Part shown: positions 1-64,000 of the stretch, one piece after another
Position numbering within the stretch: position 1 is the stretch's first letter
Layout: each line of letters starts with the position of its first letter
Assembly (NCBI GenBank): GCA_947650285.1
Contig: CANTFL010001264.1
Span: forward strand, 400,487-464,486
Direction of reading: 5' to 3'
Length of the DNA stretch: 64,000 nucleotides
From: Hyaloperonospora brassicae
Lineage: Eukaryota; Oomycota; Peronosporomycetes; Peronosporales; Peronosporaceae
Notes under the pieces: model-generated
What the model was told of the DNA's origin: nothing
What the model saw: only the letters and a program-made list of their open reading frames with translations
Databases searched by the model: none
Made by a program: the position numbers and the translations under genes

Positions 1-3000
1 GAGAGAAGTGTCGCAAGAAAACTAGGCTTGCCGAATTCCACAAGTAATGGCACGTCGAATCGAACCATTTCCATAAGAGAGAAAACGGCACGACGTGTCG
101 CGGTATAATGCTGCCACGACATTTTCGAAATGGGTGGCCACTCAAGCAATGTCAGCGCCAGAGGTAATAATGAACGTTGCAACGTGTCGTACGCCTTTGC
201 AAAATCGAGAAAAAGATCAATTGCTCCATGCAGATCGCTGGACAAATGTGCAGCCTTTCGTACGCCCGCGAAAATGTCAAAATTCGTATAAACCGACCGC
301 TATAGAACAAAACAAACTTGGGCTGGAAGTACGAGATGCGACATCAATGGCCCAACTCGAAACGAAAGAGTCTTGGTATATAACTTGTATTCATTGTTGA
401 GGAGAGCGATCGCGCGATGATCAAGCGGCAAGGCAAAGACCGGATACATCTTTAAACACTGAATATTTGCTTCAACAAACGACGCCATAAACACTGCGCG
501 TAAGCTATCTGGTAAAAATTTCCGCGAGAATTGGGCCGAGCGCGTTTGCGTAATCGCGGTAGGATATGTTTTTTTGTATCATTTGGTCCAGCAGCTACAA
601 CACGTTTGAGCCCCTTTAAAGCCGTACTTACATCGTCGGAAGAATTAATTATGTCAAGGTAGAGTCATAAACCCAGTCCGGAGAGGTGGCCTGGGAAAGG
701 GACGCAGCAATATTCTCGGAAAAATTACAAGAATCAGTCACAATACGCTTCCAGCCGTCGAAAGTTTTATCAGCCAATTCCTGGGACGGATTCGGCCCGA
801 TAGTCGCCTTTCCTCTTAGAGACACGATGGTGTTTTCTTAAAACTTAGACGAAGGCCAGGTATATAAACAGCGGGAAGTCTCTCCTGGTGTGTACGTGTG
901 CTGAGCGAGAAGACGTTCTCCTTTTATTTTGTCGCGATAAGTGTCGAAACTCTGCCACCATACGATAAAATTTCCCCGGAGTATTGGGAGTGCTAAGCTG
1001 GTCGCATATTTTATGATCTTCCGTAGGTGAGGCATCAGGTGTACGCGCCACCAGGAGAACAGTATCTGATTGGTAAAACAGACGATGCAGTCGATACCGA
1101 TTGATTTTTGTCATGCCTTGACGCGCGGTTTTAGTTGTCTCCCAAAAGAGCTTTACAAAGTCGTATATTCCAGTCGTCCCACAATTTGATTAAGCTCCGG
1201 GCCGTGGTATAGTTCGACGTCGTAACAGAAATATTAGCGTCAACGTTTAGCTAGGCTAGCGCAATGTCCGCAATTATAGCTTTGTCCGCGGCCGCATGTG
1301 CACAACCTGAAACAGGATACAAGCGCCTTGGCTTTCGGACACGGAATACATGACGTGGCACGCCGATCCTGACACTGATGCCGTTGTGGTCGGCATCAGT
1401 ACCAGGTACCGACATAGCAACGTATCGAATCCAATAAGCCTGCGGAGAAATCACATACAACCTATCCAGGCACCAACTTTTGAGCTACCGCCCGGCAGAG
1501 TGTAAAATTAAGTGTGAGCCGCCACCTGAAATGCTGGTACAACTCTCTCTTTTTCTGTGTTCTACATGTCAGTATCAAGAAGATCATTGAGCTGCGCTCG
1601 AACAAGGAGATGTCGCAACGACTAAGAACCGTGACTTCCGGGTGACGATGTATAGAAACGGTCTAGTCGTGGCTCTAAAGTACAGTTGAAGTACCCACTA
1701 ACATATATGAATCCGTCATATGCCTGATGCATAACTGACAGGCTCTCGAACAGCGACTTCCGTCAGTCTTGCTACTAGATGCATACACGTCTACAACGTG
1801 AAATGTTTCTTCCAGGAGTGTGACCTGAACAGTCATCCAGTGCGGCATACAATTCGCCTCAGACTACGGGACCTTTTTCGTGACGATAAGTATGGGTTTA
1901 ATTTCATCGCCACTCCACCTCTAGAGTGCTTAGACTCGTTCCAAAACCAACGTCCGCGCTGGTGCACAAACCCCAAGAGGAGAAGTAAAGCTTCTACATA
2001 GTAAGCGACTCACCAATAGTAACTCGTGTTTCCTGTAGAATAACTAAATCGATTTCCCTCCTATCTTCGCTCTGTCGAAAGTGACTTAACCATTGTCAGC
2101 AGTGTTCGGATGGTTGGGAAATCCTGCTAAATTCTGGAGGTGAATACTGATGATGTTGGTTAACATCTGACGGGACCCTTTAAACTGAAGTTGACGACGA
2201 CGTTAGGGAATGATACGACGTGGCACACCCCCTAGATCATCCAAGACGCCCTCAGTACTGCATTTCTGGCACCTGACCATCGCGAGCGATCAGGGGAAGC
2301 GCCGGTTGCCAGTTAACAGGTTTTCAGAGAATGTCGATGACCGCCGCGCGCACTTCTGTGGAGAGGTGGCATAGCAAAGCCTTCGTTTGCGGCGTTACTA
2401 CGTCCGTCTCAATCTAAATGGGTGAGAGATTAATTAGCGAAACGCACAGAAAATTGAGGACTCTCAATGATCGAAGTCACCAAGCGGTTCGAAGACTGTC
2501 GCGCACAACAGATTAGGCTTGAGTTTGCTAAATTGACTGTACCGTTAAATGTTATACGTCGTTCTCCTTCGTATTTGACCGGTTTGACCATCTGCCGTGG
2601 GGCCCAACCCGTGCACAGATCGCAAAGTTTTGCATCGGCGTGTATGGTATGGAGCCGAATCGCATCCAGTTGAGCTTCAATGTTGTTGGCATGTCTGAAG
2701 GAACGCAGGTTGTCACCTGCATCAAGGCAAGATAATCAATTGGATAAGGTAAAACTGAGACGAGTATCGCCACGTCCAGGGCACATGTGTGTGTATCCAC
2801 GTCACTTGTCTCTTTGGTCCAACTGGAATGGTAGCCGGTAGTTTTGCAACAGCTTTGTGCTGGCTGGCCCATTTGCGAATAACAGCCATTCTCAATGAAG
2901 TGTGTTTCATACTCTCCAACTCAGCAGTAGCCGCCACCGAAGCATATTCGGTGTCCGGAACTTGCGCACCCCGGTTGCCCGTAAGGTCTGGTTGTGAGTA

Positions 3001-3370
3001 TTGTGAACGCGAACGTATGCCAGCGAGGACCGGACCGCTACCTCCGAACATAGATCGCAAATACTAGCGTCAGGACGCCTCGTCAAGCCAGAATCACCCG
3101 TTTCGGGGTCTTCCAGTGACCCAGAAAAAGGGTTTAAGCACTTCCTCGATCGTCTTTACCAGGTCCGCTTAAATAGTTACACTAGCGGCGCAGGGAGTCG
3201 GAGTTATAGCCCCTTCATTCAGATGATGGAGGCACATGGTGTGACCAACCGCAACGGTTCTCTCCGCCATAGAAGCATCGAGATCCTTTGATTGATGTCC
3301 GTTCTAATCCTAAGGGCATGTCAGTGGAACGTTTGACGGTCCCGGTGAATGAGGATCCGCCTAAAACGGC
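1..3370. other. Decayed mid-GC region, no gene recognised
   Basis: Base composition is clearly higher in GC than the AT-rich blocks that start near position 4200. Only short open frames occur on either strand (about 112 codons at most), and none matches a family I know. The mixture suggests old coding or transposon sequence broken by substitutions and indels. I see no RNA gene or tandem array here. Confidence 0.5.
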
Positions 3371-3634
3371 ATTGTGCGAGGTGGTGAATCTGGCTACCTA
3401 CCTGTGATACTCCGTTCGCGGCGAACGTATGACGCCAGCAAACGTTTGATAGTGGACCGAATCCGCTCTCTTCATATTTCCGCCATTTCATCACGCGATT
3501 CGTGGGGCGATTTATCCTCTCGCGGAATCTTGGCTTCGGTCACGAGCTGCTTTTTCGTTGTAGTCTTTTCCAACCAGCGGATCAGACTCTTTAGTGTTTC
3601 GCCGCGTTTGCTTCGTATATGTTAGCTAGTATTG

Positions 3635-4122
3635 CTACTGCACCCGCGGCACGGTATTCGTAATATAACCGCCGCAATTTTCCACCGTCGTCGCCAAGTG
3701 AGACAGGGTCCCCAATTCCCTAAGTGTCTGTAGTAATACCGTTTCCGAGTGCTGGAGCATCAGCTTCAAAGTAGCGTGACGTTTTGGTGTCATCCTAGCG
3801 CTGCTCCTTTGCGGCTGCGCAAGTGAAGTCATCGGCCTCTTTTTTTCTGGCCGCTACTTGTAATTGATCCAACTCCAGCGCCATCTTCTTCAATCCTTTC
3901 GCAATAATTGACGAGCCGTTTCTCGAGGCAGGACTCTGATACGCGGCAGAAGCCGCATGATCTTCACGTAGTAATTGGATTTTTTTCAAATCGCCTTCGC
4001 TCGCTGGTTATCGCCTTGCTGGGGGAAGAGCGCATTGACGCAGATTTGGCTCTTTTCGAAACGCTCATGGGTCGACCCGTGGCCTTAGCCGGCTGAGGTG
4101 GGTTCTCGTTTGCTGGGACCAT
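3635..4122 (-). pseudogene. Degraded coiled-coil-like coding relic
   Basis: On the minus strand an ATG at 4122 opens a basic, Ser/Lys/Arg-rich frame that ends at a TGA after about 56 codons. A second frame (3795-3989) carries a Lys/Glu/Leu-rich, helix-prone stretch that looks like a coiled coil. A third (3635-3832) continues with Leu-rich helical sequence. The three pieces are collinear and fall in different frames, which is what frameshifted remains of one gene would look like. I do not recognise the family. It could instead be chance ORFs in decayed transposon DNA, so the call is tentative. Confidence 0.3.
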
Positions 4123-4199
4123 GGCCGCAGAAATGTTCTAGGAAGTGGCTGTCGATTTTGGGAGAGGCGACTTTCCTGAAATTTCAACAAGAAATGAAA

Positions 4200-5828
4200 G
4201 CAAGAAGTATAAATTAAGGGCTCATTGAATCGCCGCCCAAATAGACGATAGATTTTAAAACGCTTAGTAGACCAATAATAATGTTTGCTACGGATAATGC
4301 AATTACGTTCGACGTAGAGTTGCTGCTATGGCAAATGAGGCGCAGACGTTGTAAAAGGCCAATACCATTAAGAAATACGCGCGCAACAATCTCTGAATGA
4401 CAAATCCCCCATAGTTGTTCATATGACGCTACCATACAGGCCGCTATTTTATCGACAAAAATATCGTAAGGAAGGCATATCAGATCGTTACGATCGGCAA
4501 CTGCAAATTTTAAAATTTGATCAATATTGTACAGATTTGTACGGACCATTAGTTACGAATTCGTGACATGATACAAGAAGCCGCGTTGTCTTTGCTTCCA
4601 TATTGCCAAATTTGCGCGTGCGGAGATAGCTATTTATGTAAAAGGCGTTAATTATTATTTGAAATCGGGCCTCAGCGAGTCGTATATGCTGTCTGATATG
4701 ACAGTGGGTCGAGATATCAAATTTGTCGTTTAATGTATCGGCATATATGTTGAACATTGTGACCGCAATTTGGAGCGGGGATAACAGGAAAAACGTGAAA
4801 CATTACATATCTGCATTATATTTACAGATGTTGTAAGAGGCTGACGAGATGAAAGTATGAACGTAAAAAACCAACCCCCAGTAAATATATTTAAGAAATG
4901 TGCATCTTTTACAGCAGTTTTATGATAATTGGAGATGACGGTAGAAAAAAATAAAATCTGATGCGCAAGTAAAATATACGACTTAACATGTGGGACTAAT
5001 TCAACGAATATGGCGTGATTTTATGCAAGAAGGTTGCCAGGATAAACATCTAATATTCTAATTTATACACTCTTCGTCTAATAATGCGATGAATGGAGAG
5101 TGAAGGTATTAGTGTTAACATGCAGACAGATCTGATCCATAACTAATGATAAATAATGACTGCGACATATATCAAGTTATATAATTATAATCGAATTATG
5201 ATATCTTCGACAAAGGTACTGTTTAATAAGGAGCTATAAGAGTCACGGGAATATTTTCGGGATCAATATGCAGAATGTTGGTTTGGACATATCAAAGTTC
5301 AAATAAAGTATATACAGACTTTTTTGTATAATAATTTGTAGATTTAGCCTCGATGACTATTATATGTATTGTAAGTTATTTTGGAATTTCCATTGACTAT
5401 AATTTTTACACTGCCTGTGGATGATTGTTGAAAACATTTACACGACGGATTGACGCAAGATGATTTATAACCATGATATTTAGTGCCTATGCTTATAATT
5501 GCCACTTTTTCGATGCCTACGTCGGGGCGTGGGTGTTTGAAGGACATTAATTTTAGTGATAAGTACATGGTAAAAACAGGAATAGGTCTAGTTATTGGGC
5601 CTGTAAATTCTCGATTGCAGTCAGAATCACCATATGTAGATAAATTTCGCCCTATCGGCTACCATAAAAGTGGTCGCGGCAAAGAATAAAGGAGTGGTGG
5701 ACTAGTGTGAAAAAGCAAATAACTCTGAAGCATCGTAAGTCTGCCTCAATCCAATCTATAAGTAAGATGTGATTCAGAAGACGTGGTAACTGTAACAACT
5801 GGAACAAGTCAGATCATAATTTTGTAGA
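4200..5828. other. AT-rich intergenic stretch, no gene
   Basis: Composition drops to strongly AT-rich with only short spurious frames. I see no conserved domain, RNA gene or tandem array. The block ends exactly where the left terminal inverted repeat of the next transposon-like unit begins. Confidence 0.6.
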
Positions 5829-5909
5829 GGGAATTGCTAAATTCACACCCCTTTTCCTTAGATTCACACCCTTCCTTTAAAATCTTAAATATAAAAATTC
5901 TATTCATTG
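5829..5909 (+). repeat. Left terminal inverted repeat of the 5.8-7.6 kb unit
   Basis: This pairs with 7503-7583 in inverted orientation. The shared blocks are the terminal GGAA/ATTGCTAAATTCACACCC, then CCTTAGATT(C/T)ACACCCTTCC, then an AT-rich tail around ATTCTATTCATT. The duplicated ATTCACACCC motif inside one arm is a sub-repeat of the kind that transposases often bind. Confidence 0.75.
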
Positions 5910-6275
5910 TAAAAAAAAGTTTGGACAAAATGTAGTGCTCAATAATTTAGGCCAACAATTGGCAAGTAATACGTAAGAAATACATAAGATACTACTCACG
6001 CCTCTGATCTAGCTCCTCCAAAGTTTACTAATAGCGAACTACGCAATAACATGCTTCCTCCTCCCGAGGTTGAGTATGCCAGTCGGGAGTAACTCATGGA
6101 TACGGTGCAGACGTTCGCATGTGGCCAAGGCTATGCTGTTACGATTAAAAGTTCAATTGCAATAAAGCGTGTCTACCTTAAATGAGATCAACGTGCCGTA
6201 AATGTAGTAAAGGTTGGAAAAGAGCACCAACGCCAGACCAGCTCACGCCGAATTGATTGCCCGTCTACACGCTAT

Positions 6276-7497
6276 TCAGATTGGAATGGTGCCAGAACTT
6301 ACTGCATCACGCGGGGCGGAGACCAGTTGATGACGATAGGTGAGAATCGCCGAGTTAAGTTGCTCGGCAAAGTCGTCAGGCACTAGTATCTCGGATTTCT
6401 GCTGCACCGCCTGTATCACCTGCGCACTTAACTTGGTAAATTCATAGGTCTTAAGCAATAAAATTTGACCACTCCCCACACTTTACCTCCGCTGGTGTCT
6501 TGCACAGACTCACAAGCTGGTAGGCTAAGAAAATACCGATGCCATGAATGGACGGACAGAATTCGCATCCAGAAAGCACAAAAATTGATTAAACTGCTCT
6601 CCCACAACATACAACGACAGATTAGCGATCGCTTCGCTGCATCTGGATGCCAAGAGTAGCAGCATTCATATCACACTAACCATCTCTTCCGTCTATTTAT
6701 TAAACGAGAGGTCTTCATTCGCACCCAAGCCTCTTCGCCTGAGTTCACTGCCCCATCCAGTAGCACCCAACTTGAATAGCACTGTATTGACGCCATATGG
6801 CACGCAGTCCGAGTCGTCCGGGATAACCAAGTCGACGACCTTGTCGTCGAGAACTGCCAGCTGCGCGTTAGCCTCATAGGGCGCAACGTAAAACCTGACG
6901 TCCATGTTTTGAAGTACTGTCATCAGGGTCCTGACCATCTCGTTCGTCACGGCAACAGCTCTCGCACATGCCGTGAAAAGCGCACGACTGCTTTCTAGAT
7001 GCTTGTCCTGGTTCTCAAGTAGTTTTTAGCCTTTTGTCTCCATTACGCGCGGAACCTGGTGAACAAGTGGCAAATAGGCTAAAGTTTAGTAAGCTGTAGC
7101 TACGTTGAAGCAATAGAATTGTTGTTTTTTTCGGCCCAACCTACTTCGAGCAGCGTGTTCCTGTACCTTCGCAGGTAGAGGAGCTCCATCGAATACCAAG
7201 ATGGGCTTCATGTCGTGTGCTCGTAGCTGGTGGAGCTGCTACATGGCATAGTTCAAGTACCTGTTCCAGTCACCACGTTGCACTTTAGCACAAACGTTTT
7301 GATGGAAAATCTAAATCGAAGGCTACTTCGTTCCCCACGCGTCGGTGAGGCGTTCGAAAACAAGGTCCACGGGACCGCTAAACGCGCCCTTGTAGAGCCA
7401 TCCATGGCATCGACCGCCACTTTCATTCCGGCGTACTTGGACATGTGCACTTGATCGGTGCACTCTTGAGCGCTGGCAGAGGACCGCATACGCCCAT
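6276..7497 (-). pseudogene. EXO1/FEN1 (XPG)-family nuclease pseudogene
   Basis: Reading the minus strand, hallmark pieces of a flap/exonuclease-1 family protein appear in the right order but in changing frames. The N terminus MGVCGPLPALKS starts at 7497, followed by KYAGMKVAVDAM, which keeps the first metal-binding Asp. MKPILVFDGAPLPAK lies near 7140-7216 and keeps the second. The XPG-I block VAPYEANAQLAVL...DDSD lies at 6693-6960. A helix-two-turn-helix-like IHGIGIFLAYQLV lies near 6500-6550, and VPDDFAEQL...AILTYRHQ near 6325-6390. The YEADAQLA metal ligand Asp has become Asn, and several frameshifts and stops interrupt the reading. The family acts in mismatch repair and recombination, but this copy cannot encode a working enzyme. 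It fills almost the whole space between two terminal inverted repeats. Confidence 0.8.
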
Positions 7498-7502
7498 AGA
7501 CA

Positions 7503-7583
7503 AAAATGAATAGGATTTTTTATATGAGATTTTGAAGGAAGGGTGTAAATCTAAGGAATACGGGTGTGAATTTAGCAATTTCC
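7503..7583 (-). repeat. Right terminal inverted repeat of the 5.8-7.6 kb unit
   Basis: Reverse complement of 5829-5909, with scattered substitutions that indicate age. It lies immediately upstream of the start codon of the enclosed nuclease relic (7497 on the minus strand), so little or no native promoter was carried with that gene. Confidence 0.75.
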
Positions 7584-8670
7584 TTTTGCATATGACAATC
7601 CTCGTAAAGCGCATTTTGATACTTAGCGACTACGAACTGCTGAAATAATTGATGGAGGCTGACTGCATACCCCGATCGCCAAAATATTTATTTCGTATGC
7701 TTGCGGATGTAGAGGTAGAAGTGTAATAGCGAATTGACATATAACGTTGGGTCGAAAGTTGTATACCGGTCCAAAGCTGAAGAATATTTTTCAGTCATTT
7801 CAACATGAATAAGAAAACGAAAATCATAGCAGTGTACATGATCACGACGCGCTTGTATAAAATGGTTATCTGCTGCTAAGCTTAACACATGTATGCGGTA
7901 GAATAAGTCGCAACTATGAAAAAACTCGTTGTCAAAACTAATATATTTAGGGATCGAAATGTTCATACCAAAATAAATTTGACGGATGAAGCAATCTGAT
8001 TAATACAAATGACCGCAAAAGATAATGATTATGTATTTGACAGGAGGTAATAGCGGGAACGATCATTTAATGCTAAATTTTGTGGCAATAGATAACGTTT
8101 AGTCATAACAACGTCGCTTTGGCGTGAAATCGAATTTAACTTTGTGTCATGGTCTGTATATCATATAGAAAATGCATTATAGTTTAAATATGACCATCTC
8201 GCCTAAATTTACAACGTCCAAAATTAAAAATAATGATGGAAGATACTTAATTTTATGGGCGATTCCGGCATAGTTCATTAGGAAGGTCGAAATGAATTGC
8301 GGCTGTTGATCTTATAAATTAGGCATGTATGTTAAGAGAATAAATATCCACAGAATCTGGTGCAGTGCGTTTAATTTGTACTAAAGAAGCTGTCCCGATG
8401 GCACAACCCGATAAAATATGCGCAAATACATTATAAAGAATTTATTTGATTTGATTCAGGGAATATGGTTGGCCTAAAGAATTTGACTATCTCTTTCGCC
8501 ATAAGATTCTTCAGTTTAATTAGAAGAGTAGAAAAGACAATTTGTACATTGCTAGTCGTCGGATATAAACTATATGTTCAGGTTGATGATATACAATCAT
8601 ATCTGATACGTTAGATGCTGCAGGAATATGATAATGTACTTGGCAACAATTAGTAGATAGAGACGACTGA
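7584..8670. other. AT-rich spacer between two TIR units, no gene
   Basis: Strongly AT-rich with short spurious frames only. It has the same character as 4200-5828, which suggests both TIR units inserted into one AT-rich block. Confidence 0.6.
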
Positions 8671-8755
8671 ATCACACCCCAGTTTTGCTAGGGGCACACC
8701 TAATTTTTGCTAGGGGCACACTCGCCCGCCTGAAATGATGATGAAAAGGACTTCA
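8671..8755 (+). repeat. Left terminal inverted repeat of the 8.7-10.9 kb unit
   Basis: Contains two tandem copies of TTTTGCTAGGGGCACAC spaced by a few bases, then CGCCCGCC and GATGATGAAAAGGACTTCAC. It is matched in inverted orientation at 10771-10878. Confidence 0.7.
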
Positions 8756-10770
8756 CGGTAAGGGGTGCAGATTAATGTACGTATACAGTCGAGAACAGGT
8801 TAACTAAAAACAAACTCAACTAAACTGCTGTAATCGAATGGCCTAGGGCTCTGGAGGGTAAGGACATAATTTTAACCTACTGCAATAGGAGAAGAAGAGG
8901 GAGAAGACATATTTGCTATGGTGACCGTCTCTTGGGTAAGACGAGTCAGCCGAGAGCAAATCTTTTTTACGTAGCGTCCGCTATAGCTGAAAAAACGTCC
9001 GAGTTCAGTCGCGCTCTGTGGATGGTCGCTGTTGTGCTCATGAGCATCGCAATGGCTCTCAATCAACTTAAATTTGGGGAGTAGCCGAGGTGCTGAAGAT
9101 GCTGCAGCGGCGCATCGATCATTTAAAGTCACACAAATTTCTAATATTTCTGTAAAACATAGTGTATTATTTGGCTTACCTCAAGCGATGGTGTACGACA
9201 GAAACATGACAAGTCTTTGCATGTTGACATGAATCTTCATCTTCCTCTCCCGACGTCACTCGAATCCGTCTGTTGCGTGCAAAACGTCACCTCTTGTATC
9301 TCAAAAGTCGACTCTTGCATACGACAGCATTGCGTTGCGTGGTACCTGTGGTCACAGATCGCACATCATATTGTTGCATTGCTTGAAATTTCTCGCTTGT
9401 CTCAACTTATGCAGCGCTACAGCTGCAAGACCTCTTGGAATCTACACGATTGCTTCTTGATCCACTTAAAGACCATTGTACGATCTACTCTTGATGTGTT
9501 TATTCCCGAAGCGAGGGTCATGTTGATGTATTGACCGGCGACGGAAGACGGCTGTTGTCTGGATTTTGCTTGCAACTTTCAGTGCGCGACGACGTCTGTC
9601 ATACGCGTATACATCCAATTATCTCCAACGTCGACACAGTTAGATTTTCTTGCGGTTACTTAGCTCAGCAGTAAGCCGCGGCCAAAGTTTACGCGATTCG
9701 GTGCCTCACTCGCGCTATTTTGTAAGAATAAGTCCATCTTTCTGCCTGGTGAACTTACGGTACGACAAGTCCGGGTTGATTCAGCAAATATGTCGTTCTT
9801 AAAGCGCTCGCTGTGTTTGCTTAGGCACGTGATGACAAATATCGTTCCACTGCACTCGATCCTTGTCATATTTACTGCTTCTGGCACGTATGCACGAATT
9901 GCAAGCAGCAGCCGTCGATCATCACTCAACGAAAGCTTTACTCACGGAAGACCTGGTGCAAGCGAGAGCTACCATCGATGGCGGGTTTGTTCCGACACAC
10001 GGCCATCCATCAAATATGCAACCACTATTAAGCTTTTCGCCATAGGGCGAAATAGGTTTAAGCAGAATCCAACCTTCTTCTAGCGTAAAAATTGAACTTG
10101 TGTTTTCCGCGTTCAGCGCGTGGTACAAAGCAAGTCAATGAGATGCTGGTCTTCCCGTCACTATCAAGCGCTTTGCAATCTCGTGCCGCTTCTTCACCAG
10201 TTTCGGGTCTTCTTGACACGTGGTTAACCGTCAAGGCGTTGTGTCTTACGCATTCGTCCACGCGCCAAGCCTTAACATCGGCGACTCGTGCAAGATAACC
10301 ACATTTGGGCAATATCCGAACTTTCTGTTAAAACTTACATGACTTGCGTGCGTCCTGCCACGCGCGAAGTTTTTCCACGCTTGCACCTGCACGCTCGAGG
10401 TTTGCTCTATGCTTGCAGAAGTATCTCCGCGTTAGAAGCTCTAGTCGTGTAAAATTACGGCACAGTCCGAGACGACTATACACTCTCGACTCGTGAATAT
10501 CGTTGGCGGCCCGGATACAGATGACTTGGGACTTTTAGCAAGTAAAAACTCGGATGTCGATGTCACTGCCGATGGCCAGATCTGTATAACGTACCATTGA
10601 ATTGTATGCCGTCTTCGAGACAATTGAGATCCTAGCAGGCATTGCTCGTTTGGATAGGCTCTGGCTAAGATAGTTTAAAAAAGCTTGCGCATGAGTTTAT
10701 TAACCGTGCAAGATAGGGACATACTGAGTAGTAGTAAGTGACTACGTGTTTACTCATTCTGCGCCATAAA

Positions 10771-10878
10771 ATGTGGAGTCCTTTTCATCATTATTATAAG
10801 CGGGCGGGTGTGCCCCTAGCAAAAATAGAATGTGCCCCTAGTCGTGGCCTTAGTAGATATAGCAAGGGGTGGTTGTGA
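10771..10878 (-). repeat. Right terminal inverted repeat of the 8.7-10.9 kb unit
   Basis: Inverted partner of 8671-8755. The inner block around GTCCTTTTCATCAT and the two CCCCTAG motifs align well. The outer end carries a short extra segment before a final CACCCC-like terminus. Confidence 0.65.
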
Positions 10879-13800
10879 GTTGAATATTCGGACCGTCCAA
10901 TATATAATTACTTGTTTATTGCATCATCTGGCTATCATAGATTTTTAAAGAGGATAAGGACTTAAGAAAGCCCCACACTTTTACGAACGATTGATCGACA
11001 ATGGCATCGGTGTATACCACAAGACCGGTCAGAATTAAGAAGATACATCCGCGGGGTCGCTTAAGTTAATTAATGTGTAAATTCAAGACAAAAAAATATA
11101 TGATAATTTGAGACTTTGCGATACTTGAAATATGGTCATTCATCTTTTACATATTGATCCAAAATACAACCTGGACTTAAAGCTATAATATAACGTAGCG
11201 CCGGATTGATGCATAGAATAAGACTATTTGCTTTCTTTGCTTTCAAATCTATACAGACGCCGGCTTTTTTTTATACATAACAATAAAACTTAATTTCTCC
11301 AACTCGGCTTAATTTTGTAGTTTTATCATATGGCGTAGACCTTTAGAGTTGACAAACTTATGAACTATGCGCTGTGAGACATAAGATCGTACTTTACCGT
11401 ATCGATTGTATTCGTTATATATTATATCAATGTTTAACGTGTTTAAACTTTGATATTGCTATAAGGAATTTATTGCTGATCTTTGAGAAAATTTCGCCAT
11501 TTGTGACTGATCCTTCTTACTAACTAATTGTATAAAAGGCTATCTAGAGGCGAGGTCGTTTAAACTAGACAAGGTAATTGTTTTTTAACCAGGGCGTAAT
11601 TGTGGAATAGTCTATATAAAATATATATATAAAATGCCAAATTCCCGCTAACTGCATCGGATTCATTCGGGCGAAGCCAATTTACTCTTTGACGCCTCGA
11701 TACATGTATTAAATTACAAAAATGTTTTGCGAAAATATCAAATTAAAGGTTTAAGGGTTTTTTTTAATGAGGAAAAAGGCGGATATAGGAACTCTTCAGA
11801 TGTTCAAAAAACATCATGCAAATTTATTGCAATAGAATGTAGTAGGAATCTGTAATGTAGGAGAATTTGTATCAACTAAGGTGAAGAAATACTTGGATGA
11901 GCTACATATGGGAGTGAAGCTATAGATACAAAAAAGTAGAAGTCAGAATATTAGAGTAAGTTTTACAACGAAAGAAAATAATCGATAATTAAGTATATTT
12001 ACGTTAAAATAAATACTTGTAGAATTTGATCGATTGCGATTGCACAAATAAATTGTGTTCGGGCAAGACCATTCCTTATATACTGCTACGGATGATAAAT
12101 TATCATAAACGGCCTATTTACCTGCAAATTGGCTACGACGCTGTTATCTTGTTGGGCATATTTCACCTAAAAATAGTCTGAATAATAGAGTACTAGTCTT
12201 CAACGTCGAAAATAGTCTTGAAAAAATGATTTGGTTCAATATTCAGATCGCAATGCCCTGAATAAATTTTACTACATATATTTTAAATGATCGTTTTTAC
12301 CGGGTACCAGATTGCGACCGCCACTTATTCGACCGTTACTTTTTCTTCGTTGTCAGAGCATAATATTCTATTGTAGGGATCCGGATGTCTAACGTGTCAT
12401 TGTTCATACACATAAAGAGCGTGTGTCGGCTTCAATATTGCTTGGAAGGGCCAATCTCCATGCGCAAGGTACAAGGTGGCAAGTTTATCTATCTCGTGTG
12501 ACGCAAAGAAGCTTGTAACGACTTGTTTATTATACTGAGCCAACGTTATTGATAATACAACGTCAATTGACGACACCCACCGAGGCTTATCTGCGAATAG
12601 AAGAAGGGTTATGAGTATACTTGCGCCAATGTTTTATATATATTTCTTCAAGATATTAACAGTTAACGTATATCGGTGTCCAGCTATGCTACAAACTTCA
12701 GGCTGACTCCTCGTGACGGCCACGGGAAGAAATCAGCTACAACCCGAGTACACGGTAGCGGTATCAAGTACTCGATTATCTAGTGCACTATTGTTCTTGT
12801 CTTTATGCTGTAGCCTAGATGAGAATTTATATTTCAAGTAAGTTTTCGGTTTATTTTGTAATCCGATCTCACAATCATATTGATAGGTTCCTTTTCTCTT
12901 CAAATAATGTGGATACGGACGAGTCCTACGATGAGAAGGACAATATAGGAAGGTATTCGATAGTCATCTTATTCTCCATTTCTAAGATCAAATATAATTA
13001 AATCGACTTAAAAACGCTACTGCGAATACACGACGACAAGTATTAACCATTTAGACGGAACGAGCTGGGAGTTTTGGATTCTGTAGGTCAAAATACCCTT
13101 AAGGCCCGATGTGTCAAGGCTTAAGGGTTAATCTTCACCTTTTTCGCAAGATGCGAATCACTTAAGACCCCGCACTGAAGAGAACCACGATTAATTATCA
13201 AATAAATAAATCGATCATTATAAATTTTGACGTGGCAATCTTATACAATTTAGGCGTGGCGGGCAGCGAGGTGGTATTGCTCGAATGATTGAGAATAAGT
13301 ACTATTTAAGCTTGGCGAATTGTACCTCAGTGTATTTTTCATCCTTTATGAAATTATCTTTGACACCGTCATATAATGTGAAGTTTACTGAAGACCACAT
13401 ACATTAAATGATTGATAAAACAACTGTTATTGTATATGGCTATATCACGCTAAAAGGCCATATATGCGCGTCTGTTCTGGATCAAGTTTATTATCGAATA
13501 TTCTTGATGGTATGCTGTCGAACGCATCGCTCTCGCCGTGTGAGCAGATATGTATTATCTTTGCAGGACACAAATCGTAGCGTGCAGACTACGACCATAC
13601 CTGGCTTATGTATGTATATAATGAAGCGTATAGCCGGTATTTAATTAACATAATATATAGGTATTTTCGAATTGTGCTTCCTCATTGATTACAAGCAAAG
13701 TTTGGCTCCACGATCCCGCGAGGTTTATAGAACTAAATGTTAAAATATAATTGACGATCAATGCTTCATGCGATACATTTGAAGCATATAATCATGTGGC

Positions 13801-14372
13801 GTTCTCTACATGTTAAATAGATATACCCCCTACCTCTCAAACAAATACATTAAGTAAGCAATTCTGTACGATATGCCTGCATTGCATTAGTGAAGATCAA
13901 GTAATACTGCGGACGGTGAGATGTTAAATCGACGTTGGCGCAAGGCCTTTATTAGCAGAGTTTTTTAGTTGGTATTGCAGACAAATCATTCATATTTATC
14001 GCTCGACTGCAAGCCGGTCATCCTTATTATCCAAATTTTACATCTATGCGTATTCCGCAATTATATTTTTGATACCGAAGATGTAGCGCTAGAAAATAAT
14101 CCATTTAATTATCTTTTGCACGCAAGCTCCAGACCTTTTTGAAAAAGATCGTAAAATTCTCCTGGAATGTGTTGAAAGGCCGGATTGCATTTAGGTCAAC
14201 GTAGACGTCGACTGCATTGGTCTTGCTCAAGATGAACGGGGTGAAGATGGTGGCTGGTAATCGCCTAAGTATATACGTCTGGTTGATAATTACAGCTTAT
14301 CGGCTGACGCAACGCGTCTTCCATGCTGCGGTAGCGATTCACTACTAGTTTTATTGCGTTCAGTCGCTGTTG
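10879..14372. other. AT-rich gene-free block
   Basis: Very AT-rich with no convincing ORF, no domain and no tandem array. The longest frames are a few dozen codons of low-complexity composition. Confidence 0.6.
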
Positions 14373-14822
14373 TGTGAAACCTATAACGAGAGCTTGTTAG
14401 AAGAAAGTTATTATTGAGCGTAATGGCAATAAGAAAATTTTAAAGAGTATCCATTTAATAATATCACGAATAATACTGTTATTTTAGATATGACATACAG
14501 GACTAGGTATTGGCTGACATTGAGATGATATCAATCTACGAATCGCTACTGGACGCGCGCAAAGGGTGGTGAGTAGACGTCATCATGCGTCTGGTTAATT
14601 TTGTATAAAAATAAGTCAGGCCAAACAGAGGGACAAGCTTTATACGACTTATTTGTATAAAATATCAGTTTTAACTTTTACTACTAAACATATTTATCGG
14701 TATCGATCCTTTCTTTATGCGCGTACGGTGTATGTTAGTTAACAAGAATTCCATATTTATTTGGACTCGGTGAGATATTATTACGCACTGACGGCAGTGC
14801 GTAGTTTTAGTGCCTCGTTACA
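14373..14822 (+). repeat. Ancient solo LTR of the element 2 gypsy family
   Basis: It aligns along its length with the 443-bp LTR at 45395-45837. It begins TGTGAAACC and ends GCCTCGTTACA. The best preserved core is GGGTGGTGAGTAGACGTCAT near 14567, and the segment CAATAAGAAAATTTTAAAGA near 14427 also aligns. Divergence is heavy, clearly greater than for the other copies, and no internal element sequence flanks it. This is the oldest member of the family in the window. Confidence 0.7.
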
Positions 14823-17800
14823 GAATACGCTACGGCGTCCAAATCGCGCGATATACGATAAAAGAAAAATACACGAAAGTAATATGTAGAGACGTCACGG
14901 AACTGATATGCTTTTTTTTATTGTTCAATCCTCTTAATGTTCCGTTATATATCAAACTTAATATCTTAATTAAAATGATGATCATATTGTACTCTATACA
15001 CGCCGTTGTAGTAGCTGGAGATGGGATTTTAACATAGATAACCTCATGAAGCCAAAAATATGAATGCGTAATATATAGTCTTTGGATGAGAAAGAATGTT
15101 GTTGAAATTTTAATATATTGCCTCACACATCCAGACTGACACTGCATATATATATCAATTTTAGATGCAAGCAAATATTGGTGTTTAGTTGCGAATACCA
15201 TCAGCTTTGATTTGGATTGGTAATTGTAATGGAACGTGGGTCCAGTAATGTTGATAAGCTATATGAATGGAAGAAGCGAAATTTCGTCGGTCGTATGCAA
15301 ACGTAAAGTAGGATTTGAGTAAAAAGACTAGTTATGAAAATTTAAATCCAAGACAAATTAAAACAGTCCAATGATGCGAAAGAAAAAACAGGGGGGTTAA
15401 GCTTGCATCCACGAACACCTGATAATGATCAAAAGAGATTTTACAAATTGCATCATCCAAGACGAGATGAGTGCGAATATGCTTGTGTGAAATTAGGATT
15501 GCATTACCCCAACAATTTACGTCATATCCGCACAGATCTCTTCATGTGATATAATTTAGCAGCATCGATGTGGAATATGGCAGAAGTGCTGGAAATTGAA
15601 GATGCGAAAGGGAAAGAACGGGTAAAGCGCAATTTGAGTTGATAATATGCATATTGAGGCAAAATATCGCGTGAATTTGATGTAGACTATATGCGTGCTG
15701 CACGCTACGCAGATGACGTATTTCACATCATCTATATAGAGTTGGAGCTGGCATGACATGTTTTTACCATCGGAATAATTTTGAAATTTTCTGAACCCGA
15801 CTTATCTGGCTGACAAAAGGCTGATTTTTAGTTTGCTTTTGGGCTCCTGAACGTCGTTGTTTGATATTTCTTCACCACTAAAATGTTACTTTTTATGACT
15901 ATTAAGCCTTTCTTTACCCTCAACGACGACAAGAATCAGAAAATATTATAATAATTAACAGGTAATGAGTGGATCATCAGCATAAGTGGAGTACACTAAA
16001 CGGATCTTTCTTTTTTAATCAATTAAAAACACAGACTTCTACATATCGAATACTCTCAATATCTAGCTATAATTCGAGAGGTCCAACCTTGTAAAACTCT
16101 ACAACTCACCAAATGTAGACAATGGAAAGGTTTGTAGTGTCACAGAGAGCGACGCCAACAACACAGAGGCGGTACAGACCATAGATTGATTATCGAAATA
16201 TTCAAAATAAAACCATAACATCATCAAGTAATTCATATATAAACAAACAACCCGATGTATCGACAAGAATTAATTTGAGTTTACCTCCACAGTTTCTAAC
16301 ACACACTAAGAACGAAATTTTGTATGACGTGATCGCTGTCAAGACGTACAACCAGCAATACAGCTGGATATGTATCTGATGTGGACTATATAGTTGAAAA
16401 TACATCTGCCGTGAATGGGCAACAAATTACATCTGATCTTGAGGCACGAATAGACATAATTGTATAAAAAGTGATTTACTAGCTTACATGATCACGATTA
16501 TTTTTTTTCAGGATATACTACTCGACCTCGAATTAAGATGGAATAAATATGTCTTCTCGACTCTTCCAAAGACTCGCCAAATATTTTTACACCAGACCCC
16601 GATTGTAACTCCATGTGTGAAAATGAATCTCCCGTCCTCAAATAATTTTAATCAGACGCATCGAACTTTTCTAGGTCAACGAAAGGCTGCGAGACTACTT
16701 AAGCGGCCGGAGGGCAATTGGGTCAAGTACGATAGACGTATGAGTAAAAAAGGTTCATACTATATTTAGGTAGCTAACTACGTAATTCTCTTAAACGTAA
16801 TGAGATTAAGGGGTCTTTCGGCTAAATCGACCCATTTATGCTATATTTGACACGTACTAGCTATGTCTCAATCGAGTGTACTGCCCTATTGAAGAGTAAA
16901 TAGGGTGATATATGGTACCTGAAGCTCTTGCCCAACTTAATATTGTACTGGAACCAGTACATAGTCGTAAATTAGTGCAGCTTATTATCCCACACGTTGG
17001 TACTGTTTGTTTGGTATTACTACTACAAAGGTTATAAAAAAGCTTATAAAGGATACGTATAAAGGTTTCGCGCTTGATAAAGATAAATGTGTTCATGCAT
17101 ATACAATTTATCAATGCATCGACAATTGAGCCTGACTAATCCAACCATGTCTACCTATTGTTGTAACGAGAATCAATTTTTAGTTAGTTGCGTACAATTC
17201 GAGCTTTTTATCGATAGAGGCGTAACTAGTCTGTTATATATCGAATATTGTCATAGTTGTGCAGGCAGCTGGCAGTATTAAACTTGATAGTTAGAACCTA
17301 TTCTTAGTAGCCCATTAGACACGCACGTCTTGTTTAAAGTGGAAGAAGGAATTGTGACCTTGCAGGCAATATACGATTGCCTTAGTCGCTTGTATTCGGA
17401 ATAATAGTGTATATTTATGGGATAAGATAGTCGCTCTCTTGGAAGAGAACAAGACTGGTCTGTTAGCAATCACCCTATAGAAAATGACCGTGCCACCGAA
17501 CAAGGTTGCTGTACCGACTTTTGTTCATTACGTGCAGTTTTCGATAATATTTTTCAAAACTTATCGATCACCGCGCAATGTTGTCTACTGAAATGGTGTT
17601 GTAAAAAGTTTTGGCCTTACTTATCAGGATGACCAAATAAATGTGAAAGATCACACAACGCTTAAAAATATTAAAACCTCAAACGTTAGTTGAGCGAAAT
17701 TATCGATGTACAATTGTAACAGAATCAGCACAATTCTAACGATTATGATATCATTCGGAAAGAGATACAACATTTGGCCTCCGAACGAGAATATACCAAT

Positions 17801-20350
17801 TATTTGCGACAAGATGAATTTTACAAGTAGCTTTATGACTTCGTTACGTTTAAATAGTATCTTTTCAACAAAATAGGCTGTCCGAAAACGTAGGATGCGT
17901 ACGTTCAATTTGTGGCTAGTAAACTGTGTACGCAAACGAATAAAAATTTCGATGGGTTGGACAGTTAAATAATGCTGACAGCGGTTTCCATTGCGTGTCA
18001 AGTTCGGCGAAACGTTAATTATTGAACTAGGTCTCCTTCATCGATTTCGAAAACGTTTATCAGCCTACCCTATTAAATTAAGGTGTCAACGATCACGGTA
18101 TCGGTCCAATTACTCCTAGTTTAGGTGGAATACTTGATTTTATCGTTAGCGCTCTCTAGTTAGCCATATACGTACTGATAAAATACATTTTGTTGACATA
18201 AGCGTCTCCATCTAGCTAGCATTGTAGCTGCCGAAAAAAAATTATGGAACCATTGTCACTGACATACATAATAATGTATGCTTTCTCGCTATAGCTATAC
18301 AAACCGTCCTCAATGCATCTGTTACAGCGGTAGAGATATATATCTCGTCGACGGCATATGATTGGTGAAATTCAGTCGTTATTTTTTTTAAATTAATACG
18401 TTTCGCTGTCTTCATTAAGGATCACATTTTATCAAATATGGGATTTGTGAAATGCGTAGACAGTCCACAGATCCACCAAATGCGTGGTTACGTATGCAGT
18501 AATTCGACACTAGAAAATTTTGAAACCTTATAATCGAAACTTTACATTCAAAATAAGCGAACGAGTCGTCACAATATTTCTTCGAAATGTACGATTGACA
18601 CATTTTATCTGCTTATATATCTCAAAAATGTGTAAAGCCGATATTGGCAGTTTTGAATCAAATGGCATTATATTTAGCAAACATTAATCACTGCACCAGC
18701 CGAGAAAACGAAATAGAATTAAGCTCATTTGACATTCCTGGGGTCATATTACCATGGAGGTTTTACAAATAAGCCTATCGTTCTGATACAATTGATCCGT
18801 TAACGACATGAGTCAATCATCGTATTTTAATTAGCAATAGCATGATTAATATTGCAGATCACCTCGCAATTTCATCGTAAAACTTATATTGAAGTACTTT
18901 AAGTGGACTATTACTACTTTCAATGGAGAAGAACGAGTCAACAAAGGCGCATGCATAAGAACCAGATTCCTACTATTGACGAGCATGAAGAGACAGTATG
19001 TACTTGCGAATTGATAAATAATGGTGTGGACACCGGATTTATATGGATCGTAAAATATTCGTCTTAAGACTGGGACACATCAAAATGAGTACGTTATAAA
19101 GTTATACAATTGTTATCTGTCGCAGATTGCACAATTGGTTTCACGTACACGTGATGTGTCGCCGGATCCAATTGTACATCCTTGTTTTCATCTCGGATGA
19201 TCTTCGAACTAAAAACCTATCAATTGCTATTGATAAATTCAAAAAATGGCGAGATGAAGGCAAAAGTTACTCCATCCTACCCAAAAGTTTTTTAGTACTT
19301 ACAATTTATCTGCTGTTTAAAATTCTATACAAAATAAGATATCTATTGACGTTGTATTAGTAACCGTATCCCCACAAAAAAATCTTCGGTCGGAGGCTTG
19401 CGATATATACTTTATCTGTTTTAATGTACCCATGGTTGGTATAAAGAGTCCTCTATGACGCACATTAGTGCGTCGGCGCGAAGCACATCTGTGGCTGTTA
19501 TTTAGTGGTGGTGGATTATTGGGTAGAAGATACCATACAAGAAAAACAGGGTTCATTTAAAAATAATTATATATAAATTGTATGAGAAGATAGTGGGCAT
19601 GCGTGATGACGCAATATCCTATGGACGATCTGAGGCGAATATCTAAAACTATCTGTATGTACTCATGGTAATTACGGATTTTATTCCAGGCAGTATCTTG
19701 CTCTAGTCTAATAACAAGGTAATCTAATTGTAGCAGATGCAACTGATAAGTGACGACGCGCTCTACTCAGTAAATATCATATTATATATAGCTCAGTAAA
19801 ATGAAAATGATGCCGTCAGAGTAGACATATACTTGAGTGTATCGGCCTGGAAATACCAATAAGCGAGATTCGCCTATGAGAATATATGTCCTATTTCAAT
19901 AGTTTCTATACTTGGCGCTTCAAGAATACTAGTTTTTCTAGTTACATAATTCTATACAAGAATTTTAATTATTCAATATTTTGCGATCTAATGTGCATTT
20001 AAGCATACAAATTCTAAAAACTTAAGGTTCGTTAATTGTTGATAAAGACCAAAAGACGATTGGCTTGATCATCTCAGGTTCAGAGCATATGATCTTTTAC
20101 CGACAATGCACCCTAGAAGTGATGTTACGCTAACTGCTGATGAGGGATACGCGCATAAGTGTATGGCCTATTTTGAACGTGGTCCGTTGGAATTTCACTT
20201 GCCATCACATCCATATCCAAAGATAAAAAAAACTTCAAAGAACTCGGTGCAAGATAATAAACCAATATTAATAGAATTGGTAGGCATCATTAGCACGTGA
20301 TTGGAGCTTCTATTATTTTAATTGGCATCATCATTCAGCAATCAAATCCC
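14823..20350. other. AT-rich gene-free block
   Basis: Uniformly AT-rich with no recognisable domain or RNA gene. The longest frame (14830-15201 minus, 123 codons) is a low-complexity Ile/Tyr/Leu translation of AT-rich DNA and is not supported as a gene. Confidence 0.6.
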
Positions 20351-20621
20351 AGAGGATTCCGCAGGGGATACTAGCTGCCGTGAATGGGATATATGTCTCA
20401 CTCACAGAATATTGTGAGCGCGGTTTATCAGATAAATGTAAAAGCGGATGTCATCTTCATAATATTTGATCCACGCGTTAGGAGTATCGTTATTTGAGAC
20501 GGCATGATGCATCAATCTACTCCTGTTTAAGCTGTGATCCATGCAATAAGATTTACCTCACACTGCGATTTAGGGACCAATCTGGCTTGCAATTTAGATT
20601 TTAAACAATGTGAGAAAAATG

Positions 20622-20690
20622 ATGCGGGTTTTAGAGTTCTATATCGATGATATCATCTTACTTGACGTCATCTTGTATAAGACGATCTCA
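20622..20690 (+). pseudogene. Possible Ty1/copia reverse-transcriptase scrap
   Basis: A short frame reads VLEFYIDDIILLDVIL, which resembles the catalytic YVDD motif and the hydrophobic strand after it in Ty1/copia reverse transcriptases. It lies in a patch (about 20350-21330) that is less AT-rich than its surroundings, as expected for an eroded insertion. Only about 16 residues support the call, and I could not extend it into neighbouring RT motifs. Confidence 0.3.
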
Positions 20691-21329
20691 TGCACTGTGA
20701 TCTAGGGATGAAACAGTCACAGAAACCTCGTGTATACCCCCGGATACCATGCAAAATTGAATCTCGGTAGACAAAGGCTACACTTAGTAGTCTGCGACTA
20801 CGATCGGACAGAGCTTGGTCAGAAATAGATAAATGCTTTCATTTGGTGACATTTCATGGGACATCGATGTACTCATACGAGCACATGTGTTGTTCCTCTT
20901 CTATGGTAGCAATTCTCAGTTTATAAAGTCAGGTAGATACAAAAACCACGAAGAAGATCAGCTTGATATTTGTGACTAACAGTGAAAGATATCTCCAAAC
21001 CCCTCAACTGCGATTAAACGCAGCGTTCAAGATCGTGAGACGACTCAAGTGGTCAGAAGTCTCGCAAGTTAAATCGTCTATTTTGGACTAGGCGATCTCA
21101 CTGAAATTAACGGGACTGACATCAAGTAATCTTCCTACAAGCAAACACGTCGTCATCCGAAGATTTCGATACACTCATTAATGCATGTCAAGCGCGGCCA
21201 ATTTACCAAATCGAGACTAGTCCTAAGAAAGAGTGCACTAGCCCTATTGACAGACACAAGGTAAGCGAGGACGCGTATCACATGAGGGCTAATTATCCCT
21301 CCGATAGATACATGTCTGGGCGATATTGG

Positions 21330-24300
21330 CTATTGAACACCTCAATGTAGTATGATCGCCGTCCACCACAACGTATACGTGTAGGCTTTTACACAGAAAA
21401 GGTAGGATGCAAATATATGAATTTACGCTATAAATTGGCTTTATTATATTGGATAGGCTGTGCATACATACATCGTACTAATTTGTTGACAAAGTGGTAA
21501 ATATTGATTAATAACACATTATTTAAAGCCGAGTTTTCATGAGTTATTACCCATTTAGTATCAGGCAGATCGCACGGCACAATATTAAAGGATACAACTT
21601 TTAAATTCGAAACAATATTTATTGCGTATCGTCTTTTAAGAATTTTCCTCTAAAATCGTAAACGTTTATTTTGAGTCACCGCATCGATAATGCTTCCGTC
21701 TATTGGGATCTAATAAAGTTCGGCAATGGTAAGATATAGTAAGGCTTATGGAGTACAGACAAAGCATCCGCACTACGCGACAACTACGCATTATTGCACT
21801 CTTTTTGACTTACATACCAGAAAAATCCCTGTTATAGCATTACAATGATATCCTACTTTTACTAATAAATGAGGTAAGATACAATCCAGACTGAAAGCGA
21901 CTACTCCCGAGCTGTTTACTACCGAACTATAAATATTCTATTGTTTTTGAATTTCAAAGTACTATTGCGCTTATTATATAGAAGTTTTATTGTTTAAGTA
22001 ATTTTCAGATAAGGAATTGACTCCTTAACAATCTTCATCGTTTAATTTTTTTTATTCTGGTGTGATTGACTTACTAATAATAGGTCTTTTGTGGGTATCT
22101 ATCTTGTCGGCCTTAGATAAGAAAATAGTTCTGTCACTTTTGGGCATTTTATTGTGTGATCTATGTATGCGTCCACAAAAAGCTCTGCACATATCTCGGT
22201 GTAATCAAATGGCTGGACCAGTGAACCTTCGGCGTTGCATATGTCTATTGAACCGGCCACTGGCCGAATCCAAATTGTATGGATCAACTTCACTTAGGCA
22301 TTGGGCAGTCATGCTTACGACCAAGTGATGCCATCGGACTAACTTACAGAATATCAGCACTATCAAAAAATCTCTTACATTAATACCGATATGATGATCA
22401 GGCGGCAAACATCGTCGTATTCATACTACTTTTTTTGCTCGGAACTCGAAATTTATTAAAGCAAAGATGATGTACAAATTTTCGAATAAGTAGGAAGTTT
22501 CTTCTCTTTTAGGGGTCTAGTGACCCACAGAATTGGACCTAAATGAATATAGCGCCTCTTCAATCAAAACAGGTATTCGCTAATACATCGTCATCTAATT
22601 CACAAAGTATTTGTTACCTGTAACCTTAAAATTGACGCCGAAGAGTAATTTATCAACTCAGAAGCATATAAACACATAAAGAATACATAAGAAAACTTAA
22701 AATATGATACTTATGCAACAAATTACACCGTTGCTGGCCCAGACTCAAATTTCCCTGACCAAACTGACGTTATATTTTCTGACATTGTTGCTACCGAGTT
22801 ACGACTCGGTAGAACAAGACGGATCATCACTCCAGAAAGCTCTTGACAGAATAATCTCGACCGTGTTGTTACATCAAATATTATCTTTGAAGAACTATAA
22901 GCATTGGCGATTGTAATGTCTTCTTCTACTTTTTACATTCTGCTACGGACGAATTCGCAAAGCGTTTCCGTTTATCTGCCTGTAACAATAATTTATAGAT
23001 GATGTCGTTTCCTTGCTCTGGACTACAAATAATCCATGAGCTTGTCTCAGCGCAAATTTTATAATCTGAAGGCTTTCTACACGCCAAGAATCTGCAAGTC
23101 CTCAATTTTATAGCTCCAAGCCGAACAGATGGGCATCGATAGGTACAAGCGGTAGACCCGGTATAAGTCCCGTATTCAACTGTATTTATATGTCTGGAAG
23201 CCGTAGCTCAACTCTACAGAAAAGCGGATATGCCGTTTGGGAGTGGTATAGTTGCTTTACTTTACTATAGCAGCTATTAAAGTTTCTAGAATAAATCTTT
23301 CCAACTTGCAAGGTATTTAGTATCTGTTGCTGATAGTTAACTAAAATTACATGGTCTATGTGCTTTAATATGAGCGCTTTAGCCCCTTTGTTACGTTTAT
23401 TGGGTCAATGCAAATTGTGTTCCCCTGTATATAGTAAAACGAGGCTGTATGGTCCCGTCTAACCCGGAAAAACGTAATATCAAAGTCAGATATCGACTCC
23501 TCTAGTTGATTTGACTTTTAATTTTGTAATCTGACTGACTTAGTAACGTCATATTACGACAGTATTTAAGGTACCATACTGAATGTACAGTTTTATTGGT
23601 GACCACCCTGTTCTCTTAATAGCTAAGGACGAAGCGTATATTGTTAATTAATCTAATATTACTGTTTTTACGTTGCAGTAATCTGATGTCAAAAAAACAT
23701 AATTATTAAATCAGATTTGCTCCTCTTCTATTAGTGCGTACGACACGGTTATATAGCATGTGCATTGGAGGTAAGTATACATGATCAAACGCAGCCCATT
23801 CCGTTTCACCTGATATGGCGAAAGCCGTATATATTAAGTGATAAAATTTATATCATCTTCACCAAACACTTATGAGTCAAATTAATTGGTCGTGGACTTA
23901 TGACAAAACACGAAGTGTGTTTAGATAAAACGAAAAATCGATACTTTATACAACATAGCACGATTGGCCTCCGCTTACCACAGTGCGGGCAGATATTTCA
24001 AAATCTACCTAATAATGTGCGTACGGGATTGCCAAATTTTAAAATATAAAATGCTGAACGTCATACGAATAATTTATTTACAATGACCAAACTTTTTCAT
24101 CAATTATATGATATCTTACCTAAAGAATGCAAAGAACAAATTTTTATGTATCTACTTCCTCTTCGACACTTGTGTGAGTCTGTAATGAATCAGTTGTTGA
24201 AATTAATTCGAATGTCTTATAGAAACAAATGATTGGAGCGGTGTTGAAAATTAATTACAAAGTCATTTTTCATACAAACGTTTTTAAACACGTCATATAT

Positions 24301-25550
24301 AGCATGATGTCAATAACTTAAAACTGTTCACATTTTAAATTTAGCAATAAATGAACGTTAATTATCTCCCCTATTCCATCTATTTTCGACCATAGTGGGC
24401 CTAATCCAAAGCGTTATTTTTAAATCTAGGAGTTACTACCATAAATTTTTGAATGCTAAATGCTTTGCCTAATGGGGTCCGAAGAAGATGTTTAGTTACT
24501 CTCAGTCCTAAAAATGCTTGATGTAATGTAACCTATTTCACTTGACTGAAGGAGGCGATAAGACGATTTCTATCACCGCGACATGCAGAACTTGAAAGTG
24601 GGAGTTGAAAGGGTTTGTGCAGAGTTTCCTTTCGATAAAAAAATAGGTTGTGTAACGCAGTGAATCAGTGCTGCGAGCTATCAATAACAATCTAGTAAAA
24701 AGTTAGCTGCTGTTAGGGTGCCTTTCGCCTTTACCAACATATGGATGCTACTCATCATGCCCCTTACTAACATAACCTAATTATACATCTGTATCTTGGC
24801 AACCAAGCAAACATGATTCAAACGTTACCGATCCTGCTCTGATAGTAATTTATACCGAACTCAGATGCGATAAAACAGTTGCCTATCATCTCGATGTTCT
24901 GAGCTTTTTGATGTAGATGCTTGATGTCACTTCATTACTGAATGCAATTTTCAGCAGTTTTGCATATAAGCACGGAATATTGCAATTTACCATGGCACGC
25001 TGTGATGCATTTGTGACGACCATAATACGTTAAAGTTGAGCTTCGAAAGAAATTAAAAGTTAAAATACTTACAATGGCGTTACAAAAAATGTCATGGACG
25101 TACGGAATGATGTAGAAGTAGAATGCGTAAAATTATCGTACCAAATTACTTTCGAAACATCCACCAAAATTTTAAATATATGATTTGCTAAATAAAACTT
25201 TGTACGACAATATCTAGAAGGACTCTTCACAAACCTATCGATAACCTATCTAATATTTTCGTGCTCATTACAGGGTGTTGTGTTCATACGATACCTTTCG
25301 ACCTATAATCAGGCTTTAATGAATCAATACGGGCTCAGGGCGGCAAGCTCGACAACTCTAGGCTTAATAACTGTCGTGGGTGTCGATAGTTATTAACTCT
25401 CGACTAATTGTAAGACGTCACTAATTGACGTCATCCATTAGATGTCCTCTGCATAAATTAGTCAGACTTGCATACCTCTGGTGCCAAAGTGATCCTTGAC
25501 TAGTCCAGTTTAAAGGTAGCGCTCTGTGTATGTACGAGTGTTTATATGGC
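21330..25550. other. AT-rich gene-free block
   Basis: No supported gene. A strong hairpin sits at 22785-22817 (separate entry), and a 9-bp inverted pair TTAATAACT/AGTTATTAA occurs near 25363-25397. Otherwise I see nothing. Confidence 0.6.
22785..22817. other. Strong isolated hairpin in AT-rich DNA
   Basis: CTACCGAGT (22791-22799) and ACTCGGTAG (22804-22812) pair perfectly around a 4-base TACG loop. The stem continues outward as TTGTT/AACAA after one bulged base. No T-run or helitron-type CTRR end follows at the usual distance, so its role is unknown. Confidence 0.6.
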
Positions 25551-25564
25551 TGTGTGTATGAACA

Positions 25565-25934
25565 CATGTATGTATGGGTATGTATGTATGGGTATGTATG
25601 TATGTATGTATGTATGTATGTATGTATGTATGTAGAGATGTATGTATGTATGTATGTATGTATGTATGTATGTATGTATGTATGTATGTATGTATGTATG
25701 TATGTATGTATGTATGTATGTATGTATGTATGTATGTATGTATGTATGTATGTATGTATGTATGTATGTATGTATGTATGTATGTATGTATGTATGTATG
25801 TATGTATGTATGTATGTATGTATGTATGTATGTATGTATGTGTGTATGTATGTATGTATGTATGTATGTATGTATGTATGTATGTATGTATGTATGTATG
25901 TATGTATGTATGTATGTATGTATGTATGTATGTA
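25565..25934. repeat. TATG tetranucleotide array
   Basis: About 370 bp of nearly pure TATG units, with two TATGGG-type variants at the left edge, one GAGA interruption near 25634 and one TGTG variant near 25841. Tetranucleotide arrays of this purity are young and unstable in length. Long open frames on both strands here are artefacts of a repeat with no stop codon. Confidence 0.95.
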
Positions 25935-26215
25935 TGGATGGATGGATGGATGGATGGATGGATGGATGGATGGATGGATGGATGGATGGATGGATGGATG
26001 GATGGATGGATGGATGGATGGATGGATGGATGGATGGATGGATGGATGGATGGATGGATGGATGGATGTATGGATGTATGGATGTATGGATGGATGGATG
26101 GATGGATGGATGGATGGATGGATGGATGGATGGATGGATGGATGGATACATGGATGGATGGATGGATGGATGGATGAAAAAACGGATGGATGGATGGATG
26201 GATGGAAAGATGGGT
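25935..26215. repeat. GATG tetranucleotide array, directly abutting the TATG array
   Basis: The unit switches at about 25935 from TATG to GATG and continues for about 280 bp. It becomes more interrupted toward the right (GTATG near 26067-26085, a TACATG unit near 26149, an A-run near 26176). The phase is kept across the junction, so the second block probably arose by spread of a single T-to-G change. Confidence 0.95.
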
Positions 26216-26289
26216 GGATATATGGACGGATGGATGGGTGTACGGACGGATGGATTAAAAGTTGTACTTTTACATATATAAATGCATCT

Positions 26290-29200
26290 TGATGTTTCAG
26301 TTTGTTTTTGTGATGCTTATTTGTCGAATTGCAAAGAATCTTCATTTAGGATGTTCCACTCAAGTTAATAGATCAATTTAACGCGTCTTTACCTCGAGCG
26401 TTTCTAAATATCTTTCATTTCAGTGTGATGCAGAGAAAAGCGCATCAGGATCCTAGACAGAAGGATGATGCCTTAAACTATTTTAAATCAGGTATACGGA
26501 TTGTGTTTTATTTATCTCATATAAAGAACGAGGCATTTTAGCTTTGAAAAATGGAGCTCGTTTCATTTAAGCCACAACTACAATTATCAATTAAGTGCAA
26601 TCGATACCATGCGCGTGAGCTGAAATTGTGGTGTGGGAGAACTCGCAGCAGCGAAATTTGTGAAAATTAGTAGATCGAATTCTACTAATCGAATAACAAG
26701 CATCGCAATTGATATCAAGATGCGATGAGCACCGCATATATCAATTTTACGGGGCGACTGCACATGACTATCGGTGCGACAAAGACACCTCCCGATTTAT
26801 GGCGTACTACGAAGACCTAAATACTAGCACGTGGAAGGTTACCTACACTGATGCGGGCCGCCGACGGTAAAGATATGTACAGCGCCGCTAAAATACTTAC
26901 GGAAAGACACAGCTCACCCTTCAGAGCAATCATTTTTCCGTAATACCCGAGGAGCTAGGGGTCGATGAAGAGGGCGGTAACGGTCTGCTCATGCGCCATG
27001 GAGATGCTACGGAAGGGCATGGGAAAAGCGACTTGGACGTCGTATTCATGATGACAGGTCGGCGACACTTGTACACTGCTGCGGTTAGTGGGGTAGGCAA
27101 TGGTCGCCAACCTAATTTTGACCACTGTCTCCGACCTATTGTTGTCGAATATCGTCTGCCGGACTCCATCCAAATTCTCCTAACGGACTCCAAAGATTGT
27201 CGCTGTCCGATTTTCCATAAATTCGTCGAACCGACTTAACCAATCTCATCAAAGTACTTCAAACAATATCTTAGGTCGTGCCGGCCCAACGAAGTTGTGG
27301 AAACGGATGCTTCTCAAGCTCGCAGGGTGGTCCTGATACGCGCAGCCTCTAGGACGTGGGTTTAAAAGGCGAAAGATCGTATGCTTCCGATGATTCCGCT
27401 AGAGATGGTTCTCTTGCGGCGTAGATGATGGATTACATCATACTGCTCCTCCGCCTGTATTTCTGGTCTGCACGCACCCGCGGAATACACGGATGGTGGT
27501 GCTTGGTATAATTGTACCTTGTAGAGAATGTTTTGCGATTGTTCCTCCGTATGTGCGCATCCATCAGTACATCGCATAAAAACATTGTTGCTCCGACATT
27601 TGAAAGACAGAGAAGGGGGTCCGGAACCCAATGCCCTGAGTCAGGAACTGGTCAAGACTTTCAATCCGACCAGTTACGCCGCCGCCACGGGACGACTAAA
27701 TTTTATGAGCCGAATTAAATGGCAGCTGCTAGATATTATAAAAAGGAAATTGTCTCGAGTAAAACTTTCTTCAGCTGTATTGTCCTGCTAAGAAGGATTG
27801 CGATGGTTTCACTGACCCGTAATTCCTAGATACGACATCATATTGCCTTCTATTACACTTTCAGTTAAGGATTGGAGTCAATGGAGTGGCATCTAGCTCA
27901 TTCAAGCTAAATTAACTCCCTGTGAGTCTAATGCGGTGATATACGTGAATCGAAGATGCTCCCGCGGCTCAAAGGAGTATAATTGTAACCTTTACGAGAT
28001 GCCTTTAAATACAGTTTCATATCTCCAAAGTATAAGACGGATACGAACATCTTGACCTTTACCACAGATATCCTTCGCCACCATTTTGACATTTTAACGC
28101 GTTCCCTGTTTCATCTGCAACTCGCATCATCTTTCGAGCTTTAAGTGCAGTAAAAGTAAGGAATTCTTTTGTGTAAAGAATCACGCTAGTTCACGAGCGC
28201 TCCGGTTTCTTCTTAGCATCACATTGAATTTGACATTGATCACTTAAACGTTGCAGGACGCGTGCAGATGTGTGTGGATTGAAGGATACCTTGTCGGCGA
28301 CTACGGCGAAGTTGAAGGTGGATGAAGACAAGTCACCCTAATTAAAAGGCTTATCTGGCGCCTTCCGGGACATGGCACCGGGTGATCTCATCGCTACGCC
28401 ACTCGCACGCACATCAACTTCTGGTGAAGTATTTACTCGCACCGGGGCTTCATCTACGAACGGATGATTTGGCCCTAAATCAAACAAGAACATCCCATAT
28501 TTGCGTTCCCTACTAGGTTCATCGAGCACATAGGCGGGCCTTACTGTAGATCCTTCCCGACCTTCGCATTCTATGAGATGCAATCGATCGGATAAGTAAC
28601 CTCCATCAACGTCGACGCCTTCCGCGTTGAAAATCTTCACATACTCGGGTCACAACAACAACAGAATAAACCCACAAAAAACGCTACAGTTGAATATAAA
28701 AACAACTCTTCCGCGGTATATTTTACGCCATCCCCCTATCCGCTTCATCCTAGGCGAACAAGCAGCGCAATCAGGCGGTACGTGACCAGAGAATTGGCTG
28801 TGTGATGATCGCAAGGTCGCCGAGGCATCTACAACAACCGACCCGGGGGACGTCTATCAGTTAGCTATGAAATTTAACATAGAAGAATGCGCTTAAAAAT
28901 ATTCGGGACCATATAGCGGACGCTAAAAGAACGGCTTAGGTACTAACTTTAATAGCCGCAGAGCAGAATCATTCGTCAGACGCCTAGAAAGCCTCTTATT
29001 TCGAAGCGCATGATCAGACACTCAAAGTAGCTATTTCTACCGAAAGAACAGATAATGCGGACACTAGCTCGCTCATAGACAACAATGGAATATTGATGAG
29101 CGTGGGGTGCGACTATAGTATCGCGGGTGCGGTACGAACGGATGAGACACACGTTAAGAACACATAAAATATTGACACATCGATTGGCAAATATTACACC

Positions 29201-32200
29201 GAACAACAAGATAGTAACAAATTTTGAGTCTCTCCTTTTTCGCTTTCGACACGTGAGATGCCGGCTGAGCTGGCGCAAAGAAACAGATACCAAGGTCATT
29301 CGATAATGTAATGATTGTTGGCTTCCGATGTTTGCCGCAAGATGGCATAATAAGAACCGCATCGGCGCCACCTTCTGACTCGAGGCCGGCTCCAGTGGTG
29401 CTTCCTGATCCTGGTTCTGAGACCATGTCGCCTCCTGCCCTCAATAATCGAACGGGCAACACGCTTATGATCTTGATGTTAAGATACCGATGATCACACG
29501 GGCAACACGCTTATGATCTCGATCTTACGATGGCGATGAGCATTTGTTTGTCAAGACCATTTGTCGGAACAATTGTGCCATAGGAAAAGTTATTTTAGCC
29601 CTTGTTGTCGCTAGCGTTACACGTCAAGCGGATTTAGCACATGCGAATCAATAGAAGGTCATCGTCTGCATAGTGACTTAGTATCACGACTCCAAACCGT
29701 TGTAATAGACACCGACACTATTGCATTGGAAATACCGATCCATCGTCTCGACAGCCTGAAAGATCCGTGTACGTAGATTGCGGTTCAATCTCCGAAAAAA
29801 CAGTTCCGCACCGCCGATAATCACGATGTGACTCACGAACTATGAGGGTGCGCAAGATGTCAAACATCGCATCTGATGCGGAGGCGGCTGCTGAGGTGTC
29901 GGAGAGCACTAAATAATTTTTGCTAACACAGCTATAATTTGGATCTGGGACCTCCAGAAAAAAACATGGATTGACTATCTGCTACTAATCCAGTTGTAAC
30001 AAAAGCTAAATCGCGTATATTGATTCGTGCGCTTCGGACAAGGCGGCGCATGTCAATAAATTGCCGTACCCGTATTCTCTCCTCGCCTCGACGCTAAGAC
30101 CACTACGCGATCATTTGGATGTGACATTAACAGAGAATATTATATGACTGGTTTTTGGCAACACACCACAAACGTTGATGAAAACTTCAAGAGCTGAGCT
30201 CGATTCGGGCCGCAATGAAAGATGGCCAAACGGGACAAACTTGATGGGAAACGACTGACAAGTATTGGTTTTGGAGACGGTTTATTTATCGTAAGATCGT
30301 TTTTGAAGCGCGACCGTTGTGGACCCGCTTGATGACTTTGACCATTGGCAAGTGCTGAATGAAATGTACGTAATATCCACATCTAGCATCTGTTAAAAGT
30401 AAGACGAATGTGGTGATGCCGCAATACCGATAAATTTTACTACCTTTACAAAGAGGTGCGCACGGTATCATTCAGCATTATCTGAAAACTTGCCGACGAA
30501 CACCCGGTACTTGATCTTATAGCCCGAGATAGTTAGCTGCTAGAAACTTAGTACTAAGGGCATTTCGTTTGAGCTAGGTATTACAACATCACGGAGTCAA
30601 TTCAACGCCCTGCGTCTCCTAAACAGAAGTACAGCCCTATTTTATCGAGAAGCTTGCGATATTATCATTGAACTTACGAAAATAGACTTACCCCGACGTC
30701 GTCGATTTCTAACAAACCATCCAGGCATCCAGTCAAAACCGCATCATTCATCATTTGCAGAATTTTGCTGGAATATCAAAGCATCTGGAACACTACCCAA
30801 CATGGAATATATACTTTTGGTAGCGTAGAGGAAGGAAAGCTATCTATTTGGCATCGCTTAAGGATATGCGTGTCAATCTCGATGAACCATCCTCTATAGA
30901 AAAGATGTACCAGCCCTCATGTAGATTCGAGAATAATCCCTAAAGCTCGTTGTGGACAGATTCCGAGAATGTTTAGTGAGGTGTGGCTTATATATTACGC
31001 CTATACCCATCTGCCATGTTTTAGCTTCCGTGTAAAAGGAGCAGTGGACACCGCACCCGATAGATATTCGAAAACCACTTCTGGGCTTAACGGTTTATTA
31101 GTGGTAAGACGAAACGGAAGGCGTCTTTCGAGCGGCTTCTATATTTTATTTTGAAAGCGAAGGCACACTTAAGTTGTAGGGGAATTTAACTAGATTATAA
31201 ATAGGCGACTTTATCGTCCTTTTGTTTTGCCACCCGGAATTCATGATCTTCTAAGCTTATACGGCTTTCAGCTGAGGCTTAAGTTAGCGACGTTCTTATT
31301 GATGACATTGAACTATCCGGAGAATAAAAAAGCCATCCAGGAGTTGAATGCTGCGGCGCGCACTTATTCCTACACTTTTTATGGCGTGAATAAGCTAGTG
31401 TCAGGCTTGATGGGTGGTATGTGAGTTCTCGACACGCAAACTGGGTATGAGACGTTGCTGAGACGGTACCTGGTCCAGCTGCTGACCACATGGGACACGT
31501 ATCAGGTATAGTGCGCCCCGGTATGTGGTTTTGTACGATAGCCTAGGCGCGTATATAATGTTCCAGGATGTGCGCAAGAGACAGCTAATCACCGAATCAT
31601 TGCGGCCATTGCGATAGCATAGCTTCAGGTTAACATACTAAATTCTGCTCCGATTTCGGACTATAATGCAGCATGTATCTTCATCGACTATCGGATTTAA
31701 TTAAAGATGCATGTTAGTGGGATATTATCGTCATATTAAAGCTCGCGCTGAGAATTGACAAGAATCGTTTGACAGCGTCTGAGTCGTCTTTATGTTCTAC
31801 AAGAGGCAGCGTTGGTAGTGACGCGTGCACCTGGTACCTCACCATCGGAGGTGACGAGCGATGCGATGAACTTAGCATTACCGAAGTCCCAGCAGAACTT
31901 CGGCTTACTGTGGCGGAGTATCGACGATTATAGCAGAGAACCAAAAACATTTTCGATTTCGGCTCCTCGTCTACCACACTTCCTATCCAGGCACGACGCC
32001 ACAAATTGTTTACTCTCGAGTGTGCCGAAATTTTTTAGAGTCATCAACATCCCTTTTTTCAGGGAGTAAAAGCTATGTATAAATCTAATCGGTCTCAGGA
32101 TTTGGCTGATGAGATAAACATAGGCTAAAGCATATTATTACTCTTTTAAATAATATTGACGACGCAACCAGCTTTTCTTGCCAGAACCCCCCCCCCCCCG

Positions 32201-33479
32201 ACCGAGTCAACATTTCAACTGTGACGTCACACATTTCTACACACGATGTGAAGGCGGCTTTGACGAATCTTTAGCGTCAAAAAACCGCAGAACTTGATGA
32301 ATCCAAACACACGTTCTGCAAAAATCTACGCGGATGCCCTCACGCCATTTCTCGCTACTTGTACTCCAGATGACTCAAATGTAGCGTGTTCTTGGCGTAG
32401 TTAAGTGAACAATTTAATTACCGTTTATCACAATCGGCTTCCGCATTAAGCCAGCTTCATCATCGTCCGATCCCGATCCATACCAGCTATTACATATAAT
32501 TACCAAAAAAACTTTAGATGGGTGCGGTAGATGCTGTCGCATCTTGTCTGCCAGCTCAAGTTTATTTATCTCCGCAGTAAATCATTCAAACAGCGCTTAA
32601 TATTTCACGGTGGTACGCAATGCAGCAACTTTGGACAGCAATTTGCATTAATATTTGTTTCTGCTTCTCGATTTTGCCAAGCATACGACACGCTGCACCG
32701 TATATATCCAATTACAGCGCTTTCATAACTTGGGCTTTCGTCCCACTTTATCTCAGCCGTAGCAAGCTTATATTGCGACAAGGTTCACTCAAGTCGACGT
32801 AAGAATAATTTTGAAATTCGGTGATGATGCATACTCGAGCTTCTTCTCTTGATTCTTGCAGTAGAAAGGATATATAAAGTATTTTAAGCGAGAAAAGACA
32901 TTCGCAAGTAACCTGTTACATTTGGAGGGCAGACTAATGCTTACAAATTACGGTCTACACGAACGATACAGCTATCTACCTTCGCGATCGGACTGCATAT
33001 ACGCCAATTGTATTCATTCTCGATGATTTCGATTATGTATCGGGTCTCTTGACTATTCAGTACTAACAATGGTCGTCAAGCTAGATAGACGAGGATGCGA
33101 GCTTCCTCTTGTCACCTGTAATCTCACTCGGCAGTTTCCTTGCGACTCTTGCAGGTATCGTATAGTTGTGGTGGGGCAGCAGGATGCATTGGCTGAAAAA
33201 TGAAACTAATGCATTCGTTCGCTCTAAGCAGACTCACCTAGATTCAGGAACGACTCACATCGTGGAACAATGTTCCCAGCTCGACACAGTTATAGCATTA
33301 TCAAAAATCATATGCTTCACACAACACCATTGGCTTATCATTCCGCTGTGATTTTGCGATTGCTTAATTCGACAATGGATTTTGTTGAGCGTTCGTGACG
33401 ACATGAGGTATCGACCCATTGCCCCTTTTGAGGTGCCTGCAATATTATTTTAGAAGAGTGGACTAGTCGTGCCTTGTAT
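26290..33479. other. Decayed mixed-GC region, no gene recognised
   Basis: Several frames of 60-130 codons occur (for example 28338-28640 minus, 28976-29371 minus, 27528-27791 plus, 31227-31424 plus). Some have gene-like amino-acid composition, but none matches a family I can name and none has an evident start context. I read the region as a graveyard of old genes or transposons. A 46-bp tandem duplication lies at 29453-29544 and a 13-base C run near 32187. Confidence 0.45.
29453..29544. repeat. 46-bp tandem duplication (2 copies)
   Basis: CGGGCAACACGCTTATGATC begins at 29453 and again at 29499. The two 46-bp units differ at several later positions. Confidence 0.75.
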
Positions 33480-34430
33480 TTGAACTTTACGCATCACAAT
33501 GGTGGTGGTAGCAATTGTAAACTTGGGGCCGTTAACGTTTCTTCGCGCAATGCATTGATCGATGACTTCTTATGGGACTCTAACGAGTCTTATCCGGCCT
33601 ACATCATGCCTTGTCGAACAAAGACATGCACCTTTCTATCGAGAGACGAACTAATCAAACGATTTCTAACTTGAAAGCTTATGAGCGGCTCGACATGACG
33701 CCAAGGTGAGCTCAAGGAGGTCTACCGACGAGCCATTTCGTTTCCATCAATAGCCGAGGTAGAATATTATGACGACGGAAGTTTCTCAATTGATGCTCAC
33801 CAAGTAATTGACGATATACAACGGGATGAAATGAGATCTAACGTAGCGTCATTGGAGCGATTCGACCACAGGTGGCTTGTGCACACCACACGCTTAGGAC
33901 ATGACTTGGCTAAGAGATCGACGGGGTCCGGCTGAGAAAAATTCGAAAGGAAACAAATTTTCTGGGCGAGCTGTTGTCTTAAAAGAATATTTGAAGTGGC
34001 TCTGCATTGTTTTTGCTTTTGATTAATATGGAAACCCGAAAAATGGCGAAGCAGCGGCATCTTGGGTACTTTGCCTCGCCGTTTTGTAAAAAAATTTGTA
34101 TTGATATTTCGGGTAATTGATCCGAGGTCATAGATTGCATACTTAACGAAGGTACACTAGTTTCATGACTAGCTCCACAATTGTTCCGATCTGTCGCTCA
34201 AACAGCTCGATACGGGCATGGAATGCGAGGTAAATTAGACTTATCAATGTCGCTAAGTTATGTAGCTGCATATGTATTTAGTGTTAAACCTATCTTCTTT
34301 GGCGCGCATTCGACCGTCACATGTGCTGTAGACAAATGTTCTGGACGTCGGGGATGGCGGCCCACCCGCGGAAAACTGGTACAGAATGTCTTTTGACAAC
34401 GCCGTGCTACAGGCTGAAAACACTCAGCAG
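33480..34430 (+). repeat. Dispersed decayed repeat, copy A
   Basis: It aligns collinearly, with many substitutions and small indels, with 59490-60420 in the same orientation. Anchors include CCGGC(C/T)TACATCA(T/C)GCCTTGTC (33594 and 59588), TATGACGACGGAAGT-like sequence (33768 and 59759) and a GTTTCATGACT(A/G)GCTCC block (34161 and 60149). One frame in this copy reads through TATGACGACGG as YYDDGS, but I do not recognise the protein. Just upstream (33166-33351) another frame contains LDSGTTH, reminiscent of the retroviral-type protease active site; that is weak evidence. Probably a decayed transposon. Confidence 0.65.
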
Positions 34431-37400
34431 ATATGTGGCAAAAAAATTTAAGTGATTTCGGAAGGTGAAGCGCTGATCAATTGGAGAAAAATTTGTAGAA
34501 TAATTTTTTTAAATTAACGCTTAGACTTATTAATGACTGATGAGCAACAACTTTTCGGTTTGGAAATGAGGTACCTAGATCCGTCGTGCCCGCACCTTTA
34601 TATGCGGTAATTGTCTTAGCTATGACAAGCCATACGTTTAAGATTTCTCAGTGCGCGTCGTCACTGGGACATGTCCTTAATCGGTGGTGATGGATCGGTA
34701 CTTTTACTCTGACGATCTTAAACGTATAAGTGTCTGCCTTATACCTATCAGGGCTCCCTGAAAATGGCGAAATGTTGTTCAACAATCTCTCAACCCATGT
34801 TTGGATCCGTCGGGAGCTTTGACTGCAAATATAAAAGGAGCCTGAGAACTGTGGCGTTGTTTTGGATCTCAAATAATTCACCTATTTGGGTCGAGCGCTT
34901 CCGCCGCATGGACGAATGGTATGTACTGCAGGTGGTAAAACAGCCTGAGCCTAAAGGAACTATTTCAAAGGTGAATGAGATGATTAAGACGTGGGTCAGC
35001 AAAATCAAGCCTGACATGGGGATAGACGAACAAGATTTTAGACAAGTAAGGTCAGTATCATAGATGGTTTCCTCTGCTTCGATGAACTAACGTCGTTGCA
35101 CATGCTGCCTCACCATAGATGCCCTGAAGTGCTGTAGTCCCGGTTTTTCGACGGAGCATCCGAGAAAATACAGGTCTAGGAGGATCTAAATCCGTCATTG
35201 TCCGACTACACTATCATCTCACGCCGCTTGCGTTATGTGCGTATCGATCATGGCCGATTATTTTGCCGACACCACAGAAAAGCTCGCGATTAAATGAGAG
35301 CTTGCGCTCGGTCGTAGACAAGTGAAGGACAGAGGATATTTACCTATGCATTTCATTGTTGACAGTGCGCTAGTAACTCTAAAAGTAAGAACGGTACAGC
35401 CCTTGCGAAAGCCACATTTGGTGTTATTATTTAGTGGATGAAGCAATATCGCTTACGAGGTCGATGTATCTAGCTGGTAACATCATTATCACACCTTCAA
35501 CTAGATGTCAGATCGGCTGGCGAACATTTCTATGGACAAAAGAATTTCGATACAAGTGCATTGTCCCTGGGACCATGGAACTGTTTGGGAGGCTACAACT
35601 ATTCTCGACTTTGATGTCACCCACTGGCTGAAGTTCTTTCGCACCGACCACTTCAAATAAATGGCCCATCCTTTTAAGTCTGCGAAACCTTATCAGCTCG
35701 AGACAAGAGTCTGCGCGTGAGCGCTCTGCCGTCAGAGGCCTAGTGTTACTAAGTCTATGAAGTAGTTTTCGACGAGGCACCTTATTTCCCAGTGGTAGAT
35801 TTTAGGGGGTCGTACGAGTGCCTAAACACATCTCAACTTTTCAATCACTCAATCCGATGAAGGAAGGCGTCACACACTTTAAGCATAGAGGTAGTCACTA
35901 TATTTCATCGAATACATAGAAAAACATGTGTACCAGTTAATACTTTATGCAGCATTTTTGATGTATCCTCGAGAGCGAGTTTTTCACAATAAATGACTGT
36001 GAAACGTTCTTTCGCTGTCTCACGCCTACCCTGCCGCATTGAGACTTGGATTTTCATTAATGAATTTATTTGTGATAGTGGAGACCTCCAAAGTCGCCCT
36101 CAATCGTATTACTATTCTAGTATTATTCAGTGTAAACTTGTTAAAGCACGCCGTCAACTTCAGTGATCGCACTTTGGTTCCCGACTTGCAAGGCTGTTCT
36201 CTTAATAGCGAAGTCGGATCTCAATATTTAAACACCATATATAGAAGTTATATTAAAAACCAGCTTGTTTAGTTGACTGGGGTAAGCTAGTTGGGATGAA
36301 GTAGCTACCTAATTACCTCGACATTCCCATCTCTTGAATATTGCATAATCAAGCCCATATTTTGATCGAAGTGTCACCTGAAATTAGCAGAAGACCCGAA
36401 AAAGGTTTTACAAAGATGGGTACAGCCAACGTCAGCGATGCTATAAAGCTCACTGCATCATTGGTGCGACGTTACATATAAATGCTTGAACTTACCACGT
36501 TTCGCTCTCCTAACTATACGACTGGTGCCTAAACTGCCGACTGTCCGCCAGAACCATCAGGTACCGGTGACAGCTGGTTTATATGCAGCAAGTCTGGACG
36601 AACATACATTTTCTTATATCACGACCGAATTTTGTGTCAGAAGTGACCACCTCAATGCTGCTAATTTTTCCGTACCTCACTATCGAAACCGGAATGACAA
36701 AATTTTAGGTGTAGATGGTGAGTAATTGATTTATACTAAGTGCATACATTGTGTAATACGTTGCAGGATAGATGCATGCTCTATTCTAGTATTTGCTATA
36801 TGAAGGCTTCTTTGTCACCATTACCTCCTTTTATAGATCTTTAAAACCTTCGACTCGTCGATCCCTCTCAGAATTTCTGCTCGTTGACTATAGTGACAAC
36901 AAAAATATGACGCAAAAGCTGCGTCTGCAAGCACTCGAGCTGGAAAACGTACATTCTAATTAAGACGCGTTGCGATCTATATTGCTCTGTTTGAATTTAT
37001 TAAGATAAAATTGATGTAGCTGGAATTTAATAAAGAGCTTCGATTGTGAAACCATAACAAAGTTGCGCTGTAAATCCGCTTGCAACCTCCTGGCTTGAGA
37101 CCGTTCCTTATATCTCCAACTTTCCAAATACAATATTTCTTTTATAAACAATGCTTATGAACCGACAGCATTATCATTTTTCATGATAACATTGGCGTAA
37201 TACTACTAGCGTATACTGATTCTGCACATAAGTTCTTCATGCGTATGCTGAGACCGATAGCGACGCCTTCCGGGACGTATTTTTTACCGAAAAAATGCGA
37301 GCAATAAACCGACGCAGAGTCAACGTACTATCAATTTGTAATTCTGCCTACAACCAAAAATACTGATATGACAGAAGATGCAAATATACCCCAACAGGGA

Positions 37401-37447
37401 AAATATTACTGAGATATTTGATATATCCCACATTTGAGCGAAGATAC
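34431..37447. other. Decayed mixed-GC region, no gene recognised
   Basis: The most gene-like frame is 34764-35063 plus (99 codons), with an amphipathic helical C-terminal half, but I cannot assign it to a family. Nothing else is supported. The region ends at the LTR of element 1. Confidence 0.45.
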
Positions 37448-37929
37448 TGTAGCGGAGCTACGCAGCCCCTAAAGTTAGAAGATGATTTAACGCTCAACGA
37501 GCAACTTTCGTTTAAAGAATCGACTCTGAGAATCAACAAGCTTGAGAGCTTACGGTCCTTGTTTTAGGGGGACCAAACGATTCAAGAGAATCACTTCACA
37601 GAGTGCTCAATAGCAGCTACCTTTACAGGCGTTGGTAACTCTTACGATCAAGACGCCTCGGAAGGCACGTGTCTTATGAAGATCAAAATGGGAACTGAAC
37701 TTTTTTTCTCTGTTTTTATTTAAACATCTTAACCAACGAACTTAATCTAAACACTAATGTTCTAATTAATACCTCTAAAAGGATCTCCTAATACGGTGGA
37801 TGACATGCGTCAGCCTTCGACAATCAATATGGTGTTCTTTTTATCATTTTTAACGGGACTCCGTTCCTTGTGGGGCCACGCAGGTTATGTAACCCGTTAC
37901 ACCCACACCTGTTGTGTAACTGCGTTTCA
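37448..37929 (-). repeat. 3' LTR of element 1
   Basis: 482 bp, the same length as its partner. In element orientation it begins TGAAACGCAGTTACACAA, directly preceded by a purine-rich GAGGAAGG polypurine tract (around 37932-37939). Confidence 0.9.
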
Positions 37930-37978
37930 ACCTTCCTCAACAGACTGATGTTACTACGAAACGTTAATCAAATTTTTT

Positions 37979-39363
37979 TTGAAGCGTTTGGCGTGTGTGC
38001 GCTTTTATTACACGCTTAGCTATACACAAAACACCTTGGTATCGCCACCCAACGAGACTCGGACTCTATTTTTCTACCTCGACTTCGATGAGGATGTGGA
38101 CTATGGTAGCGATACCGATTTCCCTGGGATGGAGGGATATTGTCCTACTCATCTGTGCCTGAGGTTTTACCTCTCACAGCACCAAATCCGTTCGTCGAAC
38201 GTGATGAAACCACTGAGCCAGCAGTGCAGCATCATGCAACAGATATACGTGAACTCATCATCATCAATTCGCTCGACGAGAAACAGTAGTCAATCCTCCA
38301 GCTAGATAAGAGTCTCCGAGGTTACGCTCATATTCTGACGTTCATTTAAAGTCCGAGCGGTATGTGTTTTCAACACCAGACGTGGAGCAACATCTCTGTC
38401 AAACTGATAGCCGTTTACTCGCAACATGGGCCATATATCCAGCGGCTACGTCACCAGAAGATATTGCGTTTCGCAAGGTTCTGCATGAGAGGTATATTAA
38501 AGCGTTCTTGACCACACAAGGTATTTACCTTTCGCGCCTTAAGAGCCTATCTCGTGGTGTTTCGGCTCGACCGACTAAGAACTTGCCCATACTATTGTTT
38601 GCTGGCGAGTTGCCCTAAAAGGAGGACAACCAGTTCGTCCGCTGGGTGTACCACAAGCGGCATCTTAGCAGTGTGCCAGCGCTTAGGGCAAGTATCGATG
38701 TGGCTGACGTTCGGCTGGAACGAAAGCTTCGCTACTAATACGCCAAGCTCAAGCCCAAAGGCCAATTGCATACACGTTCGCGCTATGTATCGCTACACCG
38801 GTGCTCACGGATTCGGACCCTAAGGTGAGGAGAAACCCGCTACCTCCTTCCACTATTAGTAAGACGCGTTCTCGGTCGCAGGGCGAACCTGGCCAAGATG
38901 TTAATAACATTTACGGCGTATGGGCAGTCCTGCCGAAAGGGTATCTCTTACTCCCACGAATTCTCCGACGCCGGGTAGCCTCGTCACTTCACCAGATACC
39001 GGTATTAGCCATGACGACGACGTCGCTTCAGGATATTCTCTACATAGAGCTGGCAGTTCCCTTAATCATTAAGCAGCGTCGGTGGTGGTCGTTGTATCAA
39101 AGAAGGAGCATGAGAAGGTGCTGCTTAAGTTTAGTGGTCTCCGTCAGACATTGAGTAAGATCCAGAGTGCGTTCGGCGCGATGTAAGCCCGTGTTCAGGC
39201 GTTAAAAACGGGTCAAGCCCGTGTACAGGCATTAACGTTGAGTCTACCCCGGGTGGAGGGTCAACTTGACCTCAAGATTCGGATGCAGCAGCCGACGTCA
39301 AGGCCATGTTACCCGGCGCAAGCGCCTCCAACTTCACATGGAACGGATTCCGATAAGGCTTTC
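37979..39363 (+). pseudogene. Antisense ORF relic inside element 1
   Basis: Between the integrase end and the 3' LTR the better coding frames run on the plus strand, opposite to gag-pol. One frame (about 38364-38830) gives LPILLFAGELP, a TAA at 38616-38618, then KEDNQFVRWVYHKRH. A later frame (about 39060-39369) has one in-frame TAA and then an Ala/Arg/Val/Gln/Leu repeat (ARVQALKTGQARVQAL), which looks like a heptad coiled coil. I do not recognise the protein. Some gypsy lineages carry extra antisense or third ORFs in this position, so it may be an accessory gene; it could also be a nested old insertion. Confidence 0.4.
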
Positions 39364-39455
39364 ATAATCTAACGTAGAACATGGGATGTACGCGAAGTTT
39401 GCGCGGAAGAATAAGCGTTTACACAAGTCCCGTTTTAGCAACGACCGTGAATGGT

Positions 39456-40420
39456 TTAATGAAGCGCAAACGCGGCTTCGTCTTGAAGACGACGGACATA
39501 ACATTTGTAGGTAGGTTTTAAGATTAAGTAATACTTGGTCTCCGACCTCATAACGTTCGATACATCCTCTGCTTTTAGCATCAGCTTGTTCCTTCTGTTT
39601 GTCTTGGCTTTCAGCCAGTGTATCACGCACATGTCGTAACACATTTTATTGCGTTGCGAGAATTTGATCATCTGTTTGTGAACAGTGGCAGGGCTGATAT
39701 CAGCAGGCCGATCGGACATCTCTCCCCAAAGAAGCCCTGAACTACGCAGTGGTAGCGCTAACGGAACGCGATTGTGTGTGAGACCATTAAAGTAAAACGG
39801 AGTAAAGCCGGTGGAGGCATGCACGGCGTTATTGAACGCAAGTTTAACGATAGGGAGCATCGAGATCCATCGCTTAATCGTTTCAGCGCAACACTACGCA
39901 AGATGTCACCGATGATGCAATTTACTCGCTTGATTTGATCATCTGTCTGCGAATAATCCGCTGTGGACGTGTCCATTCGTGTACCAAGCACCTTAAAGAC
40001 GGGTTTCAAAACTTCTTAGTGAAGCGAGGATCTCTATCAGAAACAATTTACAGTGGCAAACCATGTTGTCAAAACACTCGATCAATTAACATCGTAGCTG
40101 TACCCTACCCATCAATGGTATCTGACAAAGCCGCCAAGTGATCCATCTTGGATAAACGGTCTACAAAGACCACAATACCCGTATTGCAGTAAACATTTTC
40201 CAGCTAACTAACCAAAACGTCCATGCTTATGGACTTTTAGCACCAGCAAAGTATAGGTAGACTAGATATCGGTGCAGCCGCATGCGCTGAGGGTTTCACC
40301 CGTTGACACGTTCTGCACGTACGCACATATCTGCTGACCCATTTGTAAAGTTTGGGCCACCAATAAATTGGATCAGAGAACAATAGGTCTTCTATCGACC
40401 GAGATGACCGCTCACCGCAG
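39456..40420 (-). pseudogene. Element 1 integrase relic
   Basis: The minus frame 39758-40009 reads KVLGTRMDTSTADYSQTDDQ, the region holding the last catalytic Glu motif of gypsy integrases (normally HPQTDGQTER); here the Gly is replaced and the Glu region reads IKRVN. The overlapping frame 39456-39860 continues with LAFNNAVHASTGFTPFYFNG, the conserved segment after the core. Upstream core motifs are scattered with stops up to about 40420. Not functional. Confidence 0.8.
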
Positions 40421-40534
40421 TATGATGTGCCTCATAGAGAGTACGGTGCTTCACGTCCTTATCATGAGAGACGACGATACGAGGAGTATTATGAACCTCT
40501 GTGCGATACACTACAGGCCTTGATCGATGAAATA

Positions 40535-42030
40535 TTAACGTATCCTCGCACGCAAACGTGCCGACAATATAATGTCTAAGTCCTTAAACTCCTCGCTCTC
40601 AAGAGCACGTAGCAGAAACACACAGTGTTCTTCTTTGGCATATGCCAAACGAATGAGATCAGTGACCGACGACTTCAGAGTCGTTACATGAGCAAGCGCA
40701 TGGTTAGGCCTACGTGACAACGCATCAGTCAAAGCATTCTGCTTGCCTGGCTTAATATTCATCTCGAACTTGTATTCGTCAAATAATGAAAGCCAACGAG
40801 CCATTCTTTGAAAAAGGTGTGTCGATTGCGTCGCAGTGCGCCTTGACGCATGATCGGTATATATCACAAAAGGCTTTGAGCCAAGTAGATGAGCTCTGAA
40901 TTTGACGAGAGCATGAATCATTGCAAGTAGCTTTTTATCATGAACACGGGGTAGGTCTTCTTAGCTGCTTTCAGCTGACGAGACTCATACGCAATGACAC
41001 GTTCCCGTCCCGCAACATCTGTTTGTATAAGAGCACTGCCGATGGCGCTGAAAAGACGATCGGGTTCGGGCAAAGCCAAGGTTTGCGTATGAAGGAGACT
41101 CTCTCTAACAGCAATAGAAGCTTAATGCTCGGTTTTAGTCTGACACCACCCCACATCCTTTTATGGAGATTGGATAATGTTCGAGCCATGTCCGCATAGT
41201 TTGAACTATACTTGTATAGGTAATTTGCAAGACCAAGCTACTTACGGAAGTCCTTTTGGTTCTTAGGATCCGTCTTGTTGACTATGAAGTTTATCTTAGC
41301 GGGATCTGCTCTAAGTCCACGCTATCCGATGAAGCACCCTAAGAATAGAATCTCTTATGCACCATAGATGCATTTATAGGCGTTGCCATTCAGCTTATTT
41401 GTGCGCATGCACTCGAGCACTGCTTTATAATGATTGATATAATTATCCACATCTGACCGACCGTTCATAGAACGATTATGGACAAAGATGTCATCATAAA
41501 ATATGTCTGTGCATCAGATCTATGAGTTCGAAACAGTCGTGTCAAAAGACGTTTAAACGTCGCCGGGGCATTTAAATACCTTTGTGGCATGACGAGCCAC
41601 TCCAAGGTCATATAGCTCGGAGTACTGACCGCTGTCAGCGGGATGTCGTTCTCTCGCATGTGAAAAACTAGTAATAACCACCGCCTAAGTCGAGCGCACT
41701 GTACATCGTGTATTCCACCATGTTGTTCTGAAGAACAACTTTCCTAGGGGATTGATGTCTGAGCCAGGATGGTGGCAGCATTACGCCTTTTGTAAGCACG
41801 AACAAATGCCACTTTTAATTGGCCTTTCTGACACAGAAGGTTTGTGTAAAATAGAGGGATTTACTCTCACGAATCATTTCTGCCGCGTGCTTTGCACGAA
41901 ATAAGTCTTCAATGACGTCACTCTGTTCCTTTTGTAAAGACAACTGCCGCGTTACGCAGTATTCAGTTCCAGGAAGTAGGTCATAGTCATGACGAACACT
42001 CTATCAGGAGGTAAGGCAGACGGTGTCTCG
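40535..42030 (-). pseudogene. Element 1 reverse transcriptase-RNase H relic
   Basis: The minus frame 41465-41659 carries RENDIPLTAVSTPS and LEWLVMPQ...NAPATF, conserved gypsy RT motifs around the palm domain. The catalytic YxDD appears eroded (near ...YFMMTS). Further on, VIAYESRQLKAAKKTYPV (near 40920-41000) runs into a frameshift, then MIHALVKFRAHLLGS and IYTDHASRR...DALSRRP (40535-40921). These are the RNase H core and the conserved linker to integrase. These activities would copy the element RNA to DNA; this copy is dead. Confidence 0.8.
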
Positions 42031-43030
42031 TGACACACCACGTCTTGCAAATTCTTTTACCAAAATATAAAAAAATCAAGAGGATCCTAAAGGATCGCGG
42101 ATCCACTACACGCGCTAATTGTCACCTTCTTGTCCTCAAGAAAAGCCTCGTCCAAAAATGAGGATGTGTTTAACTCAATATCGGGTCGGATGACCACTAA
42201 ATTAGATAGCTCTTTCTGCCTGCAAATCTTGGCTATATTTGCCATCCGGAATTTCGTTTAGATCAAATATAGCGTATAAGGACGGAAGATTCACGAGACG
42301 TATGTCACCATCAACATGATCAGTCACTCCTTTGACTAGTGTATATAGTGTATTCTTAATAATATCACTACGGGACGTCTCGGACGTTCGCCGCTTATCA
42401 GCTGCCACCCGAAGCCAGAATTGGCGAGTTGAGGACTCATTGCGACTCTCAAACGCCGCGACAAAAGGGTCCCTGTAATTATTATATACCATAACACTCT
42501 CTATACAAATGCTCATATTTGAGCGACATCTGGTGGGAAGTTACGAAACTTGAACTATTTATCCAGTAAATTTTCAAGTACCACTTCACATACATTATGT
42601 GAGCATTGCCCTGAATGCTTCAGCTTTTTGCCAACAATTTCATAATCGACATTTAGTGAGGTGCCATCCCGGCCGCTCTCACTCGGTGGAATTTCACGTG
42701 CCATCCCACTCATATCAGATAAATAACATTCTAGATGACTCGGTCCTAGGCCAACCATGATGCAGCATGCAGTACCTAATTATCACAACGAGTATCACTC
42801 AACGGAGTACAACCCTCTTAACATACGGCGAAAGAGCTCCGATCAATATTCATCTCACCGACATTATAGTTATTCAACTCGTACATACCAATGTCCAGCA
42901 CGTTGACATCTTCCGTTAATGGCTCGCGCCAATAATGCTTTGGTTGTCTGGCAAAAATGGGTTCACGACTCTCTAAAGCTTCGCTAAAAACATTGCGCGT
43001 GGCGCTTAAGGTCTTAGAACTCCAATCAAT

Positions 43031-44520
43031 TTATGGCTCATGGAGTTCGAGCCAGTCCATGCTTAAGATGAGATTGTATCTCGATTCCAAGTCAAGAAGG
43101 AGACAGCATTCTGTGCTATCAAAGTCCAAAACCTTTACACCAAAGTTAAACGAAACTTTATGCACAGTGACGCGACTACCCTTCGCTAGAAGAACGGTGA
43201 TTGAATAAAGCTCGTGCGCTTTGAGCGTCTCAGCGTATCGCTGAATCCCCTCAAGGGAACGGCTTCGCGCGTAGTTGCATGACACTCCGAATCAATACCG
43301 ATTTACCAGTGCTTCTTAAAGTCTATAACCAAGGCCTCGGTGACTACAAAGCCAGGCGTGTATCCACGCTCTTTGCTGGCTGGACAGATGATCTGTGGGG
43401 CTAAGTCTTGTTTCACTGCACCTCGTAGAGAAGTAACAGAACTAATTTCTACCTCAGTAGGGCACCCCGAGCCTACTAAGTGTCGACGTTTCCCCACGGC
43501 ATACTAGGTTTCTTGTTGAGGCTGGGGTTTCGACCCATATGAGTCGGTCGTTGCTTACGCAAAGGACAAGTGGGACGCAAGCGTTTGGTTCTTCCGCACG
43601 TATAACAACGTCTCACTTCCTGTCGTTGCTTGACAACTTGAAGTTTAGCTTCACCTTCATCTTCAACATTGCTAAGATACATCGGTTCAGGTTTACAGTA
43701 AGCTGATTATTTGCTGAGGTTGACCTCGCATCACTTGGGTTTTACCTGTTCCAATCAAGTATGGCCGACTTGAAGTTGTACTCAGCATTTTGTACGATGC
43801 TCACAGCCTCTTCAAACGTTAAGGGGTGGACTTAAAAGACCTCGGTCCTGATAACGCCAATGCGATGACCTTCCATGAAGACTGTCACGCAGACGATCTC
43901 CGGGAGAGGGTCGGACTGCATAGCATTCATCAAAGTTCTCAACTCTTGGGCTTATCACGTTAACTCATTCTTACCCTGAAGAGTAGATAAGAAGCGTGAG
44001 CGCACGCGGTATGCCTGGTTAGGCGGCGAGAAAACTCGAAAGAGGTCTAGCTTGAGCTAATCTCATGTAGGAAACGCCAATTCAACCGACAGCCGCACGT
44101 GAGAGCCCCCTCTTTAGCTCTTCCATCAAGATTATACGGGGCTCGCGAAACTCGCTGATGCTGAAGTGATATTAGCTCAGATCTCATGGCCATCTCACAG
44201 ATCCAGAGGGTAAGCTTTCCCCCTCCTTCCCGGAGTAATGGTTGACGTCTACCCCTAGGGTACGAGGCTTCGTCTCTTCGTCTGGCATTTCCACGTAGCG
44301 GGTTGGCATAGCCGACGCCACTTGTTTTTAAACCTGATCTAAAAGGCCTGTTTTATACTGCATGAAGGTCTCGACACGCGCTTTGAGCACTTCGGGACCT
44401 TGCGCAGCTAGGAAATAAACGTATTCTGGGTCTACGGCAGCGGTCAGCTTATCGAGCGCGACCTTTTGATTCTCATTGAGGATTGTGGATTGCTCCATCC
44501 TCACAGAAGATCAGTCGTAA
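43031..44520 (-). pseudogene. Element 1 gag and protease relic
   Basis: On the minus strand, 43476-43682 contains CYTCGRTKRLRPTCPL, a retroviral-type zinc knuckle (CX2C-X4-H-X4-C) in which the His is replaced. Following frames at 43303-43497 and 43031-43285 resemble the Ty3/gypsy aspartic protease, ending in LDLESRYNLILSMDWLELHEP-type sequence, the usual C-terminal part of that domain. Gag upstream (to about 44520) is recognisable only by position and by broken frames. Gag would form the virus-like particle and protease would process it. Several frameshifts separate the pieces, so no functional product is expected. Confidence 0.7.
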
Positions 44521-44536
44521 AAACTTAGGCGTAGAT

Positions 44537-44554
44537 TATGTACAAGTGCTACCT
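44537..44554 (-). promoter_or_regulatory. Primer-binding site of element 1
   Basis: Two bases inside the 5' LTR the element reads AGGTAGCACTTGTA. It differs from the TGGTAGCACTTTGTA of element 2 at the first base and by one T. The TGG of the canonical site (complement of a tRNA CCA end) is mutated here. Confidence 0.6.
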
Positions 44555-44556
44555 GG

Positions 44557-45038
44557 TGTGGCGGAGCTACACAGACTTTTAAGTTAGAAGATGAATTAAC
44601 GCTCAACGAGCAACTTTCGTTTAAAGAATCGACTCTGAGAATCAACAAGCTTGAAAGCTTACGGTCCTTGTTTTAGGGGGACCAAACGATTCAAGAGAAT
44701 CACTTCACAGAGTGCTCAATAGCAGCTACCTTTACAGGCGTTGGTAACTCTTACGATCAAGACGCCTCGGAAGGCACGTGTCTTATGAAGATCAAAATGG
44801 GAACTGAACTTTTTTTCTCTGTTTTTATTTAAACATCTTAACCAACGAACTTAATCTAAACACTAATGTTCTGATTAATACCTCTAAAAGGATCTCCTAA
44901 TACGGTGGATGACATGCGTCAGCCTTCGACAATCGATATGGTGTTCTTTTTATCATTTTTAACGGGACTCCGTCCCTTGTGGGGCCACGCAGGTTATGTA
45001 ACCCGTTACACCCAAACCTGTCGTGTAACCCCGTAACA
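44557..45038 (-). repeat. 5' LTR of element 1
   Basis: 482 bp. In element orientation it begins TGTTACGGGGTTACACGA and ends ...GCCACA. It closely matches 37448-37929 and adjoins the primer-binding site on its lower-coordinate side. Confidence 0.9.
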
Positions 45039-45394
45039 CTTACTCTACGTCCAGCGCAATTATTTCGAGGAGCACGTGCCTGAGCATAGGACGACCGGAA
45101 TGCGACTGAAAAAGCGCGACATTCGGATGATTCGTCCCCACACAAGCGCCTTGATGTGTCTGCTGGTGAGACCGCGTCACATGCTCAACGAAGCATTTAC
45201 GATAATTGGAAAAGCACCGCTCGTACTTGGCATAGCTATGTATGTGCAGACAATGCGTCTTGGTCTAGTATGCAATTGACACTTTTTCGAAGATTGCTCG
45301 CACTCGATCGCCATAAAAGCAAGAACGAAAACATCGCCACAGTAGAATATACTTCGAGCGACTATGTTTGGCTTACAAGAGAAACGAGCGAATG
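45039..45394. other. Spacer between the two gypsy elements
   Basis: 356 bp with three overlapping short frames, none recognisable. It shows no similarity to either LTR. It may be original host sequence into which both elements inserted. Confidence 0.5.
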
Positions 45395-45837
45395 TGTAAC
45401 GGGGTAGCCCGTTACATGAAATTGTCATTAAAACAATCTGACAATAAAGAATCTTACGTCGAATATTCTTTTAACAATATCACAGTCATGTCTGTGATAT
45501 TGTTAGGATGATCGAAGGGTCTACTCATTGGTGTATATCGTGATGATATCAACCCACCAATCGCTGCTAGACGCGCGCAATGGGTGGTGAGTAGACGTCA
45601 TCATACATATAGTTATATTAGTATAATTTAGTCAGGATAACAGAAGATTTAAGGTGTTATAGGACTTAGTTATATTAATACAGTTTTACTTTTACAAAGA
45701 GACTAGTCTGACTACTTAGTCTCCTTTCCTTCCTATGTGTTCCTTCAACACCTAGTAGGACACTGTCGACCACTGTCGTCAGTGGAAGTATACTCCGTAC
45801 TGGTCAACCAGTACGCAGTCAACAGTGCCCCGTTACA
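45395..45837 (+). repeat. 5' LTR of element 2 (443 bp)
   Basis: It begins TGTAACGGGG and ends CCCCGTTACA, a 10-bp terminal inversion. Internal hairpins include TGTAACGGG/CCCGTTACA at 45395-45416, a 14-bp-arm stem around TAACAATATCACAG at 45472-45505, CCACTG/CAGTGG at 45770-45785 and GTACTGGT/ACCAGTAC at 45797-45814. Related copies lie at 14373, 51908 (remnant), 53063 (inverted) and 57947. Confidence 0.92.
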
Positions 45838-45839
45838 CC

Positions 45840-45857
45840 TGGTAGCACTTTGTAGTT
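45840..45857 (+). promoter_or_regulatory. Primer-binding site of element 2
   Basis: TGGTAGCACTTTGTAGTT starts two bases after the LTR. The leading TGG pairs with a tRNA CCA end. The same site, with one substitution and one missing T, primes element 1. I cannot name the tRNA from the sequence alone. Confidence 0.7.
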
Positions 45858-45983
45858 CGTCTAAGGACCACAACCCCATCGCTCAACATGAACATGTTGG
45901 ATGATGTAGACGGCGACAACTTTCACGGAACCCGTGAAAGCTACTCTTATTTGAGCGACTTTGAATAAAGTGCGATCGAACGA

Positions 45984-47008
45984 ATGAGTTCGACCGTTGG
46001 CGAGGAAGTCATCTGGGCCATGCTATCCTCAAAGTATAGAGGACAGCAACATGTCGTCAATAGCAAGTTGTTGCAACGAGAATTTGATGAGTCGCGAGCG
46101 CGGGTGGCCTTGTTACGACAACAAGATCACCAGCGGACCGAAGCACTGAGACAACAACAGTCTCAGTCCGCAGAGCCGACGCGTGAGCGTCGACGGGAGT
46201 CTCTAAAACTAGAGGTCTCCAAGTTTCGGGGAGTCAAGAAAGATCCCTGTTGAGTTGGTTCGTCGAGCTGGACGATGCCATCGATGCTCGTCGCATCGAC
46301 GATGAGCGAATGCAAGTCTCATTCGCTCAGTCTAACCTGGCAGGAGAAGCCAGAGCTTGGGCTCTGAATCTTAAGCTACACGACCCAAATGTGTTTGGGT
46401 CGTTGAGGATCTTCAAGGCCCTGCTCAGTGAGACGTTCGAGCCGCCCAGAGCAGAGTTCAGGACTCTTTCGGAGCTCCTGCAACTCAAGCATGGTGAGCG
46501 TAAGGTTCACGCTTACTCTTAGCATGTACGCTACCTTGCAAGCTGCATGGTAGTGAACCCTGTGAGTGAGTTTGTGTTGATCATAAACTTTATTCAAGGG
46601 CGTTCAGACAGTTTCGTTAGGGACCACCTGTTTCGCGGAGAGCTAATGGCGCTCTCAGAGGCAATCTTCGCAGCGGAGCAAGAAGATTATAGCGTGAGAT
46701 AGTCTCACGCTACATTGACCCCGCATCGTCCACAAAGACGATTAGCAGTCGGAGGTCCAAAACCAATGGAATTCTGTGATGTCGACTGCGAGAAACCTCG
46801 CCCTGCTAATGACAAGCGAATGGTGAGATGCCATCGCTGTCATAAACTGGGACACTACGCATACGAATGCAGTATCCCTCGCTCCGAACCTCGCGGTGCT
46901 GAGTGCAGGATTCACTCACTAGCACGAAGAACTGGTAGGCGAGGATCCGTTGCTGTTGAGAAGTCGCAACAGCGAAGCGGACCATCAAAAAATGGTCGGG
47001 TACAGTAG
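45984..47008 (+). pseudogene. Element 2 gag relic with intact zinc knuckle
   Basis: The reading starts at 45984 and shifts frame near 46245. The second part contains WFVELDDAIDARR, FAQSNLAGEARAWAL and FEPPRAEFRTLSELL, blocks typical of oomycete gypsy Gag. A TAG at 46520 and another near 46700 interrupt it. Downstream CHRCHKLGHYAYEC is a complete CX2C-X4-H-X4-C zinc knuckle for RNA binding. Gag would assemble the particle that packages the element RNA. The N-terminal part is Gln/Arg-rich and probably helical. The frameshift and stops make it a pseudogene. Confidence 0.85.
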
Positions 47009-47019
47009 GGTCGGAGCAC

Positions 47020-47700
47020 CCTAATGATTCAGCAACATCAAGAGAATTTGCAAATCTCCTGAAGAAGGTTGCTCCCGACACACAATTTCTGTGTGTCTCT
47101 GCACCTGGTGATGAGGTGTCTCCTATCACCTTGAAGTTAGAAGTGACAAAAGACTTGTCACTTCGCGCCCTAGTTGAATATGGGTCGTCGAACAATTTTG
47201 TTCGTCGCCAGTCGCTAGAGGCAGGAAGTTCTAACTTCGTGGAGCGGGAGATCCCTCCAACGAAGATGACGGTGCGCCTAGCGACAGGCGCATCGATCAC
47301 TGTGAAGAAACGTGTATTTGAAATTCACTACACGTTGAAAGACGAACTGTACGATGATGACTTCATCGTACTCGACCTAGATGACAAGTTCGACGTCATC
47401 TTAGGGTTGCCTTGACTCAGGATATACGAGCCAAGGGTGATTTGGCAGTATTGATCGGTAACGATACCTGCTACTTGTTCCTCAGATAACCATCTGACGA
47501 ATATCTTGGAACGCCCACACTCACGTGTGTGTACTGCGAGTGAGTGCGATGGCCTCACTTGTGATACGATCGTTAGCACGACTGTACAAGAACACAATGT
47601 AGATGATCACTACATTGTGGAGAAAGTTATCCCAGATCCTGTGAATGTGACTTCCCAGGAAGTAATCGAGACAGTGAATGTCTTGGTTAATGATGGATAA
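47020..47700 (+). pseudogene. Element 2 aspartic protease relic with lost active site
   Basis: The frame contains LRALVEYGSSNNFVRRQSL and, 80 residues on, VLDLDDKFDVILGLP, the two ends of a gypsy retropepsin domain. The catalytic D-S/T-G triad is replaced by E-Y-G, so cleavage activity is lost. A TGA at 47413-47415 replaces the Trp expected after LGLP, and further stops follow near 47449 and at 47698. The whole stretch is in the same frame as the downstream RT, so it was one Pol polyprotein. Confidence 0.85.
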
Positions 47701-47730
47701 AGCGTAGGCGCTTACACGCTTGATCTGGTT

Positions 47731-49140
47731 GTGCCTCCGAAACTCACTTCGGAGATAACTCAATTGCCGACGCTAGAGCCGAAACGGTTCTTGCGTGATC
47801 TGCGTAGTAGCAAAGTCAAGCAGATCTGTGAACTCGTCGCGGAGGACGAGTACGTTACCAATATTCGATCGGCAACGGTGTTTACTGAGACCGAGGCGTT
47901 TCTCAGCAGTTCATCGACGGACGAAAGCGTCATCGATGAGAAGACTTGGATTGAGAGATATGAATCTCAATCCTGGAAGGCGCTTCAGGCAAATCATTTG
48001 TATAAGGATTTGATCAAATTCAGGGATGTGTTCCCTGAATCTGTGCCGTGCGAGTTGCCTAAGGAACAAGGCACTCGACACGAGATCGAGCTCAAATGGA
48101 GCTCGAAGTACTGTGTCATGAAGTAGTGGCCACTGCCTCGTGAACAAGTACTAGCGATCGACAGGTTGTTTGCCGATCGCTTAGCAGCAGGCCATGTGAG
48201 GGAATCGACATCCGCTCACAGCTCTCCGACCTTCTGTGTGCAAAAGGCCACAGGAGGATGGCGGATAGTGCACGCATATAACAAGTTGAATGCTGAAACG
48301 GTACCGACTCAGGCGCCGATACCAAGAAAGGACGTCATCGTAGATGGTATATCGAAGACTATCTCCTTTTCGTCAATGATTCTGATGGATGGATTCTATC
48401 GGATCCTCATGCGTGAACGGGACATCCCGTTCACGGCAGTGAGTACCCCCAGCGGGATGCTGTGGGAGTGGCTAGTGATGCCACAGGGGCTGAGCAATGC
48501 CCCTGCAACATTCAACAGATGTGTCACAAATCTGTTGAGACCGGTGCGAGACTTCGCACCGAGTTACTTCGACGATGTGTTCGTCCATAGCCGGGCTATG
48601 GACGGAAAGACGGTGTGGAAGTTCACAGAACTCACGTTCGTCAGGTTTTTCAAACTTATGCGCAGGCATAAGTTGTACGCCAACCTCAAGGAGTGTATAT
48701 TCGCGGCTAGCGAAATACCACTTCTTGGGTGCATCGTGGGTAAACACGGCGTACGCCCTGATCCCGAAAAGATCAAGGCGGTCACCGACTGGCCAGTGCC
48801 AGTCAATGTCAAGGAACTAAGGAAGTTCCTTGGGCTAGCGGCGTACTTGTACAAGTACTCTCGCAGCTACGCCGAGATGACTGTTCATCTTTCTTGCTTG
48901 CTCAAGAAAAATGTCAAGTGGTCATGGAACACTGAGTGCCAGCGTTCCTTTGAAGGTATCAACCAAAGCTTGATGCAGTCGCCGATCTTGGCGATTGCAG
49001 ATCAGGACAGACCATTTCATGTGGTCTGTGACGCCAGCGATTTTGCGATCGGCTGTGCGTTAATGCAGTTTGATGCAGATGGCGCGGAGCGCGTCATCTG
49101 TTACCAGTCGCGTCAGCTGCAAGCAGCTGAACGCAATTAA
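47731..49140 (+). pseudogene. Element 2 reverse transcriptase and first part of RNase H
   Basis: One frame runs from 47731 to 49140, broken once by a TAG at 48124-48126 where a Gln is expected (KxWPLPREQV). In the 324-codon part from 48166 the RT motifs are present: motif A Asp at residue 75 (LMDGFY), MPQG at 105-108 and the catalytic YFDD at 134-137. Leader sequence such as RERDIPFTAVSTPSGMLWEW is typical of gypsy RT. RNase H begins with VVCDASDFAIGCAL and ends at a TAA at 49138 where the family has Tyr (ERNxPVHDKE). RT and RNase H residues look otherwise intact, which points to fairly recent inactivation. Confidence 0.92.
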
Positions 49141-49143
49141 CCA

Positions 49144-50664
49144 GTGCATGACAAGGAACTACTTGCCATGAAGTACGCACTGGCTAAGTTCCGGGTCTAT
49201 CTCCCAGGAGATAGACTGTTCATCGTCGATACGGACCATGCGCCACTACGCACGGCCGTAACCATTCCACACCTCTCGCAAAGAATGGCGAGGTGGCTGT
49301 CTTTCTTCGCGGGGTATAACTTCTCCGTGGAGAATAAACCAGAACGACTAAACGTCGTCGCTGATGCGCTCTCGCGCCGGCCCGATTTCGAGCCGGACGC
49401 ACAAATCTACAGTGAGGCCTTGCCCACTGTTTCGACACTGTCAGTCAGTGTTCCGTCGTCAAGTTTGATTGAAAACGTACGAAAAGCATACGCAGAAGAT
49501 AATGATCTTCTGCGATTGATGGATCATCTTGTGAAACCATCCAGTAAATCCATGAGGGATTTACCGGTCCTGTACCGTTCCTTTTTGGATCGGAACACTA
49601 CTCGCAATGGCCTGCTGTACTATACAGCAGTTGCCGACGACACGCCTCGTGTCGTCGTTCCCGATCATGATGAATTGCGATTACGCGTCATGTTCGAATG
49701 TCACGATGCGCCGTCTGGCGGGCATCGTGGCCGAGAAAAGACTTACTTCACGGTCAGTCGTGAATTTTACTGGCCCCGCCAGTATCAGTTTGTCCGCAAG
49801 TACATTCTTCATTGCGAAGTCTGTCAATGGGTTAAGCGTAGTCCTTCATCCCGTGCACCTTTACTTCCTCTGCCTGTTCTAGCAAAGTGTTGGGAGTCCG
49901 TGTCCATGGACTTTGTCTTCGGGTTTTTCGAAGACACTAACAAGAGCAATGGTATTCTTGTCTTTGTGGATCAATTCAGCAAGACGGTACATCTTACTGC
50001 AGTCCCAGAATCGATCAACGCACATGGCTGTGCGCATTCCTTCATCGACACTGTGTTTCGACTCCACGATTTACCACGTGATTTCGTATCCGACCTTGAC
50101 ACTCGGTTCACGGCGGCGTTTTGGCAATCCGTGTTCCGCACATTGGGAACACGTTTAAAGATGTCAACCTCTGACCATCCCGAAACAGATGGTCAGACAG
50201 AACGTGCGAACCGTGTTCTCGAAGAAATTATTCGTGGATCCGTCGACTCCTTTTCACATTGGAGTGAGTTCTTATCGATGGTTGAGTTTGCCATCAACAA
50301 CTCCGTGCATGCGTCCACAACGCATACACCGTTCTACGTGAATGGCTTACGCCACCTACTACTTCCCGCCCTCATACAGAGTGACTTTGAGTTACGGAGG
50401 GGAGGGACTCTCTCGAGCAAAAACCGTTTTGGCTCTTGCTCATCACGTATCAACGCTCACGCCGATACGTTTGATGCCGATGTCGACAACGTCGACATCG
50501 AGGAAATCGAGCTTAGAAGTAGCAATGACGCTGCTGCTACATCAGACAATGATGACGATGCTGGGATATTCAGCATCGTCAACGACAATGCCAGCGAGGA
50601 AGAAGACAACCTCGCTGAAGAAGAGAACGATGTCTTAGTAGTGCGCACAAGGCGCACTGAATAA
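49144..50664 (+). pseudogene. Element 2 RNase H C-terminal part and integrase
   Basis: A 506-codon frame continues the RT frame after the TAA at 49138. It opens with the rest of RNase H (HDKELLAMKYAL, VDTDHAPL, VVADALSRRP). Integrase follows, with its zinc domain (His187, His194, Cys224, Cys227) and the complete catalytic triad Asp256 (SMDFV), Asp317 (VSDLDTRF) and Glu353 (TDGQTER) in D,D(35)E spacing. FAINNSVHASTTHTPFYVNG closes the core. The last ~80 residues are acidic and low in complexity. Integrase inserts the cDNA into the genome. This domain set looks intact, but it lacks an open upstream reading frame. Confidence 0.92.
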
Positions 50665-51552
50665 CACAACAACGAGTCAGCAGAGAACTTCCTGCCGACT
50701 CGAGAGGCGATAGTCCGTTTCGTTCAGGACTCCATCGCAAATGCGGTCGACCGCCAGAAACGGAACGCAGACAAGAATGGAAGATCAAATGTTCTCTTTT
50801 TAAGGTTAACGACCTAGTGCTACTGTCTACGGTAAACTTACCTAGACATGTGGTCACTAGTGTCGGCAATAGTAAACTAATGCCGAAATACGTTGGTCTA
50901 TTTCGTGTGTTGCACCGCAAGGGCAATGCATTCACGATTGAGTTGCCTCGTAGGATGCGCACGCATCCTACGTTTTATGTAGGTCGTCTCCGCCCCTTCC
51001 ATCAGTGCGAGACCTCTTGCGAGAACGGAGATAACCGGCGCGCTCAAGAATCCCCAACCGATTATTCTGATCACGGACCAAACACTGAAGTTGGTCCTTC
51101 GTCGAAAGGAGTTGGTCCTTCGTCGACGCGGCTCCGCGACGAGCCGTCTCTAGCTCGACGCGCAAACGACGCCTCTCTCGTTTACTCTCAAGCTAAGCGA
51201 ACGCGAATTCTGATCGTTTCTTCTCCCAATTGGCAAGAAGACGTCGCACGTACGACTACAAGGCGTGCCGTAGGTTGTATGTGTGATCGACGTCCTCCCT
51301 CAGCTTGGTCCGGTAACGCTCGTGGTTACCCAAAGTCTCGTGCAGGCCCGGCGGCTGAGCCGGAGCTTGTCTTTCCACCGCCACCGGAACCACTGGTGGA
51401 TTTCCATCGGTGGTCAACGCTTTCTTGTGGAGCGTATCTTGAACCACCGTGGCGATCTAATATCAAGAACGAGTTACCTCGTCCGGTGGCGTAGGTACCC
51501 ACCTTCCATTGACAGCTGGGAACCTCGTTCTCAGCTGATGGCTGACGTGTAA
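50665..51552 (+). pseudogene. Element 2 integrase C-terminal and chromodomain-like region
   Basis: After a TAA at 50662, and then a frame change near 50795, the sequence reads NDLVLLSTVNLP...KLMPKYVGLFRVL...FTIELPRRMR...THPTFYVGRLRPF, the GPY/F-type integrase C terminus. A last frame (51283-51552) ends FLVERILNHR...YLVRWRRYPPSIDSWEP, which has the aromatic and WEP pattern of a chromodomain. In chromoviruses this domain steers integration to marked chromatin. At least two frameshifts separate the parts. Confidence 0.8.
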
Positions 51553-51907
51553 GGTCTCGTCCACCAGTATGAAGAGACTCATCCGATAGGTCCTCGGGCC
51601 CATCGGTAAACACGCGCTTTTGGCGCTTGTAGACGGATTGCAAGTTTGCAATCGCGTCCCGCATCTAAGCCGAGATATGTGCCTTTTCCCAAGGCGAAAT
51701 TGGGGAATATACGTTCCTATGCGCACGTTGCGAGTTGTCAGCACAACTCGCACAAGGATCACCCCAAGTGAGGCAAGGAATGCCGGCCTCGCTTGACAAA
51801 CAATGCAACCGGTACCTTGCACCGGTTGGTGTTCGCTTTTCAAACTTGAGGCGTATCGCCTCAAGCTATTTTAAGCCACCCTTCTCGTCCAAACTTCTTG
51901 ACCTTAA
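51553..51907. other. Element 2 3' untranslated tail with dense hairpins
   Basis: Non-coding tail between the chromodomain stop and the LTR remnant. It holds perfect stems at 51636-51653 (GATTGCAA), 51729-51752 (TGCGAGTTGT), 51806-51828 (CAACCGGT) and 51845-51865 (CTTGAGGCG). About 350 bp of the expected 3' LTR is missing here. Confidence 0.7.
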
Positions 51908-51997
51908 ACACCTAGCAGGGCACTGTCGACCACTGTCGTCAGTAGAAGTATACTCCGTACTGGTCAACCAGTACGTAGTCAACATTGCCTCGTTACA
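51908..51997 (+). repeat. Truncated 3' LTR of element 2 (last ~90 bp)
   Basis: From CACCTAGCAGGGCACTGTCG to the terminal CTCGTTACA it matches the end of the 5' LTR (about 45748-45837) with a few substitutions. Upstream similarity to the LTR stops abruptly, indicating an internal deletion of U3 and most of R. Confidence 0.85.
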
Positions 51998-52402
51998 GCA
52001 TGAGTGGACATTTGAAATTTCGACGTGCTAGGACATTCGCGACGGCTGTCCAGCTATGCCGCGCAAAGGGGGCTGATATTCTTGTTTTTGCTCGTCCGAA
52101 TCAGAAAGATGCTACAAAAAGAAAGGAATGCTTTACTTGCAGTTTACAAGGAAGAGAACTCCAATGCGTCAATTTAATCATAATATGTCGGCGGGAGAGG
52201 CTGAATACACCTAACATAATGGCTTAAGACACCACGCCCCTATCCATTAGACCTATAGTTTTACGACAACCGTTGTATCACATTCGGGCCATGTCTATTT
52301 GAATATTACGGTATAAGTGAAGTAGAAAGGCACCTGTTACATAGCCGCGTCAATTCAAAAAGAAATTTCTCTTTGTCTAGGGCATGATGATGAGCCCTTC
52401 AT
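51998..52402. other. Flank downstream of element 2, no gene
   Basis: Short frames only; nothing recognised. Confidence 0.5.
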
Positions 52403-52518
52403 CCACATCCACTGGTGCTGCTGCCACTGCTACGGTCATTCATACTGATACTCATTCTGTCCACATCCACTACTTCTGCTGCCACTGCTACAGTTGTTAA
52501 TGCTGATACAAATTCTAT
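52403..52518. repeat. 58-bp tandem duplication (2 copies)
   Basis: CCACATCCACT begins at 52403 and at 52461, and the shared core is CTGCTGCCACTGCTAC. The copies are diverged. The duplication overlaps the start of the MULE-like relic and encodes a Ser/Thr/Ala-rich stretch. Confidence 0.75.
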
Positions 52519-53040
52519 CGTCGCTGACAATCAGGTTAAGATAAAAATTGATGCTGGCCTTAATCCTGCCGCCGCTGATCTCTCTTGGATCTGTGAAGAA
52601 TCTCCACCAGTCGGGCCTTTTGACCGTCAAAAAACGGCTGTAAAGGCTTTAAAGCAGGACGCCGTACGCTAAGGCGTTGCTATTAGTGTATCCCGCGGCT
52701 GTTCGATTGGTACCAAGCGCAGTTTTCTTACATGTTGGCAGGAAAAGCATCATAGGATATCCCACAGTCGGCACACGTCAATGCGGGATCGCTTAACAAA
52801 AAAGGGAGGCTGTTCGTGCGAGCTCCTAACCATGTATGACATGCACGCCCCCGATGAAATTGCCTGGTCAACGATTTTAGTGGATAACTGGCACACCGGC
52901 CACTATCGTTGTATCAGCAAGACCATGCTATCAACGCCCCCGGCGGCGCGACGTGCGACGCTATACATTGACGATAGCAATTTTACGGTCGCCCAGATGC
53001 ATCAGGATGGACCTGCTCCAAGGGTATGTGTGCGTGTCGA
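52415..53040 (+). pseudogene. MULE-type transposase N-terminal (FAR1-like) relic
   Basis: Two frames, 52415-52672 and 52781-53155, are in the same phase and joined through one TAA. Together they read WICEESPPVGPFDRQKTAV, FGV-like GVAISVSRGCSIGTKRSFL, TKKGGCSCELLTMYDM and WSTILVDNWHTGHYRC. This follows the pattern of the FAR1/FLYWCH-like zinc domain at the N terminus of Mutator-like transposases (PP.G.F, A...V.RS, TKKTGC.F, H.H), with the final HxH eroded. In such elements it binds the terminal inverted repeats. It is cut off on the right by a solo LTR at 53063, and no catalytic domain follows. Family assignment is by motif pattern only. Confidence 0.5.
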
Positions 53041-53062
53041 AGTCATATACAGCAGGCCATTG

Positions 53063-53506
53063 TGTAACGGGGCACTGTTGACTACGTACTGGTTGACCAG
53101 TACGGAGTATACTTCCACTGACGACAGTGGTCGACAGTGTCCTACTAGGTGTTGAAGGAACACATAGGAAGGAAAGGAGACTAAGTAGTCAGACTAGTCT
53201 CTTTGTAAAAGTAAAACTGTATTAATATAACTAAGTCCTATAACACCTTAAATCTTCTGTTATCCTGACTAAATTATACTAATATAACTATATGTATGAT
53301 ATCGTCTACTCACCACCCATTGCGCGCGTCTAGCAGCGATTGGTGGGTTGATATCATCACGATATACACCAATGAGTAGACCCTTCGATCATCCTAACAA
53401 TATCACAGACATGACTGTGATATTGTTAAAAGAATATTCGACGTAAGATTCTTTATTGTCAGATTGTTTTAATGACAATTTCATGTAATGGGCTACCCCG
53501 TTGTAC
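53063..53506 (-). repeat. Solo LTR of the element 2 family, inverted
   Basis: 444 bp, nearly identical to the reverse complement of 45395-45837, including the 14-bp-arm hairpin (the loop differs in orientation only). The distal end reads CCCCGTTGTACA instead of CCCCGTTACA. No exact flanking duplication is visible. It is much closer to the 5' LTR of element 2 than are the copies at 14.4 or 57.9 kb, so it is young. Confidence 0.92.
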
Positions 53507-53895
53507 ATTATCTGTTTTAGTCTGTATGTGATTAATATAGGTTATTGTAAATCAGTTTAAGGTGGCGTGTGTCCATCTGAATGCCAAGAATGTCCACATT
53601 ATCGTTCAAAAGGCAAAGAGAAATAAACTTGGTTGAAAATTACACCCGGAAGCTTCGCTGCAGCGAATGAAGGACCAGCATATTAAATATACGGTTGCAG
53701 TGCTAAGCGCGGGTGCATTTTGATTACCTACTTCTGTAATTTATTGAACTTAGCGTGGCCTGGCTCCGTTACAGGTGCCGTTCTACTTAGCTTATCCTGT
53801 AATTTTCGAAGTGACGTGGCCTAAATGTGATACAACGGTTGCCATATAAACGTTGATTCTAATGGATAGGCGGCGGTGTTTTAGCAATAATGCTA
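53507..53895. other. Intergenic, no gene
   Basis: About 390 bp with short frames only. It does not visibly continue the MULE-like reading on the far side of the solo LTR. Confidence 0.5.
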
Positions 53896-55507
53896 GGTGT
53901 ATATAGCCTCTACCCTTGTCGACGCTTGCGCCTCGTTTCTTTCGTCCCTCCTTTGTATTTCCACTCCTTCTCACCATCTACCCCATCATCGTTCGTCCCA
54001 ACTTGAATTGTCGTGGCCTTTATGTCCCAGCTGTCCAGTCTACCCTGTCCGTCGCATTGGTGCTAGACGACAACAATGTCTCCTCGTCTTAGCTCTTTTG
54101 TATCTGTGCTTTGTATAATCATAGCTCGTTGCATTTAAACGTTTCTACAAAACGCACAGGCCCTACGATCAAACAGCTACGTTTGTTCATCCGTAGAAGC
54201 GACAACTTGTTCGTCGTCGAGATTCGAGCTTTACTGTCTGCTTGCCTTTGCCGCTCGTGTTATGCGAAACATACACGTTTCCACCCAACCGCCTTCTGTT
54301 GTGCTCCTGCCACATTTTCATGATTCGAAGTCAGCAGGTTAGAACGTACCGTCCGCTGCTGCTTCGTCGGCGACGAAATCGACCACATCGCACAGTTGAT
54401 GCTTGTACTCGTCTTAGGCTCCCGCTTGTCATCGCCACGCACGTTGTCACCTCGCCTGTAGTCTGGTCGTCGCGTGCGACTGCACGTCGCGCTTGTATTC
54501 GTTCGAGCTTTTGTAGGCCGACCACCTCCTTCCATTCATCGGACGGCGTACCAACATACATAGCCGGCACATGAATTCCATCAACCTTTTATGTGCAAGG
54601 CGGCTCCGAGCGCGATACACGCTGAATTTACCCAACACCGGCATTTCAGCCTGCTTCTGACCCACGCCATGCTGATCGGTCCCATCCAAAAAGATCATTG
54701 AAGTACAAGTGCTTCTGGTCTAGTTGACGACTGCCACCTTGACGGATATTGTAGTGTGGCCAAGTAAGGCGTTCTGTGTTTAAATTGGTATCGTGCTCTG
54801 TACTCTGATGTGGATCGATGCGGTAGGCCACGAGCCTGAACGGCCCGCGATCCCGTGCAGCCATACATCCCGCTGTCACCGCCATACGTTGCCACCTCCT
54901 CAGTTGGCTAAATACGTCCCAATTCGGGCACGTGTAGCAACAACGGACAGAGACGAGGCCCTCCTTACAGCCAGCCAGTACTGTAGCCCCATTTTCCTGG
55001 ACGGGAAGTCCGCCCTCAGCGAGACCAAGGTCAAAAGAGAAGAGGCCTTCTTGCCGCTGTGTTGCTACGGGAGGCAGCGCAGCACGCAAACTAAAAGGGG
55101 TTTAACGATCAAGACGCCCAAGGGTGAGCAACACGGCAAAACAGCAGTTGCCACACCCACCCAATTCCTGCTATTCTATGTCTGCCTTCAGGTCGCCGGC
55201 CTGGTCACCTATCGTGATTACCGATCGCACGATGGGAACTTGCCTAGAAAGCGACCCGTCCACGTGCGTCCTCGGCCCATCGGGGGTGATCAGGAAAGTT
55301 GCCTGCGTATTCCGCGACTTCAGCGCCCTGTCTGCACACTGGACGGGACACTTGATACCACGTGCCCTATGCGGAGTGTACCCCATGACGCCAGCCCTCT
55401 CGAGCCAGCATATGGAGTGATCGATGAGGAGAATGAAGTAGTCTAAAGAAAAAGCACACCGATACCGTATCGTTGTGAGCACTTAGTCGACGTCCAGCTT
55501 CTCTCTC
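53896..55507. other. Decayed higher-GC region of unknown origin
   Basis: GC rises, and long but unrecognised frames run on both strands (54646-55089 minus, 54793-55446 plus, 55171-55482 minus). Neighbouring minus-strand frames look like one coding region broken by frameshifts, but I cannot assign a family. The region is framed by a diverged direct repeat (54470-54605 and 55508-55655). Confidence 0.4.
54470..54605 (+). repeat. Diverged direct repeat, copy 1
   Basis: It shares with 55508-55655 the blocks CGTGCGACTGCAC, CGACCACCTCCTTC, ATCGGACGGCGTA and CTTTTATGTGCAAGGCG-like sequence. Identity is roughly three quarters by eye. Confidence 0.7.
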
Positions 55508-55655
55508 ATGGCCCCGTCGCTGCGTGCGACTGCACATCTTATTTGTTATCGCCCACGATTTTGCAGGTCGACCACCTCCTTCATTCATCCGACGGCGTAT
55601 CAACATCCATATCCGGCACATGAGACCTATCGGCCTCTTATGTGCAAGGCGATTT
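55508..55655 (+). repeat. Diverged direct repeat, copy 2
   Basis: Same orientation as 54470-54605. It ends about 330 bp before the start codon of the effector gene and may mark the edge of a decayed insertion upstream of it. Confidence 0.7.
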
Positions 55656-55944
55656 GTTAGACGCTGGACGCATCAGCAAGTGCAAATGAATCTGCTATTC
55701 GGGAAAAGCTTATCGGCACAGCTGTGCGAAAGAGTAAGGATGAATGGGTGGATGCCACGGGCTAAATGCGCTCTTCGAAGCGTGTCAGGTCAAGGTATCT
55801 TGAGCAAAGTTCTGTCTCTTAAGCAGCAAGCAGGACAGACTGATTTTTTATACAGCGTGTCGAACTTGATTTTCCCATGCCACGGCTTTCCTCCGACGAA
55901 GGATGCCCCGAACGAACTAGTCGATCTAGTGGCTTCAGTCATCA

Positions 55945-55959
55945 GTCATTTCGGTTTTG
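55945..55959 (+). promoter_or_regulatory. Oomycete-type initiator/FPR core promoter
   Basis: GTCATTTCGGTTTTG fits the oomycete initiator (TCATTYY) followed by a pyrimidine/T-rich flanking promoter region. It ends about 30 bases upstream of the ATG at 55989, the usual short oomycete leader. It supports that ATG over the upstream in-frame Met at 55524. Confidence 0.5.
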
Positions 55960-55988
55960 TATCGCTCCAGACCAAGTCCTCTCTTGCA

Positions 55989-57245
55989 ATGCGTGTCTTT
56001 TCTTTCGCACTCATGGCTTCATCCGCGCTCCAGATACGTGCCGAAGGCACCGTAAAGACTGCGAGTCATGAGACCAGGGGCCTATATGGCTCTGATGTCG
56101 TCCACACAACATTCACTGGCCAAGACAGAATCCCTTCCGACAAGTTGCTTATCATCAACGACACAAGCACCGGAGAGGAGAGAGCGTTCGAATGGCTGGC
56201 TAGATTTGTCGCACGTACGTTGGACGTACAGCGCATGAGTTCTCACACGGAAAATCTCGCAAAACCTCTCCTAGCGGATCGAGACAATGACCAATTCGTT
56301 GTTCATTTTAAAGAGCTTTGGACGATGATCGATTTGCGGCGTGGATCCTCGATCGCGAAAGAGAGTCCAGAGTATGCGAAAGTGACAACTCTTCTCGCGA
56401 AGGGCAACCAGTTACTGCTCGACGACTTGCTTCGTACGCCCCCGGATCAACGTTTGGCTGTATTGATCGCTCTGCTGAGAAGGTCCACCCATGCCGAACT
56501 AAGATCTGAGGGGGACACGGCCATGGTCTATTTGAGGAAATGGTGGAGTGGGAATCGAATGACACTCGATAAAATCTTCGAGGTACTCAACGAGCAGCAT
56601 TTCATCACTGGTTTCACTTACTATGATCGTCTCTGCCACGACGTCGTAAGGTCGTTTTGTCGTTCGAAGTATAGCATAAGGGGTGATGCGGAGTACCTTA
56701 GCGGCATGATGGAGCGGTATGGAGGACAAGACGCCTTTCTATCTGAGGTACGCGCTGCATTTGATTCTGAAACCGACCGCGCGCGAGCCGTCGAGCTATT
56801 GGACCTAAAGCTGGGAGTATTTGTTGCGATGGGTATGGCTCCCCACTATGCTTTCGAAAGGCTGAAGCTACAACAATATGATGGTGAGTTGTTTGATACG
56901 GCGCTCCTACCGCTGTTGAACAAGTACGTCATCCTGCAAAACAAGTTCGACCTCAGAACCACCACGACTCTTGCTGATGAACTGTTCCTCTTACGAGGGG
57001 GTAGTGAGTCAAGGGAGACGGTTGGAAATCATGTGTCGGAATGGCTAGGTGCTCAAGGAGTGAAAGCGGAATATGAGTACGTTGAGCAACAAGTCTTCTG
57101 GGAATGGAAGCTGCATGGGACGCCTTATGGTGGTGCGCCTGAAACTGGGTGGAATAAGTTTAGCGATGCCTACGATGGTTTTGAGAAGAATTCACGCGGC
57201 AAGTTTCAGGAGGAGTACAACCAGTTTTTGACAGCTATACGGTGA
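55989..57245 (+). CDS. Secreted WY-domain candidate effector with EER but no RxLR
   Basis: This is a single-exon, 418-aa protein. I chose the ATG at 55989 because it opens a clear signal peptide (MRVFSFALMASSALQIRA, cleavage near residue 18-20) just after an oomycete-type initiator; the frame stays open upstream to 55524 without such a signal. EER lies at residues 63-65 (STGEERAFEWL), where dEER sits in oomycete effectors. The expected RxLR site reads GQDRIPSDKLL, with no RxLR. The rest is alpha-helical with at least two WY-like modules: WWSGNRMTLDKIFEVLNEQ followed by a Tyr-containing helix, and VFVAMGMAPHYAFERLKLQ...LFDTALLPLLNKYV. Such proteins are secreted by downy mildews and Phytophthora and act inside plant cells. 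The target is unknown. It is the only intact gene in the window and sits between two solo LTRs of one family. Confidence 0.8.
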   Translation: MRVFSFALMASSALQIRAEGTVKTASHETRGLYGSDVVHTTFTGQDRIPSDKLLIINDTSTGEERAFEWLARFVARTLDVQRMSSHTENLAKPLLADRDNDQFVVHFKELWTMIDLRRGSSIAKESPEYAKVTTLLAKGNQLLLDDLLRTPPDQRLAVLIALLRRSTHAELRSEGDTAMVYLRKWWSGNRMTLDKIFEVLNEQHFITGFTYYDRLCHDVVRSFCRSKYSIRGDAEYLSGMMERYGGQDAFLSEVRAAFDSETDRARAVELLDLKLGVFVAMGMAPHYAFERLKLQQYDGELFDTALLPLLNKYVILQNKFDLRTTTTLADELFLLRGGSESRETVGNHVSEWLGAQGVKAEYEYVEQQVFWEWKLHGTPYGGAPETGWNKFSDAYDGFEKNSRGKFQEEYNQFLTAIR

Positions 57246-57946
57246 CTTATATTTTGCCGCTCAGCGCGACCGTAGATAAACTCGCCTGGTAGCTTAGTCA
57301 ATATCAGCCTACGTAATATATTCGCTTGCCATGGTCGTGTACATGCACAGCACAATATGTACACCTGGCATTGGCCAGCCAAGCGACGTGTCATCTGCTG
57401 GACTTGTAGTTGTCGTCGTCTCCTTATCTTTCATTCTAGTTTGCGCTCGTTACATCATTGGCAAGCAGTCGAAAGACGCGACATGCCCTTGATGTTGAAG
57501 ATCAATAAAACAACATCATGCTTTTGTATTAAGATCATAACGGCAAAGTCATGAAACCGTTCGAGTGTTTGCGTGCTGTGATTGCTATACTTCTCCACAT
57601 CTCCTTACTGTCCGTGCGTGCATTGACTTGTGTCCACGTCTGTGTGCTCGCGCGCGGATTATACTACACGTCATGCAAGGTTCGATCGAGTAGGTGCTTC
57701 TATAATGTGCATCTATATACATGTTCGTGCCACTCATTGGTTAGGCACAAATTTTGATCGACCGCTCAAGAGTCGTGTAGCTCAAGAGCTCACACGATAG
57801 CGCAGACGAACAAATTCTCGGCGCTTAAAAATTCTCGGCGCTTGATGTAGCATAGCCTTCCGCACCTTTGGCATTACAGCACATCCTCGCCCAGCGGTAA
57901 AGAGAGAAGTAACAAGCTGTTGCCTTCTTCTCAGTTAGCTTCATGC
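57246..57946. other. 3' flank of the effector gene
   Basis: About 700 bp with only short frames. No second gene is evident before the next LTR. Confidence 0.5.
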
Positions 57947-58470
57947 TGAAACGGGGTAGGCGGTTACACGAAATTTCTTCAAAAAGATATGGAAATAAAG
58001 AATAACACGCTAAATATTACTATACCAATATCCCTGAGTATAGTGATATTGTTGGGATGACCGAAGAGTCTACTCATTGGTTGATATTGTGATGATATTA
58101 CTTTTTATTATTAATTTTATAGAAAATACTAATTTATTACTAAGTCTATCGTGTGGTTTTATTAATTATTCTATAAGGATTATATCCTCCTCCAATCGCT
58201 GCTAGATTTACGCAATAACGGGTGGTGAGAAGACTTCATCATACCTTTGTTATGTCAATATCATTAATCAATACATACAGAGAATGGGAATTATAGGGCT
58301 TAATTGTTGTAAATAACACTTTCACTTTACCACGACTAGTCTTTACCCTAGTCCTTTCCCTTCCTCTGTGTAGTACCGACACCTATCTGGGCATTGACCT
58401 TCACTGTTGTCAGTGATAGTTAACTCCCTGCTGATATACTAGTACGTAGTCGTCGGTGCCCCGTTACTCA
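57947..58470 (+). repeat. Diverged solo LTR of the element 2 family, with an AT-rich insertion
   Basis: It aligns with 45395-45837 from TGAAACGGGGTAGG to GTGCCCCGTTACTCA. Shared blocks include GAGTCTACTCATTGG, CAATCGCTGCTAGA and GGTGGTGAGAAGAC. It is longer than the family (524 bp) because of about 90 bp of AT-rich sequence at roughly 58100-58190. Divergence is intermediate between the 53.1-kb and 14.4-kb copies. Confidence 0.85.
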
Positions 58471-59489
58471 TGCCATCGACCACACTGTGTTATTTTTGTC
58501 GCCCAGGCGAAAAAAGCCATCGTCTCTCTTTTTCTTACACGTAGTTTTAGCACGTCAGGTGCAACAGTAACTGGGGTTTCTACCATTGGATTGACCAAAG
58601 TAACGCTTTTTACGTTGATGACAAGAAATACATGTTGTGGTTGCACGCTTGGTTAGTAAATTACAGTAACTGGGCTACATAAGAGAGCTTGTACTTTTAC
58701 CCTGTGGTGGGCCAGGCACATAATCGGTACAGTACGATACTCGCTCAGTTAAAGCTGACACGTGTCAGCCACACAGAGAGATGATCACAAACATGTTCGC
58801 TGGTAGAATGTAAAACTTACATTGCAGTACAAGAAAAGTTTATTACTATTTAAATTTAATTTAATCAGTATATGTTTTGAGCAGAAGAAAGCAAAACTGG
58901 TTTGAGCGTAACTAGGGATCTTAGGCATCGATGTTATAAAAGTCATCTGCTTTGTGACATAAAAGACTACCTAGCATATATATTCGAAATTTTACCTGAG
59001 CTAAAATAAACTTTTTAGTCGTTCATCTTGTTCGCTTTAATCGCTTCAAACTAAAGTCCGTAGTCTAGATCAGCAAACTAATAGGTTCGTTGAGCCGCAA
59101 GTACACCTCTGATTATAATCTGTGTACCATCGCTCCAACAGAGGCGAGCTTACATATGAAGAGATTTGTGTGTTGTGTACAACGAGATGTCAACGTAAAA
59201 AAATGCCTGTTTATTTAAATGTTGAGGTGTCTAAGTTGATCGTAGAAATTCTACGGGAAGTTATAGTTTCAAGGTCGGTTGGGTGCGACTTAGCAGATAG
59301 TATAATCAAGTAGCCCTAGGTGATAATACAAGCATGCGTAGGAAGACGCTGCACCTGCTATAGCGGGAGCAGTACGTCTTTACCGATCTCGAAACGTAAC
59401 GGCTAGTAATCGCGACCCTGACCCCTCACCGATGGTTGCAATAATAAAATACAGTCTGGTATAGCAGTGCCGTGTATGTATATTGAACT
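58471..59489. other. Intergenic, no gene
   Basis: About 1 kb of moderately AT-rich sequence with short frames only. Confidence 0.5.
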
Positions 59490-60420
59490 GATGGCTATGT
59501 CGGCGACAGCAGTGGCAATAGGTAGATCTGTATCTTTGCAAGATTTTTACATAAGTGACATCGTATTGAGGTCTCACGAGTCGGGTCCGGCTTACATCAC
59601 GCCTTGTCAAACGTAAGACAAGCACCCTCGATATCCCGTGGCTATACGCTTTTTATTTTTTAATATAGAGATTCAGCGGTTGGACAAGTCCGCCAATGCA
59701 AAGTCAAGGAGGTCTGATGACAAACATCTCCTGTACATCAGGGGCCAAGGTCGACCATAATGACGACGGAAGTAAAACAACTGATGCACACCGTGTGATA
59801 ATTGACATACTACGTGTCGAGATGAGGCCTAAAGTAGCATAGAACTTAGTTAAAGGAATTCATACGGCCCTCGCCAAGCGTCCGAATATTTCATGTCTTA
59901 AAAATCGACAAAGTCTGGCATTTACGTTGAACGGAGATTAACTTGAAAGGGGACAAATTGCTTGGTGATATTATGGATTCGGTGGATATTAGCGTAACAT
60001 TGTGTAGTTCTCGCCCATGCTTGACACGGTAGTATGGCGAAGCGGCGGAATTTGAGTTCCTTTAAACCGTCTATTTGCAATTTTCTTGTTCATACATGAC
60101 GGACGTGAGCCGGTTCAATGATTGCGTAGACGACGAAGGTGCAACAGTTTCATGACTGGCTCCTCCTTTGTGAGAGTGCATTGCTGACTCATTTTGATAA
60201 TGAAAAAGAGTGCGGGGTGACACAAGTCATTTCAAACGGCATGCGATATAGCCGCGGCTATGGCTATTGGGACACGTGTCCACTTAAGCGCGCATTAGGC
60301 GCCCACGCGCGTTGTAACATATTGGCTGGACTTCAACGATGGCATTCCACCCGTAAACTGCTCAAACTGTTATTACCCTGGCGGTGCCGTGCTAAAGGAA
60401 CTAGACTTTGGGAAACGTAG
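59490..60420 (+). repeat. Dispersed decayed repeat, copy B
   Basis: Collinear, same-orientation partner of 33480-34430. The alignment runs through GCGCGCATT...CCACCCG(C/T)...AAACTG near its right end. No long frame survives in this copy. Confidence 0.65.
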
Positions 60421-63400
60421 AGGTAAGTGCTCGATCAATATAGGACAGTAGGACCGATCGTGTTTAGGCTAAGTGCGGGTCTGAAAACAATTAGTAAAAA
60501 CGTCTGCAATTTTCTCTTTGAGGTGTTGCAACGCGCGAAAATAGCCGACGGAAATAGACTTTCTTTCCCCAGTCAACGAACGATGAAAATGAGGACAATC
60601 AGCATTCTATGCCATACGCAATCACGGAGACTATTACGATCAGGTACGCGATCATGAGCACGGAAGCGTCCGCAAGAAGGTACACAATCATTATAACGAG
60701 GGCAATAACTTTCTATGATGCGATCGCAATCTGGTACGGGTTTACCGCACGACGCGATTGCAATTGAGTAGTTGTGTACCTCCCAATCACGATCTTAATA
60801 TATATCGCGATCTGGCGCAAAATTAAAATGAGAAACTCGATCGGGATCAGGTGGGGTTGTGCCACACCTCGCGACGCAACTGCTAGTATAGGAGTACATG
60901 AAGTGGGCCAAGTCTTGCGAGTGGGTAACTGTATGAATGAAGCCCTTGGTATCTATTGTGGTAGATTTCGTTTGACTAGTCAAACATCACACAAATTTTA
61001 ATTTGCTTTTAGGTACATGTACCGACCTATCTTTTGGCTTATATTACTGGCCACCCGACGTCAGGTTGACTCGCATACTTTAATCAACTGATATACCTAT
61101 AGTATTAATCCAGGATCAAGTACTATACAGAAAACGTTTAACTGCGATCGGAAGCAGCAACACGTAGTGGAAAAGATACAAGATCGCGGGACGGCTATAG
61201 TGAGTAGAAGGTCAGGTGGATTAAGTTTCTTCTTCTCGAAAAAGACGATCTTGCCGAGGTCAGGGCGAGTCATATCGATCACCTAACAAGAACACCCGTG
61301 GTCGTGTAAAAATTCTTACACTATCCCATCCTCCTATCACAAACACGGTTAAGTGTCCCTCGACACAATTCCACCTAAAAGAGTGCATCTCGCCCTGCCA
61401 ACGGGTGCACAAGGTGAATAAATAAGCGTTCTACACGGAAAAAGGGTCTTTACCGATAGTCGGTCGTCTGGACATCGTGAACAGTCAAGGTGAATAAACG
61501 CTTGTGATCGCCACTTCGTCCCACACGTGTAGCAATGATGGGATTTCACATGATTTTTAAAATTAGATCGTTGATCACTTGAAGAAATATGCGGCAAATA
61601 GGAGTCTCTACTTCGATCAATTTCGAAAGCTAAGCCGTCGCAAATTAACATCTTTCTGATTTGGTCTACCCTAGAAATTCCACGTCCCGTACTTAATTGT
61701 GAGGCTGCTTATCCAGGAATACAAAGCCAAATATTGTAGATGTTCTCTTCTAAGCGTCAGTACTATGAGTGTTTGTGGACCGGCGTCGACGGCCCAGCCC
61801 TTTAAGGAGGCTGGCTTAAAAGTCGTAGAACTTGACATGGTCCTTTCCGGATCTCGCTACATGCTTGGGATGTGATAAATTGATGTTATAAAAAGGAGTA
61901 AAATTGTCGAAATATCAAATTCGGTTTTCCGAGCAGATTGATGGCTATGGCATTATTCGTGCCCAAGAAATTGCAAGACACTGGGTCGAGAGCATTTTCT
62001 TAATGGAATTCATGTCTATGTTACAGGAGGTTTGCATAGCTTGAGCCACAGCCCGCTTTTAATGGTCAATTTGACGATTTGTAGATCGACATAACGTCCT
62101 GACAGGGAAGGATGGACAACCTTTTGCGTATGTGAGGCCTGCTTTGGTTGATTCTTTTTGCTGCTATGATGAAACACTTTACATGCAACTGCGACCAATC
62201 AAACGACCCATGCATGTTCTGTGACCCCTTCTTTCGACGTAAGTCCCGGAAAATTTAATTTGAAAGTCGCCAGACCCATCATTTACCTTCCATACATTCA
62301 GACACACGCCGTATGCATTATATGGGTATCCAGCATGGCCTATGTCGCTTCATGTTGGACTTACAGTTTTGCGAAATTTGGGGGTCCATGCACAGTCTTT
62401 GCCATGCAAATGATAGCGGCTTCCTTAACCCGCATTTCACTGGAGGCAGTTTTTTCGTGTTTAATCTACTTCGTCGCGACATCCTTCATGCGATACAAAC
62501 TTGGTGAGGCTAATTCATATTGCACGAACCTTAGCTTCCACTATCAATGTCTTAAGCTTGTAACATCAGTCCCTCACCTACAGCAAAATGGCGGATTACT
62601 GGCGAAGATCGCGATGGGTACAGGTCATCTTTAAGAGCACGCTTCTCCGAACCTGGAACTATCAAGGAGCTACGACCTTTCTTGACAATAATTTCAAATA
62701 GTGGCTGGAGATCTCCCACGTGAATAGCACTAACTACAAAATCTCGCCCTGAACTTAACATTATTAAACCTTATAAGCCAAGAATGTACGCACCAGCGCT
62801 CATATAACTGTAGATTAGTGTAATCTAGAATATAAGTATAATTCGCCATAGTAACATTGCCACCAAGCAAAAGTATAGAGCAAGATTTACGAGAACATGA
62901 TGTTCGAAAATTTCATACTCACTCACATACTTTGATGTCACTGATTATGAAAATTAAATAAAGGCATATAGATACGCTTGTTTGGATCCTTTTAGAACGA
63001 AGACCACTCGTCCTAGGATGCTTTTGAATATAATAATATATATTTATATATATTACTTGCAAAGATAAAGTTAATTTTTTCAACTTGCTACTCGCTTTGG
63101 TAGACGCCTTTTCGATAAATTCTTTTTCGTATTACCACATTGTGAGTGGTACAGATACAATAGTTTTTTTTCTTCACACAACAGACCGATTTGATTCCTA
63201 GTTTTTTTTCAGTTGAGTTTCTTGAGCATATTATCGAGTAAACTACGATTATAATATACATCCTGTTCACTGGCTCATTACTTGTAGCGCGATCCGTATG
63301 AATGGTGGATCTTTGCCTCATACCATCGCCAAAACAAGCAAATGATTACAAACTTAAAAAATGACGTGGTTACATATATAAAGGAAAATTTAAATGAAAA

Positions 63401-64000
63401 TGAATAATAAATCTAATTTCGCTTTATCCGCATCTACATAGATCACTGTATACATGTAAGCCTCATATGAAAGGCTCACCTCGCGACATCCTATTTCCCT
63501 TTTATCAAATTTGTTCTATACAAAGGAGTGACCCGAACGCGTAGGATCCTACTAAAAAAGAAAAAATCATTTTTAAGTTTGTCAAATGTTCAAGTGACAA
63601 CTTTCATACCTGTCATAGGCAAGGTTCGACTTCTTCTTTATTGTTGTAACTAAAGCAACTTGACAAACGAGAAGAAGGGATATATATGCTTAGGGGGTAG
63701 TTCAAGATGTCATGGGGATAAGATATAGAGAACTGTTCGACATGTGGGATCAGCTTTTGGGACCTTGCGGACGCATGCACCCTAACTATAACTTGACCTG
63801 GTCAAGTGATGCTGCGTGAGCATCGATGATGTATGTTGCAATATTGAGAAGTCAGCACTCATTCTAGTTTATTTTTACTTTATTCTTTAATTGTGCGACT
63901 GCAATTTTAACCCGCATGTGTTGTCACGAAGGTGTATTTAACATTTTGCAGCTGTATATATTCTGTAATTTGACATATTTGAATGGATGGTATTCTATGC
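60421..64000. other. Decayed region, no gene recognised
   Basis: Composition is mixed, becoming AT-rich after about 62800. The longest frame, 62221-62634 plus (137 codons), is hydrophobic but has no recognisable family or promoter. A minus frame at 61349-61651 includes a CX2C...CX2C pattern (CYTCGTKWR...CSRC), reminiscent of a small zinc site and too little to call. Confidence 0.45.

What the first reader, a model, noticed from the sequence alone, without database searches (positions are those of the whole stretch)
45395..51997. A Ty3/gypsy element packed with perfect short hairpins in LTR, gag, pol and 3' tail
Reading element 2 base by base, perfect inverted repeats recur about every 120-150 bp. 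Examples with arms of 9 bp or more: 45395-45416, 45472-45505 (14 bp), 45920-45940, 46304-46328, 46381-46402, 46690-46712 (10), 47140-47164 (10), 47349-47371, 47593-47619 (10), 47948-47973, 48018-48040, 48412-48435 (10), 48512-48538, 48582-48604 (11, one-base centre), 48653-48674, 48810-48832, 49195-49216 (10), 49491-49514 (10), 49635-49657 (10), 50170-50197, 50478-50500 (10), 50553-50581 (11), 50949-50972 (11), 51729-51752 (10), 51845-51865. Many more have 7-8 bp arms. For random DNA of this length, arms of at least 9 bp with loops of 0-10 are expected well under once (about 6600 x 11 / 4^9, roughly 0.3). They span coding and non-coding parts, so a property of the whole genomic RNA or its copying is implied: selected RNA structure, or fold-back template switching during reverse transcription that copies one arm from the other.
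Basis: seen in the sequence. Interest (0 to 1): 0.9.

Follow-up and report, generated by a model that had tools for sequence, protein, structure and literature searches.

The report
Retrotransposon packed with perfect hairpins
A virus-like mobile element in what is probably a downy-mildew-type water mould is filled from end to end, genes included, with small perfect hairpin sequences that selection has likely kept, perhaps to keep both of its strands folded and hidden from the host's RNA silencing.

Summary
All 25 listed hairpins are at the stated coordinates. The element has 43 perfect inverted repeats with arms of 8 bp or more, against about 1 in shuffles. The window copy is a decayed member of an abundant chromovirus-type Ty3/gypsy family. 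An intact relative, L071, is denser: 111 in 7.8 kb, 66 in pol against 1.9 in synonymous-codon shuffles. Its predicted folding excess is about 50% on both strands; other window DNA and one Copia piece give about 0.

Hairpins mostly stay in place while their sequence changes: paired changes (23 pairs against 3-7 in slid controls), synonymous and non-coding change slowed in stems, protein conservation under stems little changed. That indicates selection on the nucleic acid, not chance, and argues against fold-back copying (new pairs arise in both arms, 34:33). Inside stems G-U is no better tolerated than A-C, so plus-strand RNA folding alone explains it poorly, though loops keep some plus-strand bias. 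Both strands, or DNA, seem to matter.

A related family in the same window (element 1) is packed with 5-bp hairpins, so each family has its own unit size. My mechanism, two-strand folding that prevents sense-antisense duplexes, is inferred and untested.

The parts
45395..45837 (+). 5' LTR (443 bp) of element 2, begins TGTAACGGGG, ends CCCCGTTACA; carries 3 of the 27 hairpins with arms >=9
   Evidence: 99.1% to a minus-strand copy at 53063-53502
46187..46519 (+). gag remnant (Retrotrans_gag), open piece of a broken frame
   Evidence: PF03732 E 6.8e-6
46703..47005 (+). gag remnant with CCHC zinc knuckle
   Evidence: PF13917 E 5.5e-5 (below curated cut-off)
46960..48123 (+). protease-side part of pol, broken into open pieces (46960-47412, 47455-47697, 47701-48123)
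   Evidence: frames; no Pfam match for the first and third piece, the second not scanned; homologous to L071 pol
48127..49137 (+). reverse transcriptase and start of RNase H
   Evidence: PF00078 E 2.6e-16, PF17919 E 5.9e-21
49141..50661 (+). RNase H end and integrase (H2C2, core)
   Evidence: PF17917, PF17921, PF00665 (the last below curated cut-off)
50661..51491 (+). integrase C-terminal SH3-like domain
   Evidence: PF24626 E 4.7e-11
51902..51997 (+). truncated 3' LTR: only the last 96 bp remain (92.7% to 5' LTR)
53063..53502 (-). further LTR of the same family, 99.1% identical, minus strand, with two of the same hairpins
45395..45416 (.). perfect hairpin, arm 9, loop 4
45472..45505 (.). perfect hairpin, arm 14, loop 6 (longest)
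45920..45940 (.). perfect hairpin, arm 9, loop 3
46303..46329 (.). perfect hairpin, arm 10, loop 7
46380..46403 (.). perfect hairpin, arm 10, loop 4
46690..46712 (.). perfect hairpin, arm 10, loop 3
47140..47164 (.). perfect hairpin, arm 10, loop 5
47349..47371 (.). perfect hairpin, arm 9, loop 5
47593..47619 (.). perfect hairpin, arm 10, loop 7
47948..47973 (.). perfect hairpin, arm 9, loop 8
48018..48040 (.). perfect hairpin, arm 9, loop 5
48412..48435 (.). perfect hairpin, arm 11, loop 2
48512..48538 (.). perfect hairpin, arm 9, loop 9
48582..48604 (.). perfect hairpin, arm 11, loop 1 (in the FVHSRAMDG motif)
48653..48674 (.). perfect hairpin, arm 9, loop 4
48810..48832 (.). perfect hairpin, arm 9, loop 5
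49195..49216 (.). perfect hairpin, arm 10, loop 2
49491..49514 (.). perfect hairpin, arm 10, loop 4
49635..49657 (.). perfect hairpin, arm 10, loop 3
50170..50197 (.). perfect hairpin, arm 10, loop 8 (in the integrase SDHPETDGQT motif)
50478..50500 (.). perfect hairpin, arm 10, loop 3
50553..50581 (.). perfect hairpin, arm 11, loop 7
50949..50972 (.). perfect hairpin, arm 11, loop 2
51729..51752 (.). perfect hairpin, arm 10, loop 4
51845..51865 (.). perfect hairpin, arm 9, loop 3
37448..44938 (-). element 1: decayed copy (78.8%) of the related gypsy family L074, whose intact copy is packed with 5-bp hairpins

Best explanation
Element 2 is a decayed copy of an abundant chromovirus-type Ty3/gypsy retrotransposon whose whole sequence, coding and non-coding, is packed with short perfect Watson-Crick hairpins that are likely kept by selection so that both of its strands fold locally. 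Shown by calls: the hairpin excess, its independence of codon usage and composition, its equal strength on both strands, largely conserved positions with paired changes, slowed change in stems, and its absence from other window DNA and one Copia piece. Inferred: that selection acts on folding of both strands rather than on the plus-strand RNA alone. Inferred and untested: that the benefit is to stop sense and antisense transcripts of this high-copy element from annealing into long duplexes, and to make sites and guides of silencing RNAs fold on themselves, as local folding is reported to hinder duplex formation in RNAs copied by Q-beta replicase. Each family has its own unit: about 9-10 bp per stem (most often 23-24 nt across) in element 2's family, about 5 bp (13-15 nt across) in element 1's family; why is unknown.
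For: Excess: 66 against 1.9 (max 5 of 40) in synonymous shuffles of L071 pol; 111 in L071. Folding excess of 200-nt windows: L071 49.7% (+) and 54.0% (-); L074 17.6/21.3%; window element 2 26.2/31.8%; other window DNA -2.2 to 2.3%; Copia piece -0.6/-2.4%. Selection: 4-fold sites of L071 against L072, L073, window: stems 23/182, 19/191, 21/167; outside 137/520, 142/534, 136/473; loops 12/36, 8/40, 13/32. Most of these stem sites pair with a constrained site; those paired with another 4-fold site give 8/57 against 415/1527 outside, p 0.03. Non-coding stem/loop/outside 0.103/0.235/0.204 (L072), 0.190/0.292/0.248 (L073), 0.181/0.328/0.255 (window), stem against outside p 2e-7, 0.009, 0.03. Private mutations fall equally in stem, loop and outside (0.186, 0.170, 0.191), but shared synonymous variants are depleted in stems (35:174 against private 54:149, p 0.017). 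Paired changes in 5 copies over 1.6 kb: 23 pairs (slid 3-7), 35 cells (slid 3-9), 0/500 shuffles. Strand symmetry inside stems: one-mismatch stems GU 23, AC 30 over L071-L073; one-sided changes GU 115, AC 117; L074 one-mismatch frames at shuffle level (GU 36/35.3, AC 25/31.4) beside 121 perfect stems; hairpin energies equal on both strands. Premise: 3 Piwi-domain matches in the genome; in Phytophthora infestans small RNAs map along two Gypsy elements in both orientations (PMC3522703, passages); for Q-beta templates intramolecular pairing hinders duplex formation (PMC6913131, abstract and introduction).
Against: A Copia element of the same genome, presumably exposed to the same silencing, shows no hairpin excess in the 2.5 kb read, so host silencing alone does not predict who has hairpins. 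Why two related families settle at 5 and 9-10 bp is not explained. Some plus-strand signals exist: loops are A- and purine-rich in L071 (p 0.014 and 0.004) and T-rich in L074 (p 0.0008); in L071's 4-nt loops the third base is a purine in 21 of 23 on the plus strand (position picked after looking); just outside L074's stems G-U pairs outnumber A-C 49 to 28 (p 0.02; 17:13 in L071 and 9:12 in L072). Element 1 gives no covariation for the 5-bp family (9 paired changes, slid 2-12), and between full-length copies the paired-change excess is weaker for L073 (29, slid 8-17) and the window (22, slid 5-15) than for L072 (36, slid 6-11). No RNA, small-RNA or probing data were available. The RdRP search did not complete.
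Confidence: 0.37

Rival explanations
1. Plus-strand genomic RNA structure alone: genome-scale ordered RNA structure or dispersed packaging hairpins bound by Gag. The hairpins are selected in the RNA that is packaged and reverse transcribed.
For: Selection on stems and paired changes; loops A- and purine-rich on the plus strand in L071, third base of 4-nt loops a purine in 21 of 23; G-U over A-C just outside L074's stems, 49:28; gag with zinc knuckle; the property is seen in two gypsy families and not in the Copia piece.
Against: No excess of G-U over A-C inside stems in single copies, between lineages, or among shared variants; minus strand equally structured; GNRA, UNCG and CUUG loops hardly differ between the strands, hairpin energies equal; L074 loops are T-rich, not A-rich; spacing random.
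Confidence: 0.3
2. Single-stranded minus-strand cDNA (or DNA cruciforms): the hairpins are selected in DNA during or after reverse transcription, for instance to shield exposed single-stranded cDNA.
For: Watson-Crick only pairing fits DNA, where G-T is weak (established knowledge); DNA-parameter folding excess is as strong (z -5.9 and -5.0); A-rich plus-strand loops of L071 are T-rich loops on the minus strand.
Against: L074 loops are T-rich on the plus strand, the opposite; hairpin DNA energies do not differ between strands; no known partner.
Confidence: 0.15
3. Mutational fold-back: reverse transcriptase folds the nascent strand back and copies one arm from the other, so hairpins arise and are perfected without selection for them.
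For: Perfect Watson-Crick stems, strand symmetry, coding and non-coding alike, family-specific unit length, none in the Copia piece. In L071 alone derived changes are 39 in the 5' and 25 in the 3' arm, the expected direction, p 0.10. Variants at mismatches flanking a stem make a pair in 24 of 56 distinct genotypes, a third expected, p 0.16.
Against: Stems change more slowly than loops and flanks, also in non-coding parts; shared synonymous variants depleted in stems; one-sided pair-making changes 34:33 in 5' and 3' arms over four copies; of 14 hairpins with two or more derived changes 6 have them in one arm only; amino acids under stems about as conserved as outside.
Confidence: 0.12
4. Chance, base composition, codon usage or assembly artefact.
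For: None found.
Against: Dinucleotide and synonymous shuffles; the same density in many copies on different contigs; paired changes.
Confidence: 0.01

Closest known systems
[quoted passage not shown] PMC7642675, abstract and passages)
   Same: Stem-loops along the whole sequence, coding included; excess folding energy over shuffles; a restraining effect of pairing on substitution.
   Different: Here a DNA-integrating LTR retrotransposon; excess about 50% on both strands against 7.5-10.7% in HCV, about 15% in SARS-CoV-2 and 23.4% at most in that paper (other window and shuffle, so rough); perfect uninterrupted stems of a set length; no G-U advantage inside stems; positions largely conserved within the family, whereas that paper reports poor conservation between related viruses.
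RNAs evolved with Q-beta replicase ('fewer unpaired GC rule'; PMC6913131, abstract and introduction)
   Same: Local folding along the strand to hinder annealing of complementary strands; works like my preferred mechanism.
   Different: RNA-only replication by an RNA replicase; the pressure is dead-end duplex during copying, not host silencing; no shared ancestry.
Retroviral and retrotransposon genomic RNA structures (PMC3362945, passages; Ty1 dimerisation PMC5454406, search listing only)
   Same: Structured LTR-element RNA with functional hairpins.
   Different: What I saw of these describes discrete elements, not a wall-to-wall array of equal-sized perfect stems.
Ty3/gypsy elements of oomycetes (Peronospora effusa, Phytophthora, Globisporangium)
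   Same: Close sequence (94% in the RT region to a Peronospora effusa protein) and shared domains.
   Different: Whether those relatives carry the hairpins could not be seen: only proteins were available.

Membership tests
Ty3/gypsy LTR retrotransposon, chromovirus type | pol order protease, RT, RNase H, integrase | tested here: met
   L071 pol: RVP_2 86-188, RVT_1 540-705, RNase H 794-899, H2C2 1017-1074, rve 1093-1186
Ty3/gypsy LTR retrotransposon, chromovirus type | chromodomain at integrase C terminus | tested here: met
   L071 PF00385 1606-1656, E 7.4e-13; the window copy keeps a stretch matching L071 aa 1601-1666 at 51409-51606
Ty3/gypsy LTR retrotransposon, chromovirus type | gag with capsid domain and CCHC zinc knuckle | tested here: met
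   PF03732 E 4.4e-16, Ty3_capsid E 6.4e-9; zinc knuckle below curated cut-off
Ty3/gypsy LTR retrotransposon, chromovirus type | long terminal direct repeats | tested here: met
   L071 310-519 and 7902-8111 100% identical over the 210 nt fetched; window copy has a truncated 3' LTR
Ty3/gypsy LTR retrotransposon, chromovirus type | tRNA primer-binding site | not tested
   none
GORS | folding energy excess along the whole genome | tested here: met
   about 50% in L071, both strands (20 windows per strand); 95-97% of 39 windows per strand with z below -2 (RNA parameters)
GORS | property of the plus-strand RNA (G-U tolerated in stems) | tested here: not met
   inside stems GU is not above AC; at the outer ends of L074 stems GU 49, AC 28
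GORS | pairings poorly conserved between related genomes | tested here: inconclusive
   L071 against L072: 75 of 100 hairpins have a stem of 7 bp or more at the same centre, 16 of 21 where identity is 73% (this pair only); hardly shared with L074 (6 of 81 within 1 nt, 2.7 expected)
dispersed packaging signals | shared loop motif | tested here: inconclusive
   GNRA, UNCG and CUUG hardly differ between strands, but the third base of L071 4-nt loops is a purine in 21 of 23 on the plus strand
known RNA family | match to an Rfam model at gathering score | tested here: not met
   0 matches in window 45000-53600

The most novel reading that the evidence does not exclude
Gypsy retrotransposons of this lineage have evolved a two-strand folding armour: a genome-long array of equal-sized perfect Watson-Crick hairpins, written through synonymous sites, that keeps sense RNA, antisense RNA and cDNA folded and so blinds homology-based silencing. 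The unit size is a heritable family trait (about 5 bp in one family, about 10 bp in the other), and the 10-bp family carries a folding excess about twice the highest value that one survey gives for vertebrate RNA viruses.
Probability: 0.3. Interest if true: 0.92.

Novelty: new variant of a known kind. Interest (0 to 1): 0.82.

Why it matters
A mobile element whose protein genes are simultaneously written as about eighty perfect hairpins (111 with the non-coding parts) is an extreme case of overlapping information: protein and stem are both conserved, through synonymous sites. It gives a natural, high-copy system in which selection on nucleic-acid folding can be separated from protein selection, with a related family of another hairpin size in the same window. 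The lack of G-U tolerance inside stems is the surprising part: it points away from ordinary RNA structure and asks which two-strand or DNA process is under selection. If the folding blocks silencing, it would be a counter-defence carried by the sequence itself rather than by a protein. Five searches of an open-access library listed no paper whose title or abstract start reports such hairpin packing in an LTR retrotransposon; most of those papers were not opened and subscription papers were not searched.

Tried and rejected
Chance and composition: rejected by shuffles. Codon usage: rejected by synonymous shuffles; shuffling only inside blocks of 20 codons leaves a residue (mean 18.3 against 66 observed), as expected when codons stay near their place. 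Mutation bias after insertion: rejected, private mutations ignore stems. Fold-back copying: see rivals. Regular spacing: rejected, gap CV 0.98. Special tetraloops (GNRA, UNCG, CUUG): hardly any strand difference; a purine at the third base of 4-nt loops remains unexplained. Known RNA family: none. Host-wide process: not supported, other window DNA and the one Copia piece are flat, apart from a mild 5-bp excess at 20001-22000 and in the element 1 region. Deep common origin of the two families' hairpins: mostly rejected, 4 exact and 6 near-exact shared centres of 81 (0.5 and 2.7 expected), so a few may be old. Covariation in the 5-bp family: not seen, but the only diverged copy is decayed. Avoidance of the register that pairs third positions with each other holds in L071 (14:34:30, p 0.013) but not in L074 (41:35:33, p 0.62). 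Relatives with DNA in IMG/VR and in the prokaryote genome collection: none found. In one search the copy-to-copy hairpin listing compared L012 in the wrong orientation; only the counts of that call are used. In one search one z-score is not a number; the folding excess of that row is unaffected.

Full report
What was checked. A systematic scan (perfect arms, loop 0-12) finds 43 with arms of 8 bp or more and 27 with 9 or more in 45301-52100; 30 dinucleotide shuffles give means of 1.23 and 0.17. Of 62 in the whole window, 43 lie in the element and 2 in a nearby LTR of the same family. Element 2 has a 443-bp 5' LTR (45395-45837), broken gag and pol, and a 3' LTR of which the last 96 bp remain; Pfam places gag, zinc knuckle, RT, RNase H, integrase and an SH3-like domain.

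The window copy is a decayed member of a large family. In the same genome (100.6 Mb, 898 contigs) a search with the RT scored 119 matches out of 6,024 first-look candidates, at 86-89% amino-acid identity apart from the query's own place; 114 of the 119 have no stop inside the match. The 38 other loci carry 47-56 hairpins (arms >=8) per 4 kb, the window copy 29-30. Of 30 further loci, 24 belong to the hairpin family (6.4-13.9 per kb) and 6 to a related gypsy family (59-62% RT identity; 0.3-0.6 per kb). Four longer stretches were fetched: L071 (intact gag frame of 396 and pol frame of 1,666 codons; LTR pieces identical over 210 nt), L072 and L073 (diverged members), and L074 (intact member of the related family). 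They hold 111, 87, 61 and 2 hairpins, the window copy 43. L071 pol carries protease, RT, RNase H, integrase, SH3 and chromodomain: a chromovirus-type Ty3/gypsy element.

Not composition, not codons. In L071 pol 66 perfect stems (arms >=8) compare with 1.9 (max 5 of 40) when synonymous codons are shuffled; in gag 15 with 0.5. Coding parts have 13.2 per kb and non-coding 18.0, with similar arm lengths. Predicted folding of 200-nt windows exceeds shuffles by 49.7% (plus) and 54.0% (minus) in L071, 26.2/31.8% in the window copy, 17.6/21.3% in L074, 6.2/4.0% in element 1, and -2.4 to 2.3% in other window DNA and the Copia piece. For scale, a paper using 350-nt fragments and another shuffle gives 7.5-10.7% for HCV, about 15% for SARS-CoV-2 and 23.4% as its highest (PMC7642675, passages).

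Selection on the stems. (i) Mutations private to one of 56 copies, mostly post-insertion by inference, fall equally in stems, loops and outside (151 on 814 sites, 40 on 236, 410 on 2150). (ii) Synonymous variants shared by copies are depleted in stems: 35 stem to 174 other, against 54 to 149 for private ones (p 0.017; p 0.015 for variants in five or more copies); non-synonymous ones are not (p 0.52). (iii) At four-fold sites L071 differs from L072, L073 and the window copy at 0.13, 0.10 and 0.13 in stems, 0.26, 0.27 and 0.29 outside and 0.33, 0.20 and 0.41 in loops (36, 40 and 32 loop sites). Most of these stem sites pair with a constrained site, which would slow them under arm copying too; the few that pair with another four-fold site give 8/57 against 415/1527 outside (p 0.03), and in non-coding parts stems differ less than flanks in all three copies (p 2e-7, 0.009, 0.03) and less than loops. 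(iv) In a 1.6-kb stretch of five copies, 23 of 204 pairs changed on both sides (3-7 when partners are slid, 0 of 500 shuffles) and 90.2% of cells remain paired (33-42% when slid; the structure was taken from L071, which favours it); one of the five measures, further pair types, does not exceed its shuffles (285 of 500). Over full-length copies the pairs changed on both sides to Watson-Crick are 36, 29 and 22 for L072, L073 and window, against slides of 6-11, 8-17 and 5-15. Some stems have been replaced almost wholly at the same place, for example L071 664-687. (v) 75 of 100 hairpins of L071 have a stem of 7 bp or more at the same centre in L072, 16 of 21 in the two 1-kb bins at 73% identity (it stopped before the other pairs). 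(vi) Amino acids under L071 stems are about as conserved against L074 as those outside (RT to integrase: 42/66 and 42/64 in the two arms against 319/480; whole pol 60/138 and 72/141 against 505/988), and motifs such as FVHSRAMDG and SDHPETDGQT sit under perfect stems. (vii) In L071 the codon register that pairs third positions with each other is rarest (14 against 34 and 30, p 0.013), in L074 it is not (41, 35, 33). I take this to mean that the stems of L071 were sculpted largely through synonymous sites.

Not plus-strand RNA alone. RNA stems normally tolerate G-U. Here one-mismatch stems are G-U 12, 8, 3 and A-C 9, 12, 9 in L071, L072, L073; one-sided changes between lineages are G-U 115 and A-C 117; among variants shared by copies 18 and 21; the state before a pair was made was G-U 19, A-C 17. 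In L074, 121 perfect stems of five or more pairs (loops 3-5) stand beside G-U and A-C frames at shuffle level. Hairpin energies do not differ between strands. Against this: loops are A- and purine-rich on the plus strand in L071 and T-rich in L074; the third base of L071's 4-nt loops is a purine in 21 of 23 (noticed after the fact); just outside L074's stems G-U outnumbers A-C 49 to 28 (p 0.02), not so in L071 (17:13) or L072 (9:12); and L074's outermost 5' stem base is G in 89 of 204. So a strand-specific component exists.

Not fold-back copying, as far as tested. Copying one arm from the other gives perfect stems and strand symmetry, but does not slow change in non-coding stems, should overwrite one arm preferentially and should change several bases of one arm together. 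One-sided pair-making changes are 34 in the 5' and 33 in the 3' arm over four copies; all derived changes in L071 stems are 39 and 25 (p 0.10). Of 14 hairpins with two or more derived changes, 6 have them in one arm only. L071 stems took up fewer derived changes than other sites (64/1562 against 312/3593). Nine of 111 hairpins were left out for gaps.

Two families, two unit sizes. L074 looked empty at arms >=8, but it is full of 5-bp stems: 145 against 26 in shuffles, and 204 against 108 at 4 bp, loops 3-8; in pol the 5-bp excess lies at loops 2-6. Stems of five or more pairs in L074 are most often 13-15 nt across; stems of eight or more in L071 most often 23-24 nt, with lesser peaks at 26 and 28; pairing around the centres falls to background beyond about 15 and 29 nt. 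Element 1 of the window (37448-44938, minus strand) is a 78.8% copy of L074's family. Hairpin centres are hardly shared between the two families (4 exact of 81, 0.5 expected; 6 within 1 nt, 2.7 expected), so the packing was mostly built separately. The 2.5-kb Copia piece has none (5-bp stems 8 against 8.0).

Mechanism. Shown: hairpin packing, strand symmetry inside stems, slowed and paired change. Inferred: folding of both strands is what is selected. Untested: the benefit. My first choice is that locally folded sense and antisense RNAs (and cDNA) do not anneal into long duplexes and offer no open site to silencing RNAs. The supporting facts are indirect: three Piwi-domain matches in the genome; in Phytophthora infestans small RNAs map along two Gypsy elements in both orientations (PMC3522703, passages); for Q-beta replicase templates intramolecular pairing is reported to hinder duplex formation (PMC6913131, abstract and introduction). 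The Copia result argues that silencing pressure alone is not enough, and an element-specific factor (Gag, RT or the cDNA stage) remains possible.

Noticed in passing
window 37448-44938 (minus strand) and L074: Element 1 belongs to a related gypsy family whose intact copy L074 is packed with 5-bp hairpins, a different unit size from element 2's family.
   Followed up: yes
window 57947-58467 and 14445-14681: Diverged LTRs (70-77% to element 2's LTR) of further subfamilies; the first has relatives of 99%, 84% and 83% elsewhere in the genome.
   Followed up: partly
window 48400-49400 against L002: This kilobase is 96% identical to L002 while the pol region as a whole is about 88% to L071, which suggests mosaic copies (recombination between family members).
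   Followed up: no
window 25510-26345: Five overlapping open frames of 213-267 aa on both strands in one 0.8-kb stretch, as in a repeat or low-stop region.
   Followed up: no
window 52402-52517: Two tandem 58-nt units, 81% alike, just downstream of element 2.
   Followed up: no
   Followed up: partly
window 20001-22000: Mild excess of stems of 5 bp or more (14 against 6.7, z 3.6) outside the two elements.
   Followed up: no
L074 stems: Strand-asymmetric stems: the outermost 5' base is G in 89 of 204, and the mismatch just outside is T/G in 32 and A/C in 2.
   Followed up: partly
G000:C871:95352-104330: Two Piwi-domain matches of equal score in opposite orientation about 7 kb apart (frames 956 and 960 aa), like an inverted duplicate.
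   Followed up: no
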